A stretch of 55,361 bases of DNA from NCBI RefSeq assembly GCF_008710285.1, contig NZ_VYQF01000016.1:1-55361 (forward strand), written 5' to 3'. The translations under genes and the position numbers were made by a program. This document shows positions 1-55,361 of the stretch, in pieces (positions within the stretch are counted from its first letter, which is position 1; the number at the start of each line of letters is the position of its first letter). Origin of the DNA: Ginsengibacter hankyongi (lineage in GTDB: Bacteria; Bacteroidota; Bacteroidia; Chitinophagales; Chitinophagaceae). Under the pieces are notes generated by a model. The model searched no databases, was not told the DNA's origin, and worked only from the letters and a program-made list of their open reading frames with translations.

Positions 1-108
1 CAAATTAATCTTGCATTTTTCATTCATTCCGGGACTGCTTAATATGGTCTCAAAAATATTTGACTTCTCTTTTCCAGGATTGATTGCCACGTTACCCATA
101 AAATTCAT
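1..108 (-). CDS. Hypothetical protein, N-terminal part only (runs off left edge)
   Basis: An open minus-strand frame starts at the ATG at 106-108 (or an in-frame ATG at 97-99) and is still open at base 1, giving 36 residues beginning MNFMGNVAINPGKEKSN. The visible part is hydrophilic with no signal peptide or known motif, so no function is proposed. It may be the first gene of a unit lying to the left. The composition looks protein-like but the piece is too short to be certain that it is a real gene. Confidence 0.4.
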   Translation of the reverse strand, partial: MNFMGNVAINPGKEKSNIFETILSSPGMNEKCKINL

Positions 109-358
109 TTATAATTTCAAAATTTATTGACAACACAAATCTATTTTGCTAACACCATTTTCACCCCTTCAGAATTTGAACAGGTATTCGCCAATCGGCG
201 CTAAGGTGACCAATATAGACGATGGTCCCGAGTTCCTGTCATTTCATGAAAAATTACATTCAAGATTGGTTTTAGAGAAATAATTCGGACAATTTTTTTA
301 GACTGTTATACCCGAATAGTTTTTATTCAACTGAACTAGGGTATAGATCATTCAACTA

Positions 359-2341
359 TTATTGTACAGGCAAATAAGAATATATCCAATAATAATATTC
401 GTTAGTGAGTCCACTCTTTGCGGGATCAACAGACAAAGACCCAACGGTTTCAGTCCTTATTTTAAGCTGCGATTTACCTTTGGTAAAGGAACCGGGAATC
501 TCAAATTCGGTATCGCGGAATTTAGCCGTAATATTCCCCTTTTGCCAATCCGGTAGTGAATCATTATAATAAAGCCTCTTATTTAAATAATAATTAGCTC
601 CCTGTTCGAACCAATTCCCTGCAAACTTATTATCGACAAACACTTTCACCCGCTGATGATAGGACGTCTGGTTTATTCGCTTTCTTATCCGCACCCCGTC
701 ATTTTTTGGATTAATATGGATAGTAAAAGCGGTGCTACCATTAGTCCATCGCCCGGCATCAGAAAATAGGGTATCAAAATCGCCCTCATAGCCTGCCCGG
801 TCATTTTGAAATTGCGCTTTAGTGCCTCTTATTGTATATGAATGAGAAGTTTCTGATTGCAAATCACCAATATCAATACTGTCTGTTCTCTCCAGGTATT
901 GCTTCGGGTTATAATAATAATAGATAGCGCTGTTAAAAATTCCATCACGGTCATGCACATAATAAATGGCGTGGTCTTGCGTAAATAACAGGGAATTTAC
1001 GAAAGGAATGTAATCGATTATGTGGAATCGATAGCCAATATCCTTTGCGAGCCCTCCTGAAAAAGGCCGGGTAAACCCAGGGTGGATTCCGTAGGAATGA
1101 TTGAAGTAATCCTCGCCACCCGTACTTTCAACGGCCGGAGTTTTTGAACCATCAACGTATATGCTGAAATTTGCTTCAATAGCTCCTGTTAGCTGCGATA
1201 CCGTTCCAACCATAATACCTGAACCTTTCACTGAAAGATTAACAAAATCAGGTTGCCCGGCTTTAACAGCAGTCGGAGGGTTATACTTCACCCGAAATGT
1301 CCCGGTACTTTGTTCGGGATACGGATTGGAATCAGACCAGTTAAACTGGCAGGAAACATGGATGGGCCTTTGCTGCTTATTTATCAATTCCATTTTAAAT
1401 GACTTCCAAAACGGCATCGGAAAATAATTATAGAGACTTTTTCCGTCAAAACCTGCCGGCATACCTCTGGCATTATTCATATTAACTTTAGCATAACCAC
1501 CAAAGAAAAATGCAATCGGCAAACAGGCAGTAACTTCAGAGTCTGTGGAAACACTAATATATATGCTGTCCATTGCGGTACTATCCCCCTGTGGCAGGGT
1601 AAGATGTATCTGTCTAATTACGCCCGGGGTAACGTCATTAAAAAAAGTGACTGTTTTGTTTGCTCCAACGATAACATCCACGGTTTTATGGCGATTGCCA
1701 GGAACCTTACCGGGAAAACTTCCCACCGGGTTTTGCATCTTCTTGTAAATACCCGCGAGGTCTGCCTTTGATATAGCTTCTGAATAATAATGACTCCTGA
1801 AAAGGTGCAAAGTGAATTGGTACCATTGAGGTTTAATATCACTATAGGCTTTAAAATTTTCATGAAAGGGCAAACACGGAAATGCCCACCAAATGCCGTC
1901 TTTTGATTCCCATAGGTATTCAGGATACTTCCGGCTATTGAAATAATTCTTGAATGATTTATCAATCCCGGAGGTGCTCTTTTTTGAATCAAAGAGTTTC
2001 ATTCTTCCCGTGGAATCATTTGATAAAAAAGCAAACCAACAATGCACCAACATTCCTGATTCGCCTTCATAATTAGCCATCTCATAACCATTCTTTCCCT
2101 CACTGGTGTAATTTAAAAAGTCCTGAACAGTTTTGTTCAGGGGACTTTTGGAAGTGTGAGACCACAGTTTTACTCCTGTTCGTATAAAAGGAAGGTCTTC
2201 CCATACAACTGCGGGGTTCTTAGGTACATGTTGTCCAAATACTCTTAATGAAAATAGCGTGAATCCCCACATTATCGCCATACCCCGGTTGATGTAACAC
2301 GATTGGCCCGGGATCTTCCATTTATTTAATTTGTTAACCAT
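359..2341 (-). CDS. GH172-type (DUF2961) glycosidase, exported
   Basis: This is a 660-residue member of the DUF2961 family, now CAZy family GH172, whose characterised members cleave or rearrange furanosides (alpha-D-fructofuranosides, D-arabinofuranosides). The diagnostic motif is STGGEDYFNHSYG, with its Glu near residue 410; the jelly-roll core FFFGGYAKVN lies near 280. The hydrophobic stretch MAIMWGFTLFSLRVFGQ near residues 21-37 looks like a signal peptide, so the protein is probably periplasmic or outer-membrane associated. The ATG at 2339-2341 is preferred to a TTG 18 bases upstream; a start at 2281, directly before the hydrophobic stretch, is also possible. It follows susCD but a terminator lies between them, so expression may be partly uncoupled. 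It is longer than its two paralogues in this window (532 and 555 aa). The substrate is not known. Confidence 0.85.
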   Translation of the reverse strand: MVNKLNKWKIPGQSCYINRGMAIMWGFTLFSLRVFGQHVPKNPAVVWEDLPFIRTGVKLWSHTSKSPLNKTVQDFLNYTSEGKNGYEMANYEGESGMLVHCWFAFLSNDSTGRMKLFDSKKSTSGIDKSFKNYFNSRKYPEYLWESKDGIWWAFPCLPFHENFKAYSDIKPQWYQFTLHLFRSHYYSEAISKADLAGIYKKMQNPVGSFPGKVPGNRHKTVDVIVGANKTVTFFNDVTPGVIRQIHLTLPQGDSTAMDSIYISVSTDSEVTACLPIAFFFGGYAKVNMNNARGMPAGFDGKSLYNYFPMPFWKSFKMELINKQQRPIHVSCQFNWSDSNPYPEQSTGTFRVKYNPPTAVKAGQPDFVNLSVKGSGIMVGTVSQLTGAIEANFSIYVDGSKTPAVESTGGEDYFNHSYGIHPGFTRPFSGGLAKDIGYRFHIIDYIPFVNSLLFTQDHAIYYVHDRDGIFNSAIYYYYNPKQYLERTDSIDIGDLQSETSHSYTIRGTKAQFQNDRAGYEGDFDTLFSDAGRWTNGSTAFTIHINPKNDGVRIRKRINQTSYHQRVKVFVDNKFAGNWFEQGANYYLNKRLYYNDSLPDWQKGNITAKFRDTEFEIPGSFTKGKSQLKIRTETVGSLSVDPAKSGLTNEYYYWIYSYLPVQ

Positions 2342-2380
2342 ATTTTTGAGTGTTTCCAACTAGTTCAACTTTTTTGACTT

Positions 2381-2421
2381 CATAAAAACATAGTGGCCGC
2401 CGGTAGAACCGGCAACCACTA
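2381..2421 (-). terminator. Intrinsic terminator after susD (first pair)
   Basis: Bases 2391-2421 form a hairpin. The outer stem is TAGTGG/CCACTA, a 2-nt internal loop follows, then an inner stem GCCGG/CCGGC closes a 5-nt loop. On the minus strand it is followed by TGTTTTTATG, a short U-tract. It starts 13 bases past the susD stop and lies before the GH172 start at 2341, so it should end or attenuate the susCD transcript. Confidence 0.7.
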
Positions 2422-2433
2422 CATCTCTAAATT

Positions 2434-4152
2434 TTACCAACCAGGATTTTGTTCCAGTTTATTGTCCAACAGTATCTGTCGTGTCGGTAACGGCATTAGG
2501 TAATTTTTGGCCGGGTCAAAATGCCGGTTTGCAGAAGGCTCAACAATTAGATAACCTTCGTTATCGAGCTGAGGTTTAATATCCGCCCAACGCGGATCTG
2601 TTGCATATTGTGTGCCCGTCCACTTCACTCCTTCGAGCGCCTGCGGCAATTCGTCCTCTGCTGTTTTCCATCTCCTGATGTCATCAAATCTAAAACCTTC
2701 CATACTTAGCTCAATCGTTCTTTCCCGTCTAATTTCCGTTCTCATATCCAAGCCATTGGCGGCTACTAATTCATTAGTAAGTGGCGCCACACCTGCCCTT
2801 GCCCTCAATAAGTTTATTGTTTGATTCAACTCGTCATTTGTAATTGAACCATTTTTCTCAAATAAAGCTTCCGCATTTATTAATAATACTTCGGCATACC
2901 TGATAACCGGGTAGTCTGTTCCCAGTGGTCGTGCTATTTCCTGTTGAAATTTTAAAGGATAATAGCCCGTACTGGTGGTACGTCCAAAAAGTACGTCGTA
3001 TATAACTCCCCCGGAATAAGGATTCGACCAGGTCCGGTTGTATTCAGGTGGATAAAACCCCCAAAATACCTTAAATGGAACACAAAAATCATTGGTCATT
3101 CTTAAATCCCTGTTTTGGTATTCGCTGGTGGCCGTTTGCTTTCCCTGGAACAGGGGCGACTTATCAATTGGAAGCCCGTCCTTGCAAAGAAACATATCTG
3201 CAAATTTTCTTGTCGGGCTATATGAGTTGTTACCACTTACACCGGGCGCAGGCCTGATATTATTATCGAATCTATTCACAAAAATATATTCGTTTTGATT
3301 ACTCTTGGTTAGGTTGGCGGCGTTTGATTGGACGTTGTCCAGAATGAAAAAATACCTGTAACTCGAATCTCCAAGCACATCTCTCCTGTCGAAAAGGGAA
3401 TACTGGCTGCTTGTCATTACTGATTTTGAGGCATTAATGGCAATATCAAGCAAATCCTGCCATCCGCTCAAACCCCTGAATTCGCGCCACGTCCCTTCAA
3501 AAAGAGCTATTCTTGCTTCAAGCGCCAGGGCAGCACCCTGACTCACTCTTCCTTTATCCGAGCCCGCAATATTGGCTTCAACCGGCAAATCATTGATTGC
3601 AGAATCCAGGTCTTTCAATAGGTAACTGGTAACTTCTTCCCGCGTATTTCTCGGCCCATATAAAATATCATTATCACTGAGCGTAAGCACTTTATCAACA
3701 ATAGGCACTCCGCCATAATCCCGCAATAAGTTAAAATAGGCCATCGCCCTGAAAAACCGTGCTTCGCCTCCATACACGGCAACCTGGCTTTTTAAAGACG
3801 GATCTGCCGAATTTACTTTGTCTATAAGATAGGTCGTGTTTCTAATGGTGATGTAGGCATTTTCCCATAAGCTACTGGAGGCTGGCGCAAAATAACTTCC
3901 GTTACTTATCGTATTAGTACCTCCTACGTTAGCCAGAATATCGGAATAGCTATCACGGGCGTAACCGGTCGTTTCATTGGGCAATCCAATGTAAAATTGA
4001 TTTGCAAATAATTTAAATTGATCCGGTGTCTTAAAAAAAGTGGCCTCCGAATAATTAACCTGCGGAACAAGGTTCAGGTTTTTCTCACATGCGGTAAGCA
4101 AGAAGCACGGTATAAATAGTGCGTAAAAGAAACATTTGAATGTTTTGTTCAT
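2434..4152 (-). CDS. SusD/RagB-family outer-membrane glycan-binding lipoprotein
   Basis: This 572-residue SusD homologue is the surface lid that binds oligosaccharide and hands it to the partner SusC barrel. A lipoprotein signal (MNKTFKC through LLTAC) puts the lipidated Cys at residue 22. The N-terminal half has the TPR-like SusD fold (for example GEARFFRAMAYFNLLRDYGG), and the protein ends with the family signature YLMPLPTRQI followed by QNPGW. It lies 11 bases downstream of susC, the usual pair arrangement, and is followed by a terminator hairpin. The ligand cannot be told from sequence; the neighbouring GH172 suggests furanoside-containing glycans. Confidence 0.95.
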   Translation of the reverse strand: MNKTFKCFFYALFIPCFLLTACEKNLNLVPQVNYSEATFFKTPDQFKLFANQFYIGLPNETTGYARDSYSDILANVGGTNTISNGSYFAPASSSLWENAYITIRNTTYLIDKVNSADPSLKSQVAVYGGEARFFRAMAYFNLLRDYGGVPIVDKVLTLSDNDILYGPRNTREEVTSYLLKDLDSAINDLPVEANIAGSDKGRVSQGAALALEARIALFEGTWREFRGLSGWQDLLDIAINASKSVMTSSQYSLFDRRDVLGDSSYRYFFILDNVQSNAANLTKSNQNEYIFVNRFDNNIRPAPGVSGNNSYSPTRKFADMFLCKDGLPIDKSPLFQGKQTATSEYQNRDLRMTNDFCVPFKVFWGFYPPEYNRTWSNPYSGGVIYDVLFGRTTSTGYYPLKFQQEIARPLGTDYPVIRYAEVLLINAEALFEKNGSITNDELNQTINLLRARAGVAPLTNELVAANGLDMRTEIRRERTIELSMEGFRFDDIRRWKTAEDELPQALEGVKWTGTQYATDPRWADIKPQLDNEGYLIVEPSANRHFDPAKNYLMPLPTRQILLDNKLEQNPGW

Positions 4153-4163
4153 AAAATTAGAAT

Positions 4164-7100
4164 TTAGAATTTTAAGTTTAGACCAAAGGAAAATTGCCTT
4201 GGAAAAGGTGTAACAAAATGGTTGAACGGCTTTTCCGGATCAAACACACCGGGGAGATTATATAGTTCAAAAACATCGGTTCCACTAAAAAAGACGCGTA
4301 AATCCTTTATCTTATATTTTTCTGTTAAGCGATTAGGGACATTATAACCGAATTGGATATTCTTCAGTCTTATATATTTATCATTAAATAACCGGTAAGG
4401 GGCGTCCGATACGGTGTAATTATTATTATTAATATCTCCCCTGACATTCAGTTCCGGGTAACTTGCGTTGGTTTGTGTCGGTGTCCAGGTATTATGGTAA
4501 AAATAGCTAAGCTGAGGCCAAGAGTCGGCTTCGAAGGCTCTGTTCCCATCATACACCATCCATTTCAATACCCCCTGAAAGAAAGTGCTGAAATAGAAGT
4601 TTTTATAATTTAATCCCAGATTAATCCCAAAAAGATAATGCTGGCCTGCATCTCCGAGGTAGGCTAAATCTCCTGAAGTCGACGTTGGTTTTCCGTCGGC
4701 TCCTAATTGGTACAACTGCGGGGTCAATTTTCCGTCACCGTTTAAATCTTTATATTTTGCATCACCGGGTTGTAACCCCTGTGGAATTCCGGAATGTATA
4801 GAGGCGGTGTATTTATCTGCTTCACCCTGGCTCTGTAATAATCCATCATAGCGGTATCCGAAGTAGGCATCTGCAGAATACCCTTCAACAAAGCTATTGA
4901 ACCCAATATTTGGAATCCTTGAGTCGGCAAGTTGAATTACCTTATTAGTACTGTTGCTCAGGTTAACCCCTATATTATATCCAAAATTTCCAAATTCGCT
5001 CTTCCAGTTTACAGCTACTTCCCAACCTTTTGTTCTTACGTGAGCTCCGTTTATACTGGGTGGGTTAACGCCTAATAATTGAGGAAATTCCTTACTGTAA
5101 AACATATTCGCGTTGTCCTTTATAAAATAATCAACGGAACCGGAAAGCCTGCTGTCCAGTACTGAAAAATCAATGCCCAGGTTTCTGGAGTCTACTCTCT
5201 CCCATGTCCTGGTAGCACTACCCAGGCCAGCCAACATCGCTTGCTGTGTTAGCAAAGGGGAAGACGAACTACCAAACGGATAACTTCCGCCGATGTTAAT
5301 CTGGGGTATGTAATCATATAATCCTATACTGGCTTCGTTACCCAGCTGTCCCCAGGAAGCACGTATTTTCATAAAATTGATAACATTGCTGAATTTTTGC
5401 ATGAATTTTTCGTCGGAAATGGTCCACGCACCGGAGAGGCCGTAAAAGGGCGACCACTTATGGCCGGGTGCAAATTTGGAAGACCCGTCATACCTGAAGT
5501 TGCCTTCCAGGATATATTTTTCTTTATAGTTATAATCCAGCCTCGAGAAAAATGACTCAAGTGCCTGATCTGTTTTCGATTCACCATTGAACTGCTGCGT
5601 GGAGCTACCCAGTCCAAAAGTCGGCAATTGGCTACTAATCAAACCAAGATTTCGTTGTACTCCAATATTCCGGTATTCCTCCTCCTCGTGGGAATACCCG
5701 GCAAGGAGGTCGAATTTATGATCATTTTTTATGCTGAATTTATAATCCGCAAACAAGTTACCTACAAAAGACTTTGTGCGATTATAATAAGCCCCCGCGC
5801 TATTCCGGTTGTTGGTAGAATTGTAAGAAAACACGTCATTTTCATTATACATATCGAAACCGAGGTTGGCCCAGTCGCCTTCCTGGATATCGAAATTATT
5901 AGCCATATCGCCCGTTATATTTAAGTTTTTCACAGGCGTCAATTCAAACCCCAACTGGCTGTTTATCCGGTAATTAATCTCCGTAACATCTCCCCCCGCC
6001 TCTGCATACCCGATTGGGTTTTGGTGGGAACCAAAATTATAATAATGCCCCGCAGGAGTATACGGCATATAAACAGGCCAAATAAGCCCCTGCCAAAATT
6101 CAATAGACCCGAAATTATAAGGCTCCACGACCTTTTGCCTCTCTAATTCGATATTTTCATTGATTTTAAGCCAATTGGTTATATCGTAACTGTTCTTTAA
6201 CCTTGCAAAAAATCTTTTGTTATTATTCGAACCATAGCGGAGCATGGATTGCTGGTCCTCGTATCCTATCGAGTTGTAATAATTCAGTTTATTTGTCTTA
6301 CCGGAAATCGATAAAGTATTTATATTTAATGGCGCAGCATGGTACATAATTCCGGGCCAATAATAATTTCCAAAAACAAAATTCTCCGTATTATCAAAAG
6401 GCCACTGGGTTTGGTATTTCCCGTCATTCTTACTTATTTCTGCCATCGTTAAATTATTCTGCTTGATGTAGTTTACTATATGGGTAAATCCATTGGTAAC
6501 CTCGCCTGCATTTACATAGGCATCATTCATCATTTCTACTAATTGCAGAATATTCACAGACTTTTTCTCTAGCGCCGGCTGTTGAATAGTATACGTAGAA
6601 GAAAAATCAATGGTTGGTTTCAATGACTGGCCTTTCTTGGTGGTAACTAATATTACGCCACCAGCCGCCCTTGCTCCATAAATTGCTGCCTGGGCATCTT
6701 TTAGAATGCTGATACTGGCGATATCGTCAGGGCTGATATTATCCAAAAGGTAGGAAGCATCACCACTTTGTGGTATCCCGTCAATAACAACTAAAACACC
6801 GGGATCGCTGCGTGAGGTAATGCCCCTTATAGTTATACTACTTTGGGTGCCCCGAATTCTTCCTTCATTTCCCCGGACAATCTGTACTCCTGGCGCCATC
6901 CCCTGGAGAAGTTCCGTTGTTCGCGCAGCGGGCCTCCCTTCCAATTGTTTTTCTCCAATCGTAGATACTGCCCCGGTTAACGTAGCTTTCTTTTGCGTGC
7001 CGTAGCCAATTACCACCACTTCGTTTAGCCCGGTCGTCGCCGGTTGCAAGGCAATGGTGATTTCACTAAGTCCATTCAGTGGAATTTCCTGTGTTTGGTA

Positions 7101-7346
7101 ACTAATAAAGGAAACTACCAATACGGCATTTTTGTCCGGCACATCGATAGAGAAGTTACCATCGGCTTTAGTGACTGTACTAACTTTGCTGTTCTTCAAA
7201 GTAATAGTTGCGCCATTAAGTGGTTTATTACCTACGGCATCGTGCACGGTCCCGTTGATTCTTCTTTGTTGGGAAAAAACCGGCGTTGATAGTAAAAGTA
7301 ATAATACAATTCTCAAACAGTAATTAAACAGTTTTGATTTTTTCAT
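4164..7346 (-). CDS. SusC/RagA-family TonB-dependent outer-membrane transporter
   Basis: This 1060-residue TonB-linked barrel imports oligosaccharides across the outer membrane. It has a signal peptide (residues 1-25, ending TPVFSQ), then a carboxypeptidase-regulatory-like beta domain (about 28-105, INGTVHDAVGNKPLNGATI). The SusC signature NEVVVIGYGTQKK leads into the plug domain (about 110-230, with ITIRGI and LVVIDGIP), and the rest is a 22-strand barrel ending in FSFGLNLKF with a terminal Phe. It is first in a susC-susD unit. No ECF sigma/FecR-type N-terminal extension is seen, so regulation more likely comes from the divergent AraC gene at 8198. Confidence 0.97.
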   Translation of the reverse strand: MKKSKLFNYCLRIVLLLLLSTPVFSQQRRINGTVHDAVGNKPLNGATITLKNSKVSTVTKADGNFSIDVPDKNAVLVVSFISYQTQEIPLNGLSEITIALQPATTGLNEVVVIGYGTQKKATLTGAVSTIGEKQLEGRPAARTTELLQGMAPGVQIVRGNEGRIRGTQSSITIRGITSRSDPGVLVVIDGIPQSGDASYLLDNISPDDIASISILKDAQAAIYGARAAGGVILVTTKKGQSLKPTIDFSSTYTIQQPALEKKSVNILQLVEMMNDAYVNAGEVTNGFTHIVNYIKQNNLTMAEISKNDGKYQTQWPFDNTENFVFGNYYWPGIMYHAAPLNINTLSISGKTNKLNYYNSIGYEDQQSMLRYGSNNNKRFFARLKNSYDITNWLKINENIELERQKVVEPYNFGSIEFWQGLIWPVYMPYTPAGHYYNFGSHQNPIGYAEAGGDVTEINYRINSQLGFELTPVKNLNITGDMANNFDIQEGDWANLGFDMYNENDVFSYNSTNNRNSAGAYYNRTKSFVGNLFADYKFSIKNDHKFDLLAGYSHEEEEYRNIGVQRNLGLISSQLPTFGLGSSTQQFNGESKTDQALESFFSRLDYNYKEKYILEGNFRYDGSSKFAPGHKWSPFYGLSGAWTISDEKFMQKFSNVINFMKIRASWGQLGNEASIGLYDYIPQINIGGSYPFGSSSSPLLTQQAMLAGLGSATRTWERVDSRNLGIDFSVLDSRLSGSVDYFIKDNANMFYSKEFPQLLGVNPPSINGAHVRTKGWEVAVNWKSEFGNFGYNIGVNLSNSTNKVIQLADSRIPNIGFNSFVEGYSADAYFGYRYDGLLQSQGEADKYTASIHSGIPQGLQPGDAKYKDLNGDGKLTPQLYQLGADGKPTSTSGDLAYLGDAGQHYLFGINLGLNYKNFYFSTFFQGVLKWMVYDGNRAFEADSWPQLSYFYHNTWTPTQTNASYPELNVRGDINNNNYTVSDAPYRLFNDKYIRLKNIQFGYNVPNRLTEKYKIKDLRVFFSGTDVFELYNLPGVFDPEKPFNHFVTPFPRQFSFGLNLKF

Positions 7347-8197
7347 GCTCTTTTTTTTTTGATTTAATAATTAGTTCTTTATCAGGGAACTTATGATAGA
7401 TAATTCCCGGGGTATACCTAAAACCACGGGTTTATTTGATCTAATTTTTTATTTCAAACACAATGTATTTTCCAGGTTGCAACATTCATTCTATTGGCTT
7501 AATCGATGGCCGAAAGTACATGCATGGCATTATCGTTCGCTATTTTACGAGCGTCACGTTAAGGCTGAATTTTGTCCGATAACAAACTAATTCAACAGCT
7601 GCTGCAACAATTTGAAAAATGTTCCTACTTAAAAATTCGCAGCCGGAAAGCAATCATTTACTCAACAAGTATTTTTATTATTTAAAAAGAGTTATGTTAT
7701 TAAACCCTTCTAACAAAACGTAAAACAAATTTACCATCCGGAGCAGGTAGGCAGAATCGACGTTCTTAGCATTTTATTATATGATATTAGCAAACAAATG
7801 TTTTTTTCCTGTGCCGGAATGAATAGCAGATTTCGACCGTAGAATTTATCTATTGTACGGAATTGGCGGGCCATTAACTATGTGTTTCCGCTTTAATTAA
7901 TTTTTTTAGCTTAAGCAGCCTGCGCGGCTGCATCGGCATGTTAACATGTTTATTAAGAACAACCCGGGATTTGCTAGAGGACGGGATTATTGTTACCGCT
8001 GATAAAAACCTACCGGAACAAATGATGAAAGCTGAATAGGCAAAGCCGTTTGTTTAAATTTTCAGGGCTTAAATTTTGTATTTTAACCCAATAATTAAGC
8101 TATTTTATCTTTTAAAGCTGAAGTTCTTGGCCAGATGGAATATATATGATAACTTTTGACAGAAGTTTTTTACAAAAGATTGCTAAAAACTACTGAT
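7347..8197. other. 851-bp divergent intergenic region (susC / araC)
   Basis: This AT-rich spacer separates the minus-strand susC from the plus-strand AraC gene and should hold both promoters. A minus-strand -7-like element is at 7726-7733 (separate entry). The decamer gtattttaac at 8078-8087 also occurs upstream of the second AraC gene. A 33-codon plus-strand frame around 7938-8039 (MLTCLL...QMMKAE) has no recognisable homology and could be chance or a decayed gene end. No convincing gene was seen. Confidence 0.6.
7726..7733 (-). promoter_or_regulatory. Possible Bacteroidota -7 element for susC (first pair)
   Basis: On the minus strand this reads TAAATTTG, matching the Bacteroidota -7 consensus TAnnTTTG. 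It is about 380 bases from the susC start. The -33 position 19 bases upstream reads TTCT, a poor match to TTG/TTTG, so this is only a candidate. Confidence 0.25.
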
Positions 8198-9067
8198 ATG
8201 AAACCACAACTATTGAAAGTGTCTGCTGAACCCTCCTGTTCGTTCAGCGTTAGACAAGACAGGGTCCCTTATGTAAATAACCGTTGGCATTATCATCCTG
8301 AAATTGAATTAATTTATTTTAAGGAAGGGCGCGGAACTCAATTTATAGGTGACAATATCAGCCTCTTTAATTCAGGCGATGTAATTTTAGTGGGAGCCAA
8401 CCTTCCCCATTACTGGAGTTTTGATGAAACGTATTTCAATTCTCAAATTGAGGAACCGAATGTATTTGTCACTCATTTCTGCGATTATTTTTGGGGGAAG
8501 GATTTTTTGACCATTCCTGAAAACCTTCCCATAAAAAACATTTTGGAAACCGCTAAAAGAGGAATACAAATAACAGGGCCAACCAGAGAATTTATCGGGA
8601 ATCTTTTAGAGAAAATGCTTGTATCAGATGGGTGCAATAAAATAATATTAATATTGGAAGCGCTCGTCAATATTGCTCATTCCGGCAATTATAAAATACT
8701 CTCATCCATTGGATTTCAACACAATGTCCGGGAAGCGGGGAACGACCGGATCAATTCCATTTACGAATTTTCTTTAGCCAATTACAAGAGGAAAATTCTA
8801 ATGGAGGAAGCGGCAGCGATAGCCTGCATGAGTCCTAATTCTTTCTGCCGGTATTTTAAATCCAAAACAAGAAAAACATACTCCAATTTCCTGATTGAAA
8901 TCAGGGTGGGAATCGCCTGCAAATTATTAATTGCAAACAATTTAAGCATCAAACAAATTTGCTTCGAAAGTGGGTTTAATAATTTTGCAAGTTTTCATAA
9001 ATTTTTTAAGATGATCACGGGCAAAACTCCTTTGAACTACCAACGGGAATTTATCTCAAAAAATTAG
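8198..9067 (+). CDS. AraC-family regulator with N-terminal cupin sensor
   Basis: This 289-residue regulator has an N-terminal AraC-binding cupin (WHYHPEIELIYFKEGRGTQ, then SGDVILVGANLPHYW, about residues 25-85). A two-helix-turn-helix AraC DNA-binding domain follows at the C-terminus (about 195-285: EEAAAIACMSPNSFCRYFKS, ICFESGFNNFASFHKFFK, then GKTPLNYQRE). The ATG at 8198 is preferred to a TTG at 8156 because the resulting MKPQLL start matches the start of the paralogue at 27138. It is divergent from susC at 7346 and convergent with lutC, so it probably senses a released sugar and controls one or both units. The effector is unknown. Confidence 0.92.
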   Translation: MKPQLLKVSAEPSCSFSVRQDRVPYVNNRWHYHPEIELIYFKEGRGTQFIGDNISLFNSGDVILVGANLPHYWSFDETYFNSQIEEPNVFVTHFCDYFWGKDFLTIPENLPIKNILETAKRGIQITGPTREFIGNLLEKMLVSDGCNKIILILEALVNIAHSGNYKILSSIGFQHNVREAGNDRINSIYEFSLANYKRKILMEEAAAIACMSPNSFCRYFKSKTRKTYSNFLIEIRVGIACKLLIANNLSIKQICFESGFNNFASFHKFFKMITGKTPLNYQREFISKN

Positions 9068-9091
9068 CGATGGATGGCCGTAACGGATAAC

Positions 9092-9679
9092 CTAACTTAG
9101 TAAATATACTTTCAGGCTTCTGGCGCCGTGCGCCCCGACAACAAGAGATTGTTCAATATCTGCAGTTTTCGAAGGGCCCGCCACAAAGACACCATAGCCT
9201 TCGTTACCAAGCGTTATCCTCTTGTAGGCCTCATGCATGTCAGCTACTATTTTAGTTACGTCCAGGACAATAACCAGGTGCTGGCAAATAAATGGCAGAA
9301 GCCTGTTTCTCATCTTGCTTTCTTCAAGCCAAATGGCGCCGTTTTCTGCAATACCCAATGTTCCACTTATATATGCAATTTCTACAGGGTCTAAAAAAGC
9401 AGGGTTACTGTTGATATTGATCTCTTCGTTAACGATGCCCAAGACTTCGGTTGTATTGATCGTATAGTGACCGCCTGCGATATTCTTTTGTAGATCATCT
9501 TTTATGGTTTGTACATTTTCTACCCAGACTGCAGTTGCTCCATTTATTTGTAAAATATTTAAAAATTGCGGCACAAGGACAGAATAATCATATTTTATGT
9601 CGACAACCACATCCGGCATTGGCTGGAATGCAGGTTTGTTTATAGCGATGGCTGCCAGTATTTTTTCTCTGCTGTTCAT
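9092..9679 (-). CDS. lutC: LutC-like LUD-domain protein (L-lactate utilisation)
   Basis: This 195-residue LUD-domain protein is the third component of the LutABC complex, which oxidises L-lactate to pyruvate in the cytoplasm independently of NAD. The family core is seen in YISGTLGIAENGAIWLEE and the C-terminal VAGPSKTADIEQSLVVGAHG, typical LutC/YkgG motifs for the end of the LUD fold. It overlaps lutB by four bases (ATGA at 9676-9679), which implies translational coupling. It is the last gene of the pps-lutABC unit and ends 24 bases from the convergent AraC gene, with no obvious terminator between them. Confidence 0.9.
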   Translation of the reverse strand: MNSREKILAAIAINKPAFQPMPDVVVDIKYDYSVLVPQFLNILQINGATAVWVENVQTIKDDLQKNIAGGHYTINTTEVLGIVNEEININSNPAFLDPVEIAYISGTLGIAENGAIWLEESKMRNRLLPFICQHLVIVLDVTKIVADMHEAYKRITLGNEGYGVFVAGPSKTADIEQSLVVGAHGARSLKVYLLS

Positions 9680-11052
9680 TTTTTATTTTTAAAATACCAG
9701 GTTCGAAAACTCTGCCTCGGCGGGACAGGCATTTCCCGTTGTTTATACCAGGAGTTAATTGTTTTGTTCGCAAGCAATGATGGGAAATATCTCATTATCC
9801 ACCTTCCCGTTCTGCCTGCAACCCGGTATATAGAAGGATATGATACAACAAAAGACATCATCTTCATGCCGAGCCTCTTGCCGGACGATACATGCCCTTT
9901 TTTTGTCAATGCCTGGCGCCATTTCCACAATTGGTCATGGATATCAATTTTTACAGGGCAAACATTACTGCAGGACCCGCATAAGGTGGAGGCAAAAGGC
10001 AGATCGGCATTTTCTTGCATATTTATATTTGGATTCAAAATAGCGCCGATGGGTCCGGCTACAGCGCTGTGATAGCTATGTCCGCCACTTCTCCTGTAAA
10101 CAGGGCAGGTGTTAAAGCAGGCACCACAACGGATACATTTTAAAGAGTTCCGGAAATCGGGTCTTCCCAATTGCCTGGTTCGGCCGTTATCAACTATTAC
10201 CACATGCATTTGCTGGCCGTTTCTCGGTTTATGAAAATGACTGGAATAAACAGTAATAGGCTGCCCCGTTGCACTCCTGGTAAGCAAACGTAAAAAAACA
10301 CCCAGGTGTTCCGCTTTTGGGATTATCTTTTCAATGCCCATACAGGCAATGTGAATTCCCGCAGCATGTGCACCCATATCAGCATTGCCTTCATTGGTGC
10401 ATACCACGAATCCACCAGTTTCTGCCACCGCAAAATTTACCCCGGTAATCGCCAGCTCGGAAAAGATAAATTTTCTTCTCATATGCTGCCTGGCAGCTTC
10501 CGCCAGGTATTGCGGGTTATTATTACCTTTTTCTGTATGCAAATGGCTGTGAAAGGTATTGCTTACATCCTCCCTTTTTAAATGTATAGCCGGAAGTACA
10601 ATATGACTTGGATGCTCTTTCCTCAATTGTACAATATACTCACCCAAATCAGTATCAATGACTTCAATACCCTGTGATGTGAGGTAAGAATTTAAGTCGC
10701 ATTCTTCCGTAAGCATGGATTTACTTTTGACTACATGCTTAACTTGATTATTACGAATAATTTCAGATATAATTTCGTTATGTTCTTTAGCGTCTTCAGC
10801 CCAATGAATATGTATCCCATTGCTTCTTGCCTTTTTTTCAAACTCAATTAAATACTGATCAAGGTTGGATAAGGTATGATTTTTTATTTCGGAGCCATAC
10901 TCCCTTAACTGCTCCCATTCAGGAACGTTATGTACGGCCCGGTCACGTTTGCTCCGGACGAACCATAATGTTTCATCATGCCAGTCTACCCTCTTTTCAT
11001 CTTCATTGAAAATAGCTGATAATGCTGAATGGTTTCTCTTATTATGTTCCAT
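9676..11052 (-). CDS. lutB: LutB-like iron-sulfur LUD protein (L-lactate utilisation)
   Basis: This 458-residue protein is the iron-sulfur subunit of L-lactate oxidation (LutB/LldF). An N-terminal LUD domain (about 60-290, with AETGGFVVCTNEGN) precedes a ferredoxin-type module. That module has CxxCxxCxxxCP at Cys306, 309, 312 and 316 (CIRCGACFNTCPVYRR) and a second CxxCxxxCP group at Cys358, 361 and 365 (CGSCSNVCPVKID). GGHSYHSAVAGPIGA between them is a family hallmark. The length is normal. It lies 173 bases downstream of lutA, with a hairpin in the gap, and overlaps lutC. Confidence 0.95.
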   Translation of the reverse strand: MEHNKRNHSALSAIFNEDEKRVDWHDETLWFVRSKRDRAVHNVPEWEQLREYGSEIKNHTLSNLDQYLIEFEKKARSNGIHIHWAEDAKEHNEIISEIIRNNQVKHVVKSKSMLTEECDLNSYLTSQGIEVIDTDLGEYIVQLRKEHPSHIVLPAIHLKREDVSNTFHSHLHTEKGNNNPQYLAEAARQHMRRKFIFSELAITGVNFAVAETGGFVVCTNEGNADMGAHAAGIHIACMGIEKIIPKAEHLGVFLRLLTRSATGQPITVYSSHFHKPRNGQQMHVVIVDNGRTRQLGRPDFRNSLKCIRCGACFNTCPVYRRSGGHSYHSAVAGPIGAILNPNINMQENADLPFASTLCGSCSNVCPVKIDIHDQLWKWRQALTKKGHVSSGKRLGMKMMSFVVSYPSIYRVAGRTGRWIMRYFPSLLANKTINSWYKQREMPVPPRQSFRTWYFKNKK

Positions 11053-11070
11053 GATGGTGCATTCTAAATT

Positions 11071-11101
11071 ATTAAAAATGGGCCCTTTGGAAAAAGAGCC
11101 C
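11071..11101 (-). terminator. Hairpin plus short U-run between lutA and lutB (attenuator-like)
   Basis: Bases 11080-11101 form a 9-bp stem (GGGCTCTTT with AAAGGGCCC, one G-U pair) and a 4-nt loop on the minus strand, followed by ATTTTTAAT. It sits inside the lut operon, 27 bases before the lutB start, so it may act as a partial terminator, an mRNA-stability element or a processing site rather than an operon end. Confidence 0.45.
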
Positions 11102-11225
11102 CTGAAACAGCTTGATTAGCCTGTTTATGAGAAAATGAGTTGTAATACCGGACGTCAGTTTAAATGCCAAGTAATTTTTATCCAAAAAATTCAAATGGGT
11201 TATCATTAATAATTTCCGTTTATGT

Positions 11226-11957
11226 TCAAATTGCATTGAGAATTTCGGCGATATGTATCACCCGTATATCACTTTTTTTTCTTCTCAAGATACCTTCCAG
11301 GTGCATCAGGCAACTTACGTCTGTGGAGGTGATATATTCTACCTGGTTTTCTTTATGTTCCCTAATTCTATCTTTTCCCATTTTTACAGAAACGGCTTCT
11401 TCAAAAACAGAAAATGTACCCCCAAACCCGCAACATTCATCCCATCGTTCGGGCAACATCATTTGTAAATTCTTTACCATGCTTAATAGTTTCTCCGGCT
11501 TTGAAAAAGGGGAAGCGACCAGTTCTGACATAGAGCAGACGTGCAATCCCCGTTGGCCGTGACAACCAACATGTACGCCAACCTTATGGGGAAAATTTGA
11601 TGGCAGCTTTTCAACTTTTAATACATCGAGCAAAAACTCGGTTAGTTCAAAAACATGCCTGCGAATATGCAGGGCAGCGTCTTCATTTTCATCCGTCAAG
11701 TGTTCTTTAATATGCAGTACGCAACTTCCGGAGGGCGATACTACGTAGTCGAAATTGGAGAAGTTTTCTACGAAGTTTTTATTGCACCCTTTTGCTAAAC
11801 CGGCAAAGCCACTATTGGCCATCGGCTGGCCACAACACGTTTGGTTTAAAGGAAAAATTACTTCACAATTAAGACGCTCTAATAACTCCACGGTGGCAAC
11901 GGCTACCCTGGGATAAAACTGATCAATATAACATGGAACAAATAAACCCACTTTCAT
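11226..11957 (-). CDS. lutA: LutA-like CCG-domain oxidoreductase subunit (L-lactate utilisation)
   Basis: This 243-residue protein carries two cysteine-rich CCG domains, as in LutA/GlpC/heterodisulfide reductase subunits. The first CCG is at residues 41-43 (NQTCCGQPMANSGF) and the second at 175-177 (DECCGFGGTFS). These Cys sets bind an Fe-S cluster used for electron transfer during L-lactate oxidation. The start lies only 2 bases past the pps stop, so pps and lutA are almost certainly co-transcribed. The length is normal for LutA. Confidence 0.95.
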   Translation of the reverse strand: MKVGLFVPCYIDQFYPRVAVATVELLERLNCEVIFPLNQTCCGQPMANSGFAGLAKGCNKNFVENFSNFDYVVSPSGSCVLHIKEHLTDENEDAALHIRRHVFELTEFLLDVLKVEKLPSNFPHKVGVHVGCHGQRGLHVCSMSELVASPFSKPEKLLSMVKNLQMMLPERWDECCGFGGTFSVFEEAVSVKMGKDRIREHKENQVEYITSTDVSCLMHLEGILRRKKSDIRVIHIAEILNAI

Positions 11958-11959
11958 AA

Positions 11960-14380
11960 TTACTGTTCAAAAGTTGCAATAGCTTTAATGGTTTTTATCA
12001 CGGAATCGGGGGTCAGTGAAATACTATCGATGCCCTCCCGTACAAGAAACTGCGCAAAATCCGGAAAATCAGAAGGTCCTTGTCCGCAAATACCCACTTT
12101 AACCCCATTTCTTTTGGCGGCACAAATGAGTTTGGAAATCATTTGTTTTACGGCAGGGTTTCGCTCATTGTATAAATGAGCCACCAATGATGAATCCCGG
12201 TCAAGACCAAGCGTTAATTGCGTTAAGTCATTTGAACCTATTGAAAATCCATCGATATGTTTGGCAAATTCATCGGCCAAAATAATATTTGAAGGCACTT
12301 CTGCCATCAAGTAAAGCTCCAGATTATTTTTACCTCGTTCCAACCCAAACTCTCTCATCACTTCCTTTACTTTTATTAATTCCTCAACGGTACGGCAGAA
12401 GGGTATCATCACGACTACATTATCCAATCCCATTTCTTCCCGAACTATCTTTATTGCTTTACACTCAAGCCCAAAAGCTGCTTTATATTCATCAGAATAA
12501 TATCTTGAAGCGCCTCTCCAGCCAATCATAGGGTTTTCTTCATGCGGCTCAAAATGATTTCCGCCCAAAAGATTATAATATTCATTAGTCTTGAAATCGC
12601 TGAAACGCACAATAACAGGATTTGGATAAAAAGCAGCACCAATCTTAGCAATCCCGTATGACAACTTTTTGATAAAGAAATCTTCTTCATTATCATAGCC
12701 GAATATTCGTTTTTCTATTTCTTTTGTTAATAAAGAATCATTTAATTCTTTATGATGCATTAACGCAAGCGGATGGATCTGAATATAATTATTAATGATG
12801 AATTCTTCTCGTGCGAGCCCCACACCACAATTAGGCAAATGTGAAAACTTGAAACACATCGAAGGTGATGCTACATTCAGCATAATCTTTGTATCGATTA
12901 CCGGCAAATTATCAAGATTATATTCTGTGGTTAAATAATCAATTATCCCTTCATAGATATAGCCTGTTTCTCCTTCGGCGCAGCTCGCCGTAACCTCATC
13001 ACCTTCCTGCAAAATTTTGGTAGCATTGCCACAGCCAACAATGGCCGGAACTCCCAGCTCTCTTGCTACGATAGCAGCATGGCAGGTACGGCCACCTTTA
13101 TTTGTAATGATCGCTGAAGCTTTTTTCATAATTGGCTCCCAGTCCGGGTCTGTCATATCAGTAACTAATATATCGCCATCATTAAACTCATGCCCTTCTA
13201 TTACCCGTTTATCTAAAGAATATAAAATATTGGCTTTGCCCGAGCCAATTTTATCGCCAACCGCTATGCCTGTCAGTAATATTTTTTGCTCTTTTGGATT
13301 TTTCCTGATTTCATATTCTGTTATTTTTCTATGATTGGTCTGTGAATGAATAGTTTCTGGTCTTGCCTGAACAATGAAAAGTTCTTTGCTCAACCCGTCG
13401 AAGGCCCATTCTACATCCATGGGCGTCCATCGGTTTTTGATTTTTGTATAATATTCTTCGATCTTTACGATCCAGTCTGAAAGCTGAATTACTGTCGCAT
13501 CCGATAAACAAAACCGGTTTTGAAAACCTGTCTCTGTCGGAATAATTTTAACTCTTTCATCCGCTTTATCACCATATACCATCATTTTATCTTTTACCCC
13601 TAGCTTTTTCTCAATGATAGAATTGTACCCGTCCTTCAGGGTGGGTTTGAACACAATAAATTCATCGGGCAATATGGCCCCCTGAACTACCATTTCTCCC
13701 AATCCGAAAGATCCATTGATAATGACAACATCTTTAAAGCCGCTCTCCGTGTCGAGGCTAAATGCGACTCCGGACGACCCCAAATCACTTCTTACCATTT
13801 TCTGCACGCAAACACTTAATCCGATGGAAAAATGATCGTACCCGAAACTTTGCCGGTAGCTGATGGCACGATCCGTAAACAGCGAGGCGATACAATTGCG
13901 AACGGCATCCATGAGAGACGCGGGGCCACGAACATTCAGGAAAGTCTCCTGTTGCCCGGCAAATGAAGCGTCAGGCAAATCCTCAGCAGTGGCTGAAGAT
14001 CGTACTGCAACATCCGTAAATTCCTGGTTATAATCTGAAGATAGTTTTTCATAGGCCTTTATGATCACCTCGCTCATTTCTTTTGGGAAACGGCCGTTTT
14101 CGAGTAAAAGCCTTACCTGCTGACCTCCTCTCCTGAGTGATTCAATATTATCGTAATCTATTGAATTTATGATGTGAGTGATGGTGCTTTCCAGATTATT
14201 ATATTCCAGAAATTTCCTATAGGCTGCAACGGTAACAACAAAACCATTCGGAATATTAATTCCCAAAGAAGCCAGGTGCTGCATCATCTCACCCAATGAA
14301 GCATTTTTACCCCCGACCGTTTCAACATCATTAATGCCTACCTCGTTAAGTTCCAAAATAAATTTATCCTTCATAACCAT
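11960..14380 (-). CDS. ppsA: Phosphoenolpyruvate synthase
   Basis: This 806-residue enzyme turns pyruvate, ATP and water into PEP, AMP and phosphate, the entry to gluconeogenesis. The N-terminal ATP-grasp PPDK/PEP-synthase domain spans about 1-345 (VGGKNASLGEM, VRSSATAEDLPDASFAGQQE). The swivelling phosphohistidine domain has the GGRTCHAAIVARELGVPA motif with His434. The C-terminal TIM barrel ends with VGICGQGPSDFPDF, carrying the catalytic Cys, and the usual SLTPDSV tail. It is the first gene of pps-lutABC, so pyruvate made from lactate is pulled to PEP. Translation may start at Met1 or Met3. Confidence 0.96.
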   Translation of the reverse strand: MVMKDKFILELNEVGINDVETVGGKNASLGEMMQHLASLGINIPNGFVVTVAAYRKFLEYNNLESTITHIINSIDYDNIESLRRGGQQVRLLLENGRFPKEMSEVIIKAYEKLSSDYNQEFTDVAVRSSATAEDLPDASFAGQQETFLNVRGPASLMDAVRNCIASLFTDRAISYRQSFGYDHFSIGLSVCVQKMVRSDLGSSGVAFSLDTESGFKDVVIINGSFGLGEMVVQGAILPDEFIVFKPTLKDGYNSIIEKKLGVKDKMMVYGDKADERVKIIPTETGFQNRFCLSDATVIQLSDWIVKIEEYYTKIKNRWTPMDVEWAFDGLSKELFIVQARPETIHSQTNHRKITEYEIRKNPKEQKILLTGIAVGDKIGSGKANILYSLDKRVIEGHEFNDGDILVTDMTDPDWEPIMKKASAIITNKGGRTCHAAIVARELGVPAIVGCGNATKILQEGDEVTASCAEGETGYIYEGIIDYLTTEYNLDNLPVIDTKIMLNVASPSMCFKFSHLPNCGVGLAREEFIINNYIQIHPLALMHHKELNDSLLTKEIEKRIFGYDNEEDFFIKKLSYGIAKIGAAFYPNPVIVRFSDFKTNEYYNLLGGNHFEPHEENPMIGWRGASRYYSDEYKAAFGLECKAIKIVREEMGLDNVVVMIPFCRTVEELIKVKEVMREFGLERGKNNLELYLMAEVPSNIILADEFAKHIDGFSIGSNDLTQLTLGLDRDSSLVAHLYNERNPAVKQMISKLICAAKRNGVKVGICGQGPSDFPDFAQFLVREGIDSISLTPDSVIKTIKAIATFEQ

Positions 14381-14536
14381 TGCGTTTCGCTAAAATAAAT
14401 TTGATATTTTCCCAAAAATAGAAGACACAAGGCCATTCATTTTTCAGGAATTTGCCTATTTATTAAACAATCCTGCCATTTCTTTTTTTTGCGATAAATT
14501 ATTGGACACCAAACGAGTCATAAAAACCGTTTAAAT

Positions 14537-16234
14537 CTATTCAGGTCCATACATCTGCCATTCCAAAAGAGAAGGTGCATCGTCCTTATTTTCAATGAGC
14601 AACCTGAAAGATTCAGCGGTGACGGGCATAAAATTTTTCTGATCACCGACACCTTTAGTTGTTGTTGCAATAATCGTTTTCCAGGTTTCTCCGGATTTAT
14701 ATTGAAGGGTTATACCTTGCTTTTTGTTTTCCCAGGGATTCCAGGGTTCGTCTACAATAAGACTCGAAATGGCAACCGGCTTTTTGAAATCAACGGTTGC
14801 AGAAGCATTTCTTTCTGTTTTAGCAGCTGTCCATCTTGTAAGACGATTCCCATCGGTCAGGTTTTTAGCGCCTTCTGTTGCATCATTTTCTGAAGACACC
14901 ACCGCTTCAACGTTCTCCATAGGCGATGGAATTATTTTAAGGTCACCCTCAAATTCAACAGCAACGACTGTATTTATAGTATCGGGAATCTTTTTGGGCA
15001 AATGAATCACGGAATGTTGGTTCGCTTTATTTATCGTTACTAAAAGTGGTTTTGAGGGATCCGCCAGTAAATAAGCTTTCCTGATTTTGTTGGCCATCGG
15101 AACACCCAGTAAATCATTTGCTGGGTAATCAAATACATGGAGGTATAATTTCTGGCCTTTCCTGGTACATCTTCCATAAGATAAATAGGGAAAAGGGCTG
15201 GCAGTAGTACCATATATGGCTTCCTTATTCACATGAAGCCATTTTCCCATTGCTGCCAGTCTTGTAATACTTGCTTTTGGAATTTCGCCTTCGGCGGTTG
15301 GACCCACATTTAGTAAAAAGTTCCCTCCTTTGCTTACAATTTCTGTAAGGTTCCTGATAAGCGTTTTTGAGCTCTTCCAATTGGAGTCATAAGATTTATA
15401 TCCCCACGTATCATTCATGGTCATGCAGGTTTCCCAGTTTCTGCCGGGAAAACCGGTAGAGGGAACAAACTGCTCCGGGGTTTCTGTATCCCCTTGGAAT
15501 TTGCCGCCTAAGCGGTTATTGGTAATTAGGTTAGGGTGTTGCTTTAATATCGGCATGAACTTTTCGGCTCTCGCTTTGGTCATATCCTTTGGAGTATCCC
15601 ACCAGAGAATATCGATATTACCATAATTGGATAAAATTTCCCTGACCTGCGGAACAGCAATATTATCCAGGTAAGTATCCATATCCCCATCCTGAGCTGG
15701 GTCCCAATGACCGTTGATAGCAGCGCCACCGGGATGATTCCAATCCTGTGCCTGCGAATAATAAAAGCCAATCCTGATGCCCTCTTTTCGGCATGCCGCC
15801 ACCAGCGGCTTCAGCAAATCTTTACCATAAGGAGATGCATCAACTACATCCCAATCAGTAACTTTTGAATCAAATAAGGCAAAACCATCGTGGTGCTTCG
15901 AAGTAATAACAATATATTTTACCCCGGCATTCTTGGCCATTTTGACCCAGGCTTCCGGGTTGTATTTTACCGGGTTAAACTGTTTTGCATAAGGTTTATA
16001 TTTATCTATCGGAATTTTAGCTGTATTCATAATCCATTCGCCAATGCCCGGAATCTTTTTTCCTTCATAAGTTCCCGCCAGAGCAGAATAAACGCCCCAA
16101 TGGATAAACATGCCGAACTTGGCGTCTTTCCACCATTGCATTTTTTTAGCTTCTGCCGTCGATTCATTAGATTGCGCATGAACGGCATGAATAGCAAGCA
16201 CGAATAAAAAAATAGAAGATATTACTTTTTTCAT
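14537..16234 (-). CDS. GH29 alpha-L-fucosidase with C-terminal F5/8-type domain
   Basis: This 565-residue retaining alpha-L-fucosidase releases terminal L-fucose from glycans. It has a signal peptide (1-20, ending IHAVHA) and the GH29 barrel signatures WWKDAKFGMFIHWGVYSALAG near 34, YIVITSKHHDGFALFDS near 107 and IDILWWDTP with the likely nucleophile Asp213. NFLLNVGPTAEGEIP follows. Residues about 440-565 (SSENDATEGAKNLTDG, then TRWTA) form a discoidin/F5/8-type domain probably used for sugar binding. It is probably periplasmic. Its stop is about 160 bases upstream of the pps start, and the FHS permease gene lies upstream. Confidence 0.95.
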   Translation of the reverse strand: MKKVISSIFLFVLAIHAVHAQSNESTAEAKKMQWWKDAKFGMFIHWGVYSALAGTYEGKKIPGIGEWIMNTAKIPIDKYKPYAKQFNPVKYNPEAWVKMAKNAGVKYIVITSKHHDGFALFDSKVTDWDVVDASPYGKDLLKPLVAACRKEGIRIGFYYSQAQDWNHPGGAAINGHWDPAQDGDMDTYLDNIAVPQVREILSNYGNIDILWWDTPKDMTKARAEKFMPILKQHPNLITNNRLGGKFQGDTETPEQFVPSTGFPGRNWETCMTMNDTWGYKSYDSNWKSSKTLIRNLTEIVSKGGNFLLNVGPTAEGEIPKASITRLAAMGKWLHVNKEAIYGTTASPFPYLSYGRCTRKGQKLYLHVFDYPANDLLGVPMANKIRKAYLLADPSKPLLVTINKANQHSVIHLPKKIPDTINTVVAVEFEGDLKIIPSPMENVEAVVSSENDATEGAKNLTDGNRLTRWTAAKTERNASATVDFKKPVAISSLIVDEPWNPWENKKQGITLQYKSGETWKTIIATTTKGVGDQKNFMPVTAESFRLLIENKDDAPSLLEWQMYGPE

Positions 16235-16543
16235 TTTTAAATTTTTAAGGTATAAAATATAACTTATCGAAAACGATTCTTTTTAACGGAATAATTTGGC
16301 AATTACCCTTCTGTCCATATAACCAGATCCAGGAAAAATAAGCAGGAATCTTCCCCTCGTAATTTAGCTGATAACCATCCGTTCTCCGGTAAAATAGTAT
16401 TGAAAAATCACCTCTATTCGCGGTATCTTCATGCTTTCCGTTTATGCGAAATCCTATTTTAGAAACGGGTTATTTTACAAAGGAAAGCAAATTCATTGCG
16501 GTAAATTTTTCCATTCAAACCAATAATTAAACTATTTTGGCTT
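16235..16543. other. 309-bp gap upstream of the fucosidase gene, with a possible coding relic
   Basis: It should contain the fucosidase promoter, but no clear -33/-7 pair was found. A minus-strand frame of about 75 codons (roughly 16472 to a stop at 16245) lies between two stops and has no ATG. It includes the protein-like stretches FRINGKHEDTANRGDFSILF and AYFSWIWLYGQKGNC. This could be a decayed gene fragment or chance; no family was recognised. Confidence 0.35.
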
Positions 16544-17854
16544 TTAACTTACGATCGTCATTTCCCTGCTGACCTGCTTAGAAATCGATCTTCCAAGTTT
16601 ATACCCCTTCACGGAGAAAAATAAGAGGAAAATATAACAGGGCACCAAAATCCAGTAAGCCTGACGGGGATTATAATAATCACTCAAATATCCATAAACT
16701 AAGGGAGTGATTGCGCCTCCCACGACACCCATGATCATCAAAGCCGATCCCCGTTTCGTGAATTTCCCCAAACCCTCTATTGCGAGGGGCCAGATAGATG
16801 GCCATAGTAACGCGTTACTCAGGCCTAACAATGCTATGAACCAAACCGATGTTTTGCCTGCAATGAATATGGCGGTTAAGGATAGGATAAGACCTAATAA
16901 GGAAGACCATTGCAAAGCTTTTTTTTGTTTAATATATTTTGGGATTGCAATAGCGCCCGCGATATAACTAATAATCATGATCAACAGAATATACGTTGCA
17001 AAGAATTTAGCCTCCTTAAAACTATAGCCCATATATTCACTATAGTTAATAATGGAATCGACCGCTAATACCTCTACGCTCACTTCAAAAAAGATAGCTA
17101 TAGCCCCCAAAACAAGGAAGGGGTACTGAAACACGTGCCGTTTCTGCACCGCTTCTTCCCCGGTAAATGCCTCCTCCTGCTCTTTCACTTCCGGAAGCTT
17201 TGAATAACGGATCATCAGTCCAAGGCCCACCAAAACTATAGTCATAATCACGTAGGGCATTATCAGGCGCGAGGATAATTCATTCAGGATTCCCAGTTGC
17301 TCAGTGTGTTTTAATGAGGGCAGTAATTTTTTTAACTGGTCGATTTCATCCGGGTTTTTTGTTATAGCGCGAATAAGAATAAGGGGCGCTAATGCTCCTG
17401 CAGCCTTATTACAAATTCCCATGATGCTAATCCGTTTGGCGGCACTTTCAATCGGGCCCAGGATAGTGATGTACGGATTCACTGCTGTCTGTAGAATGGT
17501 AAGGCCCGTCGCCTGGACAAACAATCCCAATAAAAATGTAATATAATTGCGACCCAGTGCGGCCGGTATGAAGATGATGGTGCCTGCGGCCATCACCAGC
17601 AAGCCCAGCGTCATCCCATTTTTAAACCCTGTTTTTTTCAGCAGCGCAGACGAGGGAATTGCCATTACAAAGTAAGAAAAATAGAAGGAAAAAGCAACCA
17701 TCATCGATTGCCAGGTAGCGAGGTTGCAAACAAATTTAAAATAAGGTATGAGCAAAGAATTAAGCCAGCTTACAAACCCAAAAATGAAAAAAAGCAATCC
17801 AATAATGGCGATGGCTCCATAATTTTTTTTGTCCTTGTAATTTGCTTTTCCCAT
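16544..17854 (-). CDS. FHS-family MFS sugar permease (FucP/GluP-like)
   Basis: This 436-residue inner-membrane symporter has about 12 predicted helices and belongs to the fucose-galactose-glucose FHS family. That is supported by LLFFIFGFVSWLNSLLIPYF (TM1), GLTILQTAVNPYITILGP (TM4-5 signature) and KRISIMGICNKAAGALAPL. From memory of the E. coli FucP structure, its Asp46 (in LND) and Glu135 (in LETAANPF) are needed for proton-coupled fucose transport; here the equivalents read LNS and LQT. So the protein may use another sugar or another coupling mode. Its place next to a GH29 fucosidase still suggests it carries a released monosaccharide. The gap of about 170 bases to the next gene upstream suggests loose co-transcription. 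Confidence 0.9.
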   Translation of the reverse strand: MGKANYKDKKNYGAIAIIGLLFFIFGFVSWLNSLLIPYFKFVCNLATWQSMMVAFSFYFSYFVMAIPSSALLKKTGFKNGMTLGLLVMAAGTIIFIPAALGRNYITFLLGLFVQATGLTILQTAVNPYITILGPIESAAKRISIMGICNKAAGALAPLILIRAITKNPDEIDQLKKLLPSLKHTEQLGILNELSSRLIMPYVIMTIVLVGLGLMIRYSKLPEVKEQEEAFTGEEAVQKRHVFQYPFLVLGAIAIFFEVSVEVLAVDSIINYSEYMGYSFKEAKFFATYILLIMIISYIAGAIAIPKYIKQKKALQWSSLLGLILSLTAIFIAGKTSVWFIALLGLSNALLWPSIWPLAIEGLGKFTKRGSALMIMGVVGGAITPLVYGYLSDYYNPRQAYWILVPCYIFLLFFSVKGYKLGRSISKQVSREMTIVS

Positions 17855-18027
17855 AAGTAATTGTAATAGTATTGATTTCCTTTTATGAATGATAACGGAC
17901 TTGTTAACCGTCTGCCCTACATTGAAAATTACCTAACATTCTCGTCCTCGCGAGATACACCAGAAGTATTTCTTTGCATACTTCAATCAAATGAATTCCC
18001 GGCCTATTTCCGGCACGATCTCCTCTT

Positions 18028-19293
18028 CTAGAAATAATCGCTAAACGGCCGTTGTTCAACTATGGCAGTTAGTCCCATCATCGGTCCCGCTATCCCGGCC
18101 AGGAATCCCATCGCTCCGCCTGCGCCCTTTGAATCGATCCACTCGGGAAATGCCAGTTTTTCAACGTTAGCTACCAATTCTTTCGCAATTTCAACGGCAA
18201 ATTCGATATCCTGGTGAGCAATAGCCGGCAAAACCCAACCGGTACCTATGGACCAAAATCCACCGTTGGTATAACTGCCTAATGGAACATTTACCAATTG
18301 TCGCTGCCAACCGTCCTTTTCAGCAATCTGTCGGGTGAAGCCTTTTAAAAAAATGTCATCGCGGTGCTTACGGTACCAGTCTACTATGCTTTTTTGTTCA
18401 GCGGGCTCTACCATCCAATATGCTAATCCATTTCCCCAAACATTTACCTGCCTGCAATCTTTTGATCCGGCGAGGAAGGCTCCTTCCTCTTTGTCAAAGA
18501 GTCGGTATAGATTTTCGGGGATACCCTTTGCCAGGCGTGTCCAGCGTGTGGTAACGTCCTTGTCAATACAATTGTCAAAAAAACGGGCTGCCCGCGTCAG
18601 ACCAAAATGAAGTATCATACTGCTCATCAATACAAAACCTGTGATCGCTTCAGGATCATGAAACCCAAAATCTACTCCCGGGTGCTGGGGATCAATATAA
18701 GCCAACCCGCAGGAAAAGGGTACCAACTCCATGCTTCGTTCAAAAATCCTGGCCCAGTCTTCCTTCCTGGGAATTTCAGCCCCCCATTTTTCAAGATGAT
18801 CGATAAGCCTGATCCAGGCCGCAGGAAGATGCAGCGGCATGTGTATCGCATGGGGGCTATTCAAACTTCCGGGCTGCATTACGGGCATCCCGTCTGCTTC
18901 TACCCTGTCGGGGAAGCAAGGCAAATCAACAATACTTTCTGTAAGAAAACGGGCAATGGCGGTAAGCTCTTCCTTGTTATAAAGATCCGGTTGCACCATC
19001 ATGGGATACAAAAAATCATCTGGCCATATTCCCCGGTAGGTAGCACTCACGGATGGGGAATGCAATTTAAGAGAACTGCCAAAGACAATCTTTGAACGTG
19101 TCAGGGACTCAAGAAGACTTTCTCTTAATCGTTCAAGCAACTTTCGAAAGATGTCATTGTTAGATTTATACCCTTCTGATCCTGTTCCGGATCCTGGAAT
19201 TAAATCGATTGGAGCTATGCTCAAAACGGCTCCCGCCTTCCCCGTAAGAGCCAGGAACTTCCTCCGGCTTAATCTTATTTTTTTTCCGGCCAT
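18028..19293 (-). CDS. Tat-exported putative (alpha/alpha)6-barrel glycosidase
   Basis: This 421-residue protein starts with a twin-arginine signal (RLSRRKFLALTGKAG, Arg pair at residues 10-11) and so is probably exported folded. The body is rich in Trp and acidic residues in an alpha-toroid style (TYRGIWPDDFLYPMM, QVNVWGNGLAYWMV, GFWSIGTGWVLPAIA), like six-hairpin glycosidases. I could not place it in a named GH family. The ATG at 19291-19293 is preferred to a GTG two codons upstream. It lies 39 bases after a GH123-like gene, with a near-perfect 22-nt palindrome in the gap, and upstream of the permease. A role in trimming the same glycan is inferred from context only. Confidence 0.7.
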   Translation of the reverse strand: MAGKKIRLSRRKFLALTGKAGAVLSIAPIDLIPGSGTGSEGYKSNNDIFRKLLERLRESLLESLTRSKIVFGSSLKLHSPSVSATYRGIWPDDFLYPMMVQPDLYNKEELTAIARFLTESIVDLPCFPDRVEADGMPVMQPGSLNSPHAIHMPLHLPAAWIRLIDHLEKWGAEIPRKEDWARIFERSMELVPFSCGLAYIDPQHPGVDFGFHDPEAITGFVLMSSMILHFGLTRAARFFDNCIDKDVTTRWTRLAKGIPENLYRLFDKEEGAFLAGSKDCRQVNVWGNGLAYWMVEPAEQKSIVDWYRKHRDDIFLKGFTRQIAEKDGWQRQLVNVPLGSYTNGGFWSIGTGWVLPAIAHQDIEFAVEIAKELVANVEKLAFPEWIDSKGAGGAMGFLAGIAGPMMGLTAIVEQRPFSDYF

Positions 19294-19307
19294 ACTCACT
19301 TATTACG

Positions 19308-19329
19308 TTTAATCAATCGATTAATTAAA
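19308..19329. repeat. 22-nt near-perfect palindrome centred on ATCGAT
   Basis: Ten of eleven base pairs match in the sequence that starts TTTAATCA and ends TTAATTAAA. It lies 15-36 bases upstream of the Tat-protein start and just past the stop of the GH123-like gene. The central CG and AT-rich arms resemble a LacI-type operator, but no LacI gene is in the window. Confidence 0.4.
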
Positions 19330-19332
19330 GTG

Positions 19333-22300
19333 TCAATCGGCTACTTTTTTTTGAATAATGATAATCCCTCCTTTGCCCGCCGGAACCACGACGTCATCCA
19401 GGTTATTGTAAAAATGCGCTTCCTGAAAATCACGAATGGAAGGAGCCCGAATGCCCACTTGTGTTGCATTCAGGTTTACCGATTTCCAGTTAATATCGAG
19501 CTTGATATGAATATCCTGCGTGGCCCAACTGGCATAGGCGATTAATATCTTATCCGACCGCCGATATACTGTTACTTTAACCTCTTTACTATTGCATTTA
19601 ACGGGCAGAAATGGATCCCAGTAACCTATCATTTTTGCCTTTTTAATTCCGAATTGATCCCACAGTTGCCAAAGGGCAGAAGGATCGCATCCTCCCCAAC
19701 CCAGCCGGGAGGTGACGCCATATACCATACCACGCCAGGCATTGCCACAGCCGTTAAGCATTTCGCCATACAACCCGAATGGAATGCCCGACATTTCCAC
19801 CAACCAGTAATCGGGGTTTTCATTATAATTGAACATTTCACCCAGCCAAAGACTATTAATACACGGAAACAATTCCATGTATTCATTGGCCGTACTGTTC
19901 AATCCGTATGCCGGCTGAAAATTATTACCGGAATGAAAATCGATCAGGCAACTATCTGCGGACCGGTCCAGTACCTTTCGAACCCTCTTCATGATCTCAC
20001 GGTCATATCCTACCCCATCCAGGTAAATGCCCCGTATACCCACGTTCTTTACCAGCCACCTAAGGCCTTCCAGGTAGTAATTATGCCACCTCGATAATCC
20101 TTGTGTCCGAATCGCCATATCCCATCCACCGCCTTGAACCGGGCTGTGCCAGGCCGCGTCATAATTCGTCCGCAAATGTTCCGTGAGCCATGACCCCCCG
20201 GTGGAATATAAATTACCCCCTGTTCCGTCGTCAGCAAACTGGTCAGCTAGCTGTGAACCCATGCCGGGAGTAAAAATTTCGTTGCCCAGGCTTCGTAACG
20301 CCCATAACTCCGGGGTGTGGTTACTCAATTCCCGTACGGTATAGTAAATTTTGCAGCGGATACCCTTTGACCGCGCCGCGGCAATAAAGTTTTTCAAAGT
20401 ATCAGTAGCTATAAAAGGATAGTTAATATACGGGTTCAGGATGTTTCCCTGGTGAATGTTCATAACATTCGCGCCTTTTTCAACTGCCTTCGTTAGCCAA
20501 TTATCTACGGGTGGGTCCGATTGAAAATACCGTTCGCTCCAGTGATTATTGTCCAGCAGTTTAAGCGGTGTAATCAAAAGGCCAAAATTAAGATGCAACA
20601 CCTGCCCGGCCCTAAGTACCTTTTTGCCTGTGAAGGCCTTGAATAAAAAACTATTTCCCTGCTCCGACAAACTGCAACCGCCTAATCCTTCATTGCTCCA
20701 GTCTTTATAAGTCCCTGTTTTATCAAAATTGTATAGGGTCCAATCCGGGAATTCATTCTTCAACTTGCACTGCAGGCCTGCATTTACGTCTCCAATCCAT
20801 ACCATGTTGTTGGCTCGTTCTTTATTCCATCGCCAGTCCCATCTTTCGGGTCGCAGCCCTCCTTTAAACCCCAACCCCATCATATAGGTAGCGACCGGTT
20901 TAGCATAAGGTATAAGCAATTGTATATCATCTACAGTCATAGCTTCCCGGGCTTTAAAATCTACCTGGTAGTTGATATACCCGTCACATTCCATTTTTGC
21001 CCTTATAATCATTTGGGCATCCGGTCTTTCTTCCGTAGTACGCCAGCTCACCGCACCTTCTTTTTTTTCAGTTATCTGTGGTCCACCTGATTTCCATTTT
21101 AGTTTTTCTCCATGCTGCAGGGTTACTAATTGTACCGGAGCCGCAATTATATCTCTTGGTATTCCGTTTATCGAATCATTGCTTCCGGTAAAATAGCTGG
21201 TTATTTTATCGGGCAATCCATATTTATTAAAACGAAGTGTGCGGCCCAATACTTTTACGATTTGCCGGTTTAACTCTACGGGAATGTATGGCTTAAAAAC
21301 GCTATCATCTAAACCAATATCAGAATCTAACCAATTCAGCCTGGCCATCCTGAAGAGTTCATCATACCCCCTGTCTGCAATTATTCCGTCTCCGACACTT
21401 ATATGGACATCTATCAGCCGTGCTCCAATTCCATGGGCCAAAACGGTTACCGTTCCTGTATATAGCCCGGGACTTACATCTTTCATAATATCGACACCGA
21501 TCCACAGCGCCTGTACATGGCCCTTTTTTATATCGACTTCTTTTGTAAAGGCTTTACCCAGCCAGTCTCTCCCTTGCAGGTTGATACACCGTATAGAAGA
21601 AGCAGGTATTTTTTGGCCGGTTTTTTCCGTAAGGTCTGAAAAAACCAATCGCACGTTTTTTAGTGCTTTAAAAGCTGCGAATATCCCTAATTGATATACA
21701 TAAAACTCGTTTCTTAAAGCGCTTCCGGAGAAGGCCTGGCTTTCGTTTTCCACTGCCCAACGTTCAGGAATATGCGTGTCCATCCGTATTGGATGCTTAC
21801 GGTCTTCGGGAAATATTAAAAACTCCTTGTTAGAATTTTGATCCAAAAATGACCGCACTGTTTTTTTTGTTGCCACGATCTCCATGGGATCGAAACTATT
21901 GAAGGTATTTATAGATTCAAATCGAACTACCCTGGCTTTAGGCAAACGCCCCGTATCAGGCAAAGTCAGCACATTATTCTTTTTCTCCCATGTAACATCA
22001 CAATGATCCACATAACCCGGGTATATTGTATTGGGGAAGTACCAGCTTCCGCTCGTCCTGTAGGGCATAAAGTACAGGTAGTAGTCGCCCTTGCCTGTAG
22101 CCGGTTGAAAGATAAAATCGCCAGATTCTGTATTGACGTTAACTCTGTAAATATTTTCCACGGTTTTGCCGGTAGAAGCATCCACAAGAATGACAGACTT
22201 CTTCTCCGGATTATCTTCCCTCCGCCAGGGCACATGAACCCATACGGCATCTGAATCAACCGGGACCTCTATTACAGCCCGGTGATTACCATATTCTTTA

Positions 22301-22416
22301 TTATCCCATTTCCCGGTGCCATAGCAGATCTCCTGCGCAAATACGGCTCTTTTTCCCAAGAGAAAGAAGACCAAAATAAACAAGCCGGCAGCTCTCAGAT
22401 TTTTTTTATTGCACAT
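19333..22416 (-). CDS. GH123-like (DUF6067-type) exported glycoside hydrolase
   Basis: This 1027-residue exported protein has a signal peptide (about 1-27, ending AVFA) and an extra N-terminal beta domain of about 150 residues. A large region follows that is shared end to end with the 875-aa protein at 32606. Common blocks include GLRPERWDWRWNKE, IYLDGVGYDREIMKRVRKVL, YWLVEMSGIPFGLYGEML and NAWRGMVYGVTSRLGWGG. These are typical of Bacteroidota proteins annotated as glycoside hydrolase domain-containing, related to GH123 beta-N-acetylgalactosaminidases. The acidic motifs YLDGVGYD and DFHSG may be active-site residues. The substrate is unknown. It sits between the Tat glycosidase and the creatininase-family cassette. 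Confidence 0.78.
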   Translation of the reverse strand: MCNKKNLRAAGLFILVFFLLGKRAVFAQEICYGTGKWDNKEYGNHRAVIEVPVDSDAVWVHVPWRREDNPEKKSVILVDASTGKTVENIYRVNVNTESGDFIFQPATGKGDYYLYFMPYRTSGSWYFPNTIYPGYVDHCDVTWEKKNNVLTLPDTGRLPKARVVRFESINTFNSFDPMEIVATKKTVRSFLDQNSNKEFLIFPEDRKHPIRMDTHIPERWAVENESQAFSGSALRNEFYVYQLGIFAAFKALKNVRLVFSDLTEKTGQKIPASSIRCINLQGRDWLGKAFTKEVDIKKGHVQALWIGVDIMKDVSPGLYTGTVTVLAHGIGARLIDVHISVGDGIIADRGYDELFRMARLNWLDSDIGLDDSVFKPYIPVELNRQIVKVLGRTLRFNKYGLPDKITSYFTGSNDSINGIPRDIIAAPVQLVTLQHGEKLKWKSGGPQITEKKEGAVSWRTTEERPDAQMIIRAKMECDGYINYQVDFKAREAMTVDDIQLLIPYAKPVATYMMGLGFKGGLRPERWDWRWNKERANNMVWIGDVNAGLQCKLKNEFPDWTLYNFDKTGTYKDWSNEGLGGCSLSEQGNSFLFKAFTGKKVLRAGQVLHLNFGLLITPLKLLDNNHWSERYFQSDPPVDNWLTKAVEKGANVMNIHQGNILNPYINYPFIATDTLKNFIAAARSKGIRCKIYYTVRELSNHTPELWALRSLGNEIFTPGMGSQLADQFADDGTGGNLYSTGGSWLTEHLRTNYDAAWHSPVQGGGWDMAIRTQGLSRWHNYYLEGLRWLVKNVGIRGIYLDGVGYDREIMKRVRKVLDRSADSCLIDFHSGNNFQPAYGLNSTANEYMELFPCINSLWLGEMFNYNENPDYWLVEMSGIPFGLYGEMLNGCGNAWRGMVYGVTSRLGWGGCDPSALWQLWDQFGIKKAKMIGYWDPFLPVKCNSKEVKVTVYRRSDKILIAYASWATQDIHIKLDINWKSVNLNATQVGIRAPSIRDFQEAHFYNNLDDVVVPAGKGGIIIIQKKVAD

Positions 22417-22459
22417 ATGTTAGATAATTAACCCAATAGGCTTCAAATTGCCAGTTAAC

Positions 22460-22473
22460 TGATTTTAAAATCA
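22460..22473. repeat. 14-nt perfect palindrome upstream of the GH123-like gene
   Basis: TGATTTTAAAATCA lies 44 bases upstream of the GH123-like start, with a second short inverted repeat (ATCGTT...AACGAT, 22491-22507) just beyond it at the end of the creatininase-family gene. It could be an operator, but AT-rich palindromes of this size also arise by chance. Confidence 0.3.
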
Positions 22474-22507
22474 AATGATTCCTTTTCTTTATCGTTGATT
22501 AAACGAT

Positions 22508-23275
22508 CTATGGTTTTTCTTTAATTGCAAAAAGATCAGTGACCACCATTTGCAGGGCATTCACAACAGCATTTGTAATTTGTATCCCCTTCCCGACGTC
22601 AGCTTTCAGAGGATTTCCAAAAATTCCATTGGAAGTCATCGTTTTAAAGTTGCGGTAATAGGAAGCCTTCGGGCCCTTTAACATGTCTCCCTCTGCCCAT
22701 GGGAAGCCGGCTTTGTTTCCACCTTTTTCCAGTTGCTCCCTGGCCACCAGGTGAGGAGCAATGACTTCCATAAGTGACGTTTCAAATTCGCATGCATGCC
22801 CGGTACCTCCCGGGCCGGTCTCGCTGATTTTTTTCAGGGCTTCCTGAACTATCAGCCACCACGTTACGCCTACGATATGCGCTTTTGGATTTTCCTGGCC
22901 GAGCTGTTCCAATATCACCTGTCCTATTCCCTGGTTGCCACCATGGCTATTGAACAGAATTATTTTATAAAATCCATGATGCAAAACTGAGCCTATGATA
23001 TCCTTTACTACCATCCCAAAGGCGGCATGGCTCAAACTTAGGGTACCCGGAAATCCTAGGTGATGGCCGGAGCATCCGATGCCAACCGTGGGTAGTATCA
23101 ATATCGAATCTCCGATGGCAGCGTTTAGCGCCGCGGCAAAATGGTCCCCGATTAACCGGTCGGTTGCCAGTGGCAAATGAGGCCCGTGCTGCTCTGTAGC
23201 GGCAAGAGTCAATAGCACCGGAATATTTCTATCCAGCCTGTCTAATTGCAGATAGCTGAGTTGATCCCAAATCAT
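22508..23275 (-). CDS. Creatininase-family metal-dependent amidohydrolase
   Basis: This 255-residue cytosolic protein of the creatininase fold hydrolyses cyclic amides or related ring bonds with a two-metal site. The ligand motifs are intact: TEQHGPHLPLATD (Glu28, His30, Asp39), NSHGGNQG (His111) and HACEFETS (Glu163, Glu165). The family includes creatininase, FAPy deformylase, MftE and, as I recall, an inosose ring-opening hydrolase (IolN), so creatinine need not be the substrate. It is the last gene of the RraA-SDR-enolase-RidA cassette, 45 bases after the RidA fusion. A ring-opening or lactam/lactone hydrolysis step on a sugar-derived compound is a reasonable guess. Confidence 0.88.
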   Translation of the reverse strand: MIWDQLSYLQLDRLDRNIPVLLTLAATEQHGPHLPLATDRLIGDHFAAALNAAIGDSILILPTVGIGCSGHHLGFPGTLSLSHAAFGMVVKDIIGSVLHHGFYKIILFNSHGGNQGIGQVILEQLGQENPKAHIVGVTWWLIVQEALKKISETGPGGTGHACEFETSLMEVIAPHLVAREQLEKGGNKAGFPWAEGDMLKGPKASYYRNFKTMTSNGIFGNPLKADVGKGIQITNAVVNALQMVVTDLFAIKEKP

Positions 23276-23320
23276 AGTACATGCTTTTAACGAGAGGGTA
23301 GTTGATCAATGCAATGGATG

Positions 23321-24202
23321 TTACAATACCGCCCAGCATTCCACTTCTACCAATAAGGTGCTCAGCAACCCGGCCTGCACCGCAGTTCTTACTGGCATGA
23401 TGGCTTCCCGGAAATATTCTATATATACTTTGTTAAACCTCCCCCAGTCTTCTATGTTTTTCAGGTAGACGGTTACCTTAAAGACCTTATCCATACTGCA
23501 GCCAGCAACAGCCAATTGCCTCCTGCAATTTTCCAGCGTGAAAGCCGCCTGCTCTTCGATAGTGTCTCCGATGATCTTTCCTTCCATATCAATCGCTGCC
23601 TGCCCGGAAATCACTACCAGTTTACCGGGGTTGATCATAAGAACAGGTGAATAAGGACCCGAAGTTTTGTGTTGTGCAGCATTGGCCGGCACCTCTATAG
23701 GGGCTGGCCTCCGGTCCTCAAATGTGCTGCCTATGAAGTTGGGAAGATAACCGGTAAACCCGGCAATTTTCCATGACCCGTTAACCCGGCGGCAATGGTA
23801 TATGCTTTGCCAGTTAGCTGGAACCCTCTCCCCCTCCAGCTTCTGGGAGTCCCATATGAATTTCTTATGTGCCAAAGCGACATCTCCTTTAATCTCTATA
23901 TCGCGGAGAATTGTTGCCCGGTGCAGTAAATTTTCCGCATTATCGTTGCCAATAGCTTCCCTGAAGGCCGATGCTTGCCTAAGCCATTCCGCTTTATAAG
24001 AACGGAGATCACAAAAAGCCAGCGTCCACGCGTCAGGGTTATACGTGCGGTTACCATCTATTGCCATAAACCCTTCCTTTATAAAATCACCCTCTGTTAA
24101 AGACCAGTCTTCACTAACGAACGCACGGATGTCTTTTGTTACCAGGATTTCCCAGATCGCTGCCCTGTCTTTATCTGTTGCGGCAAATGGATTTATTGTC
24201 AT
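23321..24202 (-). CDS. NTF2-like (SnoaL) domain fused to RidA/YjgF domain
   Basis: This 293-residue protein has two parts. Residues 1 to about 165 look like an NTF2/SnoaL-type cone domain (ending YHCRRVNGSWKIAGFTGYLP). Residues about 180-293 are a RidA/YjgF domain (GPYSPVLMINPGKLVVISGQ, VFKVTVYLKNIEDWGRFNKV, MPVRTAVQAGL, LVEVECWAVL). The Arg of PVRTAV and the Glu of VEVE match RidA residues that bind and hydrolyse 2-aminoacrylate-type imines, so the domain is probably active. It lies 1 base past the enolase-superfamily stop, so it is tightly coupled. Clearing or processing a reactive keto/imine intermediate in the same pathway is inferred. Free-standing RidA is about 125 aa. Confidence 0.87.
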   Translation of the reverse strand: MTINPFAATDKDRAAIWEILVTKDIRAFVSEDWSLTEGDFIKEGFMAIDGNRTYNPDAWTLAFCDLRSYKAEWLRQASAFREAIGNDNAENLLHRATILRDIEIKGDVALAHKKFIWDSQKLEGERVPANWQSIYHCRRVNGSWKIAGFTGYLPNFIGSTFEDRRPAPIEVPANAAQHKTSGPYSPVLMINPGKLVVISGQAAIDMEGKIIGDTIEEQAAFTLENCRRQLAVAGCSMDKVFKVTVYLKNIEDWGRFNKVYIEYFREAIMPVRTAVQAGLLSTLLVEVECWAVL

Positions 24203-24203
24203 A

Positions 24204-25334
24204 TCAGTAGTATTCTATTTTATTTATTTGGTAATGTGCAATGGCGTCGAGGTCCGGCTCTACCCCCAGGCCCGGCCCTTCCGGCAGGTATACAAACGGA
24301 GGCTCGAAACGAAGTGGCGTTTGAAGCAAGTCATGCTCCCGGATCATGCGTCCAAAAATGTCCCCCGGCCACGTGCAAGACGATGCAGCAGCAGAACTAT
24401 GAATATACATGGCTTCCAGTATACCAAGATCGATTTCTGAACCATGCCAGCAAGGTAACCCGGCTGCAGCAGCAATGTGATCCATCCGCTGGAAGTCGGC
24501 AAGCCCCGAGTTAAAATTAAATCCGTCGACAGCTTGCAACTGAATTGCGCGAATTGCATCCTGAATTCTCTGGCCCTGGAGGACATAAGGAAGCGAAACA
24601 TGTAATACGATGGGTATAGAACTGTAAGTCCGCAACGCGGCGTATTCACTGATCTTCCAGCGCGGTATCGGATCTTCGAGACACAAAACGTTCCCGGGTT
24701 CCCGCAGGGCATCTATCCTTTTTCGAGTCTCAAAAGCATACTCCCATCGTTCATTGGGATCGAGGATGACCTGCATACCGGGGGCCGCATCCGCAATAGC
24801 TTTACACCACCCTACCACATCGTCTTCGAGATCACTTTTAAACTTGATACAATCATATCCCATTTCCTGAAAATACCGAACCAACGGCCCGACTTCTTCG
24901 GTCACTCTGTGGCTTGACCAGGCTCCCACTTTCACTTTCTCCCTCAGGGCCCCGCCCAGGAGGTCCACCACCCGCATGTTCCGCATCCTTGCATATGCAT
25001 CCCATATAGCACATTCAAAACCATCGTACTCCCTGCAAAAAACAAACGGCAGTCTTTGAAGTACAAGACTTTCGATATCGCGATCAACCAGGATCCGGGC
25101 TATTTCGGCTACCATAGCCAGGCTGTGGCCCCTGTAAAGTTCCCCCCAACCCATGATGCCCGAGTCCAGCTGCAGTCCGATCAGCATTTTCGGCAATTCA
25201 TCGAATTGAAAACTCCATCCCTCTTTGGCACCTACCGGGAGTTTATGCAGTGGCTTGCTTACCTGCATGCTATCTATAGAGCCCTCCCTGGCCGGCACAA
25301 TTACTTCAAAGCAGGAAATCCTTACAACTTTCAT
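24204..25334 (-). CDS. Enolase-superfamily (mandelate racemase/MLE-like) enzyme
   Basis: This 376-residue enzyme has the usual capping domain (1-120) and TIM barrel. It has the KxK catalytic pair Lys164-Phe-Lys166 (CIKFKSD), metal ligands Asp192 (ILDPNERW) and Glu220 (CLEDPIP), and a C-terminal His297 (CWHGSEIDLGI). The third ligand, normally Asp/Glu in a PIAxxE-like motif, falls in SIPIVLHVSLPY, where no acid is present. Members dehydrate or epimerise sugar acids via an enolate, so it may be a dehydratase or epimerase, but the exact chemistry is open. It starts 8 bases past the SDR stop (ATG at 25332-25334) and is followed after 1 base by the NTF2-RidA gene. At 376 aa it is shorter than the enolase-family L-fuconate dehydratase (about 440 aa), so it was not named FucD. 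Confidence 0.88.
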   Translation of the reverse strand: MKVVRISCFEVIVPAREGSIDSMQVSKPLHKLPVGAKEGWSFQFDELPKMLIGLQLDSGIMGWGELYRGHSLAMVAEIARILVDRDIESLVLQRLPFVFCREYDGFECAIWDAYARMRNMRVVDLLGGALREKVKVGAWSSHRVTEEVGPLVRYFQEMGYDCIKFKSDLEDDVVGWCKAIADAAPGMQVILDPNERWEYAFETRKRIDALREPGNVLCLEDPIPRWKISEYAALRTYSSIPIVLHVSLPYVLQGQRIQDAIRAIQLQAVDGFNFNSGLADFQRMDHIAAAAGLPCWHGSEIDLGILEAMYIHSSAAASSCTWPGDIFGRMIREHDLLQTPLRFEPPFVYLPEGPGLGVEPDLDAIAHYQINKIEYY

Positions 25335-25342
25335 ATGCGTAG

Positions 25343-26119
25343 TTAAACTGAGCCTAATAGTTTAATGGTAGTACCGCAATCGATATAAATGGTTTGCCCT
25401 GTGATACAGCGGCTATGATCTGAGAGCAGGAAGCCTACAGCATAACCACAATCTTCTGCTTGTATTTTACGATGGATCACCTGTTCCTTGAAGATATATT
25501 CTTCCACCCACTGTTCAGGGTTTTCCGTCCAGGATCTGATTAACTCATAATTTTGTTCGGCGTGTACATACCCGGGAGCTATTGCATTTACACGGATGTT
25601 CTTCCCGCCTAATTCTACCGCCATTCCCCGGGTGAGGCCTTCCACTGCAGATTTTGCACTGGCATAGATCGCATAGCCGGGAATCGTTGAATGCGCATGT
25701 ACAGAGGACACATTTACAATGTTTCCTGCAAGCCCGTTTTTTAAAAGCTGGTTTACAAATAATTTGGACACCATCCAAACGCCCCTTACGTCCACACCGT
25801 AAAGTTGATCGAATTCCTGCTGATTCGCCTCGTGGGCAGGTTTACTCAATCCAATACCGGCATTATTTACCAGTCCGTCCAGTACGCCATATTCTTTTTC
25901 TACAAATGCAAACATATCTTCCACTTCTGTGGGATTACCGATGTCAGCAACAACCGTAAACGCTTTTACATGTTTCTTCCCCGCTGCGTCGGCCATCTCC
26001 CGGTTTCGCTCGTTTATTACTACACGGGCGCCGCTTGCAATTAATACATTGCATATCCCTTCGCCCACGCCAAAACCACCTCCGCCCGTCACCAGGATAT
26101 TTTTTCCTTTCAGGTCCAT
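25343..26119 (-). CDS. SDR-family dehydrogenase (cassette member)
   Basis: This 258-residue classical short-chain dehydrogenase has a Rossmann motif TGGGGFGVGEG (11-21), NNAG at 85-88, catalytic Ser139 (NVSSVHAH), Tyr152 and Lys156 (YASAK), and APGYVHAEQ. It oxidises or reduces an alcohol with NAD(P). It ends 8 bases before the enolase-superfamily gene and starts 34 bases after the RraA-like gene, so it is part of the same cassette. The most likely substrate is a sugar acid, lactone or keto intermediate of that route. Confidence 0.93.
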   Translation of the reverse strand: MDLKGKNILVTGGGGFGVGEGICNVLIASGARVVINERNREMADAAGKKHVKAFTVVADIGNPTEVEDMFAFVEKEYGVLDGLVNNAGIGLSKPAHEANQQEFDQLYGVDVRGVWMVSKLFVNQLLKNGLAGNIVNVSSVHAHSTIPGYAIYASAKSAVEGLTRGMAVELGGKNIRVNAIAPGYVHAEQNYELIRSWTENPEQWVEEYIFKEQVIHRKIQAEDCGYAVGFLLSDHSRCITGQTIYIDCGTTIKLLGSV

Positions 26120-26153
26120 ATTCTAATATATTTATATTGGCGCAATGCGCCCT

Positions 26154-26879
26154 TTACATGATACCATAAGTTTCAAAAGCCTGTTTTGCACTCATCCCTT
26201 CCTGGATCTTTATTTGAACTATTTTTTCTCCTCTCGCCTTTTCGATCGCTAGATTAAATACTTCTTTTACGGCACCGACGGGAACAATACATACCCCATC
26301 CATATCCCCGATAACTATATCTCCGGGATTTATTAAAACATCTCCCATCTTAATAGCGACGCGAAAATCAACCACCTTCCCGCGTGGGGCCTGATCCTGC
26401 GCATAGTTCCCATAAGAAAAAGTAGGGAAGTCTAGCTTTATGATTCCATTATAATCGCGTGAATAGCCATTTACAACGGCGCCCGCTGCACCAAGCATTT
26501 TAGCCCGGGTAGACATCAGCTCACCCCATAATGCGTATGATGGTGACGCGCCGGTACAGATATATACTTCACCTGGGCTTAAATCATCGAGGGCTTGGAG
26601 CATAAGGCCGAATTGCATTTTTACTTCCTGGCCTCTCTTATCCGGTTGATTTACACTGATATCTTCTTCCAGCACAGTCATAGCCCTTCCTGCAAGTAGC
26701 ATGTTCGATTGCAGGGGCTGTATCTGGGGCGGGAGGAATTGATGAAGTAAACCCAGTTTATCCATAACATCGCCAACGACCGCTGTGTACAATTCTTTCC
26801 GTACTATACCAAATAATTCTTGGTCAGTTTTCCATAAAGATTTCCTTACCAGTTTCACCTTTCCGCCTGTTTTTTTCAT
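26154..26879 (-). CDS. RraA-like family protein (HMG/CHA aldolase-like)
   Basis: This 241-residue RraA-fold protein has the family's GELMSTRAKMLGAAGAVVNG stretch followed by YSRD (conserved Arg-Asp pair) and the later VLINPGDIVIGDMDGVCIVP. Divalent-metal members act as 4-hydroxy-4-methyl-2-oxoglutarate aldolase and oxaloacetate decarboxylase; others only regulate RNase E. In a catabolic cassette with a dehydratase-type enolase, an aldolase or lyase that yields pyruvate is more likely than RNase control. It is the first gene of the minus-strand unit, divergent from the AraC gene at 27138, with two 18-bp direct repeats in the shared promoter region. Confidence 0.88.
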   Translation of the reverse strand: MKKTGGKVKLVRKSLWKTDQELFGIVRKELYTAVVGDVMDKLGLLHQFLPPQIQPLQSNMLLAGRAMTVLEEDISVNQPDKRGQEVKMQFGLMLQALDDLSPGEVYICTGASPSYALWGELMSTRAKMLGAAGAVVNGYSRDYNGIIKLDFPTFSYGNYAQDQAPRGKVVDFRVAIKMGDVLINPGDIVIGDMDGVCIVPVGAVKEVFNLAIEKARGEKIVQIKIQEGMSAKQAFETYGIM

Positions 26880-26960
26880 ATCGTCAATTTTACCCTCATT
26901 TAATTTGCTGGTAAAAATATTTTAAATATACCTCAACCATTCCAATGCATTTACCGAATC

Positions 26961-26978
26961 CTTAAGGTATTTTAACAT
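26961..26978 (+). promoter_or_regulatory. Direct repeat copy 1, likely operator
   Basis: CTTAAGGTATTTTAACAT is an exact 18-bp match to 27064-27081, 103 bases away in the same orientation, in the divergent region between the RraA-like gene and AraC. Paired direct repeats are the usual AraC binding arrangement; the regulator encoded at 27138 is the obvious candidate. Confidence 0.5.
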
Positions 26979-27063
26979 ACCACATTTTTTGATAATCCAA
27001 ATATTTTCACAATTATATGCGGCAAATTAGCAGACGAAAAATCTTATCTTGATTTACCTATTT

Positions 27064-27081
27064 CTTAAGGTATTTTAACAT
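27064..27081 (+). promoter_or_regulatory. Direct repeat copy 2, likely operator
   Basis: This is the second exact copy of CTTAAGGTATTTTAACAT, ending 56 bases before the AraC start. Its core GTATTTTAAC is also present at 8078-8087, about 110 bases before the other AraC gene, which hints at shared or auto-regulation. Confidence 0.5.
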
Positions 27082-27137
27082 CATACGTACTTTAACAATA
27101 AATATGTGTTAATTTAGTTTTAGAAAATAATGTCTCG

Positions 27138-28013
27138 ATGAAACCGCAGTTAATTGATATCCCGCTTGAGAATAAAACTACCATCCGGATAAAAAAGGTA
27201 GACCAGTTTCATCTCAACAGCCCCTTTCATTTTCACCAGTTATGCGAATTAGTATGGATTGAAAAAGGATCTGGCAAAAGACTTATTGGTGATCGTGTCG
27301 AAAGTTTCTCGGATGGAGATTTGGTACTAATGAGCCCTAACGTACCTCATATTTGGCAGAACGAGGTGGCGGTTTCCGGGAGGAAGGAAAAATGCAAAAC
27401 AAAAGCCACTGTCGTATATTTTCCACAGGACTTTTTATTAAAACTTTCCGATGAGCCTGCGGTCACACAGCCTGTAGAGCATCTAATTCACAAGGCTTCC
27501 AGGGGAATCAGGTTTTTCGGGGACACACATGAAAGCGTCACCCGGATTCTTTCCCAAATTTCGCCGGAAGATGGATTAAAAAAGATTCTTTCCTTCCTTA
27601 CTGTCGCAGATATTTTATCGGGATCAAAAGAATATGAATATATAGCGAGCGTAGCATATAGAAATTGCAATGATGAGAAGGATATTACGCGCTTCAATGA
27701 TGTCTACCAGTTCTTAATGCAAAATTTCCGCCGGCAGATTACACTGGAGGAGGTGGCTGCCATTTGTCATATGGCACCCACAGCTTTTTGCCGTTATTTC
27801 AAAAGCCGGACAGGAAAAACCTTTACCGGTTTCCTGAATGAAATAAGAATTGGCCATGCTTGTAAATTATTGCAGAACAAGAATAATTCTGTGGCCGATA
27901 GTTGTTATAATAGTGGATATAATAACCTGACCAGCTTTAATAAGCTCTTCAAACTGATCAATAAAAAAACGCCCTCCAATTACAGGAAGTATTACAAGGA
28001 GTTGGAAGTATAA
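27138..28013 (+). CDS. AraC-family regulator with N-terminal cupin sensor (second copy)
   Basis: This 291-residue paralogue of the regulator at 8198 starts MKPQLI. It has the cupin sensor (FHFHQLCELVWIEKGSGKRL, DGDLVLMSPNVPHIW) and a C-terminal AraC domain (LEEVAAICHMAPTAFCRYFK, SCYNSGYNNLTSFNKLFK, KKTPSNYRKY). It lies between the minus-strand RraA cassette and the plus-strand GH29 gene, so it probably controls both and may bind the repeats at 26961 and 27064. The start is the ATG at 27138; an earlier ATG at 27130 is closed by a stop after two codons. Confidence 0.93.
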   Translation: MKPQLIDIPLENKTTIRIKKVDQFHLNSPFHFHQLCELVWIEKGSGKRLIGDRVESFSDGDLVLMSPNVPHIWQNEVAVSGRKEKCKTKATVVYFPQDFLLKLSDEPAVTQPVEHLIHKASRGIRFFGDTHESVTRILSQISPEDGLKKILSFLTVADILSGSKEYEYIASVAYRNCNDEKDITRFNDVYQFLMQNFRRQITLEEVAAICHMAPTAFCRYFKSRTGKTFTGFLNEIRIGHACKLLQNKNNSVADSCYNSGYNNLTSFNKLFKLINKKTPSNYRKYYKELEV

Positions 28014-28264
28014 ACGCTACATCCACTGTATTATCCGCTATAGAAAATTCGCATTCAAATTGACAAAAGGCGAAATGTTTACATCCCGGGCTATCCTTTC
28101 CCATAAGCTTTTCGCGATTATATTAAATAGCATCCAAAATTACTGAACTTCCTCTTCAGTGATTTTGGTAATAAAAGTGATTGCTAATATGTTATAATAA
28201 AATGATAATCCCGGACATAAAGAATTCTTTCTTCTGGTATAACTTTCCATTTCAAAATTCATCA

Positions 28265-30418
28265 ATGAAATTTAAAAAAAGTAGTTTTCTCCAAATTTTA
28301 TTCACCTGCATTTGCCTGGTTTTTTATAGTAACATTTTTGCGCAATACAAGCCTTCATGGGAATCTCTTGATACCCGGCTGGTGCCGCAATGGTACACCA
28401 ATGCCAAGTTTGGAATATTTATTCATTGGGGGGTGTATTCTGTTCCGGGATATTCTTCAAAAGGCCAATATGCCGAATGGTATCAAAATGGTTTGAAAAG
28501 CGGCGATTCGGCAAGAATAAAATACCAGCACGAAAATTTCGGAGACCGTTCTTATTATGACCTGGTTAAAAATTTTCATGCTGAATTATTTAACCCTGAT
28601 GCCTGGGCGCAATTAATTGAGAAGTCTGGCGCAAAATATGTTGTGCTTACATCAAAGCATCATGATGGATTCTGTTTGTGGCCCAGTAAAGAGGCCGACA
28701 GGGATTGGGGTTTTCCATGGAACGCAGTATCAGCCGGGCCACACAGGGATCTGTTAGGCGATCTTTTTAAAGCCCTTCGTAAAACTTCCGTGCATGCAGG
28801 TATGTATTATTCCCTGTATGAATGGTACGACCCTTTATGGTTAAGTAACAGGGATAAATATGTGGGTGAACATATGTGGCCGCAAATGAAAGAACTCATC
28901 AATACTTATAAGCCCGATGTTTTCTGGACAGATGGAGATTGGGATGCTCCGCCTTCGATGTGGAAATCACAGGAGTTTCTTGCATGGTTATACAATGACA
29001 GCCCGGTTAAAGATAAAATAGTAACCTATGACAGGTGGGGGAGCGGCGTTCGCTTTCATCACGGTGGCGTGTACACGCCGGAATACCAACCGGACCTTGA
29101 TTTTGAAGATCATCCCTGGGAAGAGAGCCGTGGCATGGGAGCCAGTTACGGATACAATCGTGCAGAAGATGCGTGGGATTATAACTCTGCTCAATCATTG
29201 GTTTTGCAGTTAATAGATAAAGTAAGCCGGGGCGGGAATTTTCTGTTGGATATCGGTCCCGATGCACATGGAAAAATCCCCCCTGTGATGCAGGAGCGTT
29301 TATTGCAGATTGGTAGCTGGATGGACATTAATTCGGAAGCCATCTACAATACAGAAAGATGGAAAATAGCTTCACAATGGAGTGAAGGTAACAGGAAGTA
29401 CAAGCCAAAAAAAGGTGACAATGATTTGTTGTTGAAGATCACTGTTGACCCGGATCCTGGCTATGCGGTAAAAGAAATCTTTTATACGTATAAACCAACA
29501 ACCAATTCATTGTATGCCATTTTCCCCCAATACCCGGATGATAAAAAAATAGTATTAAAAGATATAACCTTACCCGAAAGGACGACTATAAATTTTTTAT
29601 CAACAAAAGAAAATCTTTCATGGCAACAGCAGGGAAAAGACGTAGTGGTTTCTTTGCCCGGTTATGATCCCAATAAAATCAAAGCGCCTTATGCTTATGT
29701 GGTAAAAATATCGAACTACGGAAAATTTGCACATAAGCCGGTTATGGAAGTATCTTATGCAAATAATTCCCTTAAGCCAGTGGTAACTTTTTCCAAATTT
29801 GAGGGAAATGAGATACGCTACACTTTGGATGGCAGTGAACCTGATGGCAATTCGCCATTATACACGAAGCCATTTTCACTAAATAAAACGTCACTTGTAA
29901 AAGCGATTGCTATGTTCCCAAATGCTTTATCCAGTGATGTTACTTCTACTGACGTAAAATGCTTTCCATGGCTAAAAGCAACTAAAGAAAAAAATTTTAA
30001 GGCCGGCATTTCATGGAAATATTATGAACCTGAAGGAACTATCAATTTGGAGTCCATTCAAACTTCACCAGTAAAAAAAGAAGGAGTTGCCGGTAGTATT
30101 TCGGAAAAAGTAAAACAGCGTGAGGACAGGTATGCCTTGCAATTTGACGGATATATTAAAATAGAAAAGGAGGCGATTTATGATTTCTTTACTTATTCTG
30201 ATGACGGCAGTAAATTATTTATAGATAACGAAGAGGTGGTGAACAATGATGGTGAACATGGCGGTATGGAAGCTTCGGGCAGAGCAGCTTTGAAGAAAGG
30301 ATACCATAAAATAAAGGTTGTTTATTTTGATGCCGGTGGTGGTAATGAGTTGAAAGTTTCCTGGGAGTTACAAGCAGGAGTGAAACAAGAAATTCCCGCA
30401 AAAATTTTATTTCACTGA
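28265..30418 (+). CDS. Multidomain GH29 alpha-L-fucosidase (with chitobiase-like and PA14 domains)
   Basis: This 717-residue exported fucosidase has a signal peptide (MKFKKSSFL through NIFAQ, 1-27) and a GH29 barrel (about 30-400). Barrel motifs are WYTNAKFGIFIHWGVYSVPG, YVVLTSKHHDGFCLWPS, VFWTDGDWD with the likely nucleophile Asp223, and NFLLDIGPDAHGKIPP. A beta-rich linker follows, then a chitobiase/hexosaminidase C-terminal-type domain (EIRYTLDGSEPDGNSPLYT) and a PA14 domain (FDGYIKIEKEAIYDFFTYSD, GSKLFID). The ATG at 28265 is preferred to upstream starts because only it puts the signal peptide at the N-terminus. It is the second fucosidase in the window and the only enzyme on the plus strand, downstream of AraC. 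Confidence 0.94.
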   Translation: MKFKKSSFLQILFTCICLVFYSNIFAQYKPSWESLDTRLVPQWYTNAKFGIFIHWGVYSVPGYSSKGQYAEWYQNGLKSGDSARIKYQHENFGDRSYYDLVKNFHAELFNPDAWAQLIEKSGAKYVVLTSKHHDGFCLWPSKEADRDWGFPWNAVSAGPHRDLLGDLFKALRKTSVHAGMYYSLYEWYDPLWLSNRDKYVGEHMWPQMKELINTYKPDVFWTDGDWDAPPSMWKSQEFLAWLYNDSPVKDKIVTYDRWGSGVRFHHGGVYTPEYQPDLDFEDHPWEESRGMGASYGYNRAEDAWDYNSAQSLVLQLIDKVSRGGNFLLDIGPDAHGKIPPVMQERLLQIGSWMDINSEAIYNTERWKIASQWSEGNRKYKPKKGDNDLLLKITVDPDPGYAVKEIFYTYKPTTNSLYAIFPQYPDDKKIVLKDITLPERTTINFLSTKENLSWQQQGKDVVVSLPGYDPNKIKAPYAYVVKISNYGKFAHKPVMEVSYANNSLKPVVTFSKFEGNEIRYTLDGSEPDGNSPLYTKPFSLNKTSLVKAIAMFPNALSSDVTSTDVKCFPWLKATKEKNFKAGISWKYYEPEGTINLESIQTSPVKKEGVAGSISEKVKQREDRYALQFDGYIKIEKEAIYDFFTYSDDGSKLFIDNEEVVNNDGEHGGMEASGRAALKKGYHKIKVVYFDAGGGNELKVSWELQAGVKQEIPAKILFH

Positions 30419-30975
30419 TTATTTAAGAATCAGCTATTTTCCCGGAATAGCAGGAAGGTAGATATTGGAAGTTGGATATACTCGTTCCCACTTCAAGACG
30501 TTACCGGGGTAACTCTCCAGCTAATGATCTCAACGGTTCATTATTTCCTCTTTGCTGAATTGGGGCTGTTTGCCATGGGAATTCCCATGGCAAACAGCCA
30601 GTGAATAATATGGGTATTATGAGAAATCATTACCGCGTGTGGCTTTGATTTTATAATTTGCCGGACCACCTTAGTTGTTGTCATCAATAACTAACGATTT
30701 TTCCATCGCAGATATTTTCTACTAACTACCATCGTCGCACAAGTTAGACGGTCGTACACCCTGATGAAAATCTGGAAGCGGGTAATCAGGTTTAGTTATA
30801 ATGTATTTAAAGAGGGCAGATTATAGCCAGGAGGTGTATACGCATTTCAACAGCGTTTCAGTTACTTTTCTACAGCGGCCAATTGGCCGATCAGTTGTTA
30901 TATGGTTGTAATAAATGGGCTGAAAAAGAAATATCATTTCCAGTCGAATGTAATTAACGGCTTTTATGACCTAAT
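30419..30975. other. 557-bp gap between convergent genes
   Basis: It separates the plus-strand fucosidase from the end of the long minus-strand unit. It holds a short hairpin with no U-tract (GCTATT/AATAGC, 30433-30451) and the 36-bp palindrome at 30564-30599. A plus-strand open stretch near 30850-30957 (FQLLFYSGQLADQLLYGCN) ends at a stop and has no clear start; it may be a decayed gene end. No intact gene was seen. Confidence 0.55.
30564..30599. repeat. 36-bp perfect palindrome
   Basis: The left arm GGCTGTTTGCCATGGGAA (30564-30581) is followed at once by its exact reverse complement (30582-30599), with no loop and no mismatch. The flanking bases do not pair. There is no T-run on either side, so it is not a standard intrinsic terminator, though it lies between convergent genes. 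It could be a protein-binding site, a cruciform-forming element or a stem that blocks read-through. Confidence 0.9.
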
Positions 30976-32574
30976 TTACTTTTCATACCAAAAACAAGCC
31001 CAAGCATAATTTACAGGTCCACCAAACCAGTTCCACGACTCCATATCAAAACGTAAAGATTTTTTAAATGGTAATGCATCTAAATTGCGTTCACGCGAAT
31101 TAATTGTTGTGCCGCCCTTATCGGTTAAGTTTGCATTGCCCATGGGCTGAGAATTAAAAATATGATTAAACGTTTCAGGATGACCCCACGCATAACCGTA
31201 ATAGTCTTCTGAACCTGTTCCAAAATCATCCGGAAATTTGCTGCCATCAATGTATATTTTCTCGTCTCCTTCTCCCCACCAGCCTCCAACTGACTTATTT
31301 ACCTGCAGAATATCGCCTACATATACTCCTGCCCTGTTTTCCAAATCGATATAATTAAAATCCGTGCCTTTTTGCGCCACCGTCATATAATTTTGCATCT
31401 TCTTAAACATGGCGTGAAAGTACATAGACTTATTGTCCCATTTCCAGTCCCCGCACGCAACCTTTATAAATCCATTAATGCGCTCACTTCCTTGGTTTAC
31501 AAGACGAATGATGGCGCTATGGTGATAAGGCATTACCCAATAATTCGCCATCGTTCCATCCGTGTCTACTTTGCTGTACCAGTTGGCGGACTCAACAAGC
31601 TGATCTCCGCAGCCAAAGAAAAAACCTGCAGGAACATTCACCGTCACCTTGCCGTCAAATTCAATCTGAACAACGAGTTTACTAACTGCGTTATCACGGC
31701 TCTTGCCTTGTAAGGATAAAAATATGCTTCTGACAGATCCAGTTCCCTGCAAGTTTATAGATTTTGTCGCTCCCGGGGTCAAATCAAATAACGTTCTTTT
31801 TGTTGATTTTTCACCCCCAACAGCGGCAGTTTTTGCTGACTTTGCCATAAAATTATTAAAGACTTCATTGGTCCAATGCAGCAGGGATGCACACTTCCGT
31901 GGAGTTTGGGCCGAAAAGCTCGTAACGTTCACATCACTGTTGTAGATCCTGTAATCGATATTGTACCAAAACCCGCTATCGGCTTCGCCGGGGGCTTTAT
32001 CATACGTCACCTTAATATGATGTTTAAAAGGGATAGGCGCATATAAATTATGACCGGGTTGAGCTCCCGGATTGATTGTCAGGTAATCCTGGTCAACAGA
32101 TCTTTGTGATAATGGTGCCCCAATTTCCGTGTTTTGTCCAATAAGGGCTCCTGTATGATCAGCCTCCCAAAACGGGGTGCGCTGTCCGTCTATATAGAAC
32201 CTTAAATGAGCTTTTTGATTGGGATGACCTGCCACCCAGAAATGAGTAATGACACCGGGCCCCTCTGCGTCCATTAACACATATTCAATGACGCCGTTGT
32301 TAATTTCTTTACGGATATAATTATCCCAATCTTTATTAGCAAACCATCCGGGTTTATTCCTGGCTATCGAACTCCGGTCGTAACTGCTTACATGATGCAA
32401 GGTCCATGATCCGGCAGGATATTTAGCCAGGTCTGCCCTGTTTAACATTTCGCCGAGTAAATACCTGAAATCGATTACAGGGTATTTGGGGTTTACCCTG
32501 TTTTGAGCTTTTACTATAAAAAGATTGAAGCATATACCAATTAACGTAGCGCATAAGAATTTAATGACTCTCAT
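30976..32574 (-). CDS. GH172-type (DUF2961) glycosidase
   Basis: This 532-residue exported DUF2961/GH172 protein has a signal peptide (about 1-23, ending FIVKAQ). Other motifs are ITHFWVAGHPNQKAHLRFYI, the jelly-roll motif AGFFFGCGDQL, WWGEGDEKIYIDG and GTGSEDYYGYAWG with the conserved Glu456, the motif on which the family's catalytic acid lies. It probably cleaves a furanoside linkage. It is the last gene of the minus-strand unit and close in layout to the paralogue at 35365. The product is likely periplasmic. Confidence 0.92.
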   Translation of the reverse strand: MRVIKFLCATLIGICFNLFIVKAQNRVNPKYPVIDFRYLLGEMLNRADLAKYPAGSWTLHHVSSYDRSSIARNKPGWFANKDWDNYIRKEINNGVIEYVLMDAEGPGVITHFWVAGHPNQKAHLRFYIDGQRTPFWEADHTGALIGQNTEIGAPLSQRSVDQDYLTINPGAQPGHNLYAPIPFKHHIKVTYDKAPGEADSGFWYNIDYRIYNSDVNVTSFSAQTPRKCASLLHWTNEVFNNFMAKSAKTAAVGGEKSTKRTLFDLTPGATKSINLQGTGSVRSIFLSLQGKSRDNAVSKLVVQIEFDGKVTVNVPAGFFFGCGDQLVESANWYSKVDTDGTMANYWVMPYHHSAIIRLVNQGSERINGFIKVACGDWKWDNKSMYFHAMFKKMQNYMTVAQKGTDFNYIDLENRAGVYVGDILQVNKSVGGWWGEGDEKIYIDGSKFPDDFGTGSEDYYGYAWGHPETFNHIFNSQPMGNANLTDKGGTTINSRERNLDALPFKKSLRFDMESWNWFGGPVNYAWACFWYEK

Positions 32575-32605
32575 ATTTTCGGGTTATTTTCCTTTTTCAT
32601 GATCT

Positions 32606-35233
32606 CTATTTACCGGAATTCACTATTATTAAATATCCCTTTTTACCCGGGATCTGCAGCAGATCCAAAGTACTTAATTGCATGGCGGTTTGGTAGCCTT
32701 CTATCTCCGGTATAAAAAAGCTGCAAGATGACTTGTTATACCCCAACTTTTGAAAGTTTATATCCAACGAACACTTTTGGTCGGTGCTGCCAAAATTTGC
32801 TACCGAAATAATCGATTGTTTGGTACCCTTATAAACTGTGACCTTGATAGAATCATTATCCACCGTTACCGGGTTATCATCATCCCAATACCCGATCATG
32901 CTTTTATCTTTAATATCATATTCATCCCAGAAATGCCAGATATGATCAGGCGAGTTGCCGGTCCAACCTCCACGGTTTGTCATACCATATACCATTCCTC
33001 GCCATGGATTGCCGCCATCCTGCAGCATCTGGCTGGGTATGCCGAAAGGAATGCCCGAAATTTCTGTTAGCCAGTAATCCGGCGGTGTATCATAGTTTCT
33101 GGCTTCCCCGATCCATAACTGATCAATGTAAGGAAATAAGTCCATGTAAAGGTTCAGGCAACTTGCCCACCCGGCGTATTCATTGAAATGATTCCAGCTA
33201 TGCATATCGATATTTGCATGTTCACGGTTATTATCCAAAATCTTTCTTACACGTCGGATAGTAATGCGATCCATGGAGCAATCATCAATGTAAATCCCGT
33301 CTATATTCAGGTGATGTACCATCCAGTCTAAGCCTGACACATAAAAATTATTCAACCTGCTATCTGGTGTAGTAATTACAGATAGGTCTTGCTTGCCGGC
33401 ATATTTTCCCTCCGAAAAATGAGATACCCACGCCGGAATATATTTTCTTCCACGAAGGTTTTCCCGCAACCACGGGTCCGGGCCATCGGGGTCAGTCACC
33501 GTTTTTGCCGCAATACCCGGACCCGGATAAATTATTTCACCGTTCAGGCTTAAAAAAGGCCATAATTCAGGCAGGTTGATCGTTAGTTCACGCGTGGTGT
33601 AATATACTTTTACCCGCTTATGATCCTGGTGACCGTCTGCTATGGCACTTTTTAAGCTTGCTATGTTGTCATCAGAATAAGGATAATTGATATAAGGATA
33701 TATATCGTTTCCCTGGTGCACGTTGACGATATTTGCGCCTAATGAATCAGCAACCTTTAGAAACTGCTGGCTGGAATTCTTGCCCGACTGGTAATAACGG
33801 GCCCCAAACTGAACTGATTTATTGATCGTTTTGAATGGAGTTATCAGTAATTCAAAATCATAATGTTGTTCTTCGCCGGCTTCCATGCTTCGGCTGCCGG
33901 AGTAAGCGTTTACCACCACATCATCGTTTTGTTCAGCTACGGTAACACCCCCTTTCCCTTCATTTCCCCATGAAGGAGGAAGATTCAGTTTACCAAAAGC
34001 ATAATATACGTTTACCAGTGGCGCCACATAATTTTCTGCTTTCCACTTCATTCTCAAACCACCGTTGACGGCTCCCAGCCACAATGCATCCTGGTTTTTA
34101 GTAGTGTCCCATTTCCAATCCCACGCAGCGGGTCGCAATCCGCCCGGCCGGTTCAATCCCATCATGTAAACCGCTTTATTTTTGTCCATATTCACTTCCA
34201 TGCGGATATCTTTTATTGACAGTGCCTTTTTTGCTTTTACCGTCAGCTGGTAATTCACAAATCCATCGAACTCCAGCCTCCCGTTGCAAATAACATTACA
34301 GGCTTCCGATGTGCTGGTAGTTTTCCAGGTGATAAATGACGGGGATTGGGCAGTAAATTGCGTTTTGCCGGGTTGTAGGTGGATGACGGACCCGTCCGTC
34401 TCTTCGATAATAAAATGAAAAGGGGAATCTATGACCGGTTCGCCGTTTTTTCCAATGGCCTGGTTGGACACGGTAAAATAGCTCGTTATTTTCGCTGGCA
34501 ATCCATCGTTACCTATTTCCATCGTACGCCCCAGAATTTTCATAACATTACCTGCCCGTTTGATAGCCGTATAACCCTTTGTAATATTGTTATTGATTCC
34601 ATCTGCAGCATTAAGCCATGCGAGACGGGACAATCTTCTTCCTTCATCAAACCCATGATCTGCTACTACTTTTCCACTTACCGCTAGCTGAATTTTTATG
34701 GTGCTTGAAACACCGTTGGCCGCAATAGTAACGGCGCCCTCATATTTCCCTTTTGCAGACTCAGGCACATTTATCCCCATCCACAATGCCTGCACCTGAC
34801 CCGAAGGCAGGTTAATTTGATTCGTAAATGGATACCCCTGGTAGTTGACCCCACCTTTATTAAAACAGGTCATTTCTTTGGATGAGATGGTTTCCCCCTG
34901 ATCATTTCTCAAATTGGAAAATTGAATTTGTGCATTGTTCATATCATTTTCAATTGGCCAGACGCCGAGCTGAAACACAAAATATTCCCCTGGCTGCGCA
35001 TGCAAAATAAACGGGCGTGAACGATAATCATTTTCAAGCCAGCTTACCTGTAAGGAGTCTGACCAATGAATGGGAAATTCTCTTACCTCCGGAAAAACAA
35101 TAAACTCTTTTCCCTTTAAGAGGTCGTTGTATTGGTTTACGGCAGACTGGGTAGAAATATAATTACTGGTTGTCAGCTGTGCATCCGTATCTATACAAAG
35201 AATAAACAATAGCGAAAAACAAAGAATTTTCAT
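32606..35233 (-). CDS. GH123-like (DUF6067-type) exported glycoside hydrolase
   Basis: This 875-residue protein has a signal peptide (MKILCFSLLFILCIDTDA). It shares the full catalytic region with the 1027-aa protein at 19333: GLRPAAWDWKWDTTKNQ, IYIDDCSMDRITIRRVRKIL, IDMHSWNHFNEYAG, YWLTEISGIPFGIPSQML and NPWRGMVYGMTNRGGW. It lacks that protein's extra N-terminal beta domain. GH123 relatives act on beta-N-acetylgalactosamine residues, but the substrate here is not proven. It lies between two GH172 genes, 31 bases upstream of one, so these three are probably co-expressed. Confidence 0.78.
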   Translation of the reverse strand: MKILCFSLLFILCIDTDAQLTTSNYISTQSAVNQYNDLLKGKEFIVFPEVREFPIHWSDSLQVSWLENDYRSRPFILHAQPGEYFVFQLGVWPIENDMNNAQIQFSNLRNDQGETISSKEMTCFNKGGVNYQGYPFTNQINLPSGQVQALWMGINVPESAKGKYEGAVTIAANGVSSTIKIQLAVSGKVVADHGFDEGRRLSRLAWLNAADGINNNITKGYTAIKRAGNVMKILGRTMEIGNDGLPAKITSYFTVSNQAIGKNGEPVIDSPFHFIIEETDGSVIHLQPGKTQFTAQSPSFITWKTTSTSEACNVICNGRLEFDGFVNYQLTVKAKKALSIKDIRMEVNMDKNKAVYMMGLNRPGGLRPAAWDWKWDTTKNQDALWLGAVNGGLRMKWKAENYVAPLVNVYYAFGKLNLPPSWGNEGKGGVTVAEQNDDVVVNAYSGSRSMEAGEEQHYDFELLITPFKTINKSVQFGARYYQSGKNSSQQFLKVADSLGANIVNVHQGNDIYPYINYPYSDDNIASLKSAIADGHQDHKRVKVYYTTRELTINLPELWPFLSLNGEIIYPGPGIAAKTVTDPDGPDPWLRENLRGRKYIPAWVSHFSEGKYAGKQDLSVITTPDSRLNNFYVSGLDWMVHHLNIDGIYIDDCSMDRITIRRVRKILDNNREHANIDMHSWNHFNEYAGWASCLNLYMDLFPYIDQLWIGEARNYDTPPDYWLTEISGIPFGIPSQMLQDGGNPWRGMVYGMTNRGGWTGNSPDHIWHFWDEYDIKDKSMIGYWDDDNPVTVDNDSIKVTVYKGTKQSIISVANFGSTDQKCSLDINFQKLGYNKSSCSFFIPEIEGYQTAMQLSTLDLLQIPGKKGYLIIVNSGK

Positions 35234-35364
35234 ACAAATTTTACTTTATTAGAAATGAAGGTTAAACATTCATATATCGGCCAGGGAAGTGTTTTATTTA
35301 TGTGTCCCGGTAATATTTATTAAAATTTTCGCTCTGTTCATTTGAAATCAGGGCCATATGCATT

Positions 35365-37032
35365 TTATTGCTGCCCGCTGCCCGGAATCACCTGCCCGCC
35401 TGTTAACTGCCGTTCCTGTTGATCAATGGATGAAAGCGACATCAGCCTTTCCTTTATCTTTTCCCGGTGCTGCTTACTGTTACTTGTCTCGCCCGGCCGG
35501 CTATACCAATAGGTTATCATTGAATAGGACAACAAATCATAAGAATGCCTGATATCTACACCAGGAGAAGCTTCCATGTCAAACCTGAGTTCATCTTCAA
35601 AAGGAATAGCATCCAGCATTCGGTTCCTCACGCAAATATTATAGCCCCTCGGGTTATCCGTGTTCCCATTGCGCACGTTCGACCCAAAGGGTAAGGAAAA
35701 GGTATCTTTTCCACTGGGTACCAGGCCACCAGCCCATCCATAGTAATCTTCAGTACCCGTCCCAAACAGAGAAGGGAAGTGGTGTTGCACATCCGCTTTA
35801 CTAGTATAGATCTTTTCATCCCCTTCCCCCCACCATCCTTTGCTGGGTGAAAGAACTGTCAGCGCGTCGCCGGCTATTACTCCCTTACCGGTTATATGAA
35901 CAAAATTCAAATCAGAAAATTTATTGCCCGGTAACGCTCCGTAATTGCACCAGGTGGTATGAAAATACATAGATCGGTTATCCCATTTCCAGGGGCTTGT
36001 TTGAACGCTCCATTTAAATCGCAGGGAACGGCCTGAATAATTTACCAGTTGAATTTCAGCATGAGACCGGTAAGGCATAACCCAACGGGAAATCAGTATG
36101 TTTCCGTTTTTGACTTCGATGAATTTTGTCCGGAAATTGTTGACCTGGTCCGGACTGCAAAAGAAATCACCTAAAGGACACCATACATTATCGTGTCCAT
36201 CGAAAGTTATCTTTACTAATATATTCCGGAGGTCACCCCAGGCAAGATGCGTATCTACCTTGATTTGAATATAGCGGATAGCTCGACTGCCGGACGGAAG
36301 CGATATCTGCGCTGAATCTTTTAGCAGTAGTGTTGTTGGTTTACCCGGAACGATCCCGCCGGTGACCTTTGGAGTCCGCAGGAGGGCAACAGCTGTCTTA
36401 TTCATTACATATTTTGCCTGCTCCAATTCATCCATGGAAAATGATCGAACTTTTGAACCTGATGGATATGCCCGGTAACTAATGCAATAGTAAAATGGCT
36501 TTTCATCGAGCGTTACCTTGCAGCTTTTTGAAAATGGGATCGGCAAATACATGAGTCCTGCGCGGGTGGTGAGATTAGCAAAAGGAGGGCGAACAAAGGA
36601 ATTTCCGGTGAGCAGTTTGATGAAGTTGCCGGTCAAAGCCGGTTGCTCCTTCCCGTCAATATAAATCCGGATGGCCGGCCCCTCATGATTTTCCAGGCTG
36701 TAGTAAAAATAAGGTGTCCACATACGCGTAATGCAGCCTGGACCTTCATGCTCCATGATCACATATTCTTTTCTGCCTTCCGTTGTATCTTCCCTGATAT
36801 ATCCTGTGCCGTCGCCGTCTGCAAACCATCCCGGCTTATCGGGACTCACAGATGCGCGGTTATAACTACTTGCCTGTAGTGTTTGATAGACCGGATCGGG
36901 AAAACGGGCCAGCTGCGCATCTTGTGTCATTTCAAATAATAGCGACTTAAAGCTAACCGGTTGATGCTGGGCTTTGGCTTGAAATTCAAGTACGCCTGGC
37001 AGGCAAAATAGCAGGCAAATTATTTTTCTCAT
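35365..37032 (-). CDS. GH172-type (DUF2961) glycosidase
   Basis: This 555-residue exported DUF2961/GH172 enzyme has a signal peptide (about 1-21, ending EFQAKA). Family motifs are CITRMWTPYFYYSL, GDFFCSPDQVNNF, WWGEGDEKIY and GTGTEDYYGWAGG with Glu428 at the conserved catalytic position. The last about 40 residues after YWYSRPGE are polar and not part of the fold. It starts 16 bases past the DUF6786-type lipoprotein. It is the third GH172 of the window, so several furanoside linkages may be targeted. Confidence 0.92.
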   Translation of the reverse strand: MRKIICLLFCLPGVLEFQAKAQHQPVSFKSLLFEMTQDAQLARFPDPVYQTLQASSYNRASVSPDKPGWFADGDGTGYIREDTTEGRKEYVIMEHEGPGCITRMWTPYFYYSLENHEGPAIRIYIDGKEQPALTGNFIKLLTGNSFVRPPFANLTTRAGLMYLPIPFSKSCKVTLDEKPFYYCISYRAYPSGSKVRSFSMDELEQAKYVMNKTAVALLRTPKVTGGIVPGKPTTLLLKDSAQISLPSGSRAIRYIQIKVDTHLAWGDLRNILVKITFDGHDNVWCPLGDFFCSPDQVNNFRTKFIEVKNGNILISRWVMPYRSHAEIQLVNYSGRSLRFKWSVQTSPWKWDNRSMYFHTTWCNYGALPGNKFSDLNFVHITGKGVIAGDALTVLSPSKGWWGEGDEKIYTSKADVQHHFPSLFGTGTEDYYGWAGGLVPSGKDTFSLPFGSNVRNGNTDNPRGYNICVRNRMLDAIPFEDELRFDMEASPGVDIRHSYDLLSYSMITYWYSRPGETSNSKQHREKIKERLMSLSSIDQQERQLTGGQVIPGSGQQ

Positions 37033-37048
37033 TTTATTTGGTTATTTA

Positions 37049-38263
37049 TTATAGGTTCGCTTCATCCAGTGATACCCCTAATAATCGTTTTGCGACTTCA
37101 TTTAATTCGTTCTTCTTCCCCTGGAAATGAAAGATGTACTGGGTATGGGTCAGGGATTGGTTTTTCCGCAGGGCAATTGCCGGCGAGGAAGTTTCCATTT
37201 CGTAAAAAGTACCCAGCTGGCTGCCCAAGTCATTAGGCCCGTCATTATAAGAATTAACCACATCTCCTTTGTAAGGAAATTGCTGGTGTTCCCAGGTGGA
37301 GTTAACATAATCACTGTCGCCATTATAATCAAATTTAATGATTGTCAGCACGTTTCCCGACGCATCGTAATCACCTAAAAGTTGTTTAACTATGGAAGGA
37401 GGAACACCGATCTTGCTCCTGTATTTTGCATCTGTTTTAAAAAATAAAAAGCTGTCTTTTTTAACAAGCCTTTCTGCCGGAACTTTTCCAAAATAAGTGC
37501 TGTTTATTTTTGAGGCGCCGCCGTTCCTGAAAGGAATCATTACCGTGTTTTGCGGGGATGCCTTTAACATACTGGACAACCAAATAGAAAGCACACCCTG
37601 TGGTTTAAGCCAGGCGTTTTTGCCGGCATTGGTAATCGTGTTTATTGTTTGATAGCCTACCCAGCTGACGCCTGGTATCGGGGTATGCAATACGGCTACC
37701 GCTTCACTGGCAGACAGTAGCTTAATCCGGCGGTCTACTCTCACCCGGAACATAGTTCCCGCATAATTTTCAAGGTCAAATGACCGGGTAAAGGAGGCGG
37801 TCGTGGAATCTTTTTTTACCAGTTCAAAACCAGCCGTATCAATAATTGCAGGGGTCTGCCAATGCTTCAAATCAAAAGGATCTCCTGGTTTGAAGAACAA
37901 AGCATATTGCCCACCTTCTGGTCCCATCCAGAAACGTTCTTCACCGCCGTAGGCGTTAATATGCGGCATATATTTCCCGGAATTTATTAAGGCGTAGTTA
38001 ATCCATCCAAAGCTATAGCCCGTATCTCCCCCACAAGTGCTGGTCATCACGCGGGCCTGGTAGCCGGGCGCAATCAATACCTTTGAATTTCCATTCGTCA
38101 ATTCTACCATTGCCTGGTGCTTCTCCAGAAAATGCCGATCGTCCCCGTATGCATTGCCTGCACTGTCGCGGCCTGATATTTCATGCGGCTGTTTTACAAT
38201 CTTTGAATGGCAGGAAGAGATTATAAGAAAAGCAATCAATAACAAGCCTGTGTTTTTTTTCAT
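37049..38263 (-). CDS. DUF6786-type lipoprotein
   Basis: This protein of about 404 residues has a lipoprotein signal (MKKNTGLLLIAFLIISSC, lipidated Cys18). The rest is a beta-rich, mutarotase-like fold (FSFGWINYALINSG-like and EERFWMGPEGGQYALFFKP) that I associate with Bacteroidota DUF6786. No enzyme activity is assigned. An alternative ATG at 38275 overlaps the upstream CobW stop (ATGA at 38272-38275), which would couple translation, but it adds a hydrophobic IYF before the basic n-region, so the ATG at 38263 gives the better signal peptide. Confidence 0.75.
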   Translation of the reverse strand: MKKNTGLLLIAFLIISSCHSKIVKQPHEISGRDSAGNAYGDDRHFLEKHQAMVELTNGNSKVLIAPGYQARVMTSTCGGDTGYSFGWINYALINSGKYMPHINAYGGEERFWMGPEGGQYALFFKPGDPFDLKHWQTPAIIDTAGFELVKKDSTTASFTRSFDLENYAGTMFRVRVDRRIKLLSASEAVAVLHTPIPGVSWVGYQTINTITNAGKNAWLKPQGVLSIWLSSMLKASPQNTVMIPFRNGGASKINSTYFGKVPAERLVKKDSFLFFKTDAKYRSKIGVPPSIVKQLLGDYDASGNVLTIIKFDYNGDSDYVNSTWEHQQFPYKGDVVNSYNDGPNDLGSQLGTFYEMETSSPAIALRKNQSLTHTQYIFHFQGKKNELNEVAKRLLGVSLDEANL

Positions 38264-38271
38264 AAAATATA

Positions 38272-39366
38272 TCATTTATTTATATGTTGAACCCTATGGG
38301 TAGGCCGCGGATATCCTGGTTTAAAAGAGGCCAGATTCTTTTCGGTGATTTGACAAACGGTTGTCCGTTTCAATTTGCGGACGGCGTCTTCAAACACCCG
38401 TTTTAAAAGCAGGGGCTGCGTTTGAACCCTTGCGTTTACCATCAGGGTAACCTGGTGTGTATTAGCCATTTCCTTATGAGACTGCTTTTTGAATGGCTGC
38501 CCCGGGGTATAACTTATTTTTTTATACCAATCGCCGTCACTGATCAAAAACTTCAGATGCCCTATGGGATACTTCAACTGATCCAATGCTGTACGGATCA
38601 GTTTGATTAAAATCAACCCTAGGACTGCGGCCTTTTTATCGGAAGTACGAATATCAACTGTCGCATCGAGCCATGCCAATAAACCTTCGCCTGATGCGTA
38701 TTTTTCATAGTCAAGCTGAAGCGTGGCTTTTAAATCAGGAAGTGTTGGAAAATTCAAGAGCATTGTCAACCAGGGTAAGACACCCTCCTTTGTTAGCGAA
38801 TGCTGATACAATATTTTTTTGCCGGGAAATTCTCTTTCAATTAATGATTTTGCTTTCTTTAACTGTCTGTCACTAAGCAAGTCCGTTTTATTTACGACAA
38901 GAATATCAGCCTCTTCCAATTGCTTTTGATAAATGTAGTTCATATCGCGATGGAACACTTTTTTATGGTTTTGAAGGTAGATGGCCAACACCCGTATATC
39001 TGCAAAAACGGACAAACTAATATCCAACGGGTTTTCGAGCTGCAGGAGGGGATTTACAACTGTTGCAGCAAGGTCTGTGCAGGATCCAACGGATTCAGCA
39101 AAAATAATATCAACCCCTGCGTTAGCGTCTCGCAATTTGCCGATACGGTCAAGCAACTCGCCGAAATTACAGCAAAAACATGCTCCGGATACTTCCTCCG
39201 CAGCGACATGGTTCATGCGAAAAAGAGCGGTATCTACTAATGTGTCGCCCTGGTCGTTGGTTACAATACCTGCCTTTTTACCCTCTTCCTGAAGACCCAT
39301 TGCAGCCTGGAGGATCGCCGTCGTTTTACCACTTCCCAGGAAGCCGCCAACCAGGAATAATTTCAT
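38272..39366 (-). CDS. CobW/COG0523-family GTPase (metal chaperone type)
   Basis: This 364-residue P-loop GTPase has Walker A GGFLGSGKTTAIL (7-19), the CxCC metal-binding motif GACFCCNFGEL (Cys63, 65, 66), a Walker B-type region FAESVGSC and the guanine-specificity motif NKTD. Family members such as CobW, YjiA, YeiR and ZNG1 load or deliver zinc or cobalt to target enzymes. The C-terminal region is not the classic CobW_C. The ATG at 39364-39366 is used, one codon inside a TTG. It overlaps the possible 38275 start of the next gene. A cytosolic metal chaperone inside an exported-enzyme operon is unusual, so its client is an open question. Confidence 0.9.
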   Translation of the reverse strand: MKLFLVGGFLGSGKTTAILQAAMGLQEEGKKAGIVTNDQGDTLVDTALFRMNHVAAEEVSGACFCCNFGELLDRIGKLRDANAGVDIIFAESVGSCTDLAATVVNPLLQLENPLDISLSVFADIRVLAIYLQNHKKVFHRDMNYIYQKQLEEADILVVNKTDLLSDRQLKKAKSLIEREFPGKKILYQHSLTKEGVLPWLTMLLNFPTLPDLKATLQLDYEKYASGEGLLAWLDATVDIRTSDKKAAVLGLILIKLIRTALDQLKYPIGHLKFLISDGDWYKKISYTPGQPFKKQSHKEMANTHQVTLMVNARVQTQPLLLKRVFEDAVRKLKRTTVCQITEKNLASFKPGYPRPTHRVQHINK

Positions 39367-39410
39367 CAAAAGAAGTTTTAATTTTCATAAAAAATCGGCA
39401 TGGAAAAGCG

Positions 39411-42065
39411 TCATAGATTCACCGTTAAGTACTGGCCATTATATATCGTTTCGGAATCGTCCAGCAGGATTTCGCAAACCGTTTCGTATTGAGTTATTGT
39501 ACAGGACAATCGCCTGTTATTTAACATCACTGTTGCCGACCGGACCTTGTGATTTATATCCGGCTCAACACATATCTTTTTTACTTTTAGTTTACCATAT
39601 TTAACTTCCAGTTTCGCCGAAAATTGACCGCGATCCCTTCGCTGGGAGTAAGAGCCCCAGGATTCGGCAGTCGTAAATGCCGATCTAAATTCTTCCGGGC
39701 TAAGTTTTGGGGCAAATCCGATAAATCCTTTTGGCCCATGACAGGTAAATCCACAGATATTTATGAACGATCCATAACTGGCCATGGCTCGTGCGTAGTG
39801 ATCACTGCACTCGATCTCGTTATAGGGGTTCCGGCGGGCTGCATGATACCTGTCATGAATGGTCCGGGTTATTACCAGGCCTTCTTTCACCATACCTTCC
39901 GCTATCATATGGGAAGCAACCTGGTGTTCGAACCCCGTCATGCATTCATTAAAATAGCCCACCTGCCAGGAGATGTCATCTCCAAACGGATCGGTTGCGT
40001 GATGAGGATTTGTATCCATTAGCATTCCACCCTCACCTGCCAGGGCATAAGGACGTCCGCCTTTATGGTCGCGTATGTACGGCCCGACGTCCGGCGTATA
40101 GTTATATTTCCACAAAGCTCCGAGCGCAGACATCGTCTTTTGCTTCTCCAGGATGCGCCCCAGGCCAACCTGCCATGCCCACGACTGACCAAATACCTGG
40201 TCTATCTCGCAGGTTTTATACGAGCCCAAAGGTCTTTTAGGCAACGAAGGGTCCGGTAGCTGAATAAAAAATTCCCCGTTGAATAATTGATTTTCCAGGT
40301 TTTTCTTCCCAATTGCAAAGCGTTCTTTACAAAGTGTGGCAAAGGTTATATCTCCCATTTCCCTTGCCATCTCCTCCCCTGCACGCCAGGCTGCCAGGCA
40401 TAGACTGCTGATCCAGGCTATTTCTCCAAACCAGGCCGCGTCCAGGGTATTGGGTTGGGAGCCATCTACGAGGCCGTCATTATTACTATCATGATCCAGC
40501 AGGTATTGAATTGCTTTTCGAATGCGGGCCCAGTTGCGTTGCAAAAATGAATGATCAGCCGACATCTGGTGTTCCCTGTAAATGCGTAAAATCGTCCCTG
40601 CCTGTCCATCTATAGCCGCCCCGGTTCCTTCTCCCCGGTAGCCTATCATTCCTGTTTTTTGATCAAAAGCGAGATTAAGGTCAACCCTTTCCCGGGTATC
40701 CCGTTCCAAAGAGGGAAAAATCCTGGACATCGCCTGAGCATACTGCCATACATGCGTACAGGTGCCCTCGCAACATCCTACTCCCTCCCATCCCCAGAAC
40801 CGGCCTGTACCGAAACGATGACTGGTGGAGGTAGCTAAAGTGGTAATATTAGCAAAAGACCTGTCTAAAAACCAATAAGGCAGGGAGGAATCATACCAGG
40901 TATCGCGCCAGGCATGTGTAAGGGAACTCAATCGCTCAAAATCCAATGCAACATACCGGACTACATCCGAAGCATCTTTAAAACGCCGCGTATAATAATT
41001 TCCTTCCGCGGCATCCTTTACTTTTAATTCGGTGAAAGGAAAATGCCAGCTAATAAAGAAATTACAGTTAGCCATTGCACCTGGACCCAAATCAATTTTT
41101 TTTCTTACTCCGCCAATCAACAAATTTTTCGCTGGAACTGCGGCCACAGCATCCCCAGGTCCAGACTTAAATAATATTTCGGGACACTCTTCTGCATCCA
41201 GATTTACAAAGCTTTTCGTGTCCGTTCCAAGTGCGGCAATACACATCGTACCATATTCAGGCATTTTGGAAAATTTCTCGTCCGATGGCTCAAAACTGCA
41301 AAGTACGCCTGACGCATTATCAACTTGTATCCTTTTATTGATCCGTCTTCCTCCTTCGTCTTTGTGTAAAAGAGAGGCATTTTCCAACACACCCCCAACA
41401 ACTACTTCCAGGCGTCGGTCAGTTTTATTTTTTATATTAAAAGAAAGAATGGTAACTGGTATTCCCGAATCGTCTTCCTGCAAGGGGATAAAAGGAGAGT
41501 AAACTTCCAGCACCACAGATACTGGCAGATCATCAGCTTCATAAGTTACGGTACCTATCGGATAAGTCCCTGCAAAAATAACTTCAGTAAAATCCTCTGC
41601 TTTTAAACTTCGGGAAATCGTGTTATTCCCATCACTCACCTTAATAACAAACTCCTGGTAAAACGGAGAGTTCGGAAGATTCGGTTGTACGTAGGCTGCG
41701 CCGCTGGTAGAGCCAATTTTTTCTCCCTCAAATTCTAATGTCTTGGGTATAATCCCCTGCGGATTGCGGTTAAAAACATCCCATAGCCAAAGTCTGCCAT
41801 CACCCCCGAGGTATACTGTGCCGGTTGTAATACCTCCAACAGGCATACCAATATACTTTAATTCATCCTTTGATTTCCGGTATAAAGTTGGCTGCCCCCT
41901 TTCCATAATAGAGCTGATCCAGCCCGGATTAAGATGCTTATCTGCAGGAGCCACCCCGCCCTTGAATTCGGATGGGTGAAATGGGCCGGCAATTGCAGGG
42001 AGACGGAGACAATAAAATCCCGCAGTAAACAGCCCCGATGATTTTAAAAATTTACGTCTTTGCAT
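39411..42065 (-). CDS. GH116-type (GBA2-like) glycosidase, Tat-type signal
   Basis: This 884-residue protein of the GH116/bile-acid beta-glucosidase type has a twin-arginine start (MQRRKFLKSSGLFTAG). It has the N-terminal beta domain typical of the family (YIGMPVGGITTGTVYLGGDG, RLWLWDVFNRNPQG, 70-105) and a C-terminal alpha-toroid with GVGCCEGTCTHVWQYAQAMS (Glu433) and DGSQPNTLDAAWFGE (Asp542). By alignment to known GH116 enzymes, Asp542 is likely the acid/base; Glu433 is a tentative nucleophile. It probably removes a beta-linked glucose or xylose. It lies about 316 bases after susD and precedes CobW. Confidence 0.88.
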   Translation of the reverse strand: MQRRKFLKSSGLFTAGFYCLRLPAIAGPFHPSEFKGGVAPADKHLNPGWISSIMERGQPTLYRKSKDELKYIGMPVGGITTGTVYLGGDGRLWLWDVFNRNPQGIIPKTLEFEGEKIGSTSGAAYVQPNLPNSPFYQEFVIKVSDGNNTISRSLKAEDFTEVIFAGTYPIGTVTYEADDLPVSVVLEVYSPFIPLQEDDSGIPVTILSFNIKNKTDRRLEVVVGGVLENASLLHKDEGGRRINKRIQVDNASGVLCSFEPSDEKFSKMPEYGTMCIAALGTDTKSFVNLDAEECPEILFKSGPGDAVAAVPAKNLLIGGVRKKIDLGPGAMANCNFFISWHFPFTELKVKDAAEGNYYTRRFKDASDVVRYVALDFERLSSLTHAWRDTWYDSSLPYWFLDRSFANITTLATSTSHRFGTGRFWGWEGVGCCEGTCTHVWQYAQAMSRIFPSLERDTRERVDLNLAFDQKTGMIGYRGEGTGAAIDGQAGTILRIYREHQMSADHSFLQRNWARIRKAIQYLLDHDSNNDGLVDGSQPNTLDAAWFGEIAWISSLCLAAWRAGEEMAREMGDITFATLCKERFAIGKKNLENQLFNGEFFIQLPDPSLPKRPLGSYKTCEIDQVFGQSWAWQVGLGRILEKQKTMSALGALWKYNYTPDVGPYIRDHKGGRPYALAGEGGMLMDTNPHHATDPFGDDISWQVGYFNECMTGFEHQVASHMIAEGMVKEGLVITRTIHDRYHAARRNPYNEIECSDHYARAMASYGSFINICGFTCHGPKGFIGFAPKLSPEEFRSAFTTAESWGSYSQRRDRGQFSAKLEVKYGKLKVKKICVEPDINHKVRSATVMLNNRRLSCTITQYETVCEILLDDSETIYNGQYLTVNL

Positions 42066-42380
42066 TTGAATGGAGCTTTATGTCGATTTTGTTCTATCGA
42101 GAAAAATAATTCCCTCGCGGGTAAGAGTGATCGCCTAACCCTGGACAAATTTAACCCTTACCTATCCGGGTTAAATCAGCAGATTAGCATTTTATTCAAT
42201 TATTTTAGCAAACGAGTTTCTTTGTTTGTTTTCCGCACATTCTTTTACAAGCTGACAAGGATTATACCGTTAGCATAATCCTTGTCAATCATTGTAAATG
42301 TCGGGCAGTAATCCCTTTCAAACTCCACTATAACCTGATAGTTACATGCTATCGTTCTTAAAATATCATCGAAAAGACTT
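42066..42380. other. 315-bp gap between susD (second pair) and the GH116 gene
   Basis: It contains a strong hairpin at 42253-42287 (separate entry) and no supported gene. A 60-codon minus-strand frame at 42245-42427 overlaps the end of susD and was judged a shadow. A promoter for the GH116 gene may lie here, but no clear -33/-7 pair was found. Confidence 0.6.
42253..42287 (-). terminator. Hairpin after susD without U-tract (possible mRNA-stability stem)
   Basis: A perfect 13-bp stem (TGACAAGGATTAT / ATAATCCTTGTCA) with a 9-nt loop lies 94 bases past the susD stop. The minus-strand sequence after it (GCTTGTAAAAG) has no U-run, so it is more likely a 3-prime protecting or processing stem than a terminator. 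Confidence 0.45.
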
Positions 42381-44129
42381 TTATTGCAGCGGATCAAAAT
42401 TACCACCCCAGGTATTGTTTTGCTCAATTTTGCTATTGCGGTCTAAAATCGGTTTAGGAATGCCAAAGAAGGAATATTTGTCTTCACCCAGCATTACAAC
42501 CGGGTTGTAATCCTGCATGACTGTCGCTGTAAACTGGTTCCAAATAGTATTAATATCAGTTAGACCTGAAGGCCTTGATGCGGTTGTCCCATTCCATTCG
42601 ATTCTTAACCCATGTAGGTAGTGATCCTTCAAATTATTGAGCGTTGACGAGTAGATGCGCCATCTGCGCAAATCCCAGAATCGCAGTCCTTCAAAAGCGA
42701 ACTCAACAAATCTTTCATCCATTATAGCCTGCCTGACTTCCGGAACCGATGTAGCTGTAATACCGTAATTTCCATTAAGACCTGCATCAATGCCAGCCCT
42801 CTGCCGGATTTTATAAAGCGCAGAAAGAGCCTCCGCCGTATTGCCAATTTCATTAGCAGCCTCGGCCATATTCATAAGCACTTCTGCATACCTGATTTCA
42901 ATCCAGTCAATTTGTCCATCTTCTACGTTATCTCTTGTTATGGACTGATCAAGCATTTTTGCAGGATAAAAGCCGGAATAGGAATATAAATTCTCGCTGT
43001 TATCGGCACGTGCTTCTTTTCCGTTAATACCGGTAGAAGGATCACCATCAGCATCATAATAATATGACCACATATTCGTTACCCCAAACATCGGAGCAAT
43101 ATAAGGAGCAGCGCCATTATATGCAATTGAAGCATAAAAACGCTGATCCCTGTTTTGATAGAGGGTTCTATAATCCATGGTATTTGGATCGTATTTAGAA
43201 CCATCTTTCATAGGATATGCATTTACCAATTCGAGCGAAGGGACGTTTCCCCCTACAGCATCTCTTGAGTAAAGAAGGGGGCGCATGGCTGCCTGGGAAT
43301 ATCCGTCTGTGTAATCCGGATATTGGTGCATTTTTACCATAATCACTTCCTCGTTCATTTTTTTAGTCCATATATCTTTATAATTACTGAGCAGTCCTTT
43401 CCCCATTGAATTTAAAAAATCCAGCGCGGCTTTATTGGCATTATATGCGTCGGTCCAGCGCGAGATATCGTTATTACGGTTGAACTGTGGACTGGCCCAA
43501 TACAAAAGCACCCTGCCTTTGAATGACATCGCAACACACTTATCAATACGTCCCACACTACTCATGTCTTCTACCAATGGAATGGCATCATTAAGATCCT
43601 TGATAATCTGGGCGATACATTCGGTGGTTTTATTACGGGGAACAAAAACGGAATCGGTGATTGCCTGGGGTTTTAAAATTAAAGGCACCCCACCATAGGC
43701 TTTAACCATTCTGAAGTAAGCCCAGGCCCGCCAGAATAAAGCCTGTCCCTTCAATCTATTTTTTGTGGCCACATCAAATGTTGCATTGTCAATTCCTGCA
43801 AGGAAGATATTTATGTTCCTGATAATATTGTAGGGCCAGTCATAGTAGGTATCTGCGGTTAAAGTACCTTTAAGATAATCGGTAAGTCCACCGCCGTAAT
43901 CGGTATTAGCCCCCATTGTTTCTTCTGTATAGCGGGGAACCACAAAATGATCGGGCATAAGGTTCGCGTACATATCATTTACATAAGCCTCCGCCACATT
44001 GGGATTCGACCAGACCTCATCACTGTTTATCGCTGCTAAGTTCTTTTTATCAAGGGGCTTGCTGCATCCTACAATAAACAGCAGCATCAATACACTACCC
44101 GTTAATATTAATCTCTTTATTGCTTTCAT
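42381..44129 (-). CDS. SusD/RagB-family outer-membrane glycan-binding lipoprotein (second pair)
   Basis: This 582-residue SusD homologue has a lipoprotein signal (MKAIKRLILTGSVLMLLFIV, then GCSK, lipidated Cys22) and the TPR-like SusD fold (GQALFWRAWAYFRMVKAYGG, FEGLRFWDLRRWRIY). The C-terminal signature YSFFGIPKPILDRN has QNNTWGG close to the end. It lies 32 bases past the susC stop. It is the surface binding partner of the SusC at 44162. The ligand is not known. Confidence 0.95.
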   Translation of the reverse strand: MKAIKRLILTGSVLMLLFIVGCSKPLDKKNLAAINSDEVWSNPNVAEAYVNDMYANLMPDHFVVPRYTEETMGANTDYGGGLTDYLKGTLTADTYYDWPYNIIRNINIFLAGIDNATFDVATKNRLKGQALFWRAWAYFRMVKAYGGVPLILKPQAITDSVFVPRNKTTECIAQIIKDLNDAIPLVEDMSSVGRIDKCVAMSFKGRVLLYWASPQFNRNNDISRWTDAYNANKAALDFLNSMGKGLLSNYKDIWTKKMNEEVIMVKMHQYPDYTDGYSQAAMRPLLYSRDAVGGNVPSLELVNAYPMKDGSKYDPNTMDYRTLYQNRDQRFYASIAYNGAAPYIAPMFGVTNMWSYYYDADGDPSTGINGKEARADNSENLYSYSGFYPAKMLDQSITRDNVEDGQIDWIEIRYAEVLMNMAEAANEIGNTAEALSALYKIRQRAGIDAGLNGNYGITATSVPEVRQAIMDERFVEFAFEGLRFWDLRRWRIYSSTLNNLKDHYLHGLRIEWNGTTASRPSGLTDINTIWNQFTATVMQDYNPVVMLGEDKYSFFGIPKPILDRNSKIEQNNTWGGNFDPLQ

Positions 44130-44161
44130 TTTTTTGTTTTTATAAAATAATAATAAGGTGG

Positions 44162-47100
44162 TTAGAATACAACATTCGCACCCATTGTAAGCGACCGCAT
44201 GGTGGGATATGAGTTCATATCTGCAGCAGCAGGGTCATAATAATTAAATTTTGTAATGGTGAATAAATTGGTGCCCGAAAGAATAAAAGTCACATTGGAA
44301 ATTTTTATTTTATCACAAATGCTTCGGGGCAGCGAGTAAGTAAGATTTACATATTGCAGGCGCAGATAACTGCTGTTTTTTAACCAGAAAGTTGATGGTA
44401 CATTATCCCTGGTGTAATCCCATGGAACTGGTTTTGGATAGGCAGCATTAGGATTATTCTCGCTCCAGGAATTCAGCCAAAAAGACGGCGGCCTTGCGCC
44501 ATCAAAGAACCGCCTTCCATACCCGTCATCATATAATTTTGAAATACCGGTTATTCCCTGAACAAATATATTTGCTCCAAAGCCATTCCACCTGGCATTA
44601 AGATTCAGGCCAAAAGTGTAGGGATTCCGGTAGTGTTTCCCTTTGATTACCTGCCTGTCATAATCGTCAATTCTGCCATCAGGAACTCCGCCAGGACCAC
44701 TTACATCCTGAAAATTTAGTGCCCCAAGTGTTGGTTTAATTCCATAAATAGTATAACCAGACGGAAGCGCATCCAATGCTTTTTGATTGCGGATTATGCC
44801 AGTAGAAACTAACATTGAAACATAATCAGTAGACCGGCCGTTTGGATTATCAACGCTGAGGGCGTTTTGAGCTACATCCTTTAATACTACCTTATTTGTT
44901 GCGTAAGCAAAATTACCCTTTACCCCATACGATACTTTTCCAAGATTTCCATTGTATCCCAATTCGAGCTCATATCCGTGCGTGTCGACTATTCCATAGT
45001 TTTCAGGTGGCAAAGCTCCGCCAAAAGAAGATGGCAATGATACGGTCCGGGTATCTAAAATGTCATAATTGTGCCCCTTGTAATATTCTGCAGTAAACAG
45101 AATATTCTTGAATAAGCGTGAGTCAATACCAAAGTTAAATTCCCTGGTTTTTTCCCAGGTCAGGTCAGGATTAATAATTCCATCATATTGTAACCGAGGT
45201 TGCGGAGTTGTACCGAATAAATAATCCCCATTTACCGAGTAAGATTCCTGCCATTTCCAACCGCCTACGGCATCATTTCCTGTTAAACCCCAGGAACCGC
45301 GTAGTTTTAAATAGTCAATATATTTCACCTTGAAGAAATTCTCGTTTGAAGCTACCCATCCACCGGAAACTGAGGGAAATGTTCCCCAGCGATGACCCGG
45401 GGCAAAAAGCATTGAACCATCAACGCGGGTTGTGACGTTCAAAAAATATTTTTCATCATAATTATATAATATTCTCCCTACATAGGAAGCTCTGCCGTTC
45501 TCGCTTTGGTTACCATCAACATAACTGTCCGTCCTTGAACTTGAAGTGGCCCAAAACTGGCCCGTTTGTACGAGCGGAAAGTTTTCCCTTGCGCCATAAA
45601 AATAGTCGTACTTACCTTCGCTTTGCTCGTATAGCGCGAGTGCATCGAAACTATGTTTCCTGAATTTCTTAGCGTAATTTGCTGAGAAATCCAACTGGTA
45701 ATTGGTGGTTATCTCTTGTGACTCCGCATATTTTTCCTTGGATGGGTATGCTGATTTTTGTGATCCAATAATCGAATCGGTATAGATAGCCCCATTGGAA
45801 CCTTGTTTTGCTACATCATATATTGTAACTTTTTTATCTAATTGGTGCACGGTAGTAGCTAAATAGGTTGGGCTTACTTTTCCTGACAATGATAATCCAT
45901 CTACAAATGGAACCTTATATGTTAACCCGACTAACATATCAACATTATTCTGGTTTTGCGACTCGGTGCCTCCCTGTTCAATAAATCCCACCAGGTTTCC
46001 TATCCAACCGGGATTAATGAATTTACCGTCAGCAGTCTCAGGTTTTGCATTGGGAAGGTAGTACAGTGTGCGTCCCCAGATACTTCCTAAATCAGGATCG
46101 ATACTAAAACCTACACCTCCATTCCAGTAGGAAAATCTTTCGTTAAAGCCGTGGCTGTATTGCATATTGACAAAACCACTAAAATTCTTTGTAAAGTTTA
46201 CAGTTAGATTGGATCGAATATTATATCTTTTAAAATCCACATTTTCTACTGCGGCCGTCTGGTCAAAATAAGAACCGCTGATGAAATATTTTACCTTTTC
46301 AGTTCCCCCGGATGCCGTAAGCGTATGCCTGTTTAAAGTAGGGTTCCGGGCAGTTAATGAGTGCCACGCTAACGCAGGGTCATTCTTATCAAAGTACGCT
46401 ACTTCCTGCGGATCATACGCCACCGGTAATCCCACACCGGTTCTCATATAATTTTCCAGTTTCACCATATCCTTTGCGCCTACGTATTGAGGAATCTTCG
46501 AAGGCTTATCACCGGTGTAGGAATAATTATAACTAAGCTGAAATTTACCAATTTTGCCGGTTTTTGTAGTTACAAGGATAACACCATTAGCCGCACGTGC
46601 CCCGTAAATTGCCCCTGAAGCGGCATCTTTCAGAACAGTAATATTGTCTACCTCAGAAAAATCCATTGCATCGAACGCCTGCTTATCCGAGATGACTCCA
46701 TCAATCACATATAAAGGATTATTACCCGTACTTTTCCAGGTGTTAACAGAACGAACGCGAATGGAAGCATCATATCCCGGAACACCGGAAGCCTGGTTTA
46801 CAAATACGCCACTCATCCGGCCGGCCAAAGCATTTGAAAGATCTCCTACCGGAATATCTTGAACATCTTCAGCTTTTATAGAAGTAAGTGCACCGGTAAC
46901 GGAAGATTTTTTCTGGGTTCCATAACCCACAACAACCACTTCATTAAGTGCTCCCGGTTTCACTACCAGCGCGACATCAATGGAGGTTTTTCCGCCAACC
47001 TTTATTTCCTGGGTCACATACCCCGTAAAGGTAAATACCAGTGTTGCATTTCTGCCACTAACTTCTATTGAATACTTCCCGTCTTTATCGGCAACCGTTC

Positions 47101-47359
47101 CGGTCGAGGTTCCTTTATACATTATGTTTACCCCGGCCAAAGGCTGGCCGGTAGATTCATCTGTTACTTTACCGGAGATTACAATTTGTTGCAGGTCATA
47201 ACGGAAGAGCTTATGCGAAGGACGGGAATAGGCGGGCAGCGCCGATCCCCAAAACAGAACAAGCGCCATAATTTTCGCAGGCAAATGCAACTTGCGAAAA
47301 CTCATTGTTGGCTTAAAAAGCCAAAGACAATTCCAGGGCAGTAATTTTGATTTTTTCAT
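44162..47359 (-). CDS. SusC/RagA-family TonB-dependent outer-membrane transporter (second pair)
   Basis: This 1065-residue SusC barrel has a long N-terminal signal region (residues 1-45; the hydrophobic core is MALVLFWGSALPAYS). A carboxypeptidase-regulatory-like domain follows (VISGKVTDESTGQPLAGVNI), then the signature NEVVVVGYGTQKKS, the plug with PLYVIDGVIS and a C-terminal barrel ending MRSLTMGANVVF. It pairs with the susD 32 bases downstream and heads the glycosidase run from GH116 to GH172. A candidate promoter is at 47743-47750. Import of oligosaccharides released at the cell surface is inferred from the family. Confidence 0.97.
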   Translation of the reverse strand: MKKSKLLPWNCLWLFKPTMSFRKLHLPAKIMALVLFWGSALPAYSRPSHKLFRYDLQQIVISGKVTDESTGQPLAGVNIMYKGTSTGTVADKDGKYSIEVSGRNATLVFTFTGYVTQEIKVGGKTSIDVALVVKPGALNEVVVVGYGTQKKSSVTGALTSIKAEDVQDIPVGDLSNALAGRMSGVFVNQASGVPGYDASIRVRSVNTWKSTGNNPLYVIDGVISDKQAFDAMDFSEVDNITVLKDAASGAIYGARAANGVILVTTKTGKIGKFQLSYNYSYTGDKPSKIPQYVGAKDMVKLENYMRTGVGLPVAYDPQEVAYFDKNDPALAWHSLTARNPTLNRHTLTASGGTEKVKYFISGSYFDQTAAVENVDFKRYNIRSNLTVNFTKNFSGFVNMQYSHGFNERFSYWNGGVGFSIDPDLGSIWGRTLYYLPNAKPETADGKFINPGWIGNLVGFIEQGGTESQNQNNVDMLVGLTYKVPFVDGLSLSGKVSPTYLATTVHQLDKKVTIYDVAKQGSNGAIYTDSIIGSQKSAYPSKEKYAESQEITTNYQLDFSANYAKKFRKHSFDALALYEQSEGKYDYFYGARENFPLVQTGQFWATSSSRTDSYVDGNQSENGRASYVGRILYNYDEKYFLNVTTRVDGSMLFAPGHRWGTFPSVSGGWVASNENFFKVKYIDYLKLRGSWGLTGNDAVGGWKWQESYSVNGDYLFGTTPQPRLQYDGIINPDLTWEKTREFNFGIDSRLFKNILFTAEYYKGHNYDILDTRTVSLPSSFGGALPPENYGIVDTHGYELELGYNGNLGKVSYGVKGNFAYATNKVVLKDVAQNALSVDNPNGRSTDYVSMLVSTGIIRNQKALDALPSGYTIYGIKPTLGALNFQDVSGPGGVPDGRIDDYDRQVIKGKHYRNPYTFGLNLNARWNGFGANIFVQGITGISKLYDDGYGRRFFDGARPPSFWLNSWSENNPNAAYPKPVPWDYTRDNVPSTFWLKNSSYLRLQYVNLTYSLPRSICDKIKISNVTFILSGTNLFTITKFNYYDPAAADMNSYPTMRSLTMGANVVF

Positions 47360-48005
47360 TTGCTATTTTGTGTTTTAAAAAATTATACTTTATTGTTCCA
47401 TCTCGTGCCTCTGATTACAGTTCACGTGAGACCGTCGTCATACCTATTTTACTTTCCGTTTTTGTGATCCGGCAAAAGGTGAAGACTGTTACTTTTTGGC
47501 CACGGTTTATATTTACTATTTCAAATTATGTAAGGTCTGAAAATCGGGTTCAGGCTCCGTAATTTGAAACGCTCACCTGATAACATCAAATCAGATAAAC
47601 ACGTCGTTAAATGAAGTTTTAATGGGTAATTTTTATAGTTGGATTAAAAAAAGATTCTCACGTTCTGCAAAGCAATTATCCACCGGCAAATATTTTTACA
47701 AACACCGATTATAATACCATACCGGTTTATTAAACAACAATACAAATCTATCATCCCGTGAATTTGTGGAAAAGGGCGCGATTACCATTTTTTACAACTA
47801 TTCTAACAAACGGTTAGTTTTTTTTGCTTTTGCCACAAGGGCATAGCGATCCGTTCCAAAATGTGCACCCATTAAAAAAGTGCAGTAAAAAAGGATGAAT
47901 ATCGTGAGAGGTCAAAGTGAGAAAATTGCAGCTATACAGAAAGAAAACTATTAACGGTGTAACAGGGCCATGTATGCTCATATCAATTGTAGCAACTATC
48001 CATTA
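47360..48005. other. 646-bp gap upstream of susC (second pair)
   Basis: AT-rich, with no supported gene. It probably carries the susC promoter (candidate at 47743-47750). The string TTCTAACAAA at 47801-47810 also occurs at 7708-7717 upstream of the first susC. A 24-codon minus-strand frame (MGAHFGTDRYALV...) at about 47802-47873 has no known match and is not called. Confidence 0.55.
47743..47750 (-). promoter_or_regulatory. Possible Bacteroidota -7 element for susC (second pair)
   Basis: On the minus strand it reads TAGATTTG (consensus TAnnTTTG), with TTTT 19 bases upstream at the -33 position (consensus TTG/TTTG). It is about 385 bases before the susC start, so a long leader would follow. 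Only a candidate. Confidence 0.3.
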
Positions 48006-50354
48006 CTATTTAAAGGAAACAGTTATATTCATTTCTGACTGGTTACGAATAATAGTACAGTTAGCAGCACCCATCCATTTCACAGTTTGGTATGTATCCG
48101 TTAAGTCGCTGATAGATTTAATGGACGCATCGCCCATTCTTATAATTATATCTCCTTTCTTCAGATTATTTTTTTCTGCCAGGGAATGTAAAGGCAGACC
48201 TTCCAGCAAAGCTCCGTTATGATCATGTAATCCTGCTGCAGAGCGCTCGCCCAATGTCTCTATATTTTTAAAAGTAGCTCCGAGCCATTTTATGGACGCG
48301 CCCTTATGGTTACCAGTGTGGGTATACAGTGGTTTTATAATTGGTTTACCAGCTATTTTTTTTAGAGAAGGGCTTGTTACCCCAAAATTCATATTGAAAT
48401 TTTTAAACCCCAGTCTGAAAGCCGGTGAACCAGCCTTTAACTGGTAATTGCCTACCCTGGAATTTACAAATAAGGCATCTGCTGAAAGGCTGTTTTTATC
48501 TAAATGTAAACTTTGCGCTTTTGCTAAACCCGCCCTGGAAAGGAAAAGATTAGCATCAATTTTTTTCCCCCAATAATTCATTAATATCGGGGCATAAGGT
48601 GTAGTAACAATATTGTGCATAAAAACATCCCCGCTGTTCTTTAACCACACGTGCAAGTGAAAAGTGTTATTAATTAAGATATTATTAGTTACAATGCGAT
48701 GATATCCTTCCCGCAATTTTAAACCCCCATTTAAACAAACATTGTTATAAATCCGGTAATTGGAACTGCCGTCGTCCAGGTCAATATCCCATCCGTGGTC
48801 GCATTGAAAGCGGTTGTTGCGAATCACAATTGGATCTATGACATCCAGTGACTCGATTCCCGGTTTAGCAGCAACAATACTATCAATTGCACTTCTGTCC
48901 GGGCTCCAATAACGGTCACGGCCCCACGAATTAAATGCACCATGGTCCCCGGTTTCTAAAACAGTGTTAAATACATCATTGTATTCCAGTATATCGCCGC
49001 CCCAACAGCCATCGCCGATATTAATACCAGACCTGGGTACATTGTAAATCGTATTATGGCTTATAGTTATGTGGGATGACATGGAGACTTCCACTCCTGA
49101 CACTTGCTTTTCAATAATACCGATGTTGTGTATAAGATTGCCCCGGGCTAAACAATACCGGGGATAATTATCGGTCTTCGGGCCTGGCGTATAATCCATT
49201 TCAGGCCAGGGGACAAAAAGGTTATAATTAAAAGCCGGAGATCTTACGGCGCCAGGATCACCCACAAAGGCAATGGCATTGCCCCCAATATTATAAATAT
49301 TGTTATCCCGGATAGCAACGTACCTGTTGTAATTGCTTACGAAGATCGCGTTGCCCCCCAATTCAAAAAAGTTACAATTACTAATACGCACATTTTCAGT
49401 TCCATCCAATAATATAGCACCACCGCGATAAATGGTCCAGTCACTGCGCAGCAGCGGTTCTTTAGTCAACATAAAACTGCGTGCAGTTCCCGTAAAGGAA
49501 AGATTGCTGATAGTAATATTTTTTAAAGGCTTACTGCTGCTTCCCCTAATATGTATTAAGTCTGTCAATTGACTGATTGTAAACCCGGACTTTTTAATAT
49601 CGGTTCCATCGGGAGGATAGAGATATATCGTTTTGGCAGAATAATCGTAAAACCATTCACCGGGTGAGTCCAGTTCCTCAAAAATGTTTTCAACAAACCT
49701 ATATTGCTTGTGCATGGGTGCAGGACGATTATTTTGCCAGCCCCCGGTATAGGTAAGTTTTCCATTTTCCTTTTTTCCTGTAATAAGATAATCCTGTGAA
49801 CCCCATTCTCCTTCATGCAGAGCGTGGATATACCCCCCGGCAGGATTTTTCCAGGTGTTTATTCTTTCATTGCTAATGGCATCTGCAGCCGTGCCATTGT
49901 AAACCTTTGCAGTAGCATCGAAATTTGGATATCGTGCCATAGGTAGTGCCTTGCCGTCCACGAAAAATTGGTCAGGCGGTTTTACCAGGTTCAAAACTGC
50001 TTTTAATATTCCATTTCTGTATGGTTGCCAATCGGGCCTGATTTTTCTTGCCCCTGAGATGATAACCTTTTCATTCTTATAAGCCCGTATGTCAAGCGAA
50101 TGCAGCAAAAAATTACCAGAGGAAATTTTAATTGTTGTATCTAAACTATAACTACCTCCGCGTATTTCTATGGCAACATCTTTACCGGTACACCTAAGCG
50201 CTTTTACAATTGCTTCGCCCAATGTTTTCACAGGCCGGTTGAATGTTCCTTTGTTATTATCGCTGCCAAAGGCCGATACATAAATTTTATCCTGGCCTGT
50301 ACAATAGAATAAAGCCTGTAAAAGTATAACCGATAATAAAAGCTTTTTTTTCAT
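48006..50354 (-). CDS. Right-handed parallel beta-helix protein with C-terminal PDZ domain
   Basis: This 782-residue exported protein has a signal peptide (MKKKLLLSVILLQALFYCTG). A Pel/pectate-lyase-like N-cap (YVSAFGSDNNKGTFNRPVKT) is followed by a beta-helix (about 200-640, with NVRISNCNFFELGGNAIFVS, HNTIYNVPRSGINIGDGCWG and IVIRNNRFQCDHG). A PDZ-type C-terminus (about 705-782, LHSLAEKNNLKKGDIIIRMG) ends the protein. The fold suits lyases, epimerases and glycoside hydrolases, so it may cut an acidic or branched glycan. The ATG at 50354 is preferred to a TTG five codons upstream. It lies 62 bases after the SDR gene and before the susCD pair. Confidence 0.85.
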   Translation of the reverse strand: MKKKLLLSVILLQALFYCTGQDKIYVSAFGSDNNKGTFNRPVKTLGEAIVKALRCTGKDVAIEIRGGSYSLDTTIKISSGNFLLHSLDIRAYKNEKVIISGARKIRPDWQPYRNGILKAVLNLVKPPDQFFVDGKALPMARYPNFDATAKVYNGTAADAISNERINTWKNPAGGYIHALHEGEWGSQDYLITGKKENGKLTYTGGWQNNRPAPMHKQYRFVENIFEELDSPGEWFYDYSAKTIYLYPPDGTDIKKSGFTISQLTDLIHIRGSSSKPLKNITISNLSFTGTARSFMLTKEPLLRSDWTIYRGGAILLDGTENVRISNCNFFELGGNAIFVSNYNRYVAIRDNNIYNIGGNAIAFVGDPGAVRSPAFNYNLFVPWPEMDYTPGPKTDNYPRYCLARGNLIHNIGIIEKQVSGVEVSMSSHITISHNTIYNVPRSGINIGDGCWGGDILEYNDVFNTVLETGDHGAFNSWGRDRYWSPDRSAIDSIVAAKPGIESLDVIDPIVIRNNRFQCDHGWDIDLDDGSSNYRIYNNVCLNGGLKLREGYHRIVTNNILINNTFHLHVWLKNSGDVFMHNIVTTPYAPILMNYWGKKIDANLFLSRAGLAKAQSLHLDKNSLSADALFVNSRVGNYQLKAGSPAFRLGFKNFNMNFGVTSPSLKKIAGKPIIKPLYTHTGNHKGASIKWLGATFKNIETLGERSAAGLHDHNGALLEGLPLHSLAEKNNLKKGDIIIRMGDASIKSISDLTDTYQTVKWMGAANCTIIRNQSEMNITVSFK

Positions 50355-50416
50355 GATTACAAGTTTCAAGGTATCCTGGCTAATCTCGTATATAGCAGGT
50401 TAACCCGATAGCATCT

Positions 50417-51205
50417 TTATCCATTTGCCAGCGCCCTGTCTAAATGAACATAGCCCCCGTCAACGTGAATCAGCTGCCCTGTAATATGACTTGACTTCTC
50501 TGATAATAGAAAGGCAGTCATGTTAGCTATTTCTTCAGGAGTAGTCATTCGCTTATCTAAAGGAATTCGTGATGTTATCTCTTTTAGTTTTTGAACAGCA
50601 TCCGGTAGCGTTTGAATCCAGGTTGCATACTGTGGTGTCCAGCATTCAGATACTACAATCGCATTTACCCGAATACCATATTTTAATAAATCAACCGCCC
50701 ACTCTCTGGTAAGGGCATTACGGCCACCGTTAGACGCAGCATAGGCGGACGTATTTCCCTGCCCTGTCTCTGCTGTCTTGGAAGTGATATTTACAATTGA
50801 GCCTTTGTGCTTTTTGAGTTCGGGCAACGCGAAATGTGCCATAAGATAGTAATGAATTAAATTCCTGTGAAGGCTTTCCATAAAAGAAGCGTAATTGCCA
50901 TTCTCTAAACCAACGCCGTCATTTTGTCCCGCATTGTTTACCAGCCCATCTATCCGTCCATATTTTGCTATAATTTTATTTACGGCGGTTTCACTTTCAC
51001 CAGGATTATTTAATTCTGCAACCACCTGGAACATTTCCTCTTTACCGTTGGCCAGTTCCTTAGACAGTTTTAGGTTATCAATTTCATTACGTCCTACAAT
51101 TACCGGAATGGCCCCTTCACCTGCCAATAATTTTACAATTCCTTCCCCTATTCCTCTTGCACCACCGGTGACAATAATTACTTTGTCTTTTATTTTTAAA
51201 TCCAT
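50417..51205 (-). CDS. SDR-family oxidoreductase, L-fucose-dehydrogenase-like, catalytic Lys replaced by Asn
   Basis: This 262-residue classical SDR has TGGARGIGEG (13-22), NNAG at 90-93, Ser142 and Tyr155. The YxxxK position reads YAASN, so residue 159 is Asn (codon AAC, on the minus strand near 50729). The region GGRNALTREWAVDLLKYGIR and the tail HVDGGYVHLDRAL are typical of sugar dehydrogenases next to UxaA-type genes. By context it is a candidate L-fucose dehydrogenase that makes L-fuconolactone. The missing Lys would normally impair hydride transfer, so activity must be tested. It starts 16 bases past the stop of the SDR at 51222. Confidence 0.88.
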   Translation of the reverse strand: MDLKIKDKVIIVTGGARGIGEGIVKLLAGEGAIPVIVGRNEIDNLKLSKELANGKEEMFQVVAELNNPGESETAVNKIIAKYGRIDGLVNNAGQNDGVGLENGNYASFMESLHRNLIHYYLMAHFALPELKKHKGSIVNITSKTAETGQGNTSAYAASNGGRNALTREWAVDLLKYGIRVNAIVVSECWTPQYATWIQTLPDAVQKLKEITSRIPLDKRMTTPEEIANMTAFLLSEKSSHITGQLIHVDGGYVHLDRALANG

Positions 51206-51221
51206 ATGATGATTATAAATA

Positions 51222-51986
51222 TTAATTGTTTAGGGTGATAAAGCCACCATCCACCCGGTAATCACATCCTGTAATAAATGAGGCTTCTTCCGAACATAAA
51301 AATAAAACCAGGTTTGCAATTTCCCCGGGTTGTGCCATCCTGCCTATCGGCTGGCTTTTGGATAATTTTTCAAACATTTCGTTCTCTCTCCCCGGGTAAT
51401 TTCTTTTAATAAAGTCGTCTACAAAAGGAGTATGAACTCGTGCAGGAGAAACGCAATTGCAGCGAATTCCATCATGAAGATAATCTCTTGCCACCGATAA
51501 GGTCATTGCATACACTGCTCCTTTACTCATTGAATAAGCAAAACGGTCCTGCAATCCTACATGATTGGCGATCGATGCAAGATTGAGAATGACGCCTTCC
51601 TTATTTTTTTTCATGATAGCAACTGCAGCCTGCAGGCAATTATAAACGCCTTTCACATTCACATTATATATTCTTTCAAAATCAGCCGGTAAGGTATTTT
51701 CAACACTTCCAATATGAGAAACTCCGGCGCTGTTTACTAAAATATCAACCTTGCCGATTTTGCCAAAAGCTTCCTTCACTTTTCCCGGCGCTGTAACGTC
51801 GCATACATTGGCAATCGCCCTTCCTTTAATTTTATAGATCTCCGTAACTGGGGTATTGCAGGCTTCTTCATTCAATTCCATAACATGGACTTCTGCGCCT
51901 TGCTTGGCGAATAATAATGCGACCGCTTTCCCGATTCCACTGCCCGCGCCCGTAACAACCGCAATCTTTCCCTCTAACTGAAACAT
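51222..51986 (-). CDS. SDR-family dehydrogenase, 2-keto-3-deoxy-L-fuconate dehydrogenase-like
   Basis: This 254-residue classical SDR has TGAGSGIGKA (12-21), NSAG at 85-88 and intact catalytic Ser138, Tyr151 and Lys155 (YSMSKGAV). CVSPARVHTPFVDDFIKRN, followed by CSEEASFITGCDYRVDGGF, resembles the BDH2/KDF-dehydrogenase-type branch. It probably oxidises 2-keto-3-deoxy-L-fuconate to the 2,4-diketo acid, the step before hydrolysis to pyruvate and L-lactate. It lies 24 bases after the UxaA-type gene and 16 bases before the other SDR, so the three are probably one transcript. Confidence 0.85.
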   Translation of the reverse strand: MFQLEGKIAVVTGAGSGIGKAVALLFAKQGAEVHVMELNEEACNTPVTEIYKIKGRAIANVCDVTAPGKVKEAFGKIGKVDILVNSAGVSHIGSVENTLPADFERIYNVNVKGVYNCLQAAVAIMKKNKEGVILNLASIANHVGLQDRFAYSMSKGAVYAMTLSVARDYLHDGIRCNCVSPARVHTPFVDDFIKRNYPGRENEMFEKLSKSQPIGRMAQPGEIANLVLFLCSEEASFITGCDYRVDGGFITLNN

Positions 51987-52010
51987 AGTTCACGATGAAT
52001 TTACCGGTAA

Positions 52011-53660
52011 TTAAAGGGATACTCCACGCTTCCAGGGAATAAAATCATCCTGGCCGAGCAAAACTGCTTTAGGTATTACTTCGCCACTGGCTGCCTTAAT
52101 GCAGTATTCGAGGATCTCCTCGCCCATTTGCTGAATGGTTTTTTTTCCACTAATAATATCTCCCGCGTCAATATCGATTATATCACTCATCTTATTTGCA
52201 AGCTTTGAATTCGTTGCAATTTTTATAGTGGAGGCTACAGGGTTACCGGTTGGGGTGCCAAGGCCTGTGGTAAATAGAATCAATGTGGCACCGGAAGCCG
52301 TTTTTCCGGTAGTGGATTCAACGTCGTTACCGGGAGTACATACCAGGTTTAACCCGGGCTTAACGGCGGGTTCAGTATAATCGAGCACATCCGTTACGGG
52401 AGAGGTGCCACCTTTTCTTACAGCACCTATAGATTTCATTGCATCGGTTATCAAACCGTCTTTAATATTACCGGGAGACGGGTTCATATGGAAACCGGAA
52501 CCTACCCTCTTTGCAAAATCATTATACGATTCCATCAGCCCAATAAATTTTCCCGCAACCTCCTGATCAACACACCTCTCAATGAGATCCTGTTCCGCGC
52601 CACAAAGCTCAGGGAACTCAGCCAACAAAACTTTGCCGCCCAATGCAACCAGCAAATCCGAAGCATATCCGACGGCCGGGTTAGCAGAAATGCCACTAAA
52701 CCCGTCGCTACCGCCGCATTTAACGCCGATAGTTAATGTTTTTATAGGCGACGTTTCTCTTTGAATTTTATTAATTTCGGTTAACCCCGAAAATGTTTTT
52801 CGTATCGCATCAAAAATCAATTGTTCTTCACTTGCCCACTTCTGTTGTTCGAAAACATACATGGGTTTATCAAATGATGGATTGCGTTTTTTCAGATCAT
52901 TTAAAAAATACTCTACCTGTAAATGTTGACACCCTAAACTTAGAACCGTAATACCCCCAATGTTAGGATGGTCAGCATAAGCGGCAAGCAGGGAACTCAA
53001 TGTGGCTGAGTCCTGCCTTGTTCCTCCACAGCCTCCTGTGTGATTTAGAAATTTTATCCCATCAACATTTTTAAAAATCCTGGCTTTTTCGATTGAAGAG
53101 GTATTTAATTCAATATCAAAAAGATCTTCATCTTTTTCGAACGCTTTTATTAGCTGCCGTGTAAACTGGTTGTATTTATCAGAAAGGGCATACCCCAATT
53201 CTTTTTGTAATGCTTCCTTTATAACATCCAGGTTCCTGTTCTCGCAGAATACCATGGGAATAAATAACCAGTAATTGGAAGTGCCTACCCGTCCATCGCT
53301 GCGTTTATAACCATTATAGGTGCGGTTGATAAAATTTGAAATATCCGGTTGCTTCCAATCGTAATTAAATCCGTTGTAAGAATAAGTACCCGCCGCATGT
53401 TTTGTATTCTCCGTTGTCATTAATCCTCCTTTTGGAACCTTAGATTGAACTTTTCCTACCAGGGCACCGTACATCATCACACTATCACCTTCATCCATGC
53501 TATTAATAAAAAATTTATGCTTAGCGTCAACAGCCTGCGGAAGAATCAATGGGCCGTTTTCTAATAAAATAGATGTGCCGGCAGGAAGATTTTGTAAGGC
53601 CACAAGTACATTATCATCCGGGTGTATTTTCAAAAATGGAGTTGCGTTATCTTCCCTCAT
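52011..53660 (-). CDS. UxaA-family sugar-acid dehydratase (altronate/L-fuconate dehydratase type)
   Basis: This 549-residue dehydratase is complete. The SAF domain is at about 1-95 (FLKIHPDDNVLVALQNLPAG). The catalytic UxaA part has YKRSDGRVGTSNYWLFIPMV, NHTGGCGGTRQDSATL, LGCQHLQVEYF and TIGVKCGGSDGFSGISANPA. These Cys and His residues are likely Fe or Mg ligands in this family. UxaA homologues dehydrate D-altronate, but in some fucose loci (for example that of Campylobacter jejuni, from memory) they are proposed to act on L-fuconate. With two SDRs and fucosidases in the window, L-fuconate is the preferred guess. It is the first clear gene of the unit that runs to 30976. Confidence 0.9.
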   Translation of the reverse strand: MREDNATPFLKIHPDDNVLVALQNLPAGTSILLENGPLILPQAVDAKHKFFINSMDEGDSVMMYGALVGKVQSKVPKGGLMTTENTKHAAGTYSYNGFNYDWKQPDISNFINRTYNGYKRSDGRVGTSNYWLFIPMVFCENRNLDVIKEALQKELGYALSDKYNQFTRQLIKAFEKDEDLFDIELNTSSIEKARIFKNVDGIKFLNHTGGCGGTRQDSATLSSLLAAYADHPNIGGITVLSLGCQHLQVEYFLNDLKKRNPSFDKPMYVFEQQKWASEEQLIFDAIRKTFSGLTEINKIQRETSPIKTLTIGVKCGGSDGFSGISANPAVGYASDLLVALGGKVLLAEFPELCGAEQDLIERCVDQEVAGKFIGLMESYNDFAKRVGSGFHMNPSPGNIKDGLITDAMKSIGAVRKGGTSPVTDVLDYTEPAVKPGLNLVCTPGNDVESTTGKTASGATLILFTTGLGTPTGNPVASTIKIATNSKLANKMSDIIDIDAGDIISGKKTIQQMGEEILEYCIKAASGEVIPKAVLLGQDDFIPWKRGVSL

Positions 53661-53713
53661 AATAATCTTTCATCATTCTTTTAGTTAAGTAATATCTTTT
53701 TATTCACGTCCTT

Positions 53714-53974
53714 TTATCTTATGTCCATATACGGCAAATACGAATAGAGGCAAGTCATCGGGACTGTATACGAAAACACTGTTGAGTGGGTTGTAATGAG
53801 CCTATTTATGAACAAGTACTCTTTTTTGACTTCAGGCATTGAAGTCCTGAAAAATAATAATGCTACCACCAAAACAATAGCTGAAAAAGCGATATATACA
53901 GATTTCACAATACCGGGTAAAGAAACCAGCCAGGTCACGAAAATAACAAGTAAAGTGTAATTGCGATTATTCAT
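53714..53974 (-). CDS. Small hypothetical membrane protein (uncertain)
   Basis: This 86-residue frame has two likely membrane segments (YTLLVIFVTWLVSLPGIV and VYIAFSAIVLVVALLFF) followed by a charged patch (PEVKKEY). It starts at an ATG with AGGA about 11 bases upstream and lies 53 bases before the UxaA-type gene on the same strand. The C-terminal part (residues 55-86) is less protein-like, so the true gene could be shorter or broken. No family was recognised. Confidence 0.35.
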   Translation of the reverse strand: MNNRNYTLLVIFVTWLVSLPGIVKSVYIAFSAIVLVVALLFFRTSMPEVKKEYLFINRLITTHSTVFSYTVPMTCLYSYLPYMDIR

Positions 53975-54146
53975 TTCAAAAATTCCTGGTAAATCGTCCG
54001 TACGTGATTATTTTTATAAAAATATTTTTTCACCACCGGCGTTACCCGGTTATTTTTATTGGCTGACTACCAATAACAAATAAAGAATGAAACCGGCTTA
54101 CTTTCTTATCTAAAATTGTCTTTCCATTCAATTATATTAACATTAT

Positions 54147-54542
54147 CTATTTTGCCGGTTTTACCATAAACCTTTTTACCGAAGGAACAAAGCCTGTTTT
54201 TTTACCAAAATTTGAATCATCCCAAACATTCAACAAAAAAACCCGGCTCCAAACAGCCGACTTAAAAGATGGCATATACTGAATGTATCCAAAATCATGA
54301 AGGTCTTTAAAGCACTTATGGTAGATAGCCAGCCCGCTTATTTTGGCCGTAGCCATTACGGAAACCCTAGTAATGCTTATAGGATTACAAAACCTGTTTA
54401 AGTTAAACAACTAGAAAAGTGCCATATACAAACTAATATGCGTGGGTCCGATCCTGTTGTAATCTTTGATCGCCTCGTAAAACCCGGTTAACGCTCCCAC
54501 TTGTTCTATTCCCCCTCCTTTTAAAACAGAAATTTCCCACAC
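54147..54542 (-). pseudogene. Broken mobile-element-type winged-helix gene (in-frame stop)
   Basis: Read on the minus strand, one frame runs from about 54542 with VGALTGFYEAIKDYNRIG, then PTHISLYMALF, an in-frame TAG at 54409-54411, then LFNLNRFCNPISITR, YHKCFKDLHDFGYIQYMPS and SAVWSRVFLL. This resembles small DNA-binding proteins found beside HTH and mobilisation genes in Bacteroidota integrative elements. The TAG stands where a Gln (CAG) would fit the pattern, so a point mutation probably broke the gene. The 5-prime end is not certain. It lies 9 bases downstream of the broken HTH gene. Confidence 0.6.
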
Positions 54543-54550
54543 CACACGTA

Positions 54551-54805
54551 TCACGCGCTATTGCTCTTCAGCAACTTTTCTATATCCTCGTACCGGTAAT
54601 AATAAATTCCGCCGATCCTGCTGTGGCGGAGTTCACGGGACAACCTAAGCCTCCGGATCGTGTTGGACGAAATACCCAGCATTTTTCTACCTCTGAATTT
54701 TTAAACCAGGGCTTAACCGGTTGTGCCACCCGTGATTTTCAGCAATTGCTTTATATCGTTTAACAACTGAACCTTGAATTGCTGCAGGTCCTCTTTCGAT
54801 GCCAT
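54551..54805 (-). pseudogene. Broken excisionase-type HTH gene (two frameshifts)
   Basis: The start (ATG at 54803-54805) gives MASKEDLQQFKVQLLNDIK, then LLKITGGTTG and a stop at 54713. The expected middle (KPWFKNSEV) is in another frame. The helix-turn-helix end (MLGISSNTIRRLRLSRELRH, then SRIGGIYYYRYEDIEKLL) is in a third, from 54682 to a TGA at 54551. Together they rebuild the small HTH protein common in Bacteroidota integrative elements, but at least two one-base shifts make it a relic. Confidence 0.7.
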
Positions 54806-55194
54806 TACCGGTTACTTTCAAAATGTACGTATCTACAAGAATAAGGAAGCCAAATTAAGATCTTTATTGTTTGGCGGTACCGGTCAGTTACGAACACAAA
54901 AAGCATTTTACTTATGTGAAGATTTTGCAAAGAAGGGAGAATTCATTTTTATCTAACAGCGGCCTTTAATATATCTGTGATAAGAAAAAATCCTGCGGTC
55001 ATAAAATATTTTCTTCATTAATTCCTGCACAAAGTTCGTCTTTAGACTGCTGAGGCGGCAAAGAAATTCCGGCATAAAAAAAGGCTGGCCTCAATTATTT
55101 AAGATACCATTTATTCCGTTGCTTCTTTGCCTTGATTGTCCAAAGACGGCGGTAGTTCCATAATTAATTTTTTAAACTATTAAAATTTACAGTT
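54806..55194. other. 389-bp gap before the radC-like gene
   Basis: It divides the broken HTH gene from the radC-like gene and probably carries the promoters of both. A 60-codon plus-strand frame at 54774-54956 has no known match and is not called. No terminal repeat or att site was seen. Confidence 0.5.
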
Positions 55195-55361
55195 ATGGAA
55201 GAGTCAATGAAATCAATGGTAATAAACCAGGTTGCCGAAGTTGAATTGAGGTACAAATCAAAAGTAAAAGCATCAGAACGTCCGAAGGTCAGCCATTCAA
55301 GAGATGCTTATATTATCTTTAAAAACACCTGGGATGAAAACAAGATTGAATTGCAGGAACA
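55195..55361 (+). CDS. RadC/JAB-domain protein, N-terminal part (runs off right edge)
   Basis: This partial gene begins at the ATG at 55195 and stays open to the window end (55 codons). It reads VAEVELRYKSKVKASERPKV and then SRDAYIIFKNTWDENKIELQ, the typical N-terminus of Bacteroidota RadC-like JAB-domain proteins. These often sit in integrative elements next to small HTH genes, as here. The metal-binding JAB motif lies beyond the edge and cannot be checked. It is divergent from the two relics at 54147-54805. Confidence 0.75.
   Translation, partial: MEESMKSMVINQVAEVELRYKSKVKASERPKVSHSRDAYIIFKNTWDENKIELQE

Follow-up and report, generated by a model that had tools for sequence, protein, structure and literature searches.

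A conserved five-gene cassette in Ginsengibacter hankyongi with a possible role in oxidative amino-sugar catabolism

The window, the whole 55,361-nucleotide stretch of Ginsengibacter hankyongi DNA analysed here, carries on its minus strand five open reading frames separated by gaps of 34, 8, 1 and 45 bases. They encode an RraA-family protein (26154–26879; PF03737, E = 2.7e-33), a short-chain dehydrogenase (SDR; 25343–26119; PF13561, E = 4e-56, and PF00106), a divergent enolase-superfamily enzyme (24204–25334; PF13378, E = 1.1e-28), a protein that joins a conserved N-terminal domain to a C-terminal RidA domain (23321–24202; PF01042, E = 1.4e-26) and a creatininase-family metal hydrolase (22508–23275; PF02633, E = 2.6e-58). 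The matches to PF03737, PF13561, PF13378, PF01042 and PF02633 exceed their cut-offs, and that of the enolase N-terminal domain (PF02746) falls marginally below its own. An earlier note on this DNA had described five genes with gaps of about 1–45 bases; the reading frames lie where it put them, and the Pfam profiles agree with its assignments.

The same note had pointed to a divergent AraC gene with paired repeats, and both are found in place. The AraC-family regulator (27138–28013, plus strand; PF12833) faces away from the cassette, and a divergent AraC gene also lies directly upstream of the RraA gene in 6 of the 28 relatives with an intact cassette. Two direct repeat copies of 59 nt (26949–27007 and 27052–27110), 73% identical and 103 bases apart, are possible regulator sites. 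They share an identical 18-mer, of which the 5.5 Mb genome has no other exact copy. A scan of the window with the repeat pattern gave 4 matches against 1.3 expected, and the genome holds one extra site with two mismatches. A genome-wide regulon was considered and set aside: there is no exact site beyond the locus, and we claim no regulon because a reversed control pattern matches as often (3 and 3 matches).

Among 80 related loci, the best of 110 relatives, 28 keep the order RraA–SDR–enolase–RidA–creatininase on one strand, and by record title all 28 are Bacteroidota. Longitalea luteola and Snuella sedimenti are cultured relatives that carry the complete cassette. At identities of 47–75%, this conservation excludes chance. 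It agrees with the idea of one compact pathway cassette, which the earlier note would have given up had the order been absent outside this strain. These counts come from tblastn with score thresholds that we set and exclude the type B loci (L018–L022); ORF calling in GC-rich loci missed some genes, and contig edges truncate many of the 52 loci that lack the full order (for example L029, L040, L043, L053, L057, L060, L063 and L066). Outside the 28 intact loci, what the loci have in common is mostly the enolase, RidA and creatininase genes. A window-like RidA gene is present in 62 of the 80 loci (in one, the N-terminal domain alone) and a creatininase-family gene in 68, in both cases including loci that lack the SDR and RraA genes, and across phyla the two mostly accompany the enolase. 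The 18 loci without a window-like RidA include some that are cut by contig ends.

The enolase was compared across 90 rows, comprising the window and 89 loci; these represent 86 distinct genes, since L030, L062, L067 and L071 come from the genomes of L014, L016, L017 and L015. A 43-row enolase alignment and the 29-row alignment of fused RidA proteins are hand-picked subsets. The barrel common to enolase-superfamily members bears a KxK motif on strand 2, and its strands 3, 4 and 5 supply the metal ligands. The AlphaFold2 model (mean pLDDT 93.2) has this fold, and K164, K166, D192, E220, H245, N275 and E300 are invariant in all 90 rows. The protein thus has the superfamily fold, the lysine pair and the first two metal ligands; the third metal position on strand 5, however, is a histidine (H245) in 90 of 90 rows, and strand 6 carries an asparagine (N275) equally without exception. 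Judged from the alignment, this active site is unusual. The muconate-lactonizing (MLE)/N-acylamino-acid racemase subgroup has a strand-6 lysine and a strand-5 aspartate, which N275 and H245 replace in every row. The mandelate racemase subgroup uses a dyad of histidine on strand 7 and aspartate on strand 6; here strand 6 again carries asparagine, and H297 is present in 85 of 90 rows.

Structural comparison points to related folds at low identity. Of the top ten Foldseek rows, six bear the name of an N-acyl or N-succinyl amino-acid racemase, and a single Deinococcus protein accounts for four of the six. These racemases (1r0m, 2zc8, 2p88), whose substrates are N-acyl alpha-amino acids, are the best matches at 19–24% identity; they differ in the strand-5 aspartate opposite H245 and in a strand-6 lysine that becomes asparagine in the cassette enolase. 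The divergent galactarate dehydratase of Oceanobacillus iheyensis (2oqy, 3fyy, 3hpf; ranks 16, 25 and 31) shares the fold at approximately 20% identity and, we presume, a histidine as third metal ligand, whereas the cassette enolase has the strand-2 KxK pair and the strand-6 asparagine. A chemical precedent is offered by cis-3-hydroxy-L-proline dehydratase, an enolase-superfamily enzyme that converts an alpha-amino-beta-hydroxy acid to an enamine; the cassette enolase scores 31.7 bits against its model (NF043002, cut-off 500), and none of the curated dehydratase models compared is passed above cut-off.

Imine deaminases of the RidA (YjgF/YER057c/UK114) family are recognized by a catalytic arginine with surrounding Tyr, Asn and Glu, and RidA proteins can act as general housekeepers. 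The PF01042 domain is present in 29 of 29 homologues, with R272, Y184, N257 and E286 invariant in all 29 rows; profile and residues together place the protein in this family as a putative enamine/imine hydrolase. The earlier description of an NTF2–RidA fusion holds for the fusion itself, a conserved N-terminal domain of approximately 165 residues, modelled as alpha+beta, joined to RidA. Its NTF2 half has faint backing: of 29 homologues, 4 match DUF4440 (best E = 0.0012) and 1 matches SnoaL_3, and we treat the fold as unconfirmed because the 50 Foldseek rows listed for the model contain solely RidA proteins.

The remaining three enzymes also have highly conserved residues. Creatininase-family members are marked by conserved Glu, His and Asp at the metal site, and in the cassette protein E28, H30, D39, H111, E163 and E165 reach at least 95% conservation across 70 rows; it scores 96.1 bits against the model of creatininase proper (TIGR04448, cut-off 235), and we propose a lactonase or de-N-acetylase. 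RraA-type HMG/CHA aldolases have an Arg–Asp pair 20 residues past an acidic residue, a motif that the window protein carries as E120, R141 and D142. Across 39 rows, G138, R141 and D142 are at least 95% conserved. No curated aldolase model among those listed is matched above cut-off, and the protein may be a class II aldolase acting on a 2-keto-3-deoxy sugar acid. Of 46 SDR rows, at least 95% keep T11-G12-G15-G17 and S139-Y152-K156. The SDR would be a C1 (aldose) dehydrogenase; the fucose dehydrogenase model NF052481 (cut-off 300 bits) is absent from its best 25 models, the last of which scores 134.9 bits.

Genes for N-acetylhexosaminidase families occur near the enolase in some genomes. Within 10 kb of it lie at least 4 of 214 genome-wide GH20 copies (0.81 expected; 40 genomes, E 0.001), 4 of 75 GH109 copies (0.29 expected) and 2 of 21 GH89 copies (0.09 expected), together at least 10 of 310. 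The controls GH78 (0 of 129) and GH43 (0 of 66) give 0 of 195; GH109, GH89 and GH78 were searched in 44 genomes at 1e-20, and GH43 in 44 at 1e-40. Nearness was judged by eye, and the expected numbers were computed with rounded genome sizes, counting 21.5 kb in each genome. The enrichment P values are descriptive, because the families were picked after the neighbours had been seen, the E-value limits are unequal and glycosidase genes cluster. Counted by genome, 8 of 44 with the cassette have such a family nearby and none has GH78 or GH43; in the other 36, no GH20, GH109 or GH89 lies within 10 kb among the matches listed (GH20 in 40 genomes). In L033 a single run reads GH20–GH109–RraA–SDR–enolase–RidA–creatininase–SSF, with gaps of 17 and 15 bases ahead of RraA, and in L074, a Sphingomonadaceae record, GH109 lies directly 3′ of the enolase gene. 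A fifth GH109 gene is found 11.9 kb from the enolase in genome G417. The assignment of GFO/IDH neighbours to GH109 holds for the tested members of group c23 and was dropped for c15 and c88.

Downstream of the cassette, a PF19543 ('GH123_N') family gene (19333–22416, minus strand; 1256 bits) begins 91 bases past the creatininase gene on the same strand and is possibly co-transcribed with it. Its assignment as an N-acetylgalactosaminidase was dropped, as phmmer finds no solved GH123; the best match to a solved structure (E = 0.012) is an unrelated protein, and we therefore claim no activity for it. Among the genes of the window there is no confident N-acetylhexosaminidase, and its two GH29 genes suggest fucose. 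Farther along, an MFS transporter (16544–17854, minus strand), the probable importer of the extended system, scores 355.6 bits against the NCBIfam NagP model (under the cut-off of 625) versus 191.3 for FucP. Homologues lie directly 3′ of the creatininase gene in L068 (69% identical) and L024 (44%), and as the fifth gene past it in L023 (68%). Of 89 loci, 3 (L064, L088 and L100) contain a KDG-kinase-like cluster, and L088 has KDPG-aldolase-type genes. NagB is encoded in 40 of 44 cassette genomes and NagA, above cut-off, in 26, so ordinary GlcNAc breakdown is usually available.

We tentatively read the cassette as a route for oxidative, unphosphorylated catabolism of an N-acetylhexosamine, GalNAc being favoured over GlcNAc, at somewhat less than even probability. 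The SDR would oxidize C1 to give a lactone, which the creatininase-family hydrolase would open, remove the acetyl group from, or both. The enolase would then abstract the C2 proton and expel the C3 hydroxyl, yielding a 2-amino-2-ene acid, a larger homologue of 2-aminoacrylate, and RidA would speed hydrolysis of this enamine/imine to 2-keto-3-deoxyhexonate and ammonia. Finally, the RraA-family aldolase would split 2-keto-3-deoxyhexonate into pyruvate and glyceraldehyde. In other lineages the first and last steps may run through KDG-kinase-like and KDPG-aldolase genes and a DHDPS-family protein, which would leave enolase, RidA and creatininase as the core. The dehydrogenation, enolate chemistry, imine clearance and C–C cleavage named in the earlier note thus reappear as the likely set; that note's cassette and divergent AraC gene stand as well, its inosose substrate does not, and nitrogen was missing from its reading.

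Several observations support the N-acetylhexosamine route: the conserved order, the co-occurrence of RidA and creatininase and the invariant RidA arginine, as judged from sequence; GH20, GH109 and GH89 near relatives; the NagP-like transporter in the window and beside relatives; the KDG-kinase-like and KDPG-aldolase loci; the racemase-type Foldseek matches; and an apparent similarity to the ong pathway, proven for oxidative chitin breakdown, as far as the accessible part of its description goes (PMC9537276). Against it stand the window without a confident hexosaminidase, the 36 of 44 genomes with none listed nearby, NagB in 40 of 44, the 18 of 80 loci in which a window-like RidA is missing and the possibility that RidA is a general housekeeper. 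In five distant type B rows, arginine replaces H297 and the cassettes hold other enzymes too; this could reflect a different chemistry, which would also count against the N-acetylhexosamine reading.

A nitrogen-free sugar or sugar acid (a deoxy-sugar or uronate-derived compound) broken down non-phosphorylatively is an unlikely but serious substrate. SDR dehydrogenase, creatininase-type lactonase, enolase dehydratase and RraA aldolase would follow the enzyme logic of known fucose, rhamnose and pentose routes, RidA merely clearing stray imines. This fits the uronate-type genes of the UxaC, KduI and UxuA families that L075, L099 and L088 have close to the core, and the sulfatase and other glycosidase families close to some loci. 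However, RidA accompanies the enolase in 62 of 80 loci even where SDR and RraA are missing, and N-acetylhexosaminidase families are close by in 8 of 44 genomes, with GH78 and GH43 near in none. L-fucose itself is improbable. The window has two GH29 fucosidase genes alongside lactate (LutB-type) and PEP synthase genes, the cassette of L037 lies near GH29, a UxaA-family gene (28% identical to that of the window) and an MFS gene (28%), and L074 has a GH95 gene. Yet fucose offers RidA no nitrogen, the MFS protein is nearer NagP than FucP, and the window encodes a separate L-fucose dehydrogenase (50417–51205; 403.8 bits, cut-off 300) adjoining a UxaA-family dehydratase (52011–53660); this pair at 50.4–53.7 kb is why fucose is kept as a rival only. 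Because L037 and L074 also hold GH89, GH20 or GH109, fucose and N-acetylhexosamine may share a source glycan.

Another amino-sugar acid whose C3 substituent the enolase would expel, such as a 3-O-substituted (muramic-type) one or one derived from a 6-deoxy-2-acetamido sugar, is decidedly unlikely. In its favour, Alphaproteobacteria have genes that were identified by eye as RpiR-like regulators and as peptide-type ABC importers, and the window has lactate-oxidation genes, but no LutB homologue is among the neighbours listed for other cassettes, and GH109 and GH20 indicate plain N-acetylhexosamine. Least probable by far is breakdown of the inosose-like substrate or cyclic polyol suggested earlier, with an IolN-like C–C hydrolase. 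The creatininase-family protein shares its Pfam family with IolN (3-dehydro-scyllo-inosose hydrolase), GFO/IDH genes distantly related to inositol dehydrogenases (3cea, E = 4.6e-12) occur in several loci, and L099 has a KduI/IolB-family gene. The score against the IolN model (NF041098), however, is 73.7 bits, which falls far short of the cut-off (245) and is less than the 108 bits scored against MftE; the GFO/IDH genes match other dehydrogenases or GH109 better; the KduI/IolB relative in L075 is KduI above its cut-off; and the neighbours scanned include no inositol-specific gene. An inosose route, moreover, is not known to need an enolase or RidA.

The N-acetylhexosamine reading may extend to a wider claim, which we hold with more reserve: a PLP-independent amino-sugar-acid route that extends across Bacteroidota, Alphaproteobacteria and other groups. 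In it, enolases marked by a strand-5 His and a strand-6 Asn would form a new subgroup that converts (N-acetyl)hexosaminates by dehydration into enamines resembling 2-aminoacrylate, RidA would be a dedicated enzyme and not a housekeeper, and a creatininase-family enzyme would deacylate or open the lactone. If true, this would provide a gene set for oxidative catabolism of GalNAc (or a related sugar) in Bacteroidota, give a chemical role to the RidA proteins of amino-sugar operons and extend the enolase superfamily by a kind of dehydratase whose metal site is unusual. No paper describing the five-gene set was found in a search whose coverage leaves subscription papers and preprints largely outside, and the accessible parts of PMC9007349 and PMC10444878 have no bearing on it. 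The earlier note, likewise, had known of no named pathway with exactly this set.

Two known systems invite comparison. Non-phosphorylative, Entner–Doudoroff-like routes for L-fucose and L-rhamnose use an SDR dehydrogenase, a lactonase, an enolase-superfamily dehydratase and an aldolase, the same order of chemistry as in the cassette. To our knowledge they involve no RidA and no creatininase-family member, and the cassette enolase passes no curated dehydratase cut-off. The ong cluster of Pseudoalteromonas is proven to catabolize oxidized chitin (GlcNAc1A); the accessible part of its description places an RpiR regulator, an SSS transporter and a beta-hexosaminidase beside a RidA protein, OngD, that is essential and whose role is stated there as unknown (PMC9537276). 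On that partial account, ong and the cassette both encode a RidA protein, and both would pass through an amino-sugar aldonate, lead to a 2-keto-3-deoxy sugar acid and release ammonia without phosphorylation of the amino sugar; relatives of the cassette have an RpiR-type regulator, an SSS/SSF transporter and, in some, a hexosaminidase nearby. Neither the OngB-like deacetylase nor the OngC-like deaminase family is among the five cassette genes. Where ong, so far as described, employs the D-aminoacylase-type deacetylase OngB and the D-amino-acid-deaminase-type OngC, followed by KdgK, the cassette would instead rely on its creatininase-family hydrolase, enolase and RraA, and its SDR might let the route begin with the free sugar.

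The five-gene cassette on the minus strand of the window is a real unit, shared widely and with an unusual enolase. Its ORFs, noticed in the earlier note and borne out by their Pfam families, encode an RraA-like protein (26154–26879), an SDR (25343–26119), an enolase-superfamily protein (MR_MLE_C, 24204–25334), a RidA protein (Ribonuc_L-PSP, 23321–24202) and a creatininase-family protein (Creatininase, 22508–23275), with intergenic gaps of 34, 8, 1 and 45 bases. An AraC gene (27138–28013, plus strand) is divergent from the cassette, and between AraC and RraA lie two repeats of 59 nt each, offset by 103 bases and 73% identical to each other, which share an exact 18-mer with no other exact copy in the 5.5 Mb genome. 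The window is one complete contig out of the 33 in this genome.

Among 396 genomes of the order, a close enolase (63–70% identity) occurs in four beyond the window's own, each with the five genes in unchanged order and in different surroundings. When 395 genomes were drawn evenly across the phylum, the close form turned up only in the window's own genome; the cassette is therefore rare but wide. Among 110 relatives from a scan with one genome per GTDB species, tblastn on the best 80 recovered the order and strand of RraA–SDR–enolase–RidA–creatininase in 28, with identities to the window of 62–75% (enolase), 48–70% (creatininase protein), 47–68% (SDR) and 55–71% (RraA); one additional locus (L064; such numbers denote cassette-bearing loci in related genomes) has all five genes, with RraA last. 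RidA bears an N-terminal domain in 26 of the 28 intact loci, the two lacking it both being from Membranihabitans. Counted over the whole locus on either strand, a window-like RidA is present in 62 of the best 80 loci (the N-domain alone in one) and a creatininase-family gene in 68. By tblastn, no window-type SDR or RraA is present in the Alphaproteobacteria and Microbulbifer loci, whose core is enolase and creatininase, with or without RidA. By-eye reading, rather than family search, puts a small Rid-like protein of another kind behind a Dpp-like ABC transporter in six of them, and often an RpiR-like regulator, or TRAP-like genes.

The predicted enolase model, which is confident (pLDDT 93.2), has N-acylamino-acid racemases and muconate cycloisomerases as its nearest folds, at about 20% identity. 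K164, K166, D192, E220 and E300 are present in 90 of 90 aligned rows, as are a histidine at the strand-5 metal position (H245) and an asparagine at the strand-6 position (N275); in sequence alignments, the racemases and a chloromuconate cycloisomerase have Asp where H245 stands. The partners are likewise conserved: RidA R272 in 29/29 rows and, each in at least 95% of rows, SDR TGxxxGxG and S-Y-K (46 rows), RraA R141-D142 (39) and creatininase-protein E28, H30, D39 and H111 (70). Enolase H297 is His in 85 of 90 rows and Arg in five, the type B enolases (35–38% identity), found in the 396 genomes of the order at five loci (L018–L022), in four further genomes with a second copy in one. Their cassettes contain creatininase, RidA (3/5), 3HCDH, enolase, EamA, DHDPS, RraA (one), SDR and FAH (two), named by Pfam on one or two members and by sequence cluster for the rest; L018 and L019 carry genes from the same GH109 cluster as other loci. 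The type B cassette is probably a related pathway with altered chemistry.

A dehydratase yielding an alpha-imino acid requires imine hydrolysis, the chemistry established for RidA with 2-aminoacrylate. Because enolase and RidA often occur together, this chemistry suggests a 2-amino-3-hydroxy acid as the enolase substrate, and the amidohydrolase-type partner suggests a substrate with an acyl amide or lactone. Combined with the hexosaminidases beside some loci, these clues would give an N-acetylhexosamine route, in which the SDR would oxidise C1, the creatininase-family protein open the lactone or deacetylate, the enolase form an enamine, RidA hydrolyse it and RraA cleave a 2-keto-3-deoxy acid. 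Such an oxidative amino-sugar pathway is the best available reading of the cassette, held tentatively and a little short of even confidence.

Of the N-acetylhexosaminidase genes beside some relatives, GH20 and GH109 lie directly upstream in L033 (2ixa, E 3.8e-80; gaps of 17 and 15 bases) and GH20 directly upstream in L014/L030; GH20 is also present in L026 and L037, GH89 in L037 and L047, and GH109 in L046, just upstream in L058, and in L074 (Sphingomonadaceae record) immediately downstream of the enolase gene. Genome-wide across 40–44 cassette genomes, the copies within 10 kb number at least 4 of 214 for GH20 (0.81 expected), 4 of 75 for GH109 (0.29) and 2 of 21 for GH89 (0.09), versus 0/129 and 0/66 for the control families GH78 and GH43, or at least 10/310 against 0/195 (Fisher P 0.008). 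The ten genes are spread over 8 of 44 genomes, the other 36 having none within 10 kb among the matches listed. Since the families were picked post hoc, the genomes are related, E-value limits were unequal and glycosidase genes cluster, this proximity is a lead rather than proof.

The window's MFS gene (16544–17854, minus strand) matches NagP more closely than FucP (355.6 versus 191.3 bits, the NagP score being under the cut-off of 625); in L068, L024 and L023, relatives of this gene (44–69%) adjoin the cassette or lie nearby. An SSF symporter cluster recurs in 17 of 89 loci, representing 16 genomes (L014 and L030 share one), directly after the creatininase gene in 12. L064, L088 and L100 hold KDG-kinase-like genes close to the core (286–334 bits, under the cut-off of 400), and L088 additionally has Eda and a KDPGal-type aldolase, both over their cut-offs; this points to a 2-keto-3-deoxy sugar acid product.

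Several neighbourhoods have further features. L088:3888–21064 (Arcobacter MAG record) is an island of Eda, KdgK-like, TRAP-like, enolase, RidA-creatininase, UxuA and KDPGal-type aldolase genes. At L078:12445–15302 (Pseudovibrio flavus), the enolase–creatininase pair has NagA and NanE-type genes next to it, both above their cut-offs and themselves beside TRAP-like genes. A CBM9-like small protein recurs near the cassette at L031:12847–13560 and ten other loci (PF06452 in L060, the one member scanned; 7 of 11 records titled Saprospiraceae).

The window itself contains no proven N-acetylhexosaminidase, and a structure-relative search with its PF19543 protein (19333–22416, minus strand) returned no solved relative. 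Of the 44 cassette genomes, 40 have a NagB match over cut-off and 26 a NagA match. GlcNAc would thus usually have an alternative fate, a point in favour of GalNAc or a different amino-sugar acid, or else one that weakens the whole amino-sugar reading. A nitrogen-free sugar-acid substrate is kept alive by uronate-type genes near L075, L088 and L099, and for a fucose-type substrate there are recurring genes (GH29, UxaA-like, GH95) near L037 and L074. An inosose-like substrate, floated in the earlier note, is not supported.

Separate from the cassette, 50417–53660 encodes an L-fucose dehydrogenase (NF052481, 403.8 bits, exceeding the 300 cut-off) together with another SDR and a 549-aa dehydratase of the UxaA/GarD family, likely an oxidative L-fucose route. 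At 9092–14380, a LUD-domain gene, a LutB-type gene (438.1 bits, just below the cut-off of 444.8) and a CCG-domain gene precede a PEP synthase (over cut-off), a set that would fit lactate to pyruvate to PEP and is compatible with lactate from fucose. Between the PF19543 and NagP-like transporter genes, a 423-aa protein (18028–19299) with a Tat-like N-terminus by eye had no match in a Pfam search. At 37049–39369, a DUF6786 protein adjoins a CobW-type GTPase within a glycosidase locus.

For the oxidative amino-sugar reading, a known system for comparison is the ong pathway of marine bacteria, whose net chemistry is comparable to that of the proposed route but is carried out by other enzymes. It too includes a RidA protein, which is essential and whose role is unknown (PMC9537276).
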